Source of the DNA: Heterobilharzia americana
Taxonomy: Eukaryota > Platyhelminthes > Trematoda > Strigeidida > Schistosomatidae
Length of the DNA: 64,000 bases
Assembly: GCA_944470555.2 (NCBI GenBank)
Contig: OX104134.1
Span: 113,702,701 to 113,766,700 of the forward strand
Direction: 5' to 3'
How positions within the stretch are numbered: position 1 is the first letter of the stretch; each line of letters opens with the position of its first letter. Made by a program: the position numbers and the translations under genes. Below are positions 1 to 64,000 of the stretch, piece after piece. The notes under the pieces are model-generated. The model saw only the letters and a list, made by a program, of their open reading frames with translations. It was not told the origin of the DNA and did no database searches.

Positions 1-3000
1 CTTCAGTAGCACGCCTCCAGTGACCTCTGTTCTCTGAGATCTTTTGAACCTGGTTCCACGACAGCCCACAGCCTCTCATTTCCTCCTCGCATGACCTCCT
101 CCATGTCACCCTCGGACGTCCAACTCGTCGCTTCCCATGGGGATTCCACTCGAGGGCCTGACGCGTGATGTCCTCAGTCGGCCTTCTCAGTGCATGGCCA
201 ATCCATCTCCACTTCTTCCTGCATATTTGTTGCGTGATAGGTTCTTGGTTGGTTCGTTCCCAGAGTTCCTTGTTGCTTATTTTTTCTGGCCATCTGATCT
301 TCAGCAGCGAGCGTAAGCAGTTGTTGATGAATGTCTGTAGTTTATTGGAAATGCCTTTCGTGACGCGCCAAGTCTCTGAGCCATACAAGAGCACTGACTT
401 GACGTTGGTGTTGAAAATCCGTATCTTGTTCCACATGCTGAATGCAGTGCAGAAGATCTCCACACTGGTTTCAGGCTAATGAACGCCTGTCTTGCTTTTC
501 CGATTCTGACTTTGACGTCCTCGTCCGTCCCGCCTGTAGTTGAAACAGTGCTTCCTAGATAAGTGAAGGAGGTTACTTCCTTCAAGTTTCTCCCGTTGAC
601 GGTTATTGGAGTTTGTTGTTGTTGTTGTTGTTGTTGATGGTGGTGGTGCGGTATCTTCATCACTTCTGTCTTCTCTATATTCACCTGAAGTCCCGTCTTC
701 GCTGCCTCTTCTATCAACTTGTTAGTTTTTGCCTGCAGATCTTCAAGTTTATGTGACATTAGGCATAAGTCATCGGCGAAATCCAAGTCTTCTAGGTTCT
801 TTTCCGTCGTCCAGTGTATCCCCCTCTTCTCGCTGCCTACTGTTTGCTGCATGATCCAGTCCACCACAATAAGGAATATCATGGGGGATAGTAGGCAACC
901 TTGTTTCACTCCTGTCTTCACTTCAAAGGCATCACTGAGCTTCCCATTGTGGATTACTTGGCATGTGGCATCTTCATATAGTTGTTGAATGAGGCGGATA
1001 AAGGTTTGCGGTACTCCGTAGTATTGAAGCAGTTTCCAAATTACTTCTCGGTCGACGCTGTCAAAGGCCTTCTCAAAGTCGATGAAGTTGAGGTAGAGAG
1101 CTGATTGCCATTCTACGCTCTGTTCTATGATGATGCGCAGTGTAGCGTTGCAATTTGGTCAGCACATGATTTGTACTTCCTGAAGCCTGCCTGTTCCGGT
1201 CGCAGTTTTGAATCCAGTGCGTCTTTAAGCCTCTCCAGGATGATGCGGCTTAATATTTTGCTTGCTTTGGGTGGACAGGAGAGTGATTCCGCGCCAGTTC
1301 TTGCAAGCACTGAGGTCTCCCTTCTTCGGCAGTTTGACAAGGTAACCCTTCTTCCAATCGTCAGGTACCTTCTCTTCCTTCCACACCTTCTGCAATAGTG
1401 GTGTGAGCATGTCTGCTGTTGTCTCTGCATCTGTTCTCAGTGCTTCTGGCGGTATTCCATCTGGTCCTGCTGCTTTCCCGCATTTCAGTAGCTTTATGGC
1501 GTTCAGGACTTCCATTTTCGTTGGGGGATTTATGTTCACTTGTAATTCAGCGGCTGCAGGTGGTATTTCTGGACGAAGTGCAGGTGGTGGTGGTGGTCGA
1601 TTCAAGAGCTTCTTGAAGTGGTCGGCCCATCGTTTCCTCTGTTTCTCTTCTTTCGTAATTAAATTTCCTTCTTCATCTTTTATTGGTTTCATCTGTGTTG
1701 GTCTCGCCCCTGATAGCAACCTGGTTATTTGATACAATGTCGTCAGGTCTCTCTTACCTGCAGCCTGTTCTGCTTCACTTGCCAGTGTATCGTAGAAGTG
1801 TCTTTTGTCTTTCTGTGCACTCTTCTTCACTTCTTTATCCAGTGTTTTATACATTGTGCTCAGTTCCTCTTGTCGTTGAGCATCCTTGCACTGGTTTATC
1901 TTCTGCTTCACCATCCTCCTCTCCTCTATCAGCTTCCAGGTATCCGTCGAGATCCATTCCTTGTCTTCTTTCTTCTTCCTTCCTAATACTGTTGTGCAGG
2001 TTTCTTTCCACATAGCTTTCAAAGACTTCCAGTGTTCTTCCACACAGGTTTCTTCAGGGATGTCCCTCGACGTCTCCCATTTTGTCGTGATGGCTGCTTT
2101 GAAGATCTCCTTTGTAGTTTCATCCTTCAGTTTCCGAGTGTTGTACTTGAATTGAGGTCTATCACCAGCTTCCTTGAAGGCTTTTAACTTGATTTCGAAG
2201 GTTCCTTGCACTAGATAGTGGTCTGAACCTACATCTGCTCCTCTTCTTGACCTTGTGTCAAGTAGGCTGACTGCGTCTCCATTTTCTTGAGATTGAGATA
2301 AAGTCGATTTGATTTTTGGTGTGTCCATCTGGTGAAATCCATGTCGCTTTGTGGATATCCTTGTGCCTGAACACACTGCCTCATTTCAATCACCAAATCG
2401 TTGAATGCACAGAATTCTGCAAACAATTCTCCATTCTCATTCATTTCGCCTAGCGCCTCTCGACCCATGGTTAGTTCTCTTCCCGTGTTGTCCCCTCCCA
2501 GTTTGGCATTCATGTCGCCCATTAGAATTTTGATATCGCCAACTGACGTCTTGTCCAGTGTTGACTGAAGTTGTCTGTAGAATTCCTCCTTTTTCTCTTC
2601 ATCTGCATTATTTGTAGGTGCATAACATTGTATGATTGTGACCTTTCTTCCTTTTGAGTTGAATCTTGCTTCCATGATCCTGGAGGAGATTGGTTCCCAC
2701 TGCATGAGAGCCTTCGATGCTCTTGAGGACATCATGATAGCCACTCCCTCAGTGTGCTCGTGGTTGGCGTCTGGGTGACCGGAGTAGATTATTGATTCTC
2801 CAGTTGACAGTTTGGAGAGTCCACTCCCATTCCATCTGCTTTCGCAAATCCCAAGCACTTCGATGTGATATCGTCTCATCTCCTTTGCAATCTGGGCTGC
2901 CTTACTGGGTTCAAACATCGTGCGGACATTCCATGTCCCCACGTTTACTTTCGCTTTCATCGAGAGATGGAGGACACATCGGTCAATTGGCTTCCTGAAG

Positions 3001-3212
3001 GCAGGCTTTCACCAACTGGCGTCATTTCGCCTCTCCGATTCCAGCGGGGAATAAGTTTGTTTTCATTTTTTATATTTTGTTTGTGCTTTGAAGTTTCTTT
3101 AGCGGTTAGATTTGTTTTGCGGGGTAGGGTTGCTAGCCCTATGCCCAACCTTCCCTCTTTACCCGGGCTTAGGACCGGCTAGTAACTAGTAAACTAGTTA
3201 ACCAGGCGAGGT
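1..3212 (-). mobile_element. RTE-type non-LTR retrotransposon, nearly complete, frameshifted (copy 1)
   Basis: This is a minus-strand copy of the same element as the intact one at 29671-32885. It keeps the 5' terminus (around 3150-3212, with the same ACTAGT-rich palindrome) but its last ~30 bases and tail lie beyond the window edge. The single ORF is broken into pieces: the endonuclease part (2229-2960), linker and early reverse transcriptase (1225-2376), and late reverse transcriptase with the FADD catalytic motif (301-921). Breaks come from 4-5 base insertions relative to the intact copy, near 470, 1140, 1262, 2270 and 2380. The His-Gln tract (near 615-650) has eight glutamines, against five in the intact copy. 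Not expected to make a functional protein. Family assignment rests on visible motifs and length; confidence in the element is high, in the exact family name lower. Confidence 0.93.
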
Positions 3213-6200
3213 TAGGTCAAAAGTATAGGTCCAACTAACCAACAGGGGTCAATTAGGATGGCTAAAATTAGAAACAATATAGAATATGGTAGATCTTAAT
3301 AAAGGAAAGAATCCGGTGGAGATTTCAGCCACGGATATATATGCTATCAGTCAAGACCACACAGTGAGACGAGACAAAGAGAAAATTTTTAAAAATGAAT
3401 TTGTTCAAGTGAATTGAGACATCGATAACTGAAGCTTTCTTAATCGAATCGATACTTGATTCAAACAACAAAAATGATGCGCCGACGATTCCTAACATGT
3501 CAAAAATTTTGCTACCAACTAGATTGAATGATGAAGAACAAAAGAACTATAAAAGGGTAGGCCTCAAAGTTGTGTGATTACAAACAATAAGTTCTGCTGG
3601 AAGTGTCATCAGTAATTAATACTGCTTCACCGTGTGAACATGTAGTAAAAGAACTCATATGGAATGATATTCTACAAAATGTGTGGTTCTTCTATCATAC
3701 TAAAGAACAGTAAGAATTTGAAATTCCTATGACACAAATAATTCGAATGGAGAACAACGAATATGGGAGGAGGAAAGAAGGTGGCATTACTTGAGAATTG
3801 GTTTGTAAACCAATTCATGATGACAGCAAATTCGAAGAAATATAACTGATATTTTTTAATGATAACCTTTAGGAAACTCACAAAACGAATGATTCAAACT
3901 TTATCTACATTTAAATCAACAGGCAGAGGATCATACAAGGTTACACTACTTATTCGGCTGATAGTTATTTGCTGATAAAAACTTGATTATGTAAAGTACA
4001 GCTTACATAAAGCTACAAGGTGTCAGATGAATAATCGAATTCCCCCTGCCATCTTTTCATGATTTTTGGGTATTTTCTTCATAGATGCGAGTTACACGTA
4101 CACATTTTATTGCGCAATTCACTATTTTTCCAACCGTTTTGTGGAAATGGCAAGAGTAAGATGGAAATCATGGGTAATCTGAAAAACGTCAGTAAACCAT
4201 TATCGATGACTTCTTTATTTGATCAATAGGACTTGGAAAGATGTTTTATTCTATTCGATTATCATACTCCTGCAATATGATGAACCTATTTATCATTCTT
4301 CAGACTTTCTAAATTCCTAAAATCCTTTTACCGCATGTACTTAGTAAAATGTTTTCAACTGAAGAGAAGTTTTATTGGAGTCATCATTCACATATAGTTA
4401 TAAAAATCGACTACTCTTTTCTAGAAACAAGCCAATGAATATAAGGGTGAAATTTCTTTTCTAAGCACTTAGTTGGAGATATAGAATAATCTATGGCTGA
4501 CTCGTAGTGAAATATCTTTGCTTTTACTTTCTCCTTACGCGATACTTGTAGCTATTTAATTTCAATAGATTAAAAGCAATTGACAATGATTTTCTTCACG
4601 TTGTTTTCTAGGTGGGGAGCAGCTTGTGATTCTACAAAACTTCTTTTTCGTAAAACACTTCATCTAAGTATCTAACAGTCACCACAAATGATGCTGACAT
4701 CAACTCATCATGGTCAAGTTGACGTTTTGTTCGCATCAGAATTTCAAAACAATTCATGGATACTGCATGATGACGGAAAACCAATCAGTTTGTAGTACAA
4801 ACTAATGAAAGCTATTAGTGGTATAATTTCGCGTAAAGAACTTAAAGGATCAATAACTTAATCCAGTTATTAAAACTACATCTAAGCTTACTCAGGAAAG
4901 ATAAATTAAATTGAACCAAATGATTCTCCAATGCTGAAATGTTTGTTAGCAAAACGAATCGGAAATCAGATTTCAGTTGATTAACACTGAAGAAGTGTAG
5001 AGTCTTTGCAGGAATCCAGAGTTTAAAAATAAGTAATAGCGGCTGAAGAATACCAAGTGGTGTGCAGACAATCAGCTCTTTTCATATATGTACCGAGATG
5101 TATCATGTGTTGAATCGTACGAATCTGTTTTCGGCTCTAAGTTATTCAAACGGTTATAGTCACTTAGTTTCTCCAGAACACGCATGCAGACATCAAAACT
5201 GCTTGGGACGTTTCATTCACTGAACTTTAATTTTCTCATGGAAGACTTTCACTATCACGCTAATGCTGCGTTATTTACAGAAGTTCTTCAGAAATCCCCT
5301 TCATCAATATAATTTTTTAGATTTTATTCATTTAGGTCTGTTCAGTGCATTTTTAAATGTATCCGTAAATCGCATGATCCCTCTAGATAACACTGTACTC
5401 GTAACCATTACAAAGCCTAAAGAACAGTAACTGGATTCTAGGCGTTTTATTGAAATCAGCATATTCGATGTTGCTATCAAGAAACTTTGTTTAAAAGAAT
5501 TATTTTTGCATTGCACTTCCAATATCTCCTATGGGAGAAAAGGTGTAGTAGTGGTAGGCTTATTTCTCTACTAATGAACTGTTTTTTGTGAACCTGTAGA
5601 ATATCAGAATATATTTGACAGGTGAATAATTACGCCTAAGTAAGCAATACATAGATGATCCATTGACCACATTAAGGTGAGAAGAATAAGCCAGAAACAA
5701 ATTCTAGTGACATACTGAGTATCATTGATGGGTCAAATGTTACCTGAATCTGTTGTAAACTCTGAATTCTACTTTCTTGGCACTCCGTCTAAAAGAGTAA
5801 GAATGTAGAACTGAAAGTTAGTCATCTGAAAAAGGAAATACAATACAATCGATCACGAAGATAAAACTAATTTTTACACTTTATGCCTATCCAAGATAAA
5901 ACCACACCAACTAAATAATTTCTTATAAGCTATAAGTATTCATGACAACGATTGCTTACGTACATCTTTAGGAAAAAATGAAATCGAAAATCAGGATTAG
6001 CTCAATTATGAATTGTCAGCATATATATATATATAATGAATGTGAATGCTGACTGCAGCAGTAATTGTAATTGCTTTTGGCTTCTATTCATAGAAGAAAC
6101 ATTTCCTTGTTACCCTACAGATTGTACTCTGAAATCGATGATTACTAATATGAGGATGCATATAGAATAGGCTGGCTATAACGATTTCTTCACTGTCTGC

Positions 6201-6640
6201 TTAAGCATTTACCAGCTGTTGTAGCTTCAGTTATTTAGGTCATAAACGTTAAAATATAACAATCAAATTTTTTGCATAAAGGAATAGAACAATGTTTTAT
6301 ATACGTTAATTTTTGATGCAAAGTTTACACATGATGATAAGTTTTCCATCTTATACTATTTCGAGCAAATTGATTGCCCGTGATCCTAACAACAGATGGA
6401 ATGAATATTGCTAGAATATTCCAGCTGTTGCTGTGATTATTAATTCAGCTCAAAATATTACCAAAATAAAATTTTTCACCATGTAAACTGTGTATTGAAA
6501 ACCGAATTATAACACATAAACACTTTGATTAGGTTGGAAGTTAAACGTTTGAGTCTACCACATAACCAGAAACGTTTTTCATGCAAAGGCTCTCCCAACA
6601 GGTGGAAACTTTTTAAGGGCCTCACTGGCAGTAAACACAG
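3213..6640. other. Intergenic stretch with no supported gene
   Basis: AT-rich sequence with only short ORFs (under 70 codons) that show no recognisable domain. A short (AT)n run sits near 6021-6034. I see no RNA gene, mobile element or splice-flanked exon here. Confidence 0.5.
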
Positions 6641-6826
6641 TAGTAAAGAAGCATGTGTTGACGTTTGTGCTTTGAACATTTCGTGTAAACGCCAATCCAG
6701 CTGTCTCATCCAAACTTGTTCCCCCTTTTCCATTAGTAAAGAAGCATGTGTTGACGTCTGTGCTTTGAATATATCGTGTAAACGCCAATCCAGCTGTCTC
6801 ATCGAAACCTGTTCGCCCTTTTCCAT
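6641..6826 (+). repeat. Tandem duplication of a 93-bp unit, open in several frames
   Basis: Two head-to-tail units (6641-6733 and 6734-6826) differ at only a few positions. The 93-base period is 31 codons, so the plus-strand frame (6525-6911) stays open and reads a repeated cysteine-rich peptide containing KEACVDVCALNISCKRQSS. The minus strand also stays open in two frames, one repeating an MRQLDWRLH motif. No family is recognised. It could be a fragment of a repeat or a decayed coding exon; no clear start, splice site or partner exon is seen. Confidence 0.75.
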
Positions 6827-8139
6827 TGAAGAATGTTGTCCAGCATTCACCAGGAAAGATGTTTTCGAATATCTCAAATTCGTGAAGCCTCTACAGTTTA
6901 TGTCCAGATAACATGTCAGGTTTCATATTCACGAAATGTGCTGATATATTATACCATCCATTAACTAACATGTTTAGTGGATCGTTTTCAGAAAACAACA
7001 TACAGTTTGCCTAGGAAGATATTAGGCTAGTCCCCATACCTAAGTCAGTGACTCCAGGCACATGTCTGAAATTACTTCCGATTGCAGTCATTTCTGCTTT
7101 CTTAGAATAATGGAGAAGCTAATAATAAATGCACTTGAGCCGTCGATAAAGGTTTTTTGGAAATCTTAATCAGTTTGCATACGAAAGCAAAGGAGCACCC
7201 TGGATGCCAACACTGTCTTATATCACAATATTGCTTATAATGGCGAACGTAACCTATGTAAACTGCTTAGGTCTCGGAATTGGTGTTTAATTCATGGTTG
7301 CGCATAAGAAAATGCCACAAGTATGGTTTACCGGAGTGAGTGTTTTCCTTCACGCCTCTCCAGGTCCTCCAATATCTTACCAATTCCCATACGAATATTT
7401 CGCCTGACTTCCAGGATTAGAAATCTGAGAGCATCCAGTATAACTCAGTCGCTTCTCTTGTGTTTTATAATCTCCAGCATCTTGTATTCTCCATAAGTAA
7501 TCCTCTCTATTCCTTCCTAGGTTTCTAGTAAAACATTATTCTGTATTGGGAAGAACGTTAAAGATTACCATCACCGCTTGTGATGTACCTCTGAACCTTC
7601 TCAATAAAACTGCTATTGATATGCACATTAACTTGTGGAAACATCAGGTTTGAGTTATTTTATCAGATGACCAGTATCCTCTTAACTAAAATCTCTGCGT
7701 GTCAATCATCAGGCAAGGGCATTAGAAACTACATGAGACTTTGTGCACATACTACTAAATATGACATCTCTACAATACGATATTTAGTTCACAATCCGTG
7801 TGAGTAGAAATGTGTAAGAAATGAATTCACTGATCACCTTTTGTTTCTGGAAGCAAGCTAATAAAGGATTAGACAGTTTACTGTAATCTGTGTATCAAAA
7901 ACCTAACGTTATTATTTATCTAAGTTGACTGGGCATCCTAAATAACGTTGAAAATGTAGTGAATATTCTTTTCTTTTACATGTAATTTTTACCTAATTTG
8001 CTACCTATCTATGTAAACTGTTTCTGTCTAATTGATGCTATATGACATGTTCAAAATCGTGTACAATAGTGCTGAAATATCGATTTAAAAAAGCACCCAC
8101 GATTATTTTTAAAACAAAACAACAGCAACCTTTAATAAT
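6827..8139. other. Intergenic stretch with no supported gene
   Basis: No ORF of note, no clear repeat and no RNA gene found. The stretch ends where the left arm of the large inverted repeat begins. Confidence 0.45.
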
Positions 8140-8742
8140 GGTGTCAGATTAATTACTCATTTCTACTATTTCAGTTTTGTAAATGATTAGAACTTATGAG
8201 CACAAATACAATTGTCATATGAATGACTCAGATCATCCCACACAATATTAAAATTTGATATTAGATTAGTCTTAACTGATCCACAATTACGTTCCACCAC
8301 TGTACCCAACTTCCATTTATATTCATGTTAATAAACACACGGTATTCCTTTTCGAATGCTAGTCACCAAATTCTCGTGAAGAATCACACTACCGGAAAAG
8401 GTGAGTAGTTGAAAACCACCCAGACTGATCTGTAGACTATCAGCAAGATGAGAATGTTCTGAAGACGGCTGATTAACTCGTTCGGGACTAGGCTCAGCGG
8501 CGGTGTTCTCGGTCAAATCATTCAAATCATACAGCTGGATTAGTTCAGGTCACTTGAATTCAGCTATCTGACTTGCATTAACCGACATACCTAAAGTTGG
8601 ATAATCAGTTTGGAGAAATTTATAAATTCCATGGTCCACGTTGACATTTCTCACAGATGAGAGTAGTTTTTCAACTGCCGAAACCATGAATAGCATATCC
8701 ATTTACACTGGTAGGTGACTATGAAACCATCCCAGAAAATGA

Positions 8743-9900
8743 AATATTTAAATATTTGGCGTCAGTGTAATGCCTAATTACAAACCACTGAAAATGTACA
8801 CTAACCAAGTCGTATGGAGTGAAGTGAAAGTAACATAATATTCAGATAGGAGATCAAAAAGTAAATGTCTGTGATGTGGCAAGCGTTTATACCACTGCAA
8901 CAACCAGTAAAACTCTAAATTCTGTTAGAAATAAGCTTATAAATAATCTTTAACCCGCTCACAGAACTAGGGCACCGATTAAAGACATCATCTCAGGAAT
9001 CCAGGTATGTTTCACCACTAAGGTTTTCAAAGTTAAAACAGGATATATAAACAGACGGAAGGAAAAGCCATGTGATCACTGAAATCCCCAGTCGTAACAG
9101 ATATTCTTACTAACAGTTGAGAACGTATAGCTGCCAGAACATCTAAACCAGTCCGAAAGTATGTTTGATGGTATGTGGATGGCACATTTACTTTGTTTAA
9201 ATCCACACATACCCATAACGTCTTCAGACGCATACAGTCGATGGTAGATGGATGAAATATGATTTCCATTTAGAAGATGACTAAGAAGAATTACCTATGC
9301 TTGGCCAAAAATCGAAGAAAAACGTTAATTTAGACAAAATATCCGCAGGAAATCATCGCATTTCTACAGCTATTTAGGTGGTAGTTTAATGTTTAAGTAA
9401 TCTCTTCATTAGTTTAAAAGATTAAGGTAGGGAAATGAAACACTTGAGAGAAGCCTAACTCCTTAATAGTTAATTATCATCTTAAATTTATTCAGGAATG
9501 CATAAGGATGCGTACAAAATAGAAAACTGATATAAGTAGTGGTTGCAACACAACTAAGAAAACATCCTTGGCTTCTATGGTGTTGCTACATGAGGAAGGA
9601 CTATTAGAAAGCTTACGAAGGATTTTCGATAAGGCTGGAATTAGGGTAGTGTTCAAACTTACAAGTTCTAACACAGACAAACTATGTGCGCTTAAGGATT
9701 CTGTAGACCCAGCTAGACAAAGTAAAATAATTTTACAAACACCTTGCGATGACTGTAAGGTGAAGTGCAAAGGACAAACTACTCGGTTGAAGTCAGCCAG
9801 GTAAGCAGATCATAGGCAACTAATTGATAGACTGTATTCAGATGAGTTATCTAGAGAATTTGGACCTACCTGTGTATAGGATAACACAGAAAGACACAAT
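8743..9900 (+). pseudogene. Degenerate Penelope-like element (reverse transcriptase + GIY-YIG)
   Basis: Plus-strand translation in pieces follows the better copy at 49124-50832: a KYLASV block near 8750, a DVASVYTT block (motif A region, DVTSLYT in the good copy) near 8875, the region before motif B near 9030-9060, and then the GIY-YIG part at 9568-9804. The last reads LRRIFDKAGIRVVFKLTSSN, then CDDCKVKCKGQTTR, where the good copy has CNDCEVKYIGQTSR. The GIY-YIG signature is lost: the YIG position reads CKG. Stops and frameshifts run throughout. The antisense of the motif C (YVDD) region is the open frame at 9033-9269, which is not itself a gene. Confidence 0.85.
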
Positions 9901-9941
9901 AGGGTGTAACAAAATATAAGTTGAGAACTGAAGACTATTGT

Positions 9942-10453
9942 GTTTAAGGTTGGTATTCACCATGAACTGAGATAAGTTAGGAGAACACGGGATACTTGGG
10001 AGCAGTGGACAGCAGCTCTTTTGTCCCAGTATTGGGATCCTCAGTAAGGCACGTTCATGAGCCTGTCAGGGATCGATCCCAGGATCTTCGGGTTCCATGG
10101 CTAGCACGTTAGCATTGGGTCACTGGGTTGAAATCGAATGGTCCATATTTCGTCTTTTTGCCAGTTCATGATATACCGCGACCTGTATGCAATGCCGTCG
10201 TTGAGTAGCTGTCCTCGTGTTTGGCTTGACTGATCCCGTTGGAACTTTGGGCATCACCTCTTGAAGCCATTCACCACGGAACACTAGAATAATTCAATTT
10301 TAAGGTTTTTAGGGATCTATCTGTTGATTTCAGTTTGATGTTCATCATCACCTCTGACCGGGGAACCTGGATGTCCTGGGTCCGATTTCTGGTGGAGACA
10401 TGGGTGCACACTGCTAAGAAGTCCCACACTAGGACGAAACAGCTATCCAGTTC
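9942..10453. mobile_element. Foldback/SINE-like element, truncated at the inverted-repeat boundary
   Basis: One end (9942-10045) and the other end (10330-10453) are related in inverted orientation; the last ~45 bases of the second end, present in the right-arm copy, are missing here. Each end carries a hammerhead-like hairpin. On the minus strand the sequence CTGAGGA (10038-10044) precedes a TCCC/GGGA stem and then CAAAAG. On the plus strand a GTCC/GGAC stem is followed by GAAAC (10436-10440), but the CTGANGA half is lost. A B-box-like sequence, GGATCGATCCC, lies at about 10070-10082. It probably belongs to the same family as the elements at 40679 and 58633. Confidence 0.7.
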
Positions 10454-10580
10454 ACTGAGATCAGCTCATATCTGCAAGAAATTTGATTCATATTTCCTCT
10501 GCCTTATTAAACTACTTTAACATTTTCAAATAACTTCCGTAGCAACTTAGCCAATACCTAGCCCTATGATTGTGTAGGAA

Positions 10581-10581
<1 letters not shown>

Positions 10582-10654
<73 letters not shown>
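10582..10654. repeat. (AT)n microsatellite
   Basis: Uninterrupted TA dinucleotide run of about 73 bases, 130 bp inside the inner edge of the left inverted-repeat arm. Confidence 0.97.
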
Positions 10655-10657
<3 letters not shown>

Positions 10658-13600
10658 AGTGAATGAAGGTAACTTCATAGATATTTGAATTTTATCGGAC
10701 CGTGACGAGAATGATAAAGGAAATCTAAGAGAAAGTGAAACACCCATCTCAAATTACTGAACATCACTTATTCCCTCTCAAGAACACCTGGAGAGAAACT
10801 TCTTGGTTATCACCTGCTTGTTGGGGCAGAGTAGACTGTCTGAATTGTCACAAATGTTCATCAGCACCTAAGCACTTCTTAAGAAGCTGCGACTTACTGT
10901 AAAGCAAGGTGATATTAGCTTAATTTAAACTAAAAAATAACTTGTCTCATTGCTAGTGTAGAAATTTTGAGGTTTGCAAAGGGGAATATCATTCAACGAT
11001 GGTTTGGTTTTGCATTTCATTTAGGTTGTGACATGTGAAGTAGCGGTATCAAAACATGTGACTTCTATAAAACTAAGGCGTTTATACTGAATGCAGTCAG
11101 GAACTAAGTGGATTCTTCTTGGCCATTACGTATGAAGGTTGTTTTTTCTCAGGTGACTGAGAGATTGCATACACCTACATATAATTCAACAAGCTTGTGA
11201 TTTACGATGATCCTTTGATTATATAAGACTTTTATTTTCCATACTTATATCATGAAATGGATATAGACAATGAAATATTTCCGGAAGGTAATCCAGTAAG
11301 TGATACTGTTTCAGTATGTGAAATTTCCAATGAATAAACTAAAATGGAATTAAAATTCAGCACACTGCCCAAGTTTTACTCCAATATTATTGGTTACCGT
11401 GTTTGTGAAATTAAGTTCAGATTTATTCTTTAACACACCAATGAATTGTTGGATGGTGGGTTGACAACTGATAATACCGGTTTCCTTTAGTGATCTGGTT
11501 TATCAAGCCTTGGGAGACCAGAAGCACGGAGATGTGGAAACTGCGAGGTATTAGTTCTTTGAAAATCAAGCGGCAAGTGATTTCGGTTTCGACTGAACTT
11601 GAATTTCCACTGCTGTATGAGTGATATCCTCTTATATGAAACAGCTGAGAATCTTGATTTATCATCTAGGATATAGTCATTCTTATCGAATGTAAGTACA
11701 CCAGGGCCCTTGTCCAGTTGAGTAATTTCAGCTATCAATTTATTATTTCCGTTTGGTGTCCTTCATAAAAATGAACAGTTTAAGGGGTAGTTAAATGCGA
11801 TGTATTTGGAAGGAATATTAACCAGACCAAGTTTTGGACCGTTAGGGTGGCATATAATTCTTAAATCGAGTTTCTGTGTCGATTTTGTTTTTAAGATGTC
11901 TTGAGACCCTGTAACCAAGACTACCACACCGGATCTAGATGAGGCTTGTCAGTTTTCGGACATTATAATTTAAAACGCAGGGATATCTCTATAGAATATT
12001 TTTTAAAAGGAAACAGGCTTTAAATTATAAATAATGGAATACCACCAAAAATGGTAAATACTAAATTGAAATTTGTCCTGGGAGATGAGCATAGTTGTTA
12101 TGTCAATATGTATTTCTGTCATAAGATAATGTTTTGGTGGAAAAAGTTTCTCCTTATTTCAACTCCGTAATCTATGTTGAATCATCTTTAGATAGGTTTA
12201 TTTTTATGCTTCAGCTGCATGCTCCAAAACTCCACTTTGAGTAGTCTGATAGTTCAGTAATTCATCCAACTCAAGTTAGGGTCACAAACGTTAACATACT
12301 AGTAATTACAGGCATGATACGATCCTTCTGATGGGAGTCTTTTTCACTTCAAATGATTTCTATTTTGAGGAATCGAGATTGTCAAATCGTTAGAAGCAAA
12401 AATGATACTTAATGATATTTAGTTGGTTTGCTGATGACTATCTCAGAGTGAAAGTACGTAAATTTATTCAAAAAGATAAAGTCTTCGTTGAAGTCACGCA
12501 TCCAATGGTCACATGGTGTAAATTAGCTGCCTACTGCTGAGCATGAAATAATCGAATAACAGGACTGTACAAAGATGAATACACTGAATGCTGGATGCCA
12601 TAACCGCATTTCCTAAATTCCATCACTTCACTCAAACATTACTTACATAGATGACTGATAGAAATCCATCTTGTTTGACGGTATGAAAAAGCAACAAAAT
12701 ACATCATGAATGATTCATCTGGCTCCGAGATAAATTCATTTGAACTTAAATGCGAAGAAACAAGCTTTTGGAGTTTCCTTTTTATTTACTATTTGACCCA
12801 TCAACGGTGTACTAGACATCATTAACAACTTGCTTTTATCAGACACCGACTGAACATCCCGTCAAACATTAAATCTTAATGAAATCTGAAGGTGAGAAAA
12901 GTTATGTTTACGATCAAAATTCAGCGGAAAGCTGTAGAAACAGATAGATGGCAGAACAAGTGCATCATTAGTATCTAAAATAGCTCCAGATTTTTTCATA
13001 CATTCGCAGTAGACTGTGTGCATTACCATTAACTAAGATGCGACAAGTCATGCTGTAGTACCAAACTAATAACAGCTTATAACGAGAAATGAGAAAGCAT
13101 GTCAAATAGTAAGAACTCTCAGAACAGTAGTACACTGATTAGTTTCAATCGATAGGTTATTCTAATGGAATAGATATGATATATCCAGGCATAAGTGATT
13201 GAACTTTGGAGTGTGAGTAAAAAGCTGCAAATTAACACCAAGAAGACATAATAAAGTAGTTGTCTTGATGTGGATGTATGCATTAACAGGACTAAAATCG
13301 TCAGCTAGAAAAGTTGAGAACTGTGGTATAGTTGTGCAATCACTGAGTCTCTTTGATATACGGCAAACTGATAAAGTATTATTTCGCTACATGAAGAAGC
13401 TCAGACGAAACTTCTGTGCATATTGTTACTCTTTTATTTCAAACGCCGAGAATCATACAAAGCCAACTTATTCCCGTTTTCAGCTTCTGATTCCGTGTTT
13501 AGCATTTGTAACACTATTAGATAAAAAGTCGATTATATTTCGCATAAGTTATATAGCAGAACTTAGTACTTGACATGAGACATCAGAGGCTAAAGCCTTT

Positions 13601-14118
13601 ATATGAGTTATATTTGTATGAATCCCAGCTTGTTTGAAATAAGAAATTCCAAATTTTCGCATAATAGTCTAGTCTGAGCTTCTTCAGGAAAATAATCAAA
13701 GAAGCTTGGACCAGTCTTCCATACAAACGTTGGAATTTCTTATTTTAAACCCACTGAGATTTATATAAGTGTAACATATCTATTTTCAACTTTTCAATCA
13801 ACGCCCAGTATTTGTGAAACTATCCACTGAAATCCTAACTAGGATTCATATATAAGACTCTATACTTGTGGATCGGAAAATGCAAGTTATCCACTAGACA
13901 ATACCGAAACATTTGTAACAAAAGTATCAATGTGTAGTTAAATTAACTTGCAAACGAGAAAGTAAGGCTAAATATGGATGAAATTTCATGTTATGATTTT
14001 CATCCAATAATAAACAGCAATAAAATGAAAATGCAGAAGTTATTAAAACGACAACAAGACAGAAAAAGAATCAACTCTTGTGTGTGTGTAAATATTTTTA
14101 GTACAACGAAATAGTTAT
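10655..14118. other. Intergenic stretch; one foldback sequence, no supported gene
   Basis: No recognisable coding sequence. The longest frame, 13265-13573 (102 codons, plus), has no domain and no splice support. The only structure seen is the inverted repeat at 13601-13781, listed separately. Confidence 0.45.
13601..13781. repeat. Imperfect foldback sequence, arms about 85 bp
   Basis: The arms 13601-13686 and 13696-13781 are inverted copies of each other. The best part is AATAAGAAATTCCAA (from about 13640) against its complement near 13730-13742. Similarity weakens toward the centre and the outer ends but stays visible across the arm. It could be a small non-autonomous DNA transposon or a hairpin-forming relic; no target duplication was recognised. 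Confidence 0.65.
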
Positions 14119-15361
14119 TCATTTACACACATTCTTTTTGACAGCTTCTAGAAACTCCTCAAACGTAACTTTGTTATCTTTGTTCAAGTCCAATGAGTCC
14201 ATTACTTCCTATGAAATCAATGAAAAATGAAAACACTTCCATATTACATGTGACATGTTAGTTTATTTACAGTCGTATCAAACTACAAAATGAATACCAC
14301 GCATATCCAATGGTAGAAAAGAAAAACTGAACGTACACATATTACAGGGTAATGATTGGGTGTGAAATGAAAACCAAGGTCCTAGAAAGATTCAGGTCAC
14401 TGGACTTCCAGAAACCAACTGATAATCAAACAGCTAAACTCAGCTCATTTCATCTTCTGTCATCATTCTGCGTTAGCAATACCAGTCTGCAAAACCTAGG
14501 CCATCTCTTATAAACCTATCAAAAATAAAATGAACCACATTTAACGATAGGAAACTTGACGTTCCTAGTAGTATTTATTGAGCTCATAAAGCGCAATTAG
14601 AAATTTATACAGTCTTTCTCCTGAGAAAATATTCCAGCATGTTATCAAACTTTTATATGTTGAACAAATTTGTTCATTAGTGAATATGGAGCAAACTTAG
14701 CCCCAGTTACCGTATGAAAAGTGAACCAACCAATTAGCCTTATTGAAAATATCGAAGGTAGTTCACTTACATAACAACTAATGACTAATGAGTGGTACTT
14801 GAGTGAATGCAGCTTGGTTCTTCATGGATGTAATAGATCGACTTACAATAAACATAGCACAACAAACATTACCAGTCAAAAGGAGCGTTTCACAGAAAAT
14901 TTCAGAAGAGAATGTTAGACGTTCTTAGAATGCAGATTATGCACAAACTGCTTCTAAATTGTGTCAAATCAGCCTCATTCATACGAGAAATTATCTTTTT
15001 GTATGAAATCAGATTTCAGACTTCAATTTCACCTATCCATTATGCTAACTGTCCCAACTATAATTTTCTTCACTCCTTACACTAGTTATTTTGTGGTAAC
15101 ATTCAAAGAATTATGAATATAGTGCAAGTAGGTCAAGACATATTTTAGCTGAAGTAATAATAGTTTCAAATATCTAATGGGAATCCTAAAATTACAGACA
15201 CTAGTTACAAATAAACATACCTTTATCAATTTTTCTGCAACTCCCTGTGACATCATTTCACTTCTCAGTTCTTGATACGAAACAACGCCATCATTATTTT
15301 TATCTAGGTATTTGAATATTTTCTTGAATTGCTCCGTGTCACGTTTGCTCATTGATGCCAT
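14119..15361 (-). CDS. Gene A: two-EF-hand calcium-binding protein (8 kDa CaBP-like), two exons
   Basis: Exon 1 is 15221-15361 (47 codons from ATG) and exon 2 is 14119-14208 (29 codons plus stop). The intron, 14209-15220, starts GTATG and ends TTTCATAG, in phase 0. The 76-residue product has one EF-hand per exon: loop DKNNDGVVSYQE at residues 20-31 and DLNKDNKVTFEE at 54-65. Both keep acidic residues at loop positions 1 and 12; the second has Asn instead of the usual Gly at position 6. Size and layout resemble the small 8 kDa calcium-binding proteins of schistosome larvae (69 residues in the classic member), which bind calcium in the cytosol or tegument; that link is family knowledge, not tested. 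No AATAAA was seen close downstream. Genes B and C on the same strand are probable paralogues. Confidence 0.88.
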
Positions 15362-16845
15362 TTAGAAAGATTACTTATAAGGGAATATAACTAGTAAGTT
15401 TCATACAAGTTTCTGTAGAAATAAATTTCTAGTGTACGATAATTTTTACAACTGTCACTGCTTTTCAACTGAAGCGAGATTGTAGAGAAAACGTGTGTAA
15501 TACGATACTGCAAATTTCAAGAGATGTAGGAACAGTTTTGAAATGAACATTCGTAAAACAAAATTTATCACAGGGGAAATGAAATCAAACTAAATGAATG
15601 AACACTATGATGATGCCAGTATATTTAATTTTTTGTAATCTTGAATGTCACTCGTAAACATAGTGAAAAGATTGCGCTGAAGTTGGCATGAACGTGCATT
15701 ACTTATGAAAATCATGTTTATAAGATCATTGCTAAATACTGAAATATTTTACGAAAATAACGGAATATATATTTGGCAACTGGGTATTAATGTCGGGGAT
15801 TGCTAAGAACATAAATGTCGTCAATCCAGAGTAAAATGAGTTTCAACCAGCTTCAGCAATTATTGAAAAATCCTTGGTCACAAAAGATACCTCCAAAAGC
15901 TTATTGGAAAATCTCTATTTGATTTGCATCAGATTAAGATATAATTATGGCATCGGGAACCACTTTGACACGCGTAACGCATGTCAATAAAGGTGAGTTA
16001 ATCATTCCAATTAGTAAATAAAACCTCAGATTAAGTACACATAGAAACAGAGAAAAATATAAGCAGATCGCCAGTAGCATGCAGCCACATTTCAGCTTCG
16101 CCATCATTAAAAAACTATCAGGATAGGATCGTTACGACATTTAAAACTTGGTTATAGGTGTAGAATCATATTTCCCTTTTTATCTAAATAAGTGAAACAA
16201 ATTTCATACTTTCCGTATTAATACTAAGGTCATCTAGCAGACCTAAAACAAAGCACAAAAAGCTCTCTCTACCACTTCGCATTCCGCCTCTAACTCGGGG
16301 AGCTGCATTTCCCCAGCAGAAACAATAACCATACACGATGAATTTTACCACCACGTCAAATCCATTCGTTGCGATTATGTAGATGCAAACAAAAAGGAGA
16401 ATGTAGCAACTCAAAAGCAGAATGATAACCCAATACCTGTCAATTCAATCTAACCCTAATGTGTACAGCCAGTGCACCTCATCATACACTTCATCCATAC
16501 ACGAAATTCTATCAAATTCTATCAAAAATGAAGCATCTAACTACAAAACATCCATAGAAAATTCACCAGGAACACTGCAGTTACCGAGAATTTATGGCAA
16601 GTATTCGTAAATGAATGCATCGAAAACTCGCAATATTAAAATCACATAACAGATTCAAATTGGTCACGATTATTACTAGTCTAGAACAACTTACTCCAGA
16701 CTTGATACTTCCCGTACAAACAAACAACAAATTCATTGTGTTATCCTATTTTATATCACACGACAATGATACACAAACAACTCTGATGAAGTATTCCATC
16801 TCTCATTGGTGTTCATCAAACGTTTGTTGTGACTACCTAAGGCTT

Positions 16846-16912
16846 TATCAGTTAGTTGAACGCCCACCTCACAAGCTTGTTATTGATGAGTGGGCGTATT
16901 TGTCAGTCAACT
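16846..16912. repeat. Hairpin-forming inverted repeat
   Basis: The arms at 16860-16871 (ACGCCCACCTCA) and 16887-16897 (TGAGTGGGCGT) pair with one bulged base. An outer imperfect pairing extends it (TCAGTTAGTTGA near 16848 with TCAGTCAACTGA near 16903). Role unknown. Confidence 0.6.
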
Positions 16913-19597
16913 GACATAAGACAATAATTTCATGAGATGCGTATGAATTCTGTGCAAAAGTACACACTGTTTTCGTCATAGTAAGACAAATTAAAAGATG
17001 GATTCAATAGACTTTGTTAACTAGATCATTTTTTTCTGTCGCACACTTATCACCAAGATCCTGTGTTTAGTGAAAATATTCTCAAAATACTGAAACAACT
17101 CGATGGAAATCAGTGTAAGTAAAGAATTCACGCACTGTACTACAGTATCATTTCATGTCAAATAGGTTCACTTGAAACAACGCTGTTTGTCATTTCAAAT
17201 CAACTTATTCAATACGCAGTATGATGAAGAACTTACCTGAGAAAGTGTTATCTGGAATGTTGAGAGGAATATCAGTAGTATGGTGGAATGTGGACATAAC
17301 GGTTTCGTGTAGCCTCATATCAGAAGAAAATAAGGATAGCTGAGAAAATACACTTTGACTTACAAGGCTACTGCCAACTCGGGGGTTCGGTCGAAGTTCA
17401 TCACATAAATGTCGCTACTTGAGTGAACAGTGGAAACCACTTATGCACCTGGAAAGGTCATGAATCCCACGTTTACTAGAAAACTGATCATTCCGTAAAC
17501 ATGCAACCATGTGAATGTATGAACGCAAGTCCAACCTGGAATGACATTTTGATTGTGCTTGTTTCAAAGGGAATACTTACTGCAGATATCCAGCATGTTG
17601 CCACATAAGCTTTATGTAGCGTGACTGAAGTTAGTCATAATTGTTCTGTTCTAACAGTTTGCGAAATAAATCATTTTGGGTGTAGTGCTTGTTGATCTCT
17701 TTATTCATTGTAACATTTTTCATCTACAGTTTCACACTGAGCTTACACGGAGCATATCAGCAGAGGAACTACTTACAGTGAATTTGATTTTCGATTTATC
17801 ACACGATTATCTTATAATATAGAGCAGTAACAGGCTCTCCTGTCTGGGTTGTAAGAACAGGCTGATATGTGAGCAGACGTGATTAGGAAGAGAATGCTGA
17901 ACGTGGTATCAATAAATCATTCTGCAGTACAGGTGAACAGATGAACACACGCTGTGAATCACTGCATATGTGGAGAAAGTCATTCTGACTTGGGTAGTTG
18001 TAAGGGCTCTTCTCAGTGAACGTGACTGATGACCTAATATTATTTCTGCTGATGACGAATCTCCGTTGAATTCCTGTGAAGCACAGAGAAGCTGTTCGGA
18101 AGCGAAACAGGAAGAATGACCAGCTGTTCTGGCTTCCATAGATTTTTGGTGTGTGACGGACGCTTTGTCTACGCCTTTTCAAGTAAATTGCAAATATTGA
18201 AAGTGACAGTTACACTATGTATGATGCAGGTCAGTGGTCGAAGACAATCTCTTTTCGCGGATCATCTCATTATTCACGCATTTAACTGACAGTCTCTGTT
18301 TCCCCTCATTCAAATTGTTATCACTTCAAACGCCCCCATTGAAACCACCCAATAATGGGAACCTTCGTTCAGTACCTGATACAGTCAGCCTCATGAGTAA
18401 ATGCCAGCTCTACACAGGAATCACTCCTTGGCATTTGAACAACACACATAAACACGATGGTACACAGGTTACGCCACAACAAACAACTGAAGTACAGTCA
18501 GAGGAAGCTGTCTACTTGACTCAATTCAATACAATCCGCTGATGAATGAATGCGACAACCCATGTCGGCGACATAAATGATGGAGCTGACTGAGGCCTAA
18601 CCAGCCACATAAACGCAGCAACTGGAAGTCACTTTTACCGTGTTAGGCAAGTCTGCGTTTTAGGCAACTCAAAAAGATGGCAATCAATGTCACACTCCTA
18701 TCAATTCGCAGCATATAAAGATTGCCCTTCCACAACCAGTGCTTATTGACTTCAATACATTCAGTCACCAGTTAATTTCTATTTCGACTTGAGTGTTAAC
18801 TACTTCATCTGATGATCTCTTCGTCACTCCCAGTCAAATGTGTGCATAAAATTCGTGGTAATTTACTTGAAACAAGTTGTTCGCTTTGATGAGTGTAAGT
18901 GGGGTATTGAGGAGATGAAGGTTATCTGGAACATGTGATCTATTAGTCACAGACATTTTGAAGAATCTGATCAGGGCTGAACGTTTCCAATGATTCAAAT
19001 GAAATATTCAATGAGGAATAATGATGACAGAGTAATGGCAGGAAGTCACCTCAACATTATTGATAGTGAAATGGTTTGAGGTCAACGCAACCAAGTTGAG
19101 TGCAGTGTAGATACAAATCGTTTCTGAATGTGTACAGAAGGTTCAGAATTATGAACAACAAGTTCTTCAATGAATTCAACTATTCGTACATGACTGTATA
19201 AATACGACAATATGTCAGTATGTTGGGGGAAACTGCCGAAGGTTGAAAGCATCATCATAGTGTGCAAGATGTCATTTGAACTTAACTGAGAGTACGTTGG
19301 TTCACTCCACAATGCCTTCAACTCTCCATGAATTTAATAGTGAAGGCCACCTTGGCACCAATCCTTTGACCAGTTTTTAATACATATTTGACTATGGATA
19401 AGAAACGACGTTTGCCACGCACATTCATCGTGCTACTGGAGGTCATTGGCTTGTGGACGAACATAGCCATTTGCAGCTGCATATCACGATAGCTGCTTCC
19501 AGTGTGTGTGTCTGTTCACACACACATATATCACATGATGCACACTTCGGGATGAAATAAACATCTTATATTTTCTAAGGATTTTTCAGGATACTGT

Positions 19598-19650
19598 TCA
19601 TCATGAACTGACATCGATTGCAGAACCATTGGGGACATGAACTTACTGGT
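19598..19650. mobile_element. Possible relic of a foldback-element end
   Basis: The text TTCATCATGAACTGACATCG followed by GAACCATTGGGGAC resembles the terminal sequence of the foldback element at 40679 (TTCATCATAGACTGACATCA, then AAACCATTGGAAAT). Only this short end is recognisable. Confidence 0.4.
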
Positions 19651-22095
19651 CGGTTGATACATTCAATTATGGCATTGTTGACGGATGCGCATCCACGGCA
19701 ACCAAGTGGATTGATGCCAGGATGATAAGGACACATGAGAAGCAAGTTTACATTGAATCGATGGGTTGAAGTTCAGTGGTCCAAATATTTTAAAAACACA
19801 AACTTAATTTCTTCCCAATCCTGATTAGCGACAAGTTTCAAGATGAGTTTCTAGAAGTTCTAATAGGAAGCCATGAGTTGTGTAGCCAGCCAAATAGTGT
19901 GTGAAGTGTGGATACACACAATTGGCGTTAGAATTCAGTCTCTCTATATCAAGAGTCAACAAAAGTAGGAGAGTGTGAATTGATGGATGAATGGATATCC
20001 ACTTCTAAGCGATTTATTTATCAACGAATTGATTTCCTTTTCCTTGCTATCTTGTGTGCAAATGCAGTCAATCTTATTCAGCAGACAATCAATGAAGCCA
20101 CACCTGTATTGGAATGGATACTGGCCAAAAGACTAAAACATTGTCTTGTCCAAGTCTCCTTCTTTTGAATCGATCCTCTGACTGAACCTCCTCCTTCATG
20201 ACTAATTCGTGTGTCTGAAACGACAATTTGTCTTCCACCTCATCAGAATTGTCGCGCGGACCATTCACATAGCTTTTATAAAACGTACACTTCGAATCAA
20301 GTTTCTAGCTAAATGTCCAACTTACGATATACATCATTTAACAAGAAGCTTGAGAGACCGAACATAGCATATTATCAACTTGTTCAAACCTTTGCCCTCA
20401 GAGTTGAAATGAATTCGGTCGGTGAAGAATAAGAATTATCGTCTGAGTGGGTGTTAGGCAAACAGAAATATAAGATTTCTGAAGGATATATTGTTCCTAA
20501 ACGACATCAGTAGTCTTACCTGACAGTATCTTAGTCAATAAAGAATTCCCATGTGGAGAATAGATGATCTGTTCCTTGATATTATTATAACCTAATTGGC
20601 CAGTTGTTTCAAATGTGTCATTCACGAACGCTTGCAAACATAATCTCTCATATGATCCAATAGGTTGGCCGACTACTTTGCTGCGTTACGTGCATTGACA
20701 TGATTGGCATGTGGAAAATATTGCAAATGGTGGATTATTGGCTTTGCATCATATATATATATATGGATTTCCATTGATAGCATTGATATTGAACAATTTC
20801 AGTGGGATAGAATCTACTCTTTATTCCTATCTAAATATTTCTTCAGTAAACAATCTACAAATCCACCTTCAACTCCAGGAGTGGATAACATGTTATGTAT
20901 ATAAACAGACTTGACCAAGACAACAACTACTTCTGAATAGGATAAGGTATGGTGGTGTTGCGATTATTTCGCAACCTATACAGTGCATTAAAATCCTGAG
21001 GAGTCAGCATACTCAGTCGTTGTATTCATGCACTGTAGAGCTGAGCTGATAACCGATTTCAAATAGTTTAGCATCTAAGTCAACTCTGCTTGCCGGCAGA
21101 AGTTCGGACAAGTGAGTTTAGCAAATTTCCAAATTCGGCATCAGTCTTACCATCGGAACTTTCTGTTGCAAAACACCGAATACAAACACAGAAGGAAGAC
21201 AAGTCAGCACAGTTGGGAAAATTATTTATCGAGAGGTCACAAGAGCCTGTCACTGTTTTAAGCTGCTCATTTAATATTGTCAGATGCGAATGGGATCCAA
21301 GACACCTTTCAATGAAGCAAAAGCATCAGCTTCCTAAAATAAGCGTTAAACTTCCAGTGTCTCTGTCATGGATAAAATTTGAGAACAGAGTGTTTCGAAA
21401 CTATCCATTGACTTTGCAAATGGCTTTTACCAATGCACGTCTTCGAAAATATATTGCAACTTTGAGTGAACTGTTTTGAATTGGTGTTTTCTCTCAACTG
21501 ATCCACTTCACCACTTACTTCAACATATACTAGTATCAGATAAATGTGCATTCAAATATAATGAGAAGAATGTTGAATGCAAACAAAATACTCAGCAGGT
21601 GCAATCACTTGCAAGAAAGACTTTATTTATGTATGTTGATGAAGGAGGTGATAAATTATAATAATAAGCATAACAATCACTTTATTCCAGACAATGACTT
21701 TCAATACAGTTTGGAATTCTCACTGTGATATTTCAACAAATATACTACTTGAACAATTTTTTCAAATTAAATAACCACTACAGTTAAATTATGTCAATAC
21801 AAACAGTTTTAGGCCATCATCTAGTTTCCATGTTATTGCACGTCAATTGAATAGAAAAGCACACAGAAGTTTGGTATTCAAGCTTCATTGATTCAGTATG
21901 AAAATTCACTGTTCCTGCTACAACTTCCTGTAATATCTAAATGATGCAATTTTGTGTGCTCAGTGAGTGGCCAACTTCCGTTTGACGTGATACTTTCTCG
22001 CAGTTTTGTTGCTCACCCGTCCAACGATAGGTTGAAGACATTTCAAGACTGTACGAGAGTATGTTTTACAATTTATCTAAAGAATTACAAAAGGA

Positions 22096-22127
22096 GTATG
22101 TATGTATGTATGTATGTATGTATGTAT
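22096..22127. repeat. (GTAT)n microsatellite
   Basis: About eight perfect copies of the tetranucleotide GTAT. Confidence 0.95.
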
Positions 22128-24189
22128 TCGATGAATTATTTTTGGTAGTTCAAAATGTAAACAGGGTGCCAAAAAAGCAACAGTAGGCACCAACAATCGG
22201 CTGTTAAAATCGCTAACAAGTACATTCTTTCCGCTATGCCACATACCACTTCTCTAGTCAGAAAATAACTGTGAGATGTGTTAAGGAAAAGCTAGCACCT
22301 TGATCACTTACACTTGTTTGTAGTGGAATCACTCACTTCTATGAAGCTAGCTAGTATAATGTACACATTTTCAAATATATCCTCAAGCATTAATTTCGTA
22401 GTTGTTGACAAGAAAATACAGTTAAATCACCAGTTACTTTCTTAAATATTTGGTCGACTCTGGTCATACTGTTTCCCTTGTATTTGTAAATGACACAACA
22501 AAAGAACTCCGGGAGGAAGTTACACCATCAAACTAGTAAGTTTACTCCACTAAATCGTCTCTTCTGATCTTTATTCCGTGAAAACACTGAATATCCACCT
22601 AATGCCTAATCAGATGTACAAAGTGTGACGACAGCTTCTCAGCCTACATTCAACGTCTCAAAGCCTTTTTCCATCTTCTACACACAGCAAATTATAAGTG
22701 CAATGTGTGGATGTCTCATAATCTTGCCTAGTCTTGTGCAAATATCATCCTGACTACTTTTTGCGGAGCTAGTTATTTATATAGGGCGTGCAAATAGAGA
22801 ATTTCACCACAAAATATAGGAACACCATCAAGCATGGCTGAGTGAAGTATGGATGACGACAATCGAAAGTTCAGTGCTTGTCACATTTGATCGAGACTGG
22901 TAATGAGGGTGAAAACAAGTCGGGCTTTTATTTGTCGTTATTTGTCGTATGCCATCCAATCTTGGAAGTAAAGTATGTATTCACTTACCGACAATAGAGC
23001 AGAAGCCATTGTTATCCACTTCCGCTAATCGAATATTTGTGTTCGGAAGATATTTACACAGTCTTTGTTACTCATAATATTGGTCATCGGTGTAGATTAT
23101 AACCTCACCTCACTTTATTTCTGATGAGCCAAAGTTTGTTAACATGGAACACTCCACTCTATTCTGTTCATATTATCTCTCTTCTTAATTTATTACATCC
23201 TTATTGCTACGTAGTTGTTTATTGACTATATGTCCTCACTTGCCCCCGAATTCTTCATTTTTCATCTCAGTTGTTATGTAGTCAGTGAACTATTAATCTG
23301 TTTCACTTAGTTTTTCACTGTTACTGATCTTATGTACTGGCTACGTTTATCAAAATTTGTCTTCCTTCTCCAAATTATTAGCTTCAAGAGTAACTCTATA
23401 ATCGTACGACGGAAGACGCTCACCAAGTTATAAAGAAAATGAGATAATTCAACCGACAAGGTTTTTTTGCGACAATGTCATTTGTCAAGTAGACACTTAA
23501 ACAATGTATTTCATATCGACCAATAGTTTTCATCGTGTCCTTGCTTCTCCTCTTACATGCACTCTAACAGGTTGCTGAGCAGCTCCTTTCCACTCCTAAT
23601 CTCGGTCTTAGCACTAAGCTCATGATACAAATATACCGTATTGTTAAAAGACAGACTGATATGTGTATGTTATATTATATACACAGCTTTAAAGAATAAA
23701 ACCATTTAAGTGGAAAGTTTCCTTGGCTGAGTTATCTCTTCTTGTCTTAAACATTGCAACTGATTTACTGAGTTAACCTACCATCATATTTAAGGGAAAA
23801 ATCTGCATATTAGTCCAGAGACGACGAGTAAGACCTACCTGGAAAGAAATCTTTCTTCTCACAATCCTTCCTTTATTTAAGTTATGTTAGAAATGAATAT
23901 TTTCACACTACGGTAATTTTCTAATTTTGGTAATTGATCGGTCAAATCTGCAGACTGTAAACAAACAAATCGCTTATATTTTCTATCCATAGATTCACAA
24001 GGTACCATAATTTATGAAAAAAAACTAGTGCGAAGACGTAACGTGAGGATAGAATTTGGCACTGCATGAAAATTTAACTCCATATTCTACCAGTCTCTCG
24101 GATACAAGGCACACTGATATTATTAGCATGATTCTTATGTTCTTGATAATATTTTGAGCACAATTTATTGCTCATATCCATTTCAAGGT

Positions 24190-24752
24190 GATCACATATC
24201 ATGGACTGATGTCAGTTGGAGGAACGCTGGATACCTGAGAGAACTGGATAGCTGTTTCGTCCTAGTGTGGGACTTCTTAGCAGTGTGCACCCATGTCTCC
24301 ACCAGAAATCGGACCCAGGACATCCAGGTTCCCCGGTCAGAGGTGATGATGAACATCAAACTGAAATCAACAGATAGATCCCTAAAAACCTTAAAATTGA
24401 ATTATTCTAGTGTTCCGTGGTGAATGGCTTCAAGAGGTGATGCCCAAAGTTCCAACGGGATCAGTCAAGCCAAACACGAGGACAGCTACTCAACGACGGC
24501 ATTGCATACAGGTCGCGGTATATCATGAACTGGCAAAAAGACGAAATATGGACCATTCGATTTCAACCCAGTGACCCAATGCTAACGTGCTAGCCATGGA
24601 ACCCGAAGATCCTGGGATCGATCCCTGACAGGCTCATGAACGTGCCTTACTGAGGATCCCAATACTGGGACAAAAGAGCTGCTGTCCACTGCTCCCAAGT
24701 ATCCCGTGTTCTCCTAACTTATCTCAGTTCATGGTGAATACCAACCTTAAAC
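24190..24752. mobile_element. Foldback/SINE-like element with inverted hammerhead-like ends, complete
   Basis: The two ends (about 24190-24290 and 24655-24752) are inverted, diverged copies of each other. One starts CATGGACTGATGTCAGTTGG; the other, reversed, reads CATGAACTGAGATAAGTTAG. Each has a hammerhead-like hairpin. On the plus strand CTGAGGA (24650-24656) is followed by a TCCC/GGGA stem and then CAAAAG, so the conserved G of GAAA is changed. On the minus strand a GTCC/GGAC stem with GAAAC is present at 24254-24275, but the CTGANGA part is altered. A B-box-like GGATCGATCC lies near 24615. The outer ~50 bp extend beyond the inverted-repeat arm. Just upstream (24154-24185) is a short piece resembling the 3' end of the Penelope-like element at 49060-49105. 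Confidence 0.75.
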
Positions 24753-24793
24753 ACAATAGTCTTCAGTTCTCAACTTATATTTTGTTACACCCT

Positions 24794-25951
24794 ATTGTGT
24801 CTTTCTGTGTTATCCTATACACAGGTAGGTCCAAATTCTCTAGATAACTCATCTGAATACAGTCTATCAATTAGTTGCCTATGATCTGCTTACCTGGCTG
24901 ACTTCAACCGAGTAGTTTGTCCTTTGCACTTCACCTTACAGTCATCGCAAGGTGTTTGTAAAATTATTTTACTTTGTCTAGCTGGGTCTACAGAATCCTT
25001 AAGCGCACATAGTTTGTCTGTGTTAGAACTTGTAAGTTTGAACACTACCCTAATTCCAGCCTTATCGAAAATCCTTCGTAAGCTTTCTAATAGTCCTTCC
25101 TCATGTAGCAACACCATAGAAGCCAAGGATGTTTTCTTAGTTGTGTTGCAACCACTACTTATATCAGTTTTCTATTTTGTACGCATCCTTATGCATTCCT
25201 GAATAAATTTAAGATGATAATTAACTATTAAGGAGTTAGGCTTCTCTCAAGTGTTTCATTTCCCTACCTTAATCTTTTAAACTAATGAAGAGATTACTTA
25301 AACATTGAACTACCACCTAAATAGCTGTAGAAATGCGATGATTTCCTGCGGATATTTTGTCTAAATTAACGTTTTTCTTCGATTTTTGGCCAAGCATAGG
25401 TAATTCTTCTTAGTCATCTTCTAAATGGAAATCATATTTCATCCATCTACCATCGACTGTATGCGTCTGAAGACGTTATGGGTATGTGTGGATTTAAACA
25501 AAGTAAATGTGCCATCCACATACCATCAAACATACTTTCGGACTGGTTTAGATGTTCTGGCAGCTATACGTTCTCAACTGTTAGTAAGAATATCTGTTAC
25601 GACTGGGGATTTCAGTGATCACATGGCTTTTCCTTCCGTCTGTTTATATATCCTGTTTTAACTTTGAAAACCTTAGTGGTGAAACATACCTGGATTCCTG
25701 AGATGATGTCTTTAATCGGTGCCCTAGTTCTGTGAGCGGGTTAAAGATTATTTATAAGCTTATTTCTAACAGAATTTAGAGTTTTACTGGTTGTTGCAGT
25801 GGTATAAACGCTTGCCACATCACAGACATTTACTTTTTGATCTCCTATCTGAATATTATGTTACTTTCACTTCACTCCATACGACTTGGTTAGTGTACAT
25901 TTTCAGTGGTTTGTAATTAGGCATTACACTGACGCCAAATATTTAAATATT
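24794..25951 (-). pseudogene. Degenerate Penelope-like element, mirror copy
   Basis: This is the minus-strand counterpart of the pseudogene at 8743-9900. The reverse transcriptase remnants lie at about 25425-25951 and the GIY-YIG remnant at 24890-25126, read from right to left. Translated fragments are the same as in the left arm (for example RRIFDKAGIRVVFKLTSS and CDDCKVKCKGQTT). It has no intact catalytic site and carries multiple stops. Confidence 0.85.
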
Positions 25952-26159
25952 TCATTTTCTGGGATGGTTTCATAGTCACCTACCAGTGTAAATGGATATG
26001 CTATTCATGGTTTCGGCAGTTGAAAAACTACTCTCATCTGTGAGAAGTGTCAACATGGACCATGGAATTTATAAATTTCTCCAAACTGATTATCCAACTT
26101 TAGGTATGTCGGTTAATGCAAGTCAGATAGCTGAATTCAAGTGACCTGAACTAATCCAG

Positions 26160-26366
26160 CTGTATGATTTGAATGATTTGACCGAGAACACCGCCGCTGA
26201 GCCTAGTCCCGAACGAGTTAATCAGCCGTCTTCAGAACATTCTCATCTTGCTGATAGTCTACAGATCAGTCTGGGTGGTTTTTAACTACTCATCTTATCC
26301 AGTAATGTAATTCTTCACGAGAATTCGGTGACTAGCATTCGAAAAGGAATACCGTGTGTTTATTAA
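26160..26366 (+). pseudogene. Short coding-like remnant of unknown origin in the right arm
   Basis: The frame reads LNDLTENTAAEPSPERVNQP and continues to GIPCVY then a stop. In the left arm (8328-8525, minus) it is open for 65 codons; here a TAA follows the GGF position. One TGA upstream, the same frame would join a block containing DHGIYKFLQTDYPTLGMSVN. It may be decayed coding sequence of a mobile element or a captured exon. No family is recognised. Confidence 0.35.
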
Positions 26367-26639
26367 CATGAATATAAATAGAAGTTGGGTACAGTGGTGG
26401 AACGTAATTGTGGATCAGTTAAGACTAATCTAATATCAAATTTTAATATTGTGTGGGATGATCTGAGTCATTCATATGACAATTGTATTTGTGCTCATAA
26501 GTTCTAATCATTTACAAAACTGAAATAATAGAAATGAGTCATTAGTCTGACACCTTTTTACAAAGCATGCTGTTTGTTTTTGTTGTTGAAGGTTACTGTG
26601 GCGTTGTGTATAATTTCTTGTCGTTCGAAGCGATGAGTT

Positions 26640-26780
26640 CCAGTTTCGTTTTCTGGGATGTTTTCATAGTCACCTACCCGTGTAAAGGGATAGCATGTTG
26701 TCGGCAGTTGCAAAACTACTCACCTGTGAGAAATGTCGAGGTGGACCATTGGATTTATAAATTTTTCCCAACATAATGTG
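26640..26780 (-). repeat. Diverged second copy of an arm segment
   Basis: The stretch beginning TTTTCTGGGATGTTTTCATA is a diverged direct copy of 25955-26095 (TTTTCTGGGATGGTTTCATA). It includes the same block read as VEVDHWIYKF here and NMDHGIYKF there. It is probably part of another Penelope-like copy or its terminal repeat. Nothing similar is seen outside the left arm. Confidence 0.6.
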
Positions 26781-27175
26781 CTTCGTACCCTTCCCGTGTT
26801 TCAACTTCTCCTTTCCTTTTTTTTCAGATTAATGGTTGTACTCTTTTATCGTCATTGTCACTTTATTTTTATGTTCAGCTGCTTCAGGCGTTATTTTATT
26901 TAATTTTTTACTAATCGCTGCCTTTAACAAAACATTTTCATTTTTATTCCACTTAACTTGTCTAACATTATTTGATCTTTTGATTGTTTGTTAACTCTAT
27001 CATGTTTTCACCCCTCTTTAGTCTGTATGCACTCGATAAACTATCTAAGAATATTGCGTAACCATTTTTCTTATCATTCGACCTTTACATAATCAACTAC
27101 CAACATTATTATTATTATTTCAACCTCCCATTATTTAAGTTTAATCTTCCTCACGGATTACAGTCTTTAAATATC

Positions 27176-27177
<2 letters not shown>
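26781..27177. other. T-rich intergenic stretch, no feature seen
   Basis: T-rich sequence with short poly-T and ATT runs; no coding or structural signal recognised. Confidence 0.4.

Positions 27178-27229
<52 letters not shown>
27178..27229. repeat. (AT)n microsatellite
   Basis: An uninterrupted AT run that abuts the truncated end of the RTE fragment at 27231. Confidence 0.97.
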
Positions 27230-27230
<1 letters not shown>

Positions 27231-27231
<1 letters not shown>

Positions 27232-28345
27232 CAAAGATTTAGTTCGTCCTTCTTCATAAGTTTGACCAGATAGCCCTTCTTCCAATCAGTCGGCAGGTAC
27301 CTTTCCTTCTTTCCTTCTAGACCTTCTGCAATAGTGGTGTGATGTGAGCATGTTCGCTGTTGTTCCTGCATCTGCTCTCAGTCTTTCTGGCGGGATCCCA
27401 TCTGGTCCTGCTGCTTTCTCGCATTTCAGTAGCTTTATGGCGTTCAGGACTTCCACTTTTGTTAAGGGATTTGTGTTCACTGGTAGTTCTGTGGCTGGGC
27501 TGTAGGTGGTATTTCTGGAAGAAGTGCAGGTGGTGGTGGTGATGGTGGTGGTGGTCGATTCAAGAGCTTCTTGAAGTGGTCGGCCCATCGTTTCCTTTGT
27601 TTCTCTTCTTTGGCAATTATATTTCCTTCATCATCTTTTATTGGTTTCATTTGTGTTGATCTCTTCCATCCTAGATAGTAAGTAACCTAGGTATTTGATA
27701 CAGTGTTGTCAGGTCTCTGTCTCTCCTATCTGCAACCTGTTCTGCTTCACTTGCCAGCGTTTCGTAGAAGTATCTTTTGTCTTTGTGTGCACTCTTCTTC
27801 ACTTCTTTGTCCAGTGTTTTATACACTGTGCGCAGTTCCTCTTTTCGTCGTTCATCCTTGCACTGGTTTATCTTCTGCTTCACCATTCTCCTCTCCCTGC
27901 TCTATCAGCTTCCATGTATCCGTCGAGATCCATTCCTTATCTTCTTTCCTAATACGGTTATGCAGGTTTCCTTCCACATAACTTTCAAAGACTTCCAGTG
28001 TTCTTCCACACAGGTTTCTTCACGGATGTTCCTCGATGTCTCCCATTTTGTCTTGATGGCTGACGTGAAAATGTCCCTGGTAGTTTCGTCCTTCAGTTCC
28101 TGTTCTGCGTGTTGAACTTAAACTGTGGTCTATCACCAACTCCCTTGAAGGCTTTCAACTTGATTTTGAAGGTAGGTTTCTTGCAGTAGATAATGAGTGG
28201 TGTGAACCTACATCTGCTCCTCTTCTTCACCTTGTATCAAGTAGACTGCGTCTCCTCTTTCTTCACATTGAGATAAAGTCGGTCTGATTTTTAGTGTAGT
28301 GTGTCCTGGTGTCTGGTGAAATCCATGTCGCTTTGAGGTGAAGAC
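27231..28345 (-). mobile_element. RTE retrotransposon fragment, truncated at both ends, degraded
   Basis: Minus-strand internal fragment covering the end of the endonuclease, the linker and the first part of the reverse transcriptase. It is recognisable from KAAGPDGIPPE near 27390-27430 and from blocks parallel to the intact ORF around residues 270-600. Several frames are needed (27286-27588 and 27671-27886), so it is not coding. It shares a diagnostic stretch, TTGCAAAGATTTAGTTCGTC, with the copy at 35966-37553. The 3' third is missing and replaced by the (AT)n run. Confidence 0.9.
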
Positions 28346-28440
28346 AAATTTACTCACTTGAAGGCATGCAAACTCAGCTTATGAGTCCCAAAAAGAACCG
28401 AACGTGCGTCCTGAACTTCTCTGGTAGTCACTATTTACCA
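28346..28440 (+). mobile_element. Smalpha-like SINE relic with decayed hammerhead motif
   Basis: The plus strand reads CAGCTTATGAGTCCCAAAAA followed by GAACCGAACGTGCGTCCTG. The order matches the schistosome Smalpha hammerhead (CTGATGA, GTCCC loop, GGAC, GAAAC, then a strand starting GTCCTG). The core is mutated: CTTATGA (28378-28384) for CTGATGA, and GAAC for GAAA. The tRNA-like promoter half is missing. It directly abuts the RTE fragment on its left. Confidence 0.65.
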
Positions 28441-29660
28441 TTAGGATTTACTTGAAATCATGAGTAATACTAAGGTGCCTGCATTGAAGCTGAATTTATA
28501 TTTGTCATAAGCGCTTTTTTTACATTTTTTATGGCTTTATACTAATCATAGACGAAGGTTTTACATAGTTTAAAAGTTTTCGTGAAATAACTTAAAATTT
28601 TGCAACAGTTTATCCTGCATTTTGATACGAACTTCAAATCTTTAAGATTTGAAATACAGACTTTCCTTGGTGCACTAACTTACTGTCTCTCTCATGTTTC
28701 TCAAGTGATTTAAAAATTCTCCTATACTTCTTATTTTCAGGAGACATGTTAGGAAAATATTGTTCCTTTACTGTTTTGCAGCTCAACAAATAAACCTGAC
28801 CAGTTTCTATGTTGCGCTTATGTACAAATTACGGAAATACAGGGATGAAAAATGCTCGCGCAAATTTCTGTGCTTAACCAACAAAACGTTTGACTGCAAC
28901 ATGAAAGCACACTAGTATACTGATCAGCTGATGCACAATGCATTATGCAAAATCGTCACAAGCAGAAAGTTATTTTGGCACCATTTGGATGAAAACAAAA
29001 TGACGCATATTGCATATCATAAACTGGGTATGATGCTATTAACCATTTATTTTCAGAATTAAGTTGACAATAATGAATATTTTTTTTCACCTAGCCAGTT
29101 AAATGCACTGATAGAATGTTACTTATTTTGTTTGAGATTTTGATTTGTACGAGTAGAATAAGTTACCACGTAGGCTTCTGAGTTGTAAGGGGTAGAAAAT
29201 TTGGAACGAAAAACATTTCAAATATGAAAGTAGTACAATATTGATATCTGCTTCGCTAAGCAACTTTCTAAACACTTTTATTCGATCATTGGTGGCAACA
29301 TTTGCTAAATAAAGCTTCAAATACTTATAATACAAGCGGTAAGACTTGCACGGAAATTTTTGTTTGAGCACGTTTATCAGAATGATGCTGATTAACACAA
29401 ATCTTTTTTTCTGCCATTTTATTAAACCATTAAGGTCAAATAATAACTTCAACAAAATGATGCTGATGGGAAAAGGAATGACTTTGTCAGACGAAAATTC
29501 AACTGATGTATTCTGTTCTGAGTCCAGTTATTTTGGCTATACTTAGCACCTCACTTTGTTAATGTTGCATGCTGGCAGAATAAAATAAAGTCAGAAAACT
29601 TAAAATGCCTATCACCACCTTACTTCATGCTCTGCCTTCGATATCAAGACATATTAAAAC
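28441..29660. other. Intergenic stretch with no supported gene
   Basis: AT-rich; the ORF at 29123-29455 (110 codons, minus) has no recognisable domain and no splice context. No repeat identified. Confidence 0.4.
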
Positions 29661-29670
29661 CATTTGATAT

Positions 29671-32600
29671 TATTTATTATTATTATTAGTCCCTTGGGTT
29701 CCGAGTGGAACATAGGGCTTCAGTAGCACGCCTCCAGTGACCTCTGTTCTCTGAGATCTTTTGAACCTGGTTCCACGACAGCCCAGAAGCTCTCATTTCC
29801 TCCTCGCATGACCTCCTCCATGTCACCCTCGGACGTCCAACTCGTCGCTTCCCATAGGGATTCCACTCGAGGGCCTGACGCGTGATGTCCTCAGTCGGCC
29901 TTCTCAGTGCATGCCCAATCCATCTCCACTTCTTCCTGCATATTTGTTGCGTGATAGGTTCTTGGTTGGTTCGTTCCCAGAGTTCCTTGTTGCTTATTTT
30001 TTCTGGCCATCTGATCTTCAGCAACGAGCGTAAGCAGTTGTTGATGAATGTCTGTAGTTTATTGGAAATACCTTTCGTGGCGCGCCAAGTCTCTGAGCCA
30101 TACAAGAGCACTGACTTGACGTTGGTGTTGAAAATCCGTATCTTGTTCCGCATGCTGAGTGCAGAAGATCTCCACACTGGTTTCAGGCTAATGAACGCCT
30201 GTCTTGCTTTTCCGATTCTGACTTTGACGTCCTCGTCCGTCCCGCCTGTAGTTGAAACAGTGCTTCCTAGATAAGTGAAGGAGGTTACTTCCTTCAAGTT
30301 TCTCCCGTTGACGGTGATTGGAGTTTGTTGTTGTTGTTGATGGTGGTGGTGCGGTATCTTCATCACTTCTGTCTTCTCTATATTCACCTGAAGTCCCGTC
30401 TTAGCTGCCTCTTCTGTCAACTTGTTAGTTTTTGCCTGCAGATCTTCAAGTTTATGTGACATTAGGCACAAGTCATCGGCGAAATCCAAGTCTTCTAGGT
30501 TCTTTTCCGTCGTCCAGTGTATCCCCCTCTTCTCGCTGCCTACTGTTTGCTGCATGATCCAGTCCACCACAATAAGGAATATCATGGGGGATAGTAGGCA
30601 ACCTTGTTTCACTCCTGTCTTCACTTCAAAGGCATCACTGAGCTTCCCATTGTGGATTACTTGGCATGTGGCATCTTCATATAGTTGTTGAATGAGGCGG
30701 ATAAAGGTTTGCGGTACTCCGTAGTATTGAAGCAGTTTCCAAATTACTTCTCGGTCGACGCTGTCAAAGGCCTTCTCAAAGTCGATGAAGTTGAGGTATA
30801 GAGCTGATTGCCATTCTACGCTCTGTTCTATGATGATACGAAGCGTTGCAATTTGGTCAGCACATGATTTGTACTTCCTGAAGCCTGCCTGTTCCGGTCG
30901 CAGTTTTGAATCCAGTGCGTCTTTAAGCCTCTCCAGGATGATGCGGCTTAATATTTTACTTGGGGTGGACAGGAGAGTGATTCCGCGCCAGTTCTTGCAA
31001 GCACTGAGGTCTCCCTTCTTCGGCAGTTTGACAAGGTAACCCTTCTTCCAATCGTCAGGTACCTTCTCTTCCTTCCACACCTTCTGCAATAGTGGTGTGA
31101 GCATGTCCGCTGTTGTCTCTGCATCTGTTCTCAGTGCTTCTGGCGGTATTCCATCTGGTCCTGCTGCTTTCCCACCTTTCAGTAGCTTTATGGCGTTCAG
31201 GACTTCCATTTTCGTTGGGGGATTTATGTTCACTTGTAATTCAGCGGCTGCAGGTGGTATTTCTGGACGAAGTGCAGGTGGTGGTCGATTCAAGAGCTTC
31301 TTGAAGTGGTCGGCCCATCGTTTCCTCTGTTTCTCTTCTTTTGTAATTAAATTTCCTTCTTCATCTTTTATTGGTTTCATCTGTGTTGGTCTCTTCCCTG
31401 ATAGCAACCTGGTTATTTGATACAATGTCGTCAGGTCTCTCTTACCTGCAGCCTGTTCTGCTTCACTTGCCAGTGTGTCGTAGAAGTGTCTTTTGTCTTT
31501 GCGTGCACTCTTCTTCACTTCTTTGTCCAGTGTTTTATACATTGTGCTCAGTTCCTCTTGTCGTTGAGCATCCTTGCACTGGTTTATCTTCTGCTTCACC
31601 ATCCTCCTCTCCTCTATCAGCTTCCAGGTATCCGTCGAGATCCATTCCTTGTCTTCTTTCTTCTTCCTTCCTAATACGGCTGTGCAGGTTTCTTTCCACA
31701 CAGCTTTCAAAGACTTCCAGTGTTCTTCCACACAGGTTTCTTCAGGGATGTCCCTCGACGTCTCCCATTTTGTCTTGATGGCTGCTTTGAAGATCTCCTT
31801 TGTAGTTTCATCCTTCAGTTTCCGAGTGTTGTACTTGAATTGAGGTCTATCACCAGCTTCCTTGAAGGCTTTTAACTTGATTTGGAAGGTTCCTTGCACT
31901 AGATAGTGGTCTGAACCTACATCTGCTCCTCTTCTTGACCTTGTGTTAAGTAGACTGCGTCTCCATTTTCTTGAGATTGAGATAAAGTCGATTTGATTTT
32001 TAGTGTGTCCATCTGGTGAAGTCCATGTCGCTTTGTGGATATCCTTGTGCCTGAACACACTGCCTCCAATCACCAAATCGTTGAATGCACAGAATTCTGC
32101 AAACAATTCTCCATTCTCATTCATTTCACCTAGCGCCTCTCGACCCATGGTTAGTTCTCTTCCCGTGTTGTCCCCTCCCAGTTTGGCATTCATGTCGCCC
32201 ATTAGAATTTTGATATCGCCAACTGACGTCTTGTCCAGTGTTGATTGAAGTTGTCTGTAGAAATCCTCCTTTTTCTCTTGCTCTGCATTATTTGTAGGTG
32301 CATAACATTGTATGATTGTGACCTTTCTTCCTTTTGAGTTGAACCTTGCTGTCATGATCCTGGAGGAGATTGGTTCCCACTGCATGAGAGCCTTCGATGC
32401 TCTTGAGGACATCATGATAGCCACTCCCTCAGTGTGCTCGTGGTTGGCGTCTGGGTGACCGGAGTAGATTATTGATTCTCCAGTTGACAGTTTGGAGAGT
32501 CCACTCCCATTCCATCTGCTTTCGCAAATCCCAAGCACTTCGATGTTATACCTTCTCATCTCCTTTGCAATCTGGGCTGCCTTACTGGGTTCAAACATCG

Positions 32601-32885
32601 TGCGGACATTCCATGTCCCCACGTTTACTTTCGCTTTCATCGAGAGAAGACACATCGGCCAATTGGCTTCCCGAAGGCTTTCACCAACTGGCGTCATTTC
32701 GCCTCTCCGATTCCAGCGGGGAATAAGTTTGTTTTCATTTTTTATATTTTGTTTGTGCTTTGAAGTTTCTTTAGCGGTTAGATTTGTTTTACGGGGTAGG
32801 GTTGCTAGCCCTATGCCCAACCTTCCCTCTTTACCCGGGCTTAGGACCGGCTAGTAACTAGTAAACTAGTTAACCAGGCGAGGTT
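29671..32885 (-). mobile_element. Full-length RTE-clade non-LTR retrotransposon with intact ORF
   Basis: About 3.2 kb with a 5' terminus at about 32885, a single ORF and a (TAA)n tail at 29671-29688. It is flanked by the same nine bases, ATTTGATAT, at 29662-29670 and 32886-32894, a probable target-site duplication; the right copy runs into an (AT)n tract, so part of the match may be coincidental. The 5' end contains an 8-bp palindrome with a 2-bp centre, TAACTAGT-AA-ACTAGTTA. Size, single ORF, endonuclease plus reverse transcriptase and a short simple-repeat tail fit the RTE clade; schistosome SR3/Perere-3 has about this length, but that name is inference. Confidence 0.95.
29686..32820 (-). 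CDS. Endonuclease-reverse transcriptase polyprotein of RTE element
   Basis: An uninterrupted 1044-residue ORF. An apurinic-type endonuclease covers about residues 62-310: GTWNVRT at 68-74, catalytic Glu in ICESRW at 98-103, CYAPTN at 172-177, GDMNAKLG at 208-215, IDF at 277-279 and SDHYL at 303-307. After a lysine-rich linker, the reverse transcriptase spans about 540-830: KAAGPDGIP at 551-559, motif A FIDFEKAFDSVDR from 678, GVKQGCLLSP at 736-745 and the catalytic FADD at 780-783. A His4-Gln5 tract follows at 824-832. The C-terminal region includes YGSETW (907-912) and WIGHALRR (967-974). Together these nick target DNA and prime reverse transcription of the element RNA. All known catalytic residues are present, so it may be active. 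The ATG at residue 61 (MKAKVNVGTW) is an alternative start. The stop codon is the first TAA of the tail. Confidence 0.95.
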   Translation of the reverse strand: MGIGLATLPRKTNLTAKETSKHKQNIKNENKLIPRWNRRGEMTPVGESLREANWPMCLLSMKAKVNVGTWNVRTMFEPSKAAQIAKEMRRYNIEVLGICESRWNGSGLSKLSTGESIIYSGHPDANHEHTEGVAIMMSSRASKALMQWEPISSRIMTARFNSKGRKVTIIQCYAPTNNAEQEKKEDFYRQLQSTLDKTSVGDIKILMGDMNAKLGGDNTGRELTMGREALGEMNENGELFAEFCAFNDLVIGGSVFRHKDIHKATWTSPDGHTKNQIDFISISRKWRRSLLNTRSRRGADVGSDHYLVQGTFQIKLKAFKEAGDRPQFKYNTRKLKDETTKEIFKAAIKTKWETSRDIPEETCVEEHWKSLKAVWKETCTAVLGRKKKEDKEWISTDTWKLIEERRMVKQKINQCKDAQRQEELSTMYKTLDKEVKKSARKDKRHFYDTLASEAEQAAGKRDLTTLYQITRLLSGKRPTQMKPIKDEEGNLITKEEKQRKRWADHFKKLLNRPPPALRPEIPPAAAELQVNINPPTKMEVLNAIKLLKGGKAAGPDGIPPEALRTDAETTADMLTPLLQKVWKEEKVPDDWKKGYLVKLPKKGDLSACKNWRGITLLSTPSKILSRIILERLKDALDSKLRPEQAGFRKYKSCADQIATLRIIIEQSVEWQSALYLNFIDFEKAFDSVDREVIWKLLQYYGVPQTFIRLIQQLYEDATCQVIHNGKLSDAFEVKTGVKQGCLLSPMIFLIVVDWIMQQTVGSEKRGIHWTTEKNLEDLDFADDLCLMSHKLEDLQAKTNKLTEEAAKTGLQVNIEKTEVMKIPHHHHQQQQQTPITVNGRNLKEVTSFTYLGSTVSTTGGTDEDVKVRIGKARQAFISLKPVWRSSALSMRNKIRIFNTNVKSVLLYGSETWRATKGISNKLQTFINNCLRSLLKIRWPEKISNKELWERTNQEPITQQICRKKWRWIGHALRRPTEDITRQALEWNPYGKRRVGRPRVTWRRSCEEEMRASGLSWNQVQKISENRGHWRRATEALCSTRNPRD

Positions 32886-32888
32886 ATT

Positions 32889-32890
<2 letters not shown>

Positions 32891-32949
<59 letters not shown>
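32891..32949. repeat. (AT)n microsatellite
   Basis: A run of about 59 bases of AT, directly at the 5' insertion junction of the intact RTE element. Confidence 0.97.
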
Positions 32950-32952
<3 letters not shown>

Positions 32953-33366
32953 TGAATTACTATTGTGCACTCTACAAACGTCTCATGGTAATTGGCTCCT
33001 TGGTTCACTGTCGCTTGATGGCTAAAACAGATTCTTACTGAAAACCTCTCTGAATCAGTCAATCACCCACAAACTTTGGCAAACAAATGGCTTTGATAAT
33101 AACATACTTCAACTACCAACATCAATACTTATCACCACCACTCACTTATAACCCTTTTTAAAAATAGACATAATGTAATTGCATACTTGTTACAAATAAG
33201 GAAATATAAATTTACTGAACGATATCGCTAACCCAATCTATTATTTGTAATAGACTGTTCAGCACAGGGAATGATAAACTTCATTTCTATAATACGATAT
33301 TGCTGAAATTCTATTGATTGTACACAACATTTATTCGCGATCAGAAAAACAAAATAAATTTCCATA

Positions 33367-33384
33367 TTTATTTGATGTTTTATT
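33367..33384 (-). promoter_or_regulatory. Two candidate polyadenylation signals for gene B
   Basis: AATAAA on the minus strand at 33379-33384 and again at 33367-33372, about 105-120 bp beyond the gene B stop codon. Confidence 0.5.
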
Positions 33385-33486
33385 AAGGGGAGAAAGTAGT
33401 GCATAGAAACTGCATAACAAAAGCTATTATAACAGATGTGTTGCTCAGTATGTATAAATCGCATAAGTAAATATGCAAAGAAATAA

Positions 33487-33597
33487 TCACGGTTGACGAG
33501 GTAGTTGAATTCTTGCATCATCATATCCAATAGCCTTTTTATATTCGCTTAAAGTGATCTTACCATCTCTATTTGAATCAAGTATCTGCATTACTTC
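33487..33597 (-). CDS. Gene B exon 2: EF-hand calcium-binding protein, terminal exon
   Basis: The minus-strand exon follows an acceptor ending TTATTTCATAG and encodes 36 residues plus TGA, in phase 0. It begins EVMQILDSNRDGKITLSEYK; the EF loop DSNRDGKITLSE is complete, with Asp at position 1, Gly at 6 and Glu at 12. Gene A exon 2 begins EVMDSLDLNKD after an almost identical acceptor, so the two genes are paralogues with a conserved intron position. The likely first exon is 37834-37958. The intervening 4.2-kb intron (33598-37833) holds a Penelope-like remnant and an RTE copy. The C terminus (IQLPRQP) is longer than that of gene A. Function inferred: calcium binding by a small cytosolic or tegumental protein. 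Confidence 0.85.
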   Translation of the reverse strand, partial: EVMQILDSNRDGKITLSEYKKAIGYDDARIQLPRQP

Positions 33598-35419
33598 CTA
33601 TGAAATAAGAGTGGGATTTAAAAATAAATTTATAATGTCTACTAAACATTTGTTTCAGACCCTTGCTTTACTGATTAATATAACCTATATGTTAAACTGA
33701 GAAAAGAAATATATAGCTTCCTCTTGGTGAGAAAAGAAGTTGTACTACGCCTTGCCAAGGTTTTATTTTCAATATTCTAAGGAGCCTAAACATACGCAAG
33801 ACTTGTGAAAATCTTATTGAAGTCTGTTAATTTTGTTTAAAAGTTCATTACAAAGATAAATTTGAGAAAAGTTTCTTCTGATTATAAGTACTAGGTAGAC
33901 TCTTGGCTCCTCTAATGATAAGAGAAAGATAAAATTTCTAAGACCCTTTAATAAAGCGTTAACTAACATATATGAACACAGATTATGTTGGAGTCACTAT
34001 GCATATTTCTCAAAATATAGCAGGGTTGATTCTAGGACTTATTTTGAAGCTAAACGTCAGCTGAAGGGATAAGATAGTATGTCTTCATTGAATTTTTAAA
34101 AATCCTGTCAATATATTGCTTGAAATGAAGAACACTTAAACAGTGTTATGCACTTCTAACCCGTTGTATTGTGAGCCAATCTTGTTTACCATCATTGCCA
34201 TATAATTTCATTTATTTTGCACTGAGCCTCTTGATGTAAATGCAGTGGTGATAATTTGTCTTTAAACTGAAAATCATCTTCAGTCCAGTAATATGAGTTA
34301 CTTGAATTCTTAAGCAGAAGAAATTTTCACTGATACAGCAAAAGGGAACTACTTTACGTGACTTAGAATGCAAAGGCAGCAGACAGATAGTTAAGAATCT
34401 GTTCAGCTGGAAAAGTTCTGAAGTTTGTAAAGGAAGAAATTTCACATCTTTTTTGTTCTCACTTTATATCTTTGATTTATAACACAAGTGATCAGGGATT
34501 TAAAAAGGAAAAACCTGCAAAGCAAACTGCACTATATTTCATATTAACAGCGAGATAGGAATTCCACTCAACACAAGGTCTTAGACTGCTACTTCCTAAG
34601 ATAAAGTGACAGAAAATTGAAACAATACTTAGTGTAACATTTTAGAGAACTACTGAAGAAATAAATGTGGGCAAGTGAAAGCTAATGCCTACCTGAGTAA
34701 TTTCGGGAACTTTTGTAACCATGTGGTAGAGTAGATGCCCGGTATAAGTCTCAGTAGGAACACCGACACATTAGGTAGCAGATAGATCTAGATTGTGAGA
34801 CAACAAGGAGATGAAGTTGTTTCTCAAGGATTCCACTTCTAGCCTCCACCTACTAAACAATAACAAATCAACCCCCAAGAAATATTCAGGTATCTGTTTT
34901 TGAAGTCCATGTCCCAACAGTGACTGGTCAACTCAGTGTAATAAAATAAAAACTAGAATAATAGTATCATCAATGAATAATATTTTCTATTTCCACTTTC
35001 ACTACCGTGGCCGTCAACATGATGTAATTTCTAGGTTCACTTTGTACACCTCTTCCCCTTCTTATTTCTATCATTATTCATATTTCCAATTTTAGCAACT
35101 CTATTGATTATTTACATCTTTATTTCCAAAACATCACCACGTGATTGGTAGTTTGATTAAATTGTAAACCTATATATTAGGGCAGAGCCCAAGATGAAGA
35201 CCTAATTGAAAAGGAATATATTGCTTCGCTCAATCAGTCTTTTTCTAAATGTCCAAAAAAGAGGCTGAAAAGTTTTACACATCTGGTTTGCGAAACAAGA
35301 CCTCTTTGAATGTAACAGCAAGACTTATTCTAAGGTTTGATTAAAATTTTCCATGCATCAACGAATCTGATTTATGCATAATCTATTCTTATCGACTAAT
35401 TTACATTTTTTTCCAGACT
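33598..35419. other. Intron of gene B, no recognised element
   Basis: The first 1.8 kb of the gene B intron on this side. Several short ORFs, none with a domain. No repeat recognised. Confidence 0.4.
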
Positions 35420-35965
35420 AACCTCTTTTTCTGACCAGTGAGAGCAAAAACCTAAACACTTAAAAGAAGCTCTAATAGTTAATAATTATCCTCCACAGTT
35501 TATCAAGAAATTCTTAGTGACAGACAAAAAACGAAAAATAACAGTCATACTATTGCGACTAATAACGACAACAGGAGTAAAAAAGAGTTCACAGCCTTCA
35601 TTGTATAACCCAAAAAGAGGGTACCTCAGAAACTTTACGCAGAATCCTTAACAGAGCTGGAATTAGGTTGACATTTACACCTGCAAACTCACTCAGAGAT
35701 AAACTTTGTCGGCTTAAGCATCCGATAGAACCAATTAAGCAAAATAATCTAATCTATCAAATTCCAATAATTGACTATGAGGTCAAGTACATAAGTCAAA
35801 CTAGTCGGTGGGGTCAGTTAGAATAGCCGAATATAAGAATTTAGCTAAATATAGAAAAACAGACTTAAATAAAACGAATAATCAAGAAAAAACTCGGCTG
35901 TTGCAATGCATGCATTAACACACAACCAAACAATAGGGTGGGATAAAGCCACTGTACCTATTACT
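35420..35965 (+). pseudogene. Degenerate 3' half of a Penelope-like element
   Basis: Plus-strand pieces parallel the C-terminal part of the good copy. Near 35470 the sequence matches the region of KEALIINNYP. At 35630-35760 it reads ETLRRILNRAGIRLTFTPAN-like text, then LRDKLCRLKHPIEPIKQNN. Near 35775-35815 the GIY-YIG region reads DYEVKYISQTSR, where the good copy has DCEVKYIGQTSR; the YIG glycine is changed to Ser. The remnant ends at an HTQPNNRVG/WDKATV-like block, where the RTE copy begins. It lies inside the gene B intron, antisense to the gene, and has several frameshifts. Confidence 0.85.
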
Positions 35966-37553
35966 CAATATCCCTTGGGTTTCTAGCGGAACATAGGGCT
36001 TCACTTGCACGTCTCCATTCCACTCTGTTCTCTGAAATCTTTTGAACACGGCTCCACGACAGCCCACAAACTCTCATTTCCTCCTCGCACGATCTCCTCC
36101 ATGTCACGCTCAGTTGTAACCCCTCCCCCAACTCGTCGCTTCCCATCTGGCTTCCATTCGAAGCTTGGCGCGTGCTGTCCCCAGTCGGCCTCCTCAGTCT
36201 GTGTCCAATCCATCTCCACTTCCTTCCAGTGCATATTTGTTGCGCGATAGCTTCTTGCTTCGTTGGTTCGTTACCCAGCCACAGTTCCTTGTTGCTTATT
36301 CCTATTATTCTGGCCACCTGATCTTCAGTAGCGAGCCAGCGTAGGTGGCAGTTGTTGATGAATGTCTGTAGTTCGTTGGAAATCCCTTTCGTAACGCACC
36401 AAGTCTCTGAACCATCACACATAAGCACTGACTTGACTGAGTTGGTGTTGAAAATCCGGATGTTGTTCTTCATGCTGAATGCAGTGCAGAAGATCTCCAC
36501 ACTGGTTTCAGGCTAATGAACGCCTGTCTTGCTGTCTTTCCGATCCTGACTGGCCTTGCTATCCTTATCTGTGCCACCGCCGCCTGTAGTTGAAACAGTG
36601 CTTCCTAGATAGGTGAAGGAGGTTACTTCCTTTAAGTTTCTGCCGTTGATGGTGATTGGAGCTTGTAGTTGTTGCTGTTGTTGGTGGTGTTGGATGGGTA
36701 TCTTCATCTCATCTATCCTCTCTACACTCACCTGAAGTCCTGTCTTCGCTGCCCTGCCCTGCCCTGCCCTGCCCTGCCTCTTCTGTCAACTTGTTAGTTT
36801 TCGCCTTTAGATCTTCAAGTGTGTATGACATTGGACATAAATCATGATTGGCGAAATCCAAATCTTCTAGGATCTTTACCCCGGTCAAACAGCGTATCCC
36901 CCTCTTCTCACAGATCCTCACTGTTTGTTGCATGATCCAGTCCAGTCGACCACAATCAGGAATATAATGGATGATAGTAAACAGTCTTGTTTCACTCCTG
37001 TCTTCACTTCCAGAGTGAAGGCATCACTGGGATTCCCATTGTGAATTACTTGGCAGGTGTGTGGCGTCTTCATATAGATGTTGAATGAGATTGATAAATG
37101 TTTGTGGTATTCCGTAGTGTTGAAGCAACTGACAAATTATTTCTCGGTCGACGCTGTCAAAAGCCTTCTCAAAGTCGATGAAGTTGAGGTTGAGCTGAGT
37201 TGACTGCCATTCTATACTCTGTTCTATAATGATGCGAAGCGTAGCGTTGCAATTTGGTCGGCACATGATTTGTATTGCCTGAATCCAGCCAGCCTTTTCC
37301 GATCGTAGTTTTGAATCCAGTGCATCCTTATGTCTCTCTAGGATGATGAGGCTTAATATTTTGCTTGGTTTGGGTGGACATGAGCTTGATTCTTCGCCAG
37401 TTCTTGCAAAGATTTAGTTCGTCCTTCTTCATAAGTTTGACCAGATAGCCTTTCTTCCAATCAGTCGGCAGGTACCTTTCCTCCCTTCCTTCTAGACCTT
37501 CTGCAATAGTGGTGAGGTGTGAGCATATTCGCTGTTGTTTCTGCGTCGACTCT
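35966..37553 (-). mobile_element. RTE retrotransposon, 5'-truncated and degraded
   Basis: Minus-strand copy covering the C-terminal half of the ORF, from about residue 565 to the end. Reverse transcriptase pieces lie at 37024-37266 (LNFIDFEKAFDSVDREI) and 36709-36933, where FADD has become FANHD. The C-terminal part is at 35961-36500, with YGSETW changed to DGSETW. Many small indels break the frame. The (TAA)n tail is lost and the end runs into the Penelope remnant, so the RTE element or a rearrangement cut that copy. It lies within the gene B intron in the same orientation as the gene. Confidence 0.92.
36751..36780. repeat. (GCCCT)n minisatellite inside the RTE copy
   Basis: Five perfect copies and one altered copy of GCCCT. 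The matching site in the intact element has no such array (GCTGCCTCTT), so it expanded after insertion or within this subfamily. Confidence 0.9.
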
Positions 37554-37833
37554 CACTGTGTGTTATCGATTAAAGAAGCAAATCTAATTTGGAATTGACC
37601 TCTTTTCGACTGAGATTTTGGATGGCGGTTTGTACCCAGCCTCAAATATACAAGCGCACAATTTTCGTGTAATAATACTAAAACGGATTCACACTTCACT
37701 GCAGTGTTCATGTTCTATTATTTTGGCATTATTTTTATTTTTCAGTCGAATTTTAAAATAGGAAACTTTAATTTAACTCTAGCTTTAGGTAGCTAAGATA
37801 AAAAATATTTTTGTTTTTCAAAACCAAATCCAC

Positions 37834-37958
37834 CTTTACGCAATCTTGATCCATTCCTAAATACTGCAAGCCAGCTTTCAATTCCTCATAGGCAACAAGA
37901 CCATCTCCATTTTATCCAGCTGCTTGAATAAATTCATGTACGTTTCTTTGTCAGGCAT
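37834..37958 (-). CDS. Gene B exon 1: EF-hand, with a one-base deletion
   Basis: The minus-strand exon starts with ATG at 37958 and reads MPDKETYMNLFKQLDK, then loses the frame: GATAAAATGGAGATGG has one A fewer than needed for a D-K-N-G-D-G loop. After the break the other frame reads GLVAYEELKAGLQYLGMDQD and ends in VK at a GT donor (37833), in phase 0, matching gene B exon 2. The exon is 125 bases, one short of 42 codons. The start MPDKETYMNLFKQLD parallels TEQFKKIFKYLD of gene A. Either the gene is recently broken or the base is a sequence error in an A homopolymer. Confidence 0.75.
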
Positions 37959-40678
37959 TATTCCACCGAATTTTCTGATTCTTAAATGAATTAATTGGCT
38001 TCTCAAACAATAATTTTCGAAAACTTCAAATGATGACTATGGATTTCAAATAAATGTAAATCAGATTAGCTGTTTTTATAATTAAGATAGTTTTCAGAAA
38101 TCAAAAACACCTAGTTTCAGTTTGTTGAGCTCCGATGAAATCAGTCCTTTATTAAATCAAAATGTTTACCATGACAAACAAGTTTACCCATTCCAACAAT
38201 TACGCTTGGATGATGTGAATATAGTCAATACATTGCCTAGTTAGCTGACACCAACTAATATGTCTTCTAGTTCTCCGTAATTTGTTATATCTTCGTAGAA
38301 CAACAGTTATTAACACTATGCCTTGTAAGTATTGTATACAAGAATGACCTATATAACGTTATTGGGTCTAACCTCTCGAAAGCTTGAATAATCTCAAGAT
38401 AATGAGAATGAATGGATACCAACCAAATGACAGTGGTAAACAGAGATACATTAATTAATAATCTGATATAAATAAATAATTCATGTGAAATATCTGATAA
38501 GAAACACACACTCATACAAACTAGTTTGAATTGCGATATTATTGAAACACCAATTTTGAATCAGATAAACAGTATCTAATCTTACTGTTTGCAAATTACT
38601 TTCGACTTACTTTGGAGGAATCGATGTAATTCAAATTAGTAGATTTTATGAATGCTATGAAGGATATGTTTTCACTACCAGGTACAAACGGCTTAACTTA
38701 CAACGGCGTCAACGTAGTAAATTATGATTCAAACTGTTTCATCCTACTCAGAGTACATCAGTTTCAAGATGTTCAACTGAAACCGGAAGAACAACTGCTC
38801 TATTCAAAAACTAAGAAAAACGTTTTCACAGTGTATTATTTTTTCACTCATGTTCAAAATAGTTGCGAATGCAGTCCATTTTACTTGTAATTTTCCCTCT
38901 TCTTTGGTAAACCTTTTGACAGTGAGGGTAATGATAATGAAAAAGGGTTGTTTATTTGATATTAAAGTTCTGTGCATCTATTTAGTCACTTCTGCTCACA
39001 AAGTCATTAATATACATGAACACCTGCTATCACCAGAAGTTTACATCAGTTTTCAAAATGAATACATGTGAATAATATATGGTTACATACTACCTTTGAG
39101 AATAAGGATGAATACCAGTAGCGGTTAAACTATATTTCATAGGAATATGCGCAGTCTGGTTGTACAAATACTTTTATTAGAAGCACTAGGTTTATTCATC
39201 ATTACAAAGTTTATCTATCTGATTCTGGCAATTTCGCACTATAAGGTAAACAACAGTTGCAGCTCACATCGGTGATTCATACAATAGTTGACAATACTGT
39301 AAGCCTTCTTCCTCTACAATTGCATTGAATAAAAGTCTGTCATCTGAAAAGCGTATCCCTTGAGTAACATCTATAGCCGGACACAATGCTGACTCGATCA
39401 TTAAACAAAAATATGCTAACTTACATTTTCTAACTTTAAAAAAATCTAAAGTACTTGCTTTAAAGTATCAGGTTTGCTTTTGAAATGATATCGGAAGTTA
39501 ATTTGCTGCTTTACCTTATAACACATTACAACTTCAAGTAAGCAAAGTGGATGAAATCACGTTCTTTCTATTGGTTAAGTCCATGTTATTCTCATAATTT
39601 AATTGAATAATACTTTCAAAACGCCCACTCTATGAGTTAATGTTTTTGATTACAGAAACAATCAGGTGTAGTCACTGGTCAAATTATGCCAAATTCAATC
39701 TTCACAAGATTTGCATAGCATGTGTTAGCTTTTCTTCAGAAAACGTATTAAATATGTTTTAAAATGACGTCCATAGGATAAGAAAATCCTTCATATCGTC
39801 TCACCGAAAATTTGGCAAGTGTTTTACAAGCGGAAGTGACAATCTTTTCACAGAGATCACTTCCTATGTTGTTTTGAATACAGCTAGAAGAAAGATCAGA
39901 GCGAAATAATTGTAATAACTGCTGTTCGTGATGACTAAAGTAAAATATTGTAATCACAACTAAACTGAGCTACCGTCTTCACGTCTTCTGTAGCTTGAAT
40001 ATTCGCATAAAAAGTGATATCTTCAGACTGTTTATTCTCTTACACAACTTTGTCTACTTTGAAATCCCTCTTATTCTATCCACCTATCTTTTAACACTAC
40101 TGTGAAGTGTGGTAACTTGAACCAATGCACGTGTGTGTGAGGTTCTACGTTGACTCTGTCAGTCTGTCTGTTTACTGTTTCAGTAATGAAATACAAAACG
40201 TCAACAGAAGAATTGATGAAAGTTCATCCTTGGACTATCTGGGCATTTTTACATTCGTAAGATGAGAAGCAGGACAGGAAATTTAATTCTACATTAGTAA
40301 ATGAAATGCAGAAACTCAAATCATAAAGTATCTAAAGATGCGTAAATTGATTAGATACCATTTGATTAACAAGTAACAAATTCACAGTGATCGACAGTAC
40401 CTGATATGCCTAATATGTACTTTTTTCATAAAATCATTCTCTTTCATCTCAGGAGGCAACAATTTAAAATTGTTCATTTTTGCTTGAATGTCATCGAACA
40501 AGCATTCCACTTAGGGTCCGTGTTTCCTTATTGGACAACCCAATAATGCAACTGCTGCATCAAGAGTTTACAAAACATTTTCAATATTCAGATAACATTA
40601 CATGGTAAACAACAAATATTACATTTAATGAGCACTATACGGTAATGTATTTTTGAGATGAATGGGGATTTTTAATTT
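37959..40678. other. Intergenic stretch with no supported gene
   Basis: About 2.7 kb upstream of gene B. Short frames (for example 38648-38890, plus) have no recognisable domain. The promoter of gene B would lie at its left end, but no clear element is visible. Confidence 0.4.
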
Positions 40679-41101
40679 AGAGGTAGTATTCATCATAGAC
40701 TGACATCAGTTGGGAAACCATTGGAAATCTGGGAGCACTGGATGGCTGTTTCGTCCAAGTATGAGACTCCCTGGCAGTACGCACTCACGACCCGGCTGGG
40801 GATCGAACTCAGGACCTCCAGGTTCCACGGCAAACGCGTTATCCACTCAGCCACTTGGCCCGTTTTCAGTGCTTCACAGTTTCCAACTTCTATCAATCCA
40901 CGATATAGCGCGAACATCACCCAAGATCTTCAGTTGGTATCCACTTCCTTATCACCGGTTGATCAATCAGATCATGGCTTCTCATTAGAGCTTCGTGATA
41001 TCCATCTGGAGACCTCTACTAGGACAAAACAGCTGTCCAGTGCTCTCAAATTTTCAGTGGTTCCCTAACTGATGTCAGTCCATGATGAATACTACCTCTA
41101 A
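40679..41101. mobile_element. Foldback/SINE-like element with ~90-bp inverted ends and tRNA-like core
   Basis: The left end (40679-40770) and right end (41010-41101) are inverted copies: both, read inward, begin AGAGGTAGTATTCATCATRG and continue ACTGACATCAGTT. The middle, on the minus strand, has a tRNA-like polymerase III promoter: A-box TGGCTGAGTGG (40844-40854) and B-box GAGTTCGATCC (40800-40810), preceded by GATAACGCG-type text. Each end holds a hammerhead-like hairpin in opposite polarity. On the minus strand GAGTCTCATACTTGGACGAAAC ends at GAAAC (40748-40752); on the plus strand ACTAGGACAAAAC lies at 41019-41031. Their CTGANGA halves are degraded. It is the clearest member of the family in the window. 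It was probably mobilised by other elements. Confidence 0.8.
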
Positions 41102-41559
41102 AATATTGCACCTATCAGAGGTGATTTTGGCATGGTTGTACAGAAAAGTATGAAAATGAGCAAATATTACCTCACAAGAAACGAACCTGTATTGTTTTCA
41201 GGGACCTACAGACACTGATTTTATCTTTGGAACTAATATCCGTTTCCATCAATGGTTGACAAAAATGGTCACGTGGAGTCATTGCACTGTGATGCCCATT
41301 TCTTAACTTACTGACCCTAATGCATGTTTCAAGTGAGATAAGAAATTTGTTTTCATGTTGAATTAGAAATATGGTATTGTTAGACTTGAAAAGAATGATA
41401 AGTGTTTCATGAAATAAACATAAATTCATTTACCTTCCACTTTGAAAGTCTGACAGCTAGTTTACCAGTCGCACAATGTACATTAGCTTGTATAAATCCA
41501 TAAGGATATGATTTATCCAATAAATTGACCGAAATACTATGATGTTGAGAATTTCTATC

Positions 41560-41565
41560 TTTATT
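41560..41565 (-). promoter_or_regulatory. Candidate polyadenylation signal for gene D
   Basis: AATAAA on the minus strand, about 30 bp after the stop of the proposed gene D terminal exon. Confidence 0.4.
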
Positions 41566-41593
41566 AGTTTTAAACTTTTGTTAAACTAAGTTC

Positions 41594-41628
41594 TTAGGTA
41601 CTTTGAGTACATCCACCATCCTCGTCAC
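41594..41628 (-). CDS. Gene D exon 2 (tentative): short terminal exon
   Basis: After a good acceptor (TTTATTTCATAG), 35 bases read in phase 1 as DEDGGCTQST followed by TAA. Joined to the exon ending at 44963, whose donor leaves one C, the junction codon would be CGT (Arg). An AATAAA lies 30 bp on. The acceptor resembles those of genes A and B, so this might instead be a decayed EF-hand exon. No family recognised. Confidence 0.3.
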
Positions 41629-43165
41629 CTATGAAATAAAAAATAAAGTGCTGCTTTTTACTTTACACGTTTCGCAAAAATAATATCGCGTTGCAAGAAA
41701 AACAAAGTAGCACGAGGTTTTGTTGTTTTATAAGTTGTGTATTGTTTTGATAGCGACCAAGTACAAACCTTTTTAAAATAAAAGTTATTTGTTTGAAAGA
41801 TGAGTCTTCATCTTAAAGCTGTTCAATGATTAAGAAAGTATGGAAAAATTTTGTTGAATTTTGATTATCTTCAACTCAAATTTTTATAAATGCGGTAATT
41901 GATGCATCAATAAAAAAGAGACTGAACAATGGAAATCTTGAGGCTTACGAGTGGATTGCGGCTTTTAAAATTTTATTTGGATGTATTTGCGGTTATTTAA
42001 TATCCGAACATTTTGGTGCAAATGGTTAAATGGGTTTTAATACAGGCATACTGAAACGTACAAATGAAAATAGTGAAGCTTAGCAAATAAGTAATAGTAT
42101 TATTGAGTAGATATTTTTGAATGTTTATCAAGAGGCTTCTCTAGTCGTTAGTATGCTCAAGAGTTAATGAAACTTTGTTAACCATAGCACAAACTTTTGA
42201 AAGTATTCTGACCAACAAAGGACTGGATTGAATGAAAAAACATTGGGCACCGAGTTCGTGTGATTCATCGTATATGTGTTTTTATCCGTGTATGTTAAAA
42301 GAAATAACAAAATAAACAAGTATTTTTTATTATTTCTCAGTGTTTTGATCTTGCTAGGAAAATCCTTTTCAAGATTATGGATCAGACATTAAGTTTTCAG
42401 GTTGATATTCAAGTTTGGGTACAGAAGGTTACCTTTAAGATCATCCATAGCATTAAAACATTGTTACATTTTCAAAGCTGGTATGAATGACTCAATGAAC
42501 AGTACTAATTCAGAAATACTTAATTTATGCAACTAAACCATAAGCTAATAAGTAACCAAACAGAAATGTCAACTACAATATCATTGAATATGGTATGGTA
42601 TACTGAAATATTCCATACTAACATGTTCCTAATATGTCCTACGATCATTACTTTCGAACCTAAGAAGACAAATGTTTTCAAAGTGTGGCTTTAATTAGCA
42701 TCGCTTGACTTTATTCATGTCAGTTTTGAGACTTGGAAAGTTCATCGCTAAGTGACCGAAGGTGGCGTATGCAAATTCAATTAGCATTCTTTGTAATCCA
42801 ACTAAATAAGCGGAAAGTTAACATTTTACATCAGTCCGCCAGAGTAAAATCTTCAGTAAGTAATATCCTTCTTTGAACATATTCACCACAGTTGCGGTAC
42901 TTCAAATCTGTAGAAGTGATGAGGAGATAAATGACGCTCTGAAATTGACATCTTGCTGCTCCTTTTGTTGAGTGAAACTAGAGTTTATGCTTGGTACTTG
43001 TTGTTCCCCGCTGCTACACAGCCGAAATGCTCAAACTTTGTTGTAAGATGGGCTCCTATGATGATGCCTCGATACTTTTGAATATCCATGATATTGTATC
43101 CATCTTAGTGACTCACAGTGGAATCCAAGATGTGCATCCCATCCCTTTGTACAAGCGAAGGATCT
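41629..43165. other. Stretch with no supported gene (possible gene D intron)
   Basis: AT-rich; no ORF, repeat or RNA gene recognised. Confidence 0.35.
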
Positions 43166-43325
43166 AGCACCTCAGTGGCCTAGTGGATAGCGCTTTGGGG
43201 TTTACAGCTATAAATACTGGTTTCAAGTCTCCGTGTGAATAATATCACTCACTCAGAGACAGGTTCATCCAGCTCACGAGTCCCAAGTAGGACGAAACGC
43301 GTGTCCTTGATTCCTCTGAGAGTGG
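43166..43325 (+). mobile_element. Smalpha-like SINE with tRNA-like promoter and decayed hammerhead
   Basis: In order on the plus strand: an A-box-like AGTGGCCTAGTGGATAG (43174-43190), a B-box-like GGTTTCAAGTCTCC (43219-43232), then a hammerhead motif at 43266-43315. The hammerhead has CTCACGA (43273-43279) where CTGANGA is required, so the invariant G5 is C. Its stem II, GTCC/GGAC (43280-43283 with 43290-43293), is intact, as are GAAAC (43294-43298) and the following GTGTCCTTGATT, which matches the usual GTCCTGGATT cleavage-side strand. The order promoter then hammerhead is that of the schistosome Smalpha family, known to encode active ribozymes; this copy is probably inactive. Confidence 0.8.
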
Positions 43326-44942
43326 TCAAGAAGATTTGAAGAGTATGTTTTCATAAAATATTGGGCAGATGGTTGTTGAACTAAACCACATTTGCTAATT
43401 TCAGTAAAATTATACCCTACAAAAATTCGACTCACAAAGAGAAGAATTAAAATCAAAAAAGGTATGGAATATATGGTGATATAATACTCCAAGTTAAATA
43501 ATACCCTACTCCAACAATAGGGTCCTCAAAAAGTAGAAAATTTCTTTGTCCAATTCTTTAGTATCATGGACGCAACTGTTTCCATTGGTTTATTCATTAT
43601 ATTCATTAACATGCTGCTTTTCATTTTGTTAACAGAAAATGTAACAAGCCTCTAAAGTATCAGAAATCAGTTTGCAAAAGTTTGTTTTGTAAATCTCAAG
43701 ATCCTATACGGATTTTTTTAATGCAGACACACGTTGGAATTAATAAATTTATATATTTGTGCCTCAAATTTTGCAGCGTATGATTATCAACTCATAAATA
43801 AAAGTTAGTTGAATATGAGTAAACTCAAGGATACCCAGTGCAATCACTGATTTAATTGGGGGAGGTCCGAGCATGTATGCATTATTGGTTCAAAGACGAA
43901 CTCTTCATACATGATCAGTTCTTGAACTTATTGAAATCTGTGGCAGGTAATCGTTTTCATGAAACTACAAACGAAATGCCATTGAAATGCCTTTCCACAA
44001 AGTATGATGGTATTTTGACACAAGTGAGCCGTATAGATCAGGCAAATGTAGTTTTTTCACAATTCCCAGATAGCCAATCGATATAATGAATTTTTATTTG
44101 TCAGTCCCATGAATAAGTAGTCTATTAGAACCCTTCAGGTGGCGTGCAGTAGTTTTACAAGTAAATGCATACATGCAAAATGTAAAAATAATAAATCCAT
44201 GCCTTTTCAGCATGAAAAGTTTTATTTCGAACTTTTGATGTTGACTGATTTCAGTCTTAAAAAATCTCAACCATTAACACTTTCCTTTTCACCAATATTG
44301 TTCAGAACATTTGGCTTGATCATTTACTTATTTCATGTAGTGTTCCTTTGAATCTGCTTCTACCTGCTTAACGCTAAGATATGGATACTGACACATTCCC
44401 AGTTGGTAATTGGAGAAGTACTGCAATGATTGTGGTGAAGTATTTCAAAAATAAATTTCAGAATTTTATTTTCACTCATGAGTTGGAATCACTGTTCATT
44501 TGCTTTACGCATACGCAACTAAATTAGCATAATCTTGTTGGTCATATGCACTGTGATCGCTAGATGAGGGTAGCATAACAGCATTTAAGCATTTCAATGG
44601 TTTCATGCTTCAACGCAATAATATTACAGCTCAACTCATAGTATTGAACTCATTATAAATGAAAATTCACCGCCAAAATCTTGACTTGCATGTTTTCATT
44701 ACTATAAAAAGGAAATTACTAGCAATATTCAGGCAACCGAACCAAAGTCAGCTGATTCCCACTTTTTTCAATTGATATCAGATCAAATTATTTCATAGTG
44801 CAAGAGCGAAACATAAGCTATGTAGTGCAACGCAAATTCAGATGAAACCAGTGTATCTGATTTGAAACCCAGTGAATATTATATTGCGCAATGACTTTCT
44901 GAGAACAGTTTCTTGCTTTTAAGAATATTTTTGAAAGATATT
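43326..44942. other. Stretch with no supported gene
   Basis: Short ORFs at 43856-44086 and 44139-44351 (plus) show no domain. No repeat recognised. Confidence 0.35.
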
Positions 44943-44962
44943 TCATCTGCTGTACAACTTAC

Positions 44963-45203
44963 GGTTATTAGTATGAGAAATACTATATCCCCAGAAAGCC
45001 ATCTCCATGCCTATTGATGGAACATTTTGTTCCTCTTTTGCATGAATTGACTGTTTTATTGCTGTTAGTTTGTGATTTTGACCATCTCTGAGAAATGCAT
45101 GCCGTCGTGCTCTAAACTGTTTTCTGGTGAACTCTTCCTCAGTCTTATTCCGTTTAAAATAGGTAATACGCCATGATTTGTATATCATACTTTTATTCGT
45201 CAA
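44963..45203 (-). CDS. Gene D exon 1 (tentative): basic protein of unknown function
   Basis: An 80-codon minus-strand frame from ATG at 45203 ends at a consensus donor, AACC|GTAAGT (exon end 44963), in phase 1. The peptide is very basic early (WRITYFKRNKTEEEFTRKQF, then RARRHAFLRD) and ends PSIGMEMAFWGYSISHTNN. No signal peptide or membrane segment is evident, and I do not recognise the family. A second Met four residues in (MIYKSW) is an alternative start, and the frame is open further upstream. The proposed partner is 41594-41628. Support is the donor, the compatible phase and the poly(A) signal; chance is not excluded. Confidence 0.35.
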
Positions 45204-45659
45204 AAAGGAGAGTTTCGGGAAAGCAATTTACTAAAACATTTTAACCGAACTTCATACTACTAATGAGTAGCTTAATACATAATGCGAAATTTACAGGGTT
45301 ATATTGAAGTTTCAGGAGTACTTGGGTACTCAAGCGAATTTCCTCAGGTTAATGTTCTAGAGTCAGTGTTTAGACACTGTTTAGTAACGGAAGAAGGAGA
45401 TAAACTAGATTCTGACAGCCTTCAGCTTTGATATAGTTCTACTCCATAGGACTCCTGTTTACGAAATTTAGCAACTTTGGATGCAACCAATGCAACAGGT
45501 GGGCCTGAAAGGCTAATCACTGTGCTCAAATAAAACAAAGATTACTCAAAGTGATACTTAGAGATGCTACAATGTGGTGTACAACCAAATGAAAACTGTC
45601 TTAATGAAGGACTTATCACCACTGTTGTCTACGCAAAATCATTATGTAACTACTATTAT

Positions 45660-45713
45660 TATAGTTATTTGTCCCTCGGGTTCCTAGTAGAACATAGGGC
45701 TTCAGTAGCACGT
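45660..45713 (-). mobile_element. RTE 3'-end fragment, extremely 5'-truncated
   Basis: Only about 45 bases of the element's 3' end remain (text GTAGAACATAGGGCTTCAGT), plus an ATT-rich tail at 45645-45672. Minus strand, the same orientation as every other copy. Confidence 0.85.
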
Positions 45714-46747
45714 GTGTGAATTCAAATGAAAGTTCTTGCCCTATAGACACTCAGCAAAATATCTGCCAATCAACTGTGGGCATTTCCAAGCTTAGCATGA
45801 TTTAAACAATGTTCCAAGCTTCAAGGATATCAAATAAATTGAAAATTTCCAAATTACCAAGATCAAAACTACCTTTTCTTATCGTGAATTCATGTCTTTA
45901 ACGATGAAATATTACGTTGAACCTGAAGAAAGGCTATAAACTTATGAGCGAATTGGAAATTGCCGAACAATAAACCTGCAAACGTTACACAAAAATACCT
46001 TCTCACTGGTAACTTCACTAGGTAGTATCGGTTTGCAAACTAAGTTATTTTACAGCAGGTAGAGAACACACAGTAAAGCTGGTTGTAGCTTGTTATTTTC
46101 AAGGAACCAAATTAATTTTACTGCCGTTTACCTAACTTAAGCTAAAAAAGTTACGAGAAAATAAGGTACTGAGGTTAGTGCAAGAAATTTATTAGAAAAA
46201 TGAATTTTACATTTCAGTCTGTACGGTGTTATTTGAAATGTTTTCCAAATGACTAGCAACTACCTGCAAATGCGTATTATATTTCCCTTTCGTTGAAATC
46301 AGGTGTCTGTGTCACTCTGAAAACAACTTTGTATTTCCACTGTGAGTTATTTTACCTTACTTATTAATCCAGTTAACAATGCAGAAAGTTAACTGCTAAT
46401 GTGGGATAATCAAACTTTCAAAAGTTTTAAAACTAGAAAGTAAAATAGGAACGATAATTTAAGCCCATCTACAGTAATAGAAATATGCAAGGACATTCCA
46501 TTACCATATAATTAGTTACACTAAGAGCAGTTTACACAGTATCTTGCAATAGAAGTAACAGACAAGTAATGATTTATCCAATGGACTTTTTCGGTAAGGT
46601 GGGTGTTGCAATCAATTGGCTCTAGAGCACGAATATCGAATCTAGTTTAGGGATACTTGCCAATTTCCATGGACAATCCTGCACAAAGCCCTTGATTGAA
46701 AGCATATATTTAGTTTAACAACTCATCAGTGTGCAGTAAAGTCATAT
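45714..46747. other. Intergenic stretch with no supported gene
   Basis: No ORF, repeat or RNA gene recognised. Confidence 0.4.
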
Positions 46748-48960
46748 TATTATTATTATTTGTCCTCTGGATTCCTACTGGAACATAGGGCTTCAGAAGC
46801 ACGTTGCCATTTCACTCTATACTGCGCAGTATTTTCAAACTGGCTCCACAACTAACCAGAAGCTTTCATTTTTTCTTCATATGATCTACACGTCACCCCC
46901 ACCTCGGACGCACAACTAGTCGTTTACAATTTGAGTTCCACTAGACGGCATGGTCTGGCGCATGATGTCCCCGAATAGTCTTCTCAGTGTATGTCCAATC
47001 CAATCCATCTCCACTTTCTCCTGCATATTTGTTGGGCGACTGGTTCTGTCTTCTCTGTCTTCTCTACGTTCACCTGAAGGAAGTACCGTCTTCACCGCCT
47101 AACCTCTCCTGCCAACTTGTTGGCTTTTGCCTGTAGATCTTCGAGTTTGTGCTACATTGGACATAAATCTTCATCGTCGGAATTCAAATCGTCTTCTAGG
47201 ATCTTCTCATCGATCCAGCCAGACTATGTCCATCTTCTCACAGCTCCTCACAGTTTCTTGTATGATCCAGTCCAGTCCAGTCGACCATAATCAGGAGGAT
47301 CGTCGGTGAGAGTTGGCGGCAACCTTATCTTACTCCTATCCCCAAAAACTCACTTCAAAGGCGTCACTGAGCTTTCCATTGAGAATCACGTGGTATGTAG
47401 TATCACGTAGCATCCAGCTGGTGAATGAGGTTGGTGAAGGTTTGAAACACTAAAACCGTAGTGTTGAAGTAGCAGATGCCGAATTACTTCACGGCCGACG
47501 CTGTCAAAGGCCTTTTCAAAATGCATGCAGTTGAAGTAGAGAGTTGACTGTCATTCTATGCTGTGCTCTATGATGATGCGTAGCTTAGCACAGCGTTGCA
47601 ATTTGATCCGCACATGATTTGTTCTTCCTGAAGCCAGCCACTACACTGCTCTGGTCGTAATTTTGAACCCAGAGCACTTTTTATTCTCTCTAGTATGATA
47701 CGGCTTATTATTTTGCTTGGAATGGACAGGGTCAGAAGCATGATTCTGCGCCAGTTCTTACAAAGATTAAAGTCTCCCTTGTTTGAAGGTTTGACAAGGT
47801 AGCCCTTCTTCCAATCAATCTCCAGGTAACTTTCCTTTCTTTCTTTCCTTCTTTCTTTCTTCCTTCCTTCCTCCTTTCCTTCCTTGCAGATCTTCTGGAA
47901 TAGTGGTGTCAGCGTGTCCGCTGCTGTCGTCTCTGCGTCTGTTTTCAGTGCTTCTGGTGGAATTCCATCCGGTCCTGTTGTTTTCTCGGATTTCAGAAAC
48001 TGTATGACATTCAGAACTCCACTTCTGCTTTTGTCGGAAGGCTTGTGTTCACTGATAGTTCTGCGTCTGGGCTACTGGTGGTGGTATTTCTTGACAAGAT
48101 GCTGGTGGTGGTAGCGGTCGATTCAAGAGTTTTTTGAAGTGGTCAGCCCATCGTTTCCTCTGTTTCCCTTCTTTGATAACTAGGTTTCCCTCACTAGCTT
48201 TCATTGGTTTCATCTATGTTGATCTCTTCCCAGATAGTAAGTAACCTGGTTATTCGATATAATTTTGTCGGGTCTCTGACTCCCTTACCTGCAGCCTGTT
48301 CTGCTTCACTTGCCAGTGTGTCGTACGAGTGTCTTTTGACTTTGCGCTGAGTCTTCTTCACTGCTTCGTGCAGTGTAGTACTTTATAGGTTGTGTTCACC
48401 TCCTCTTCTCGTTGGTCATCCCTACACCGGTTTGTCTTCTCCTTCACCATCTATCTTCCTCTCTCTCCTCAATCAGCTTCCATGTGTCCATCGAGATGCA
48501 CACCATTCCTTGTCTTGCCTCTTCTTCTTCTTCCTTCCTAACACGGTTATGCGGGTTTCTTTCCACATCTCTTTCAAGGAATTCCAGTGTTCTTCCACGC
48601 GTGTTTCTTCAGGGTTGTTATCCTGATGACTGACTAACGTGAAGATATCCTTCGTAGTTTCCTCCTTCAGTTCAATTCCTGTTCTGGGTGTTCAACTTCA
48701 ACTGTGGTCTATCGTCATCAACTTCTTTGAAGGCTTTCAACTTGATTTGGAAGTCAGGTTCATTGCACTAGATAGTGAGTGGTGTGAACCTACCATCTGC
48801 TTCCCTTCTTGATTTGATCTAACCTTTGTCCAGTAGGCTGCGTATCCACTTTCTTCACATTGAGATGAAGTCGATCTGATTTTTAGTGTAGTGTGTTGAT
48901 CTGGTGAAATCAAATCCATGTTGCTCCTTTGTGAATATCCTTGCGCTTGTACATACTGTA
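46748..48960 (-). mobile_element. RTE retrotransposon, 5'-truncated, old and degraded
   Basis: Minus-strand copy with an ATT-rich tail at 46748-46760 that runs to about the middle of the endonuclease domain at 48960. It lacks a large block of the C-terminal half (around 47040 it jumps from the C-terminal WIGHALRR region to the KTEV region). Many indels leave no frame above 80 codons. It is the most diverged of the long copies. Confidence 0.9.
47833..47885. repeat. Pyrimidine tract (TTTC/TTCC)n inside the RTE copy
   Basis: Imperfect CTTT/CTTC repeats of about 50 bases on the plus strand. The intact element has only a short CTTCCTTCC at this site, so the tract expanded here. Confidence 0.85.
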
Positions 48961-49004
48961 AGTGAAAAACTTGGGCACTGTGGTAGAATGTAATTCCATA
49001 TTAG

Positions 49005-50870
49005 ATTTGTTTATTTGATATAAAGCGCACAGTGATACAGTATTATTTACTTGATTACGTTTCGAGCATAAATTATTGCTCATAATCATATCAATGTAAT
49101 CACACTTCTTTCGACATCTGATTTTATAGTCCTGTCACCTGATCTCTCTTTGTTTTTTGTTTTTTGATTGGTAGTAAAGTTTTCCATATCTCTGGTATAG
49201 GTGTTGCGTCATTCCTATTACATGTGTTGGGTGTGGATTCGATGAACAAAGATTCAGTAATTAATCTCTCTCTCCACCTAGCTATATTAGACTTAAGTAC
49301 AGTGGTTTTGTCCCATCCTATTGTGTGGTTGTGTGTTAATGAATGTAATGCAATGGCTGAGTGTTTTTCTAGGTTATTGATCTTATTGGGGTCTGCCGTT
49401 CTATGTTTAGCTAAATTCCTATGTTCTGTTAATCTAACTGACCCCGACCGGCTAGTTTGACCTATGTATTTGACTTCACAGTCATTACATGGAATTTGGT
49501 AGATTATATTATTTTGCTTAATTGGTTCTATCGGATCTTTTAGCCGACAAAGCTTACCTCTAAGTGAGTTTGTTGGTTTAAATGCCACCCTAATTCCAAC
49601 CTTGTTGAGAATCCTACGTATGGTTTCTGATGTTCCTTCCTTGTATGGTATCACAATAGAGGTGTTGATTTCCTTTCTACTTATGTTGTCACTATTATTT
49701 GTATTTGTATTAGTGTTATTATTTTGCTTCTTATGTGTCCGTGTGAATTTCTTAATAAAATGATGGGGATAATTATTAATTATTAACGCTTCTTTTATGT
49801 GTTTCAATTCCTTATTTAAGTCCTTACAATGACTAGTGAGTTTCTCAGCTCTGTTATTTAGACATTTGACTAAACCCGCTTTAACTGACACTGGATGAGA
49901 TGACTTGAAGTCTAGATATCTGTTAGAATGTGTTGGTTTTCTGTAGACGGTAGTATCTAAACCACCATCTATCCTTCGTTTTATTCTGCAATCCAACATA
50001 GGTAATTCTCCTTGTTCATTTTCTACTTCGTAAGTGAATTGGATTGCGTTAACTACTGAGTTTATGTGTGTCAAGAAACTGTCGATATGTTCCGATTTCA
50101 ACACTGTAAATGTGTCATCTACATATCGCCACCATATCTTAGGTGTCGGATTATATGTTCGTAAAGCCATATCTTCCCAACTATCCATAAATATATCTGC
50201 TACTATAGGGGATATTGGTGATCCCATTGCTACTCCTTCTGTTTGTCTATATATCTTTCCCTGAAACTTGAAGACTGTCGAGGTTAAGCATAACTGCACT
50301 CCTAACATGATTTCACCAACCGATGCCTTGGTTCTTTGAGTAAGTTGTGAGTCAGTATCTAGTTGATTTCTGACTGCCTCCAGTGCCATATTGATTGGTA
50401 TTTTAGTATAAAGACTTGTTACGTCAAAACTAACCATTTTTTCATTCTCTTCTATGTGCAGGTCATTAAGTTTTTGTTTCAACTCGTAAGAATTTACTAG
50501 TCTAGAGTTGGAACGGTCTCTAACAGGACGTAATACTGATGCTAAATACTTTGATATCTCATATGTTGGTGTGTTCGGAAGTCAACTATCGGCCTAATGG
50601 GATAACCTGCTTTATGAACCTTAATAGTACCGTAAATTCTGCTAGGATTATTAGTTTTTGGCATTAAAGTAAACCATTCGGACTTACCTAGAGATGGCTT
50701 CAGTCGGCGTATCAGATCTGTTGTAGATTTCTTAATTTTATTCATGACAGTATCTATAGGTTTCTTAATCTCTTCATATGGCCCTGTTTGGATATGTTCA
50801 TCCATTTTTTTAAGATAATCCGATTTGTCCATAACTACTGTTGAGTTACCTTTGTCAAATTTAGCAATTA
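49005..50870 (-). mobile_element. Penelope-like retroelement, 5'-truncated, nearly intact coding part
   Basis: This minus-strand element spans the reverse transcriptase and GIY-YIG regions plus about 120 bp of 3' flank. It stops at about 50870 in the middle of a coding block (AKFDKGNSTVVMDKSDYLKK). The truncated end forms a perfect 12-bp inverted repeat, listed separately. The 3' flank contains a stem (GAGCA/TGCTC, 49063-49085) followed by GAAAC on the minus strand. A piece of this same flank recurs at 24154-24185. It resembles Penelope-like elements reported from schistosomes; no family name is asserted. Confidence 0.9.
49124..50832 (-). pseudogene. Penelope-like reverse transcriptase with GIY-YIG endonuclease, one frameshift
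   Basis: Two overlapping frames, 50542-50832 and 49124-50482 (open further upstream), join if one base is missing near 50578. The upstream part reads up to RPIVDFRT; the downstream one resumes TPTYEISKYLASVLRP. Reverse transcriptase motifs: SFDVTSLYTKIP (motif A), EGVAMGSPISPIVADIF (motif B) and the catalytic YVDD (motif C), in WRYVDDTF. After a lysine/asparagine-rich linker comes a GIY-YIG nuclease: IYQIPCNDCEVKYIGQTSR, with paired cysteines as in other Penelope elements, then LTEHRN. The ORF ends RDQVTGL then stop. The nuclease cuts the target and the polymerase copies element RNA. The N-terminal part is missing, so it is probably not autonomous. Confidence 0.9.
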
Positions 50871-50890
50871 GCGATTAGTAATTGCTAAAT
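50859..50890. repeat. Perfect 12-bp inverted repeat at the truncated PLE end
   Basis: ATTTAGCAATTA (50859-50870) and TAATTGCTAAAT (50879-50890) are exact reverse complements separated by eight bases. The left arm is coding sequence of the element, so the right arm looks like a snap-back copy made at the 5' junction. Confidence 0.9.
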
Positions 50891-51655
50891 CGCAGATATT
50901 AGTGTGAAACGTTATTGAATGGTATACTTTAACTTCACTCATAAAATGACATATACTTTCAACAGTAAGTACACAGAAAAAACTGAACTATAGGCAACCA
51001 CTAGATTGTATAACCATACAGTAAAGAGGCTTGCTTTTTTAAAGGGAAGAATAAATTTGCAAGCAAAACTGACAGATGATTGATGGATACAGCATACTCA
51101 ACATTCAAAAAACCAGCCTGCTTACTCATTCCGTTGAATCAACTGCAACTAAAGTAATATGACCTGATTTTGTAAACAGAATGAAAGAATAATTAACGAA
51201 GCATTTCGCTGTTAACTGTCGTTTGATTTCGTTAAGAATTCGCATATTATTTTAACATCGTTAGTGACATTCATTCACTGATTTGCACCAGCTCATAGAG
51301 ATCTCAGTTCATTAGTTTTTAATTTTCACAACTGAATTATAGGTAACACTACTATACACCTTCACAATCTCAAGTAATTCTTTTCTTCTGACTAAAAAAC
51401 CATTTCCTATTTCACACACAAACTAACAGAATGTTGATCTTTTCGGCTATGTTCTCTATGTAACTGCTTTAAATTCTAGTGTATATTGTGAATTTTGAAA
51501 GTAGCCTTTCTTCGAGCATTCCGGCCACTTCATTCATTGAATAACTGTTTGTAATAAGCGTTATAGTTTCAAACTATTGCAACTTCCAAAAGTCATAAGA
51601 TAAAATGTAAACATTTTGTTATGAAAATGTCTTTGTTCGTGCTGAGCCATGAACA
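50891..51655. other. Intergenic stretch with no supported gene
   Basis: No ORF, repeat or RNA gene recognised. Confidence 0.4.
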
Positions 51656-51800
51656 AGTTAGTATTTATGATCGACTGACATTAGTTAGAGAAACATCGGA
51701 AACCTTGAAGCAATGGACTGCTGTTTTGTCTTAGTATAGGAGTCCTCAGCAGTGCCTACACATGACCACTTCATGGGTGGAACCCAAGAAAAAATCAAAC
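51656..51800 (-). mobile_element. Foldback/SINE-like element, one end only
   Basis: Starts AGTTAGTATTTATGATCGAC and is closely similar to the left end of the element at 58633, through the hammerhead-like hairpin (minus strand CTGAGGA, then CTATACTAAGACAAAAC, at about 51715-51745). It continues to the sequence before the B-box, GGTGGAACCCAAG. The remainder is missing. Confidence 0.75.
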
Positions 51801-53940
51801 CATCATAATGCGTTCAGAAGAAGTATGTAAGACCTCTTTCTTTGCCGGTCATTAGAGATTATTGACCACTGTAGATTATTCACATACGACGCAACTATTC
51901 GCATTCTTTAATCACTTTTTGTATTTCCCCATCAATTAACTCATTTGAGAGGCAATTTATATTGATGTTTGATCGGGAGTTACTCTAGAATTTTCTACCC
52001 TTTTTACAATATACTCACGAATGTACATCTAAGAGAATGATTTCGTTGAAGAAGTTTTCGTCACTGCATTCGTCTTCTGAGACATCCGATTATTCTTCAC
52101 TCAGTGAACTAACCTCATTAAGTGTAGTTACTCTTTCCTCTCTTAAATTTTCAAGTCATATTCTCCAAAGTCTATGTGGTGTTTAAAATTTGTGGGAGAA
52201 ATTCTTTGCCACCGTCCTACCATATTGATATTTTGTAGTCTTTTACTAGCTGGATTTAGATCGACCTTATTTGCAATTTTAACAACCTTGTACATCAATT
52301 AGATGTTTTTAAATTTTTTCTCAGATTTATTCTCAACACCTGTAGGTCAAAGCTGGCCACTGTATTTCCTAATAAGTCTCTAAGGGTGGAAATTCCCTCG
52401 AAAGCACTTTTCTGTCACCCACTCTTATTCTACTTTACAGGTTAGGCGGAAGTTTTCTGAATGTACAAAGGAGTGTATTAGTTAATCTCTGGCTATATCT
52501 AGCAGCATGAAAGTTATGGAAGTGGTAATAAAACTCATTTTAAATTTTCAGGCAAATAGATCTGACGAGTTTCATCATCTGGTTTTGCTATTGCCAAATT
52601 CAGGAGGCTATCTACACTCTGTTACATTTGCATTTAATTTTCCGATGAACTAGGCTAAACACTCGCAACATACTTTCCGCATGAATTAAGTTGTTGCAAA
52701 CAATCGTGACCACACCTGTATAAGGCGTTTTCTAGTTGGCTGAGTCACGAGCTTTGTTTTTTGTAGGTTATCAATAGGTGAAAACTGGTCTCAGTATGTT
52801 CCCTATAGTTACACCATGTTATTGACAGTAAAATTTGATTTTGCGCTGATAATTAGCGCTGATGGTATACAGCCCCAATCAGCTTCAACCGCATGTTCGG
52901 GAACGGAAATTCACTCTAAACGCTGGCTTATGGTATATATTGTTTCGTCTACATGAGTGTCTATGAATAATGAGGATACATCAGAGCAAACCATCCATTT
53001 AGTTGACTTTTTTTCTCAGTGAACCTGTAAGTGTCTTTTAAGCTTTGAATAGCTGATTCTTTTCGAACTGGTTGCAATTTATTCTCAAACTAGTGAAGCA
53101 GACTGTGACAAGTAGAGTTAGTCGTGAAGATTAGTAGACTCAATGATATACTTCTTTTGTGTAGTGTTGTCCGTTCATACAAACCAAGTAGTTATGAGCC
53201 CAATGGTTAAAGAACTCTTAGACCCTTTATGGAATTATTCTTGAGGTATGGATTAAACTAATCACAGTTTTAGTCGAAGAATCGCGCAAACTTAGATTAC
53301 CAGCACTCGACAGTAAAAACTCTTTGATTATCAAACTTCTATCTAAGTAATAATGAAATATCAGCTTACATTACGCTGCATATTGTATTCACACATAGCG
53401 GTCTCTTATCAAATTTAAACCACATTTAATAACTAGCTGAACTTATAGTCTTTATTATTTTACGTAAATTTTGACCTGAAGACAGTCATCATTCAAGTGT
53501 ATTGAACTGAATTTTTCCTTTAATTGGAACAGCTTGACTCAACCAAAGTATATCATCAGCATGTTACTTTGATCAGCATTTAATACAAACTACTGTTTGG
53601 CATTTTAAATAGACTAACCTAATATGCAACCGCACTCTACCACGGTGCCCAAAATCTACACTTCAAATGCTTAATAATTTAGCTCATTCGTTTTACAGCT
53701 AGCCTATATGGTGTAGGTCAGTTAAATATTTGTCATATTGGTTAAATAATAGTTAAGCGGTTCCAAAAAATGTATTCACATTAATATTTTCTCGTTGGTT
53801 CTACCATTTGTACATTTTGGATACTGTATCCAGTCTAGCTTTAAAAAAAAAGTTTTATTAGTTGATACGATATATTTTTGTCACTTTTATTTGTACATAA
53901 AATTATACTTGTTCATTGTTCAACAAAAATAAACAAAACA
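51801..53940. other. Intergenic stretch with no supported gene
   Basis: AT-rich; no ORF above 60 codons and no repeat recognised. Confidence 0.4.
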
Positions 53941-53946
53941 TTTATT
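53941..53946 (-). promoter_or_regulatory. Candidate polyadenylation signal for gene C
   Basis: AATAAA on the minus strand, about 80 bp beyond the gene C stop codon. Confidence 0.55.
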
Positions 53947-54022
53947 TCTGCAACCTTGTTTTGTTTACTATTCTTATAACATGTGTTAGCGGTAACTGTA
54001 AATTGTTTTTAACGTAGAATCA

Positions 54023-54233
54023 TCATGAATCTTTTCCAGCCTGTTCAGCAACAAATGTTAAAAACTCCTTGAGATTTATTCGTCCATCTCGATCAGTGTC
54101 ATATTTCTTCATATAATTTCGGACTGACTGTCTTACTTCAGGAGAATTTTCATTACCAAAGAGAGAACAAATTTCGTGGTAATCCAGTGTACCCGATCCA
54201 TCTTTATCCAGTTTCCGAAAGAGACGTTTCCAG
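54023..54233 (-). CDS. Gene C terminal exon: two EF hands
   Basis: Follows an acceptor ending GCTACAG and encodes 69 residues plus TGA after a split codon. Two complete EF loops: DKDGSGTLDYHE at exon residues 9-20 and DTDRDGRINLKE at 45-56, separated by a helix-rich linker (NENSPEVRQSVRNYMKKY). The exon starts with one base, C, that completes the GC left by the exon at 60187-60281 to give Ala, so the joined text reads QSVDA-WKRLFRKLDKDG. The pair gives three EF hands; with a missing first exon a four-EF-hand, roughly 16-kDa protein is likely, similar in plan to calmodulin or to the schistosome 16 kDa calcium-binding protein. It acts by binding calcium; the partner is unknown. Confidence 0.85.
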
Positions 54234-55183
54234 CTGTAGCAAGGAATAACGATAAGCTGTTATTGTATAGGCAAAAAATAAAAACATTTTAGGTTATCAT
54301 AAAACTAGATCTAGGCAACGTTTCTACAGCTTTTTTCTGACTGTGTGTAAAGATATTTCATACACTGATTGGGAACATGAGAACTGCGAGACGATGGCGG
54401 AAACGAATGCATTAATATAAAGAAATTGGTTACTGTCATGTATATTTTCTTTGTTTGGGGTCAGAAAGAAGCTTCCTCTGTTTGACCCAGATTCATGGAA
54501 AAAGAGCTTGATAATTTAAATGGGGAAACACACAGGCACAAACGTATTTTGTTAGGTTCATTAAGACATTTGAAATGATACTGAGCCCAATACAAGATGA
54601 GATGCACTGTAAATTATAATCTAGGTGACCGCTTTATGCACAATTAACATTTAACACCGAATATCAAGAAATGTGTAATTAATATCAACAATGAATAAAT
54701 CAACTAAACGTTTCAGAGAGAGAGAGTCAATGAGCTGTTGTACTTGTCCACTTCCTGTGGTTCCCAACAACTAAATGGCAAACACTAGCTAAGATCTTTC
54801 ATTAATTGACGATGTAAAGATATTACGGTGGTTATTAAACATGAAGGCTTACAAGCCTTTATTCCCTAGGCTAAATTTTCTGACTATGGGAGCAATATGC
54901 ATTTCAGAATTAGGGTTTAATTTCAGCAAGCTGTTTGTAAATTTCTGAAGGGTTCATTTCCATTCTTTCTAAAATGCGTCCAATGCACAGACGAAGGCAT
55001 TACATACTAGTTCATTATATACTATATGGCATTATTATTATTATTATCAACAGCCTAACTGTTATTGAGGCATTTAAGTATGCCTGTAAGTTCGTTCGTC
55101 TGTTATTATTTCATGGAATGTTGTACTATTTTTACAAAGTTACCTGTTAAAGGCTAAACGCTGGAAACTGCTGGAATCCAATA
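54234..55183. other. Intron of gene C, no recognised element
   Basis: Left part of the roughly 6-kb gene C intron. A short AG run lies at 54716-54726. No repeat or gene recognised. Confidence 0.4.
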
Positions 55184-58100
55184 TTATTATTATTTATTAT
55201 TATTGGTCCCTTGGGTTCCTAGTGGAACATAGGGCTTCAGTAGCACGTCTTCAGTGACCTCTGTTCTCTGAGATCTTTTGAACCTGGTCCCACGACAGCC
55301 CACAAGCTCTCATTTCCTCCTCGCACGACCTCCTCCATGTCACCCTCGGACGTCCAACTCGTCGCTTCCCATGGGGATTCCACTCGAGGGCCTGACGCGT
55401 GATGTCCTCAGTCGGCCTTCTCAGTGCATGGCCAATCCATCTCCACTTCCTCCTGCATATTTGTTGCGTGATAGGTTCTTGGTTGGTTCGTTCCCAGAGT
55501 TCCTTGTTGCTTATTTTTTCTGGCCATCTGATCTTCAGCAGCGAGCGTAAGCAGTTGTTGATGAATGTCTGTAGTTTATTGGAAATACCTTTCGTGACGC
55601 GCCAAGTCTCTGAGCCATACAAGAGCACTGACTTGACGTTGGTGTTGAAAATCCGCATCTTGTTCCACATGCTGAATGCAGTGCAGAAGATCTCCACACT
55701 GGTTTCAGGCTAATGAACGCCTGTCTTGCTTTTCCGATTCTGACTTTGACGTCCTCGTCTGTCCCGCCTGTAGTTGAAACAGTGCTTCCTAGATAAGTGA
55801 AGGAGGTTACTTCCTTCAAGTTTCTCCCGTTGACGGTGATTGGAGTTTGTTGCTGTTGTTGATGGTGGTGGTGCGGTATCTTCATCACTTCTGTCTTCTC
55901 TATATTCACCTGAAGTCCCGTCTTAGCTGCCTCTTCTGTCAACTTGTTAGCTTTCACCTGTGGATCTTCAAGTTTATGTGACATTATGCACAAGTCATCG
56001 GCGAAATCCAAGTCTTCTAGGTTCTTTTCCGTCGTCCAGTGTATCCCCCTCTTCTCGCTGCCTACTGTTTGCTGCATGATCCAGTCCACCACAATAAGGA
56101 ATATCATGGGGGATAGTAGGCAACCTTGTTTCACTCCTGTCTTCACTTCAAAGGCATCAATGAGCTTCCCATTGTGGATTACTTGGCATGTGGCATCTTC
56201 ATATAGTTGTTGAATGAGGCGGATAAAGGTTTGCGGTACTCCGTAGTATTGAAGCAGTTTCCAAATTACCTCTCGGTCGACGCTGTCAAAGGCCTTCTCA
56301 AAGTCGATGAAGTTGAGGTAGAGAGCTGATTGCCATTCTATACTCTGTTCTATGATGATGCAAAGCGTAGCGTTGCAATTTGGTCTGCACATGATTTGTA
56401 CTTCCTGAAGCCTGCCTGTTCCGGTCGCAGTTTTGGATCCAGTGCATCTTTGAGCCTCTCCAGGATGATGCGGCTTAATATTTTGCTTGCTTTGGGTGGA
56501 CAGGAGAGTGATTCCGCGCCAGTTCTTGCAAGCACTGAGGTCTCCCTTCTTCGGCAGTTTGACAAGGTAGCCTTTCTTCCAATCGTCAGGTACCTTCTCT
56601 TCCTTCCACACCTTCTGCAATAGTGGTGTGAGCATGTCCGCTGTTGTCTCTGCATCTGTTCTCAGTGCTTCTGGCGGTATTCCATCTGGTCCTGCTGCTT
56701 TCCCACATTTCAGTAGCTTTATGGCGTTCAGGACTTCCATTTTCGTTGGGGGATTAATGTTCACTTGTAGTTCAGCGGCTGCAGGTGGTATTTCTGGACG
56801 AAGTGCAGGTGGTGGTCGATTCAAGAGCTTCTTCAAGTGGTCGGCCCATCGTTTCCTCTGTTTCTCTTCTTTTCTAATTAAATTTCCTTCTTCATCTTTT
56901 ATTGGTTTCATCTGTGTTGGTCTCTTCCCTGATAGCAACCTGGTTATTTGATACAATGTTGTCAGGTCTCTCTTACCTGCAGCCTGTTCTGCTTCACTTG
57001 CCAGTGTTTCGTAGAAGTGTCTTTTGTCTTTGCGTGCACTCTTCTTCACTTCTTTGTCCAGTGTTTTATACATTGTGCTCAGTTCCTCTTGTCGTTGAGC
57101 ATCCTTGCACTGGTTTATCTTCTGCTTCACCATCCTCCTCTCCCTGCTCTATCAGCTTCCAGGTATCCGTCGAGATCCATTCCTTGTCTTCCACCTTCTT
57201 CCTTCCTAATACTGTTGTGCAGGTTTCCTTCCACATGGCTTTCAAAGACTTCCAGTGTTCTTCCACACAGGTTTCTTCAGGGATGTTGCTCGATGTCTCC
57301 CATTTTGTCTTGATGGCTGCCTTGAAGATCTCCTTTGTAGTTTCATCCTTCAGTTTCCGAGTGTTGTACTTGAGTTGAGGTCTATCACCAGCTTCCTTGA
57401 AGGCTTTTAACTTGATTTGGAAGGTTCCTTGCACTAGATAGTGAGTGGTCTGAACCTACATCTGCTCCTCTTCTTGACCTTGTGTCAAGTAGGCTGACTG
57501 CGTCTCCATTTTCTTGAGATTGAGATAAAGTCGATTTGATTTTTAGTGTGTCCATCTGGTGAAATCCATGTCGCTTTGTGGATATCTTTGTGCCTGAACA
57601 CACTGCCTCCAATCACCAAATCGTTGAATGCGCAGAATTCTGCAAACAACTCTCCATTCTCATTCATTTCACCTAGCGCCTCTTGACCCATGGTTAGTTC
57701 TCTTCCCGTGTTGTCCCCTCCCAGTTTGGCATTCATGTCACCCTGCCCATTAGAATTTTGATATCGCCAACTGGTGTGTCGTCTTGTCCAGTGTTGATTG
57801 AAGTTGTCTGTAGAAATCCTCCTTTTTCTCTTGCTTTGCATTATTTGTAGGTGCATAACATTGTATGATTGTGACCTTTCTTCCTTTTGAGTTGAATCTT
57901 GCTGTCATGATCCTGGAGGAGATTGGTTCCCACTGCATGAGGGACAGCCTTCGATGCTCTTGAGGACATCATGATAGCCACTCCAAAACTCAGTGTGCTC
58001 GTGGTTGGCGTCTGGGTGACCGGAGTAGATTATTGATTCTCCAGTTGACAGTTTGGAGAGTCCACTCCCATTCCATCTGCTTTCGCAAATCCCAAGCACT

Positions 58101-58445
58101 TCGATGTGATACCTTCTCATCTCCCTTGCAATCTGGGCTGCCTTACTGGGTTCAAACATCGTGCGGACATTCCATGTCCCCACGTTTACTTTCGCTTTCA
58201 TCGAGAGAAGACACATCGGCCAATTGGCTTCCCGAAGGCTTTCACCAACTGGCGTCATTTCGTCTCTCCGATTCCAACGAGGAATAATTTTGTTTTTATT
58301 TTTTATATTTTGTTTGTGCTTTGAAGTTTCTTTAGCGGTTAGATTTGGTTTACGGGGTAGGGTTGCTAGCCCTTTGCTCAACCTTCCCTCTTTACCCGAG
58401 CTTAGGACCGGCTAGTAACTAGTAAACTAGTTAACCAGGCGAGGT
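55184..58445 (-). mobile_element. RTE retrotransposon, full length with 12-bp target-site duplication, frameshifted
   Basis: Complete from the 5' terminus (58445) to the ATT/TAA-rich tail (55184-55204), flanked by the perfect duplication TGGAATCCAATA at 55172-55183 and 58446-58457. The ORF is broken into 57905-58381 (N-terminus, endonuclease start), 57485-57856, 57066-57434, 55535-57133 (532 codons: linker and reverse transcriptase, DFADDLCIMSH present) and 55251-55697 (C-terminus). Breaks at the GCAGTGCAGAAG site near 55680, the TGCTTGCTTTGGG site near 56485 and the AGGCTGACTGCG site near 57491 are the same as in copy 1. Its insertion must be recent enough for the duplication to remain perfect. 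It lies in the gene C intron, same strand. Confidence 0.95.
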
Positions 58446-58632
58446 TGGAATCCAATAAGTAAGTAAAAATAATAGTGGTCTCATTGCTCATCACATTTGA
58501 ATTTCACTGGTATCACAAAACAAAAAGAGCGTCTATTATCTTGATACTCATAGAATTAGTAAACTCACGAAGAATGAGTGACACAGAATGAACATAATTT
58601 GGAGGTTTTTTGGGATTTATTTATCGATTTCA

Positions 58633-58938
58633 AGTTAGTATGTATAATCGACTGACATTAGTTAGAGAAACATCGGAAACCTTGGAGCACTGGACTGCTG
58701 TTTCGTCTTAGTATAGAAGTCCTCATCAGTGTCTACACATGACCACTCCATGGAGGGAACCCAGGACCTTCAGGTCCCATGGCCAGCATGTAGACATCGA
58801 GCTGCTAGGTTCAATCGCTGATGGGTCACTAATGTGCTCCGCTGAGGAGTCCAATATTAGGACGAAGCAGTTGTCGATTTCTTCCAGGTTTCCGATTTTT
58901 CCCCAGGTAATATTGATCCATAATGAGTACCAACCTGA
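58633..58938. mobile_element. Foldback/SINE-like element with two hammerhead-like motifs in opposite polarity
   Basis: The left end (58633-58730) and right end (58840-58938) are diverged inverted copies: AGTTAGTATGTATAATCGAC at one side, GGTTGGTACTCATTATGGAT reversed at the other. On the minus strand an intact CTGATGA (58723-58729) and GAAAC (58700-58704) flank an imperfect stem. On the plus strand CTGAGGA (58842-58848) with a GTCC/GGAC stem is followed by GAAGC (58863-58867) instead of GAAAC. These are the best preserved cores of the family here. The middle is shorter than in the 40679 element and the tRNA-like part is less clear. It lies in the gene C intron. Confidence 0.75.
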
Positions 58939-58945
58939 AAACTAG

Positions 58946-59527
58946 ATCTGTACATTTACTGGTACGACATAAGACCAGTATAAGGTACAAGATAATGGTG
59001 AATCGCTTTCAAGAAAATCATTGAAAGTTATTTTTAGCAGCTGTTTCAAATTGTGACATGACTGTTTGAAAGTCACTATCGTGGGTCACCATAACTTATA
59101 TAACTCACGAGAATACATTAAACGGCTTAATCATCATTTACTTTAATCAAACACTCACTATTAAAATAACTATAAAGCCGTCGTGATTTAATTAACGAAG
59201 CCAAGTAATAAGTGTGACTAAAGTCAGCGCATTCTTAATGTCAAGTTGAAAATATTTTGTGATCTTAATTCTAATTAGACCCTAATGTGAAAATATCCAA
59301 CCATCAACATCACAAAACAGATGGTAATAGAAACAATTAAAAGATGCCCACTTGACCCAAGATCACTTTGCAGAGAAAAGATCAACAGCTTTCTGGATGT
59401 GATGATCTTCCACACAGTTTCCTGTACCAGTTCTGTAATGTTTGAATTAAACTGTTGAAAATTGAAGTCTTTTGCATCCGGTGCAAATTTAGAGTATATC
59501 TTTCATATGTTTCTGGTAGATAGTGGC
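58946..59527. other. Intron of gene C, no recognised element
   Basis: No repeat or coding signal recognised in this part. Confidence 0.35.
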
Positions 59528-59690
59528 TGGCAGGAAATCTCAAGATATACCTTTCACACTATTCATGATTCACCAGCTGTGTTTATCTACCTTTTAATAG
59601 TGACTATTTTAACTAAGACTCAAACCTAACCTCCGTCGCCTTAAACATCAGATCGTTACCCACTAGGCTACTGATTCATGTTATTCGCTC
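59528..59690 (-). mobile_element. Smalpha-like SINE relic with decayed hammerhead
   Basis: On the minus strand: A-box-like CAGTAGCCTAGTGGG (59659-59673), B-box-like GGTTTGAGTC (59618-59627), then CAGCTGGTGAATCATGAATA followed by GTGTGAAAGG. Compared with a hammerhead, CTGGTGA (59570-59576) replaces CTGATGA, stem II is lost, and GAAAG (59551-59555) replaces GAAAC. The order and spacing match the element at 43166-43325. Probably inactive. Confidence 0.65.
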
Positions 59691-60186
59691 ATTCCATGAA
59701 GGGTGTAGTTCTAATATTAAAGCGCGTGATTCTCATCCTTAATTAAACCAAATTGATTGGTCAATACTGATATATGGGATTTAGGTGGATGCTTCGTTTT
59801 GTAGGTAATTTCAGCTTGATACTGATAATGCATAGTGGATAGCAGTTGAATCAAGGCCATGCAGGAACCCACATGCATTCAGTTACCTATAAATTTATTT
59901 CCTTATATTATTAAACGATCATCACCCATAAAAGGCACTGAGACACAACCTCTGCTTCAGCTCAGTGAAGTAACTCAATAAAGAAATACTGAGGACGAAA
60001 TAGCGCAACTTTGAATAATGCCTTCTGACTTGGTGCTTTTCTCATTCTCTTTATCCAGAAAGTAAGTTTCAGCCCGAATGGATGACTAATAAACCTCCTG
60101 ACTGCAACACATAGATTGATTATAAAGAGAATAGCATAGAAATATGAGCGAAATAAACTAAATCTGTAATTTTTTACAGGACTTAC

Positions 60187-60281
60187 GCATCAACTGACTG
60201 ACCCGTCAGCCCAAGCATTAATCTGTATTCTCCGAAGCTAATCATACCGTCCCCATTTATATCAAGTATTTCCATTAGTTC
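60187..60281 (-). CDS. Gene C internal exon: EF hand
   Basis: Bounded by an acceptor ending TTCTTACAG and a consensus donor GTAAGT (60186 downward). It encodes 31 codons plus two bases in phase 0, starting ELMEILDINGDGMISFGEYR; the EF loop DINGDGMISFGE is complete. If the donor were ignored the frame would reach a TAA within the GTAAGT, making a 32-residue tail like that of genes A and B; the donor and the exact codon fit to 54233 favour splicing. The acceptor phase and the EL-M-E-I-L-D start match exon 2 of genes A and B, so this exon descends from the same ancestor. The 5' exon was not found to the right, or may be decayed. Confidence 0.82.
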
Positions 60282-61439
60282 CTGTAAGAAAAACACAAAA
60301 TATGACGGTTGAGAAGTGTGGTAAAAACGTCTGAACATCTTTCAATCTATTTCCTGTTTTACTTATTCGTTGATGTAATAAAGAACTATCTTGAAGAAAG
60401 CATATATACTCTGAACAATAAAATCATATTTATAATAGCATGCTGCATGTAAAAAGCTTAATAATGTACCTCACAGATGTTATGCCATCTAGACTCCTGA
60501 ATAAATGTTCAGACATTTTTCTTGTTGTCTACTGCTTAGAACTGACTGATGTATTTCTGAGCATATGTAGTACTTTATTATTGTGCACCGTTACGATTCA
60601 TGGCTAGCACTACCACAGTAAATATGTGTGTATGTCAGTGGTGTCAAAGAATCCCTTTAGGCTGTTTTCACGATATTGACTTTCTAACAGTTAGAAACCC
60701 GAATGACAGCTACTATCTTTACATAGTGGTTAGACTTCCACATCACAATGACCCAGTGAGATATGCTGGTTGAGCTAATGGTATGTTGTGATTCTAACAA
60801 AGCCAAAACTTCTGCTGCTTAGTGGTAGGATGAAACTTAGTTACTGCTATATCTTAAATTCCTGCGCTACGACAATGATCCATGGTTAAATGCTTAATAC
60901 TAATTGAACAGATGTTTGTTAGTAACTTGTCTCCAACAGATGACCAACAGTACCAAGTTGACGATACCTTCCCCACGGAAAAAGAAGGAAGTTCAGAAAG
61001 ATCGACCAAAAATAGAACACTCCTTCTTATCATGCCGATGGCAAAGGTTTACACATGGATTCGAAACAAACAAACTTAAATTTCAAACTTCCTTAAAGAT
61101 CGTGTGTGAACGGCCTCAGGTAGATTTTACTAGGATTGTGAGGTCATGGGCTGCTGCTACCAACGCAACTTCCTCTACAATTGCCTCAAGAAGAAGCCAC
61201 CTTCCACGGTTTGCAAAGCTGCGAACTGTCAACTTCATCCACAACACTTGTAGAACTCAAGTTTTTTCATACCAATATCAAACTTTAACATCTTTACCTT
61301 CTGAACTTTCTCCACCACTCCTGGTGAATATCCTAATGTCATTTGAATTTCCTCCAGCTCTCCAGCTCTTGATAGCAATTCCAGTTCACGGTTTCATGAA
61401 ACCACACTGCTTACTAAATGTAGAAGTCTTCAACACCCA
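60282..61439. other. Upstream or intron region of gene C, no confirmed exon
   Basis: A short minus-strand start at about 60515 reads MSEHLFRSLDG and ends near a GT, resembling a truncated first EF-hand exon, but its phase does not fit. The plus-strand frame 60904-61545 (213 codons) may be the 5' part of the retroelement relic that follows; its first ~170 residues have no recognisable domain. Confidence 0.35.
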
Positions 61440-62130
61440 CACATCCCATCAAATTAGTCAACAAATTCCCCTAGCCAAAACTCTGGCTTCTCGAACCATT
61501 GACGTATGCCAGTTTGTGAGATACGCACATAAAATCCAAGTGTGATTAGTCACCTAATCGCGCTTGTCCAAATAGTGAGTTTGTAGAATTTTGTTTTTGA
61601 GTATCTAGGAATTCGATAACTATAAAGTGCACTGCCTGACTCCATACCACTTGATAGTTGCTTATGCTCTGTTTGAATGCTGGACTGAGAGCTGAAACTA
61701 GCAGTGAAACTTGCCACTCTCTTTGTAATTTCTACTAACGCACTGACTGACTGCAGCTAGGATAATGTGAAGGATAAATTCTACCGAAAACTACCTAGCC
61801 TCCTGTCGTAGGTCAAACGTTCAGATTTAGTTGTCGTGGAAAGTGATTTAAATGCACAAATGGGTAGCCTTAATCACAAAAAACTGTTTATGTAGCGATT
61901 TCAGAATCCCAGCCGATTTAACAGCCAACATTGTTCGTCTGCTATAACTGCGCTGAGACAGCTATCTATTTTTAACCGGCACTATCATCAGAAAAAAGGG
62001 TTATAAAGAGGAACAATACATCTTGACACCAACCCTGGTATTGATACGAGACAGAGATTACCAAAGACGTTTCACGCTGTGCCCTCGAACACCCATGGGC
62101 GTGTTAGAGTCTATGATGAGTTATCACATG
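61440..62130 (+). pseudogene. Endonuclease fragment of a second RTE-like retrotransposon
   Basis: Plus-strand pieces read PLAKTLASRTIDVCQF (near 61465-61515), then KDKFYRKLPSLLS (61772-61810), then VKRSDLVVVESDLNAQMGSL (61814-61875), and later a QLCAETAIYF-like block. These follow the apurinic-type endonuclease of RTE elements, where ALARTL-, FYxxL- and GD(F/M)NA motifs occur in this order. The catalytic GDxNA is ESDLNA here. Stops and frameshifts are common. It differs clearly in sequence from the main RTE family of the window. Confidence 0.6.
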
Positions 62131-62449
62131 AGATGTGTAAGTCGCGTAGTTTCCGTGAATGTTGTTTAGTCTGTTTCTCTTCTTATTCAACTTTATAATG
62201 GAGTACCTACAGAGGTCTCTTTCGCATGGTTTGAGCTTACAGGGATCGATCTTGTCAAAAAAGGCTTCTTATTAGTTCTAGAGCACATAAATGATATTAT
62301 CCTATTAAGTGAAGAGCCTGACAAATACAGTCTACTGGACACCTGAAGTGACGATTTGAGAATTTTTAGGACACTTTTCTCGCCACTCAAATGTGAATTA
62401 TAACTTTAGGACTGGTCTTCGTTGGTTCGTCGTTTCTCTTCTTGGTCTC

Positions 62450-62815
62450 TTAATCTGAGAAGATATGCGATAGAAGCACGGTGCAACGGATATGTAAGCG
62501 AAACTTGAGATAGCATATCACACCATCAACAGTGTCGTTCAAAACGTCACTGTCAAATATTTCCCAGTCTGTACATTGCAGCAATTCTCTCAAATTAAGT
62601 ATGTCACTATGTGAATAGTTTCTGTGTACAATTTTCCTATACGTAAAGCCTGCTTTGTGTAGTTTGCCATATATTTTGGGCAAAACACGCATAATCTAAT
62701 GGTCTGATTTGAGCAGTGGTCCTCTCTTTGAAGTTTCATTTACATTAGTATCACTGACGAATACGAAGTCTAGTATTTCATCCTGACGTCAGACTTCATT
62801 GTATACCTAAAGCAA
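62450..62815 (-). pseudogene. Fragment of a CR1/jockey-like non-LTR element
   Basis: The minus-strand text ILDFVFVSDTNVNETSKRGP then LLKSDH resembles the end of a CR1- or jockey-type endonuclease (LDLVF...SDH). It is followed, after a stop, by VLPKIYGKLHKAG and by SDILNLRELLQCTDWEIFDS, which resembles the linker between endonuclease and reverse transcriptase in those elements. No reverse transcriptase is seen. The assignment is by eye only. Confidence 0.45.
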
Positions 62816-64000
62816 TGAAATCCTATTATCCTTGTCAATGCCTAAATACTGAGTTTAGTGGCAGATGACAGTTTTATCGCTAGCAGTATATAAGTCAGTG
62901 TAACTCCGATCGTCTTTCACTGTCATCTATATCCTTTTCCTAGTATTATACACTGCAGGTAACTGTGTGTCCTTCGCATCAGTTAAAGTAATTATTGCAG
63001 GGTACCAAATCGATGAATCCCATCATCAGATTGAGAAACTGTAAGCTGAAAGCATTTCTAAAAAGCGGACTGCGAGGAGTGTTTGTAATTTAAATCTGTC
63101 ACATTTGTATAAAGTAAGAACAAAGAAGGTACACCACTGCAATAACAGTAAAGCGAACCTTCCATGTACGGTTACACCCTAATAAAAATATAGGGCGAAA
63201 CAGTTAACAATTATTTAAACTTCATTACTGTTGATAATGAAAGCTAAGCGAAGTACGTAAATATTCTTGGATCCAGAAATCCACCTGCTTAGTTCTGTGT
63301 CCTATGTTACCTATCCCACAGAATATGTAAGATAAGGAGCTAAGATAAGGTAGGCTATCCACTAGTTTTGGTTCGAGCAGGCGTTTTGGTAGCATCCTAT
63401 CTGGAGCATCTCCCCTGAATTGTATTCGCCAAAACAAAGTCTTCTTCTTCACTGTCGTCAGCTCTCTTTTGGAATCACTGTGAGCCATGTTTACTGTGAT
63501 GAACTTATCAGTTTACATGTTTTCATTGGGAATATCGCAAACATAAAGTAAAATGTGTTATCCAGGTCGACTTTGCCCATCTTTCATCCGCCAGCCAATG
63601 CTAAATCCAAGACTAAAGGGTAGCCTGCTAACCTTAGCTCCTCATCTTGTATATATCAGTGTGACTGCTACTATGGAACAAGTAACACAGAACGTACGAT
63701 TAGGCAGGTGGGTCCACAGAAACCAGAACATTTACCAACATAGATTGGAAAAGACGTAGTGAAAGTGGCGAAAAATCCGATCGTGTAGATGCTAATTAAC
63801 CTTTCAATGTCTTACATCATGTAGCAAAAATATTGTCACATGTGACTTGACAATGTCTATTCAAAATAGCCGAGGCCTCCTCAATAAAATCAAGCTAACC
63901 TCAACATTGCATTCAGAAAGAACATGATCAAGTGTTATTCCTCCCCAGGACTTCAATGAATGAAAGGCTACTCCTGTCTTTTTGTTTGCTGTCACATTCT
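62816..64000. other. Terminal stretch, no firm feature
   Basis: Frames at 63225-63488 (minus, 87 codons) and 63553-63759 (plus) have no recognised domain. Near 63855-63900 (plus) the text SIQNSRGLLNKIKLTSTL vaguely recalls the start of a CR1-type endonuclease but is too short to call. Confidence 0.35.

Follow-up and report, generated by a model that had tools for sequence, protein, structure and literature searches.

Head-to-head inverted copies are a recognized feature of Penelope-like elements (PLEs). In the available portions of PMC3846280, PLEs are described as carrying inverted pLTRs in head-to-head order, one of which may bear a tail of ~31 bp; a target duplication is frequent, and palindromes at PLE junctions are interpreted as the product of self-priming. 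A lizard PLE studied in vitro cuts and extends both strands and is predicted to be dimeric; it starts at two adjacent internal sites, the interval between them constituting the tail, and no difference in start site between its strands was observed (PMC11167929). Among smaller elements, SMalpha is a SINE-like schistosome element with a type I hammerhead (PMC8490949, in the portion available), and the available text of PMC7229834 names PLEs as strong candidates for the movers of metazoan retrozymes. The head-to-head structure and the tail of PLEs are already known, then, and movement of retrozymes by PLEs has already been proposed. For the origin of the inverted PLE copies the available part of PMC3846280 invokes self-priming, and PMC11167929 leaves the later insertion steps unvalidated.

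Foldback copies in the window

The window, that is, the whole stretch of 64,000 nucleotides of Heterobilharzia americana DNA analysed here, was noted in a preliminary description to hold three loci (A, B and C) of one plan, with ends that are inverted copies. Alignment of the halves confirms that A, B and C are inverted pairs of one repeat, with 5' ends pointing inward and 3' ends outward; the arms carry a hammerhead region of type I together with a 3' tail, and the longer arms a tRNA-like promoter as well. This promoter, earlier placed between the ends, belongs to an arm and is no separate insert. All three loci are real, but further copies (A', D and E, below) had been overlooked.

Locus B is a complete head-to-head insertion. 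The locus itself stands, but its limits, previously placed at 40679-41101, are best set at 40624-41100, the left arm having about 50 bases more tail (40624-40675) than those limits gave. This left arm, of the T type defined below, spans 40624-41009 on the minus strand and contains a hammerhead at 40732-40782 with a mutated core, a tRNA-like promoter at about 40795-40862 and then the 5' region as far as a junction near 41009, these interior limits being set by eye. The right arm (41010-41100, plus strand), of S type, ends inside the hammerhead with a GGACAAAAC remnant. A weak, putative target-site duplication flanks the insertion, with AAATATTACA at 40614-40623 on the left and AAATATTGCA at 41101-41110 on the right; it is 10 bp long with 1 mismatch, and a score at least as good was reached in 4% of 2000 random window stretches.

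Locus A (24190-24752) is an old head-to-head pair within a PLE copy. Its left arm lies at about 24190-24337 on the minus strand and its right arm at about 24341-24752 on the plus strand, the latter beginning with a partial tail and reading, by eye, as a truncated dimer. Comparison with a PLE paralogue shows that A has lost the outer end of its left side along with about 190 bp of target, which makes comparison with the empty PLE site uninformative. The locus is also present as A' (9941-10459), which is an inverted segmental duplicate and not an independent insertion, 24235-26000 matching 10459-8694 at 99.8% identity over 1.77 kb. One breakpoint of this segmental duplication falls within the hammerhead SINE of locus A. 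Locus C (58581-58940) is a further old head-to-head pair, consisting of a left arm on the minus strand, the tail of which runs to about 58581, and a right arm on the plus strand at about 58796-58940; the arms are only 64% identical to each other, and a search for a target duplication at C found none. Locus D (51654-51789, minus strand) is a single 5'-truncated copy with 91% identity to the left arm of C, and locus E (19583-19786, minus strand) is an old copy with a ruined hammerhead, beside which 19835-19979 gives a weak 59% match to the 5' region in the opposite direction.

The copies in the window are of considerable age, and their hammerheads have decayed. With E values up to 5 admitted, an Rfam scan gave no hammerhead in A or B, and in C one below threshold (20.1 bits, 58842-58875). 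The proposal of hammerheads at both ends is confirmed at the level of the family, as described in the next section. The window also contains a PLE open reading frame (49124-50581, minus strand; RVT_1 at E 6e-8 and, towards the C end, a GIY-YIG match below threshold at E 0.024), around which (48000-53000) no inverted repeat of at least 25 bp was found, and a copy of a second hammerhead SINE family (42991-43347), with a hammerhead at 43267-43311 on the plus strand scoring 44.5 bits.

Pairing and outer ends across the genome

Two queries were run against the assembly to which the window belongs (664.9 Mb, 337 contigs). For sample 1 the query was the end of B (102 bp), which brought up 4707 first-look candidates; 40 of these were scored, 38 loci were fetched, being all others among the places listed, and after 2 duplicates were dropped 36 independent loci remained. 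Sample 2, obtained with the 5' region of the unit, gave 3028 candidates, of which 40 were scored, and 30 loci with 98-100% identity to the query, reduced to 27 by dropping 3 duplicates. The loci removed (L019, L032, L049, L061 and L063) are segmental duplicates or repeats of one insertion, and 63 insertions are left. Both samples consist of the top-scoring copies of two queries and hence are young and not random, and neither query contains the tail between S and T.

As judged from these copies, the element is a SINE/retrozyme of 397 bp, putatively of tRNA type, that contains a type I hammerhead. When full-length copies are aligned they form a circularly repeating 397-bp unit, in which box-like motifs can be seen by eye; ARAGORN run on the window reported zero tRNA. 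The search with the B end, unit alignment and two-strand Rfam hammerhead scan that had been recommended at the outset yielded this unit and, among 20 loci scanned, placed Hammerhead_1 above gathering in both arms of 7 (L006, L010, L011, L013, L021, L031 and L042), the two matches lying on opposite strands. This supports the suggestion of a retrozyme-like family whose arms each hold a hammerhead, with polarities opposed. Some arms span more than one unit in tandem (for instance L021, L031, L048 and L072), and because some S arms are longer than one unit, as is the 576-base S arm of L021, the template has to be either multimeric or a circle that was traversed repeatedly. At L039, a long hairpin (1152-1295) that is matched below gathering by several miRNA precursor models is probably a small inverted-repeat element.

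The foldback plan of the hammerhead SINE is genome-wide, and pairing is far above chance. Head-to-head pairs, in which the 5' ends meet centrally and the 3' ends face out, make up 51 of the 63 independent insertions (30/36 in sample 1 and 21/27 in sample 2). Copies no more than 30 bp apart in the 63 loci comprise 55 head-to-head, 0 tail-to-tail and 1 same-direction arrangements; within 300 bp, a distance at which older neighbours are counted too, the figures are 57, 5 and 4, and within 100 bp there is one tail-to-tail pair. The second arm can be as short as tail sequence only (L034, L015). One-armed insertions account for 12 of the 63; six of them (L012, L033, L037, L040, L057 and L070) have a plausible duplication of their own, with an end of S or T type, and no convincing one was found for the other six (L016, L029, L053, L054, L069 and L073). 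Two-ended priming would thus be usual but not obligatory.

The two outer ends of a pair are not alike. S is the arm end that follows CTACTTCTAAA, at unit position 375, and T usually lies 22-40 nt beyond S. Every pair with two canonical ends combines S with T (45/45, of which 44 by script or alignment and 1 by eye), S+S and T+T both being found zero times among these 45. The script assigned S+T to 25 of 26 pairs in sample 1 and to 17 of 17 in sample 2, the labels depending on score thresholds set by the author (12 and 14, respectively) and the outermost end being taken as the arm end where arms are tandem. L034 and L015 are S+T by alignment, and L026, scored S+S by the script, reads by eye as S with an older, diverged T. 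T is joined to an internal, non-canonical end in five pairs (L044, L047, L051, L014 and L028) and S to an internal end in one (L068), the internal arms starting at unit positions of about 172-323, less clearly so in L051, L014 and L068 than in the others. Clear duplications flank L044 (15 bp), L047 (17 bp, 1 mismatch) and L028 (14 bp); L014 and L051, both without a clear duplication, may be damaged copies. Pairs with an internal start and a target duplication might represent a second, rarer priming mode. Two candidate features of the ends were discarded: a clustering of the 5' ends of T arms where the hammerhead begins (7/28 in u262-274) is absent from the T arms of sample 2, and a predicted stem-loop with S in its loop (z = -2.0, 71 nt) is, by eye, not retained by the older subfamily.

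The duplications flanking the pairs are direct, not inverted, and enclose the whole pair, and because this is so in most cases a pair is one insertion event. For the 26 pairs of sample 1, the mean match score of the flanks is 9.35 as against 5.20 for mispaired flanks, and 11 of 26 score at least 10 as against 0.3% of mispaired flanks; for the 17 pairs of sample 2, the means are 11.0 and 5.6, with 12 of 17 at the high-scoring level as against 1.1%. The observed mean was reached by 0 of 5000 permutations in each sample. Scores below 8, counted as duplication undetected, occur in 9 of 26 and 1 of 17 pairs, respectively. L034 and L015 are also flanked by a duplication, with scores of 11 and 10.5.

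The arms of a pair also resemble each other beyond what permuted pairs would give, both in within-pair identity and in shared derived variants (p = 0.0001 each, 42 pairs with enough overlap; p = 0.003 and 0.009 in sample 1, p = 0.0001 for both in sample 2). Many private variants are common to the arms in young pairs such as L048 (99.7% identity over 300 columns), L060 (98.3%) and L066, and zero are common to them in several others, for example L056, L058 and L072 in the sample 2 run. Shared source variants imply that the arms often come from the same RNA or source; origin from one template molecule appears to be supported for some pairs, not for every pair. Inner breakpoints are spread along the unit. 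Of 24 pairs in which the overlap between aligned arms was measured (range -12 to 11), 16 show one of 1-5 bases. The S arm exceeds the T arm in length in 19 of 24 sample 1 pairs (p = 0.007), a modest trend to which B is an exception. L017 (near 1577) and L031 (near 1548) have nearly the same inner junction, with different flanks and with S and T on opposite arms, which may reflect a hot spot or RNA copied from a foldback locus.

Penelope-like elements, a second SINE family and an RTE control

PLEs of the H. americana genome carry the same signature as the hammerhead SINE, namely head-to-head order with S+T ends. A genome search with the window PLE frame gave 88 scored matches, 98-100% identical, from 55,549 candidates, many of the 88 having frames near 900 aa; copies near-identical to the window frame are abundant. 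Tandem PLE units lie 2654 bp apart, and the 27 close neighbours among the 88 scored matches consist of 13 head-to-head, 14 tandem and 0 tail-to-tail arrangements. Outer ends were fetched for 10 of the 13 head-to-head pairs and proved to be S+T in six, T with a truncated end in one, and uninformative in three, where the outward sequence is near-identical on both sides. Among the S+T pairs, duplications were found by script at L080/81, L082/83, L086/87 and L094/95 and by eye at L096/97 and L098/99, for which the script gave short matches only; L090/91, the pair with the truncated end, has a duplication too. S and T are separated by 33-39 nt in the four pairs called by script and by about 20 nt in L075; from a GAAAC motif to S the distance, read by eye, is about 65 nt for the PLE, as against 72 nt for the SINE. 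Rfam returned no hammerhead above gathering in five PLE loci, and comparison of the SINE with five PLE loci gave no sequence similarity except for a chance match of 17 nt, so that the partner may belong to a different PLE family. At L084 and L085, PLE ends at the PLE's S-T region run into SINE-like sequence (the tRNA region, by eye) within a larger palindrome. At L075, a twister-like match (3413-3468, 32 bits) adjoins the 3' end of the PLE pair, which suggests that the pair was inserted at the 5' end of an RTE.

The second hammerhead SINE family differs from the main one in its tRNA-like part and in its hammerhead; to judge by the window copy (43267), it is presumably closer than the main family to SMalpha, the schistosome SINE-like family reportedly described by Ferbeyre in 1998. 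Six of 12 loci read as S+T pairs, all six with matching flanks (raw scores 9 to 13.5). Three of these (L101, L104 and L107) are S+T by script. The other three (L100, L106 and L110) are S+T by their outermost tandem ends as taken from the table, the script, which stops at the next tandem unit, having labelled them T+T; L102, L103, L105, L108, L109 and L111 were not called as pairs. The spacing between S and T in this family, at 111-122 nt, is longer than in the main family.

An RTE element served as a control. From 1392 candidates, a query of 301 bp taken close to the 3' end of the RTE frame gave at least 40 matches, those listed being at 100% identity as rounded. No paired neighbours occur among the 40 matches listed, the nearest two on one contig being 71 kb apart, with the proviso that the piece lies inside the frame and that very short second arms would escape it. 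The lack of pairs among the matches listed argues that paired insertion is no general habit of retroelements in this genome. Upstream of RTE-like retrotransposon frames in the window sit three Type-P1 twister matches (3145-3218, 32817-32890 and 58378-58451, all on the minus strand, 39-54 bits and below gathering), the second of which adjoins a (TA)n run; twisters at RTE 5' ends are already mentioned, as work in preparation, in the available part of PMC7761336. SECIS_1-like hairpins at 32642-32707 and 58203-58268 (minus strand; 34.2 and 35.4 bits, gathering 35) belong to the RTE elements of two of these twister matches and lie some 110 nt downstream of them.

Proposed two-ended priming, its rivals and its precedents

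Very probably, the hammerhead SINEs are non-autonomous elements of the metazoan retrozyme type, moved by PLE machinery through two-ended target-primed reverse transcription. The putative tRNA-type promoter would yield element RNA, possibly multimeric, which the hammerhead presumably trims to units or circles. A PLE enzyme, probably acting as a dimer, would make a staggered cut in the target, and each of the two 3' DNA ends thus exposed would serve as primer for cDNA synthesis on the element RNA. Synthesis would begin at S from one end and, from the other, at T, which is usually 22-40 nt further 3'. The resulting cDNAs would then meet and be joined, the point of joining varying and the overlap there being 1-5 bases in most cases, and the product would be a head-to-head pair within one target-site duplication. 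By geometry, a pair inside one duplication points to a cut with 3' overhangs of roughly 8-14 nt. At the level of sequence, this model is supported by the pairs, the single-event duplications, the S/T asymmetry, the variants that arms have in common and the PLEs with a like signature; which enzyme acts, whether as a dimer, and what the hammerhead does are inferred. It is also somewhat favoured that PLE-type integration is intrinsically two-ended and asymmetric, one reverse transcriptase serving each DNA end and using S or T on the same RNA, never the same site. Inverted terminal copies would then be the normal PLE product, and RNAs with an S/T region, such as those of hammerhead SINEs, would be passengers. 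Exclusive use of S and T within an insertion is not predicted by PMC11167929, where no strand difference in start site was seen for the lizard PLE in vitro.

Snap-back priming, suggested in the preliminary description, would have the cDNA of the first arm fold back and be copied into the second. Head-to-head order and the near-identical arms of young pairs (L048, L060) are what it would produce, and it agrees with the self-priming reading of PLE junction palindromes in the available part of PMC3846280. It predicts, however, a second arm that ends at the end of the template arm or in inverted target, whereas the outer ends are S and T in 45/45 pairs, the flanking duplications are direct and the junctions are scattered along the unit; the S/T difference largely refutes it, and it is very unlikely. 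Separate insertions, head-to-head by chance or through a strong preference for sites beside older copies, are extremely unlikely. The diverged arms of C and the likeness of its left arm to the solo copy D would suit them, as would neighbours that are clearly separate (the tail-to-tail pair within 100 bp and the five within 300 bp), but the survey speaks against this caveat of the preliminary description, with 51/63 loci paired, 55 head-to-head and no tail-to-tail arrangements within 30 bp, one duplication enclosing a pair and variants shared by its arms.

Classical twin priming uses both DNA ends, inverts the 5' part of the element and leaves one 3' end. Such priming by RTE-type (LINE) machinery in place of that of a PLE could draw on elements that are abundant and very young here, to judge by the 40 matches listed, and it would likewise employ both DNA ends; but both outer ends of the SINE pairs are 3' ends, unlike those of the classical product, the RTE copies listed lack paired neighbours and PLEs carry the signature in question, which makes this route quite unlikely. 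Barely credible is a foldback or MITE-like DNA transposon that moved as a unit and whose inverted ends carry hammerheads incidentally. It would explain inverted ends, target duplications and the nearly common junction of L017 and L031 in different flanks, yet arm lengths and junctions differ from locus to locus, the ends differ by a tail, and tandem units and single arms exist. With S and T on opposite arms, L017 and L031 are not copies of one unit, and L018/L019 and L031/L032 are segmental copies with common flanks.

In the literature searched, coverage of which was partial so that priority is not established, no report was found of head-to-head hammerhead SINE insertions or of the S+T rule. 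That rule is a simple, countable fingerprint that can be searched for in any genome and tested with purified protein; through it, what has been a nuisance in annotation would become a means of reading out mechanism. Two opposed motifs, an arrangement not recognized in the preliminary description, have a precedent in the head-to-head pLTRs of PLEs, which in the available part of PMC3846280 come with an optional tail of 30-40 bp at one end and, in the cases cited, target duplications of 8-10 bp. Like the SINE, EN-containing PLEs of the Penelope/Poseidon type have head-to-head inverted terminal copies, tandem units and target duplications, and the SINE has the PLE-type features of paired terminal copies in one duplication and a tail at one inverted end. 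The SINE itself is no PLE, its 397-bp unit being far too short for RT and GIY-YIG in one frame; it differs from PLEs in being without an RT/EN frame, in its putative tRNA-type promoter and in having no detected sequence in common with the PLE compared. The lizard PLE carries a hammerhead motif (PMC11167929), whereas the SINE carries a full type I hammerhead. By its description, SMalpha resembles the main family in being SINE-like with a type I hammerhead. Metazoan non-LTR retrozymes, as presented in the available text of PMC7229834, share with the SINE a type I hammerhead, a unit of 150-450 bp and tandem copies; they are described there as tandem repeats, in a main text that, as available, is without the words 'inverted' and 'head-to-head', whereas the SINE of H. 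americana is mostly arranged in inverted pairs.
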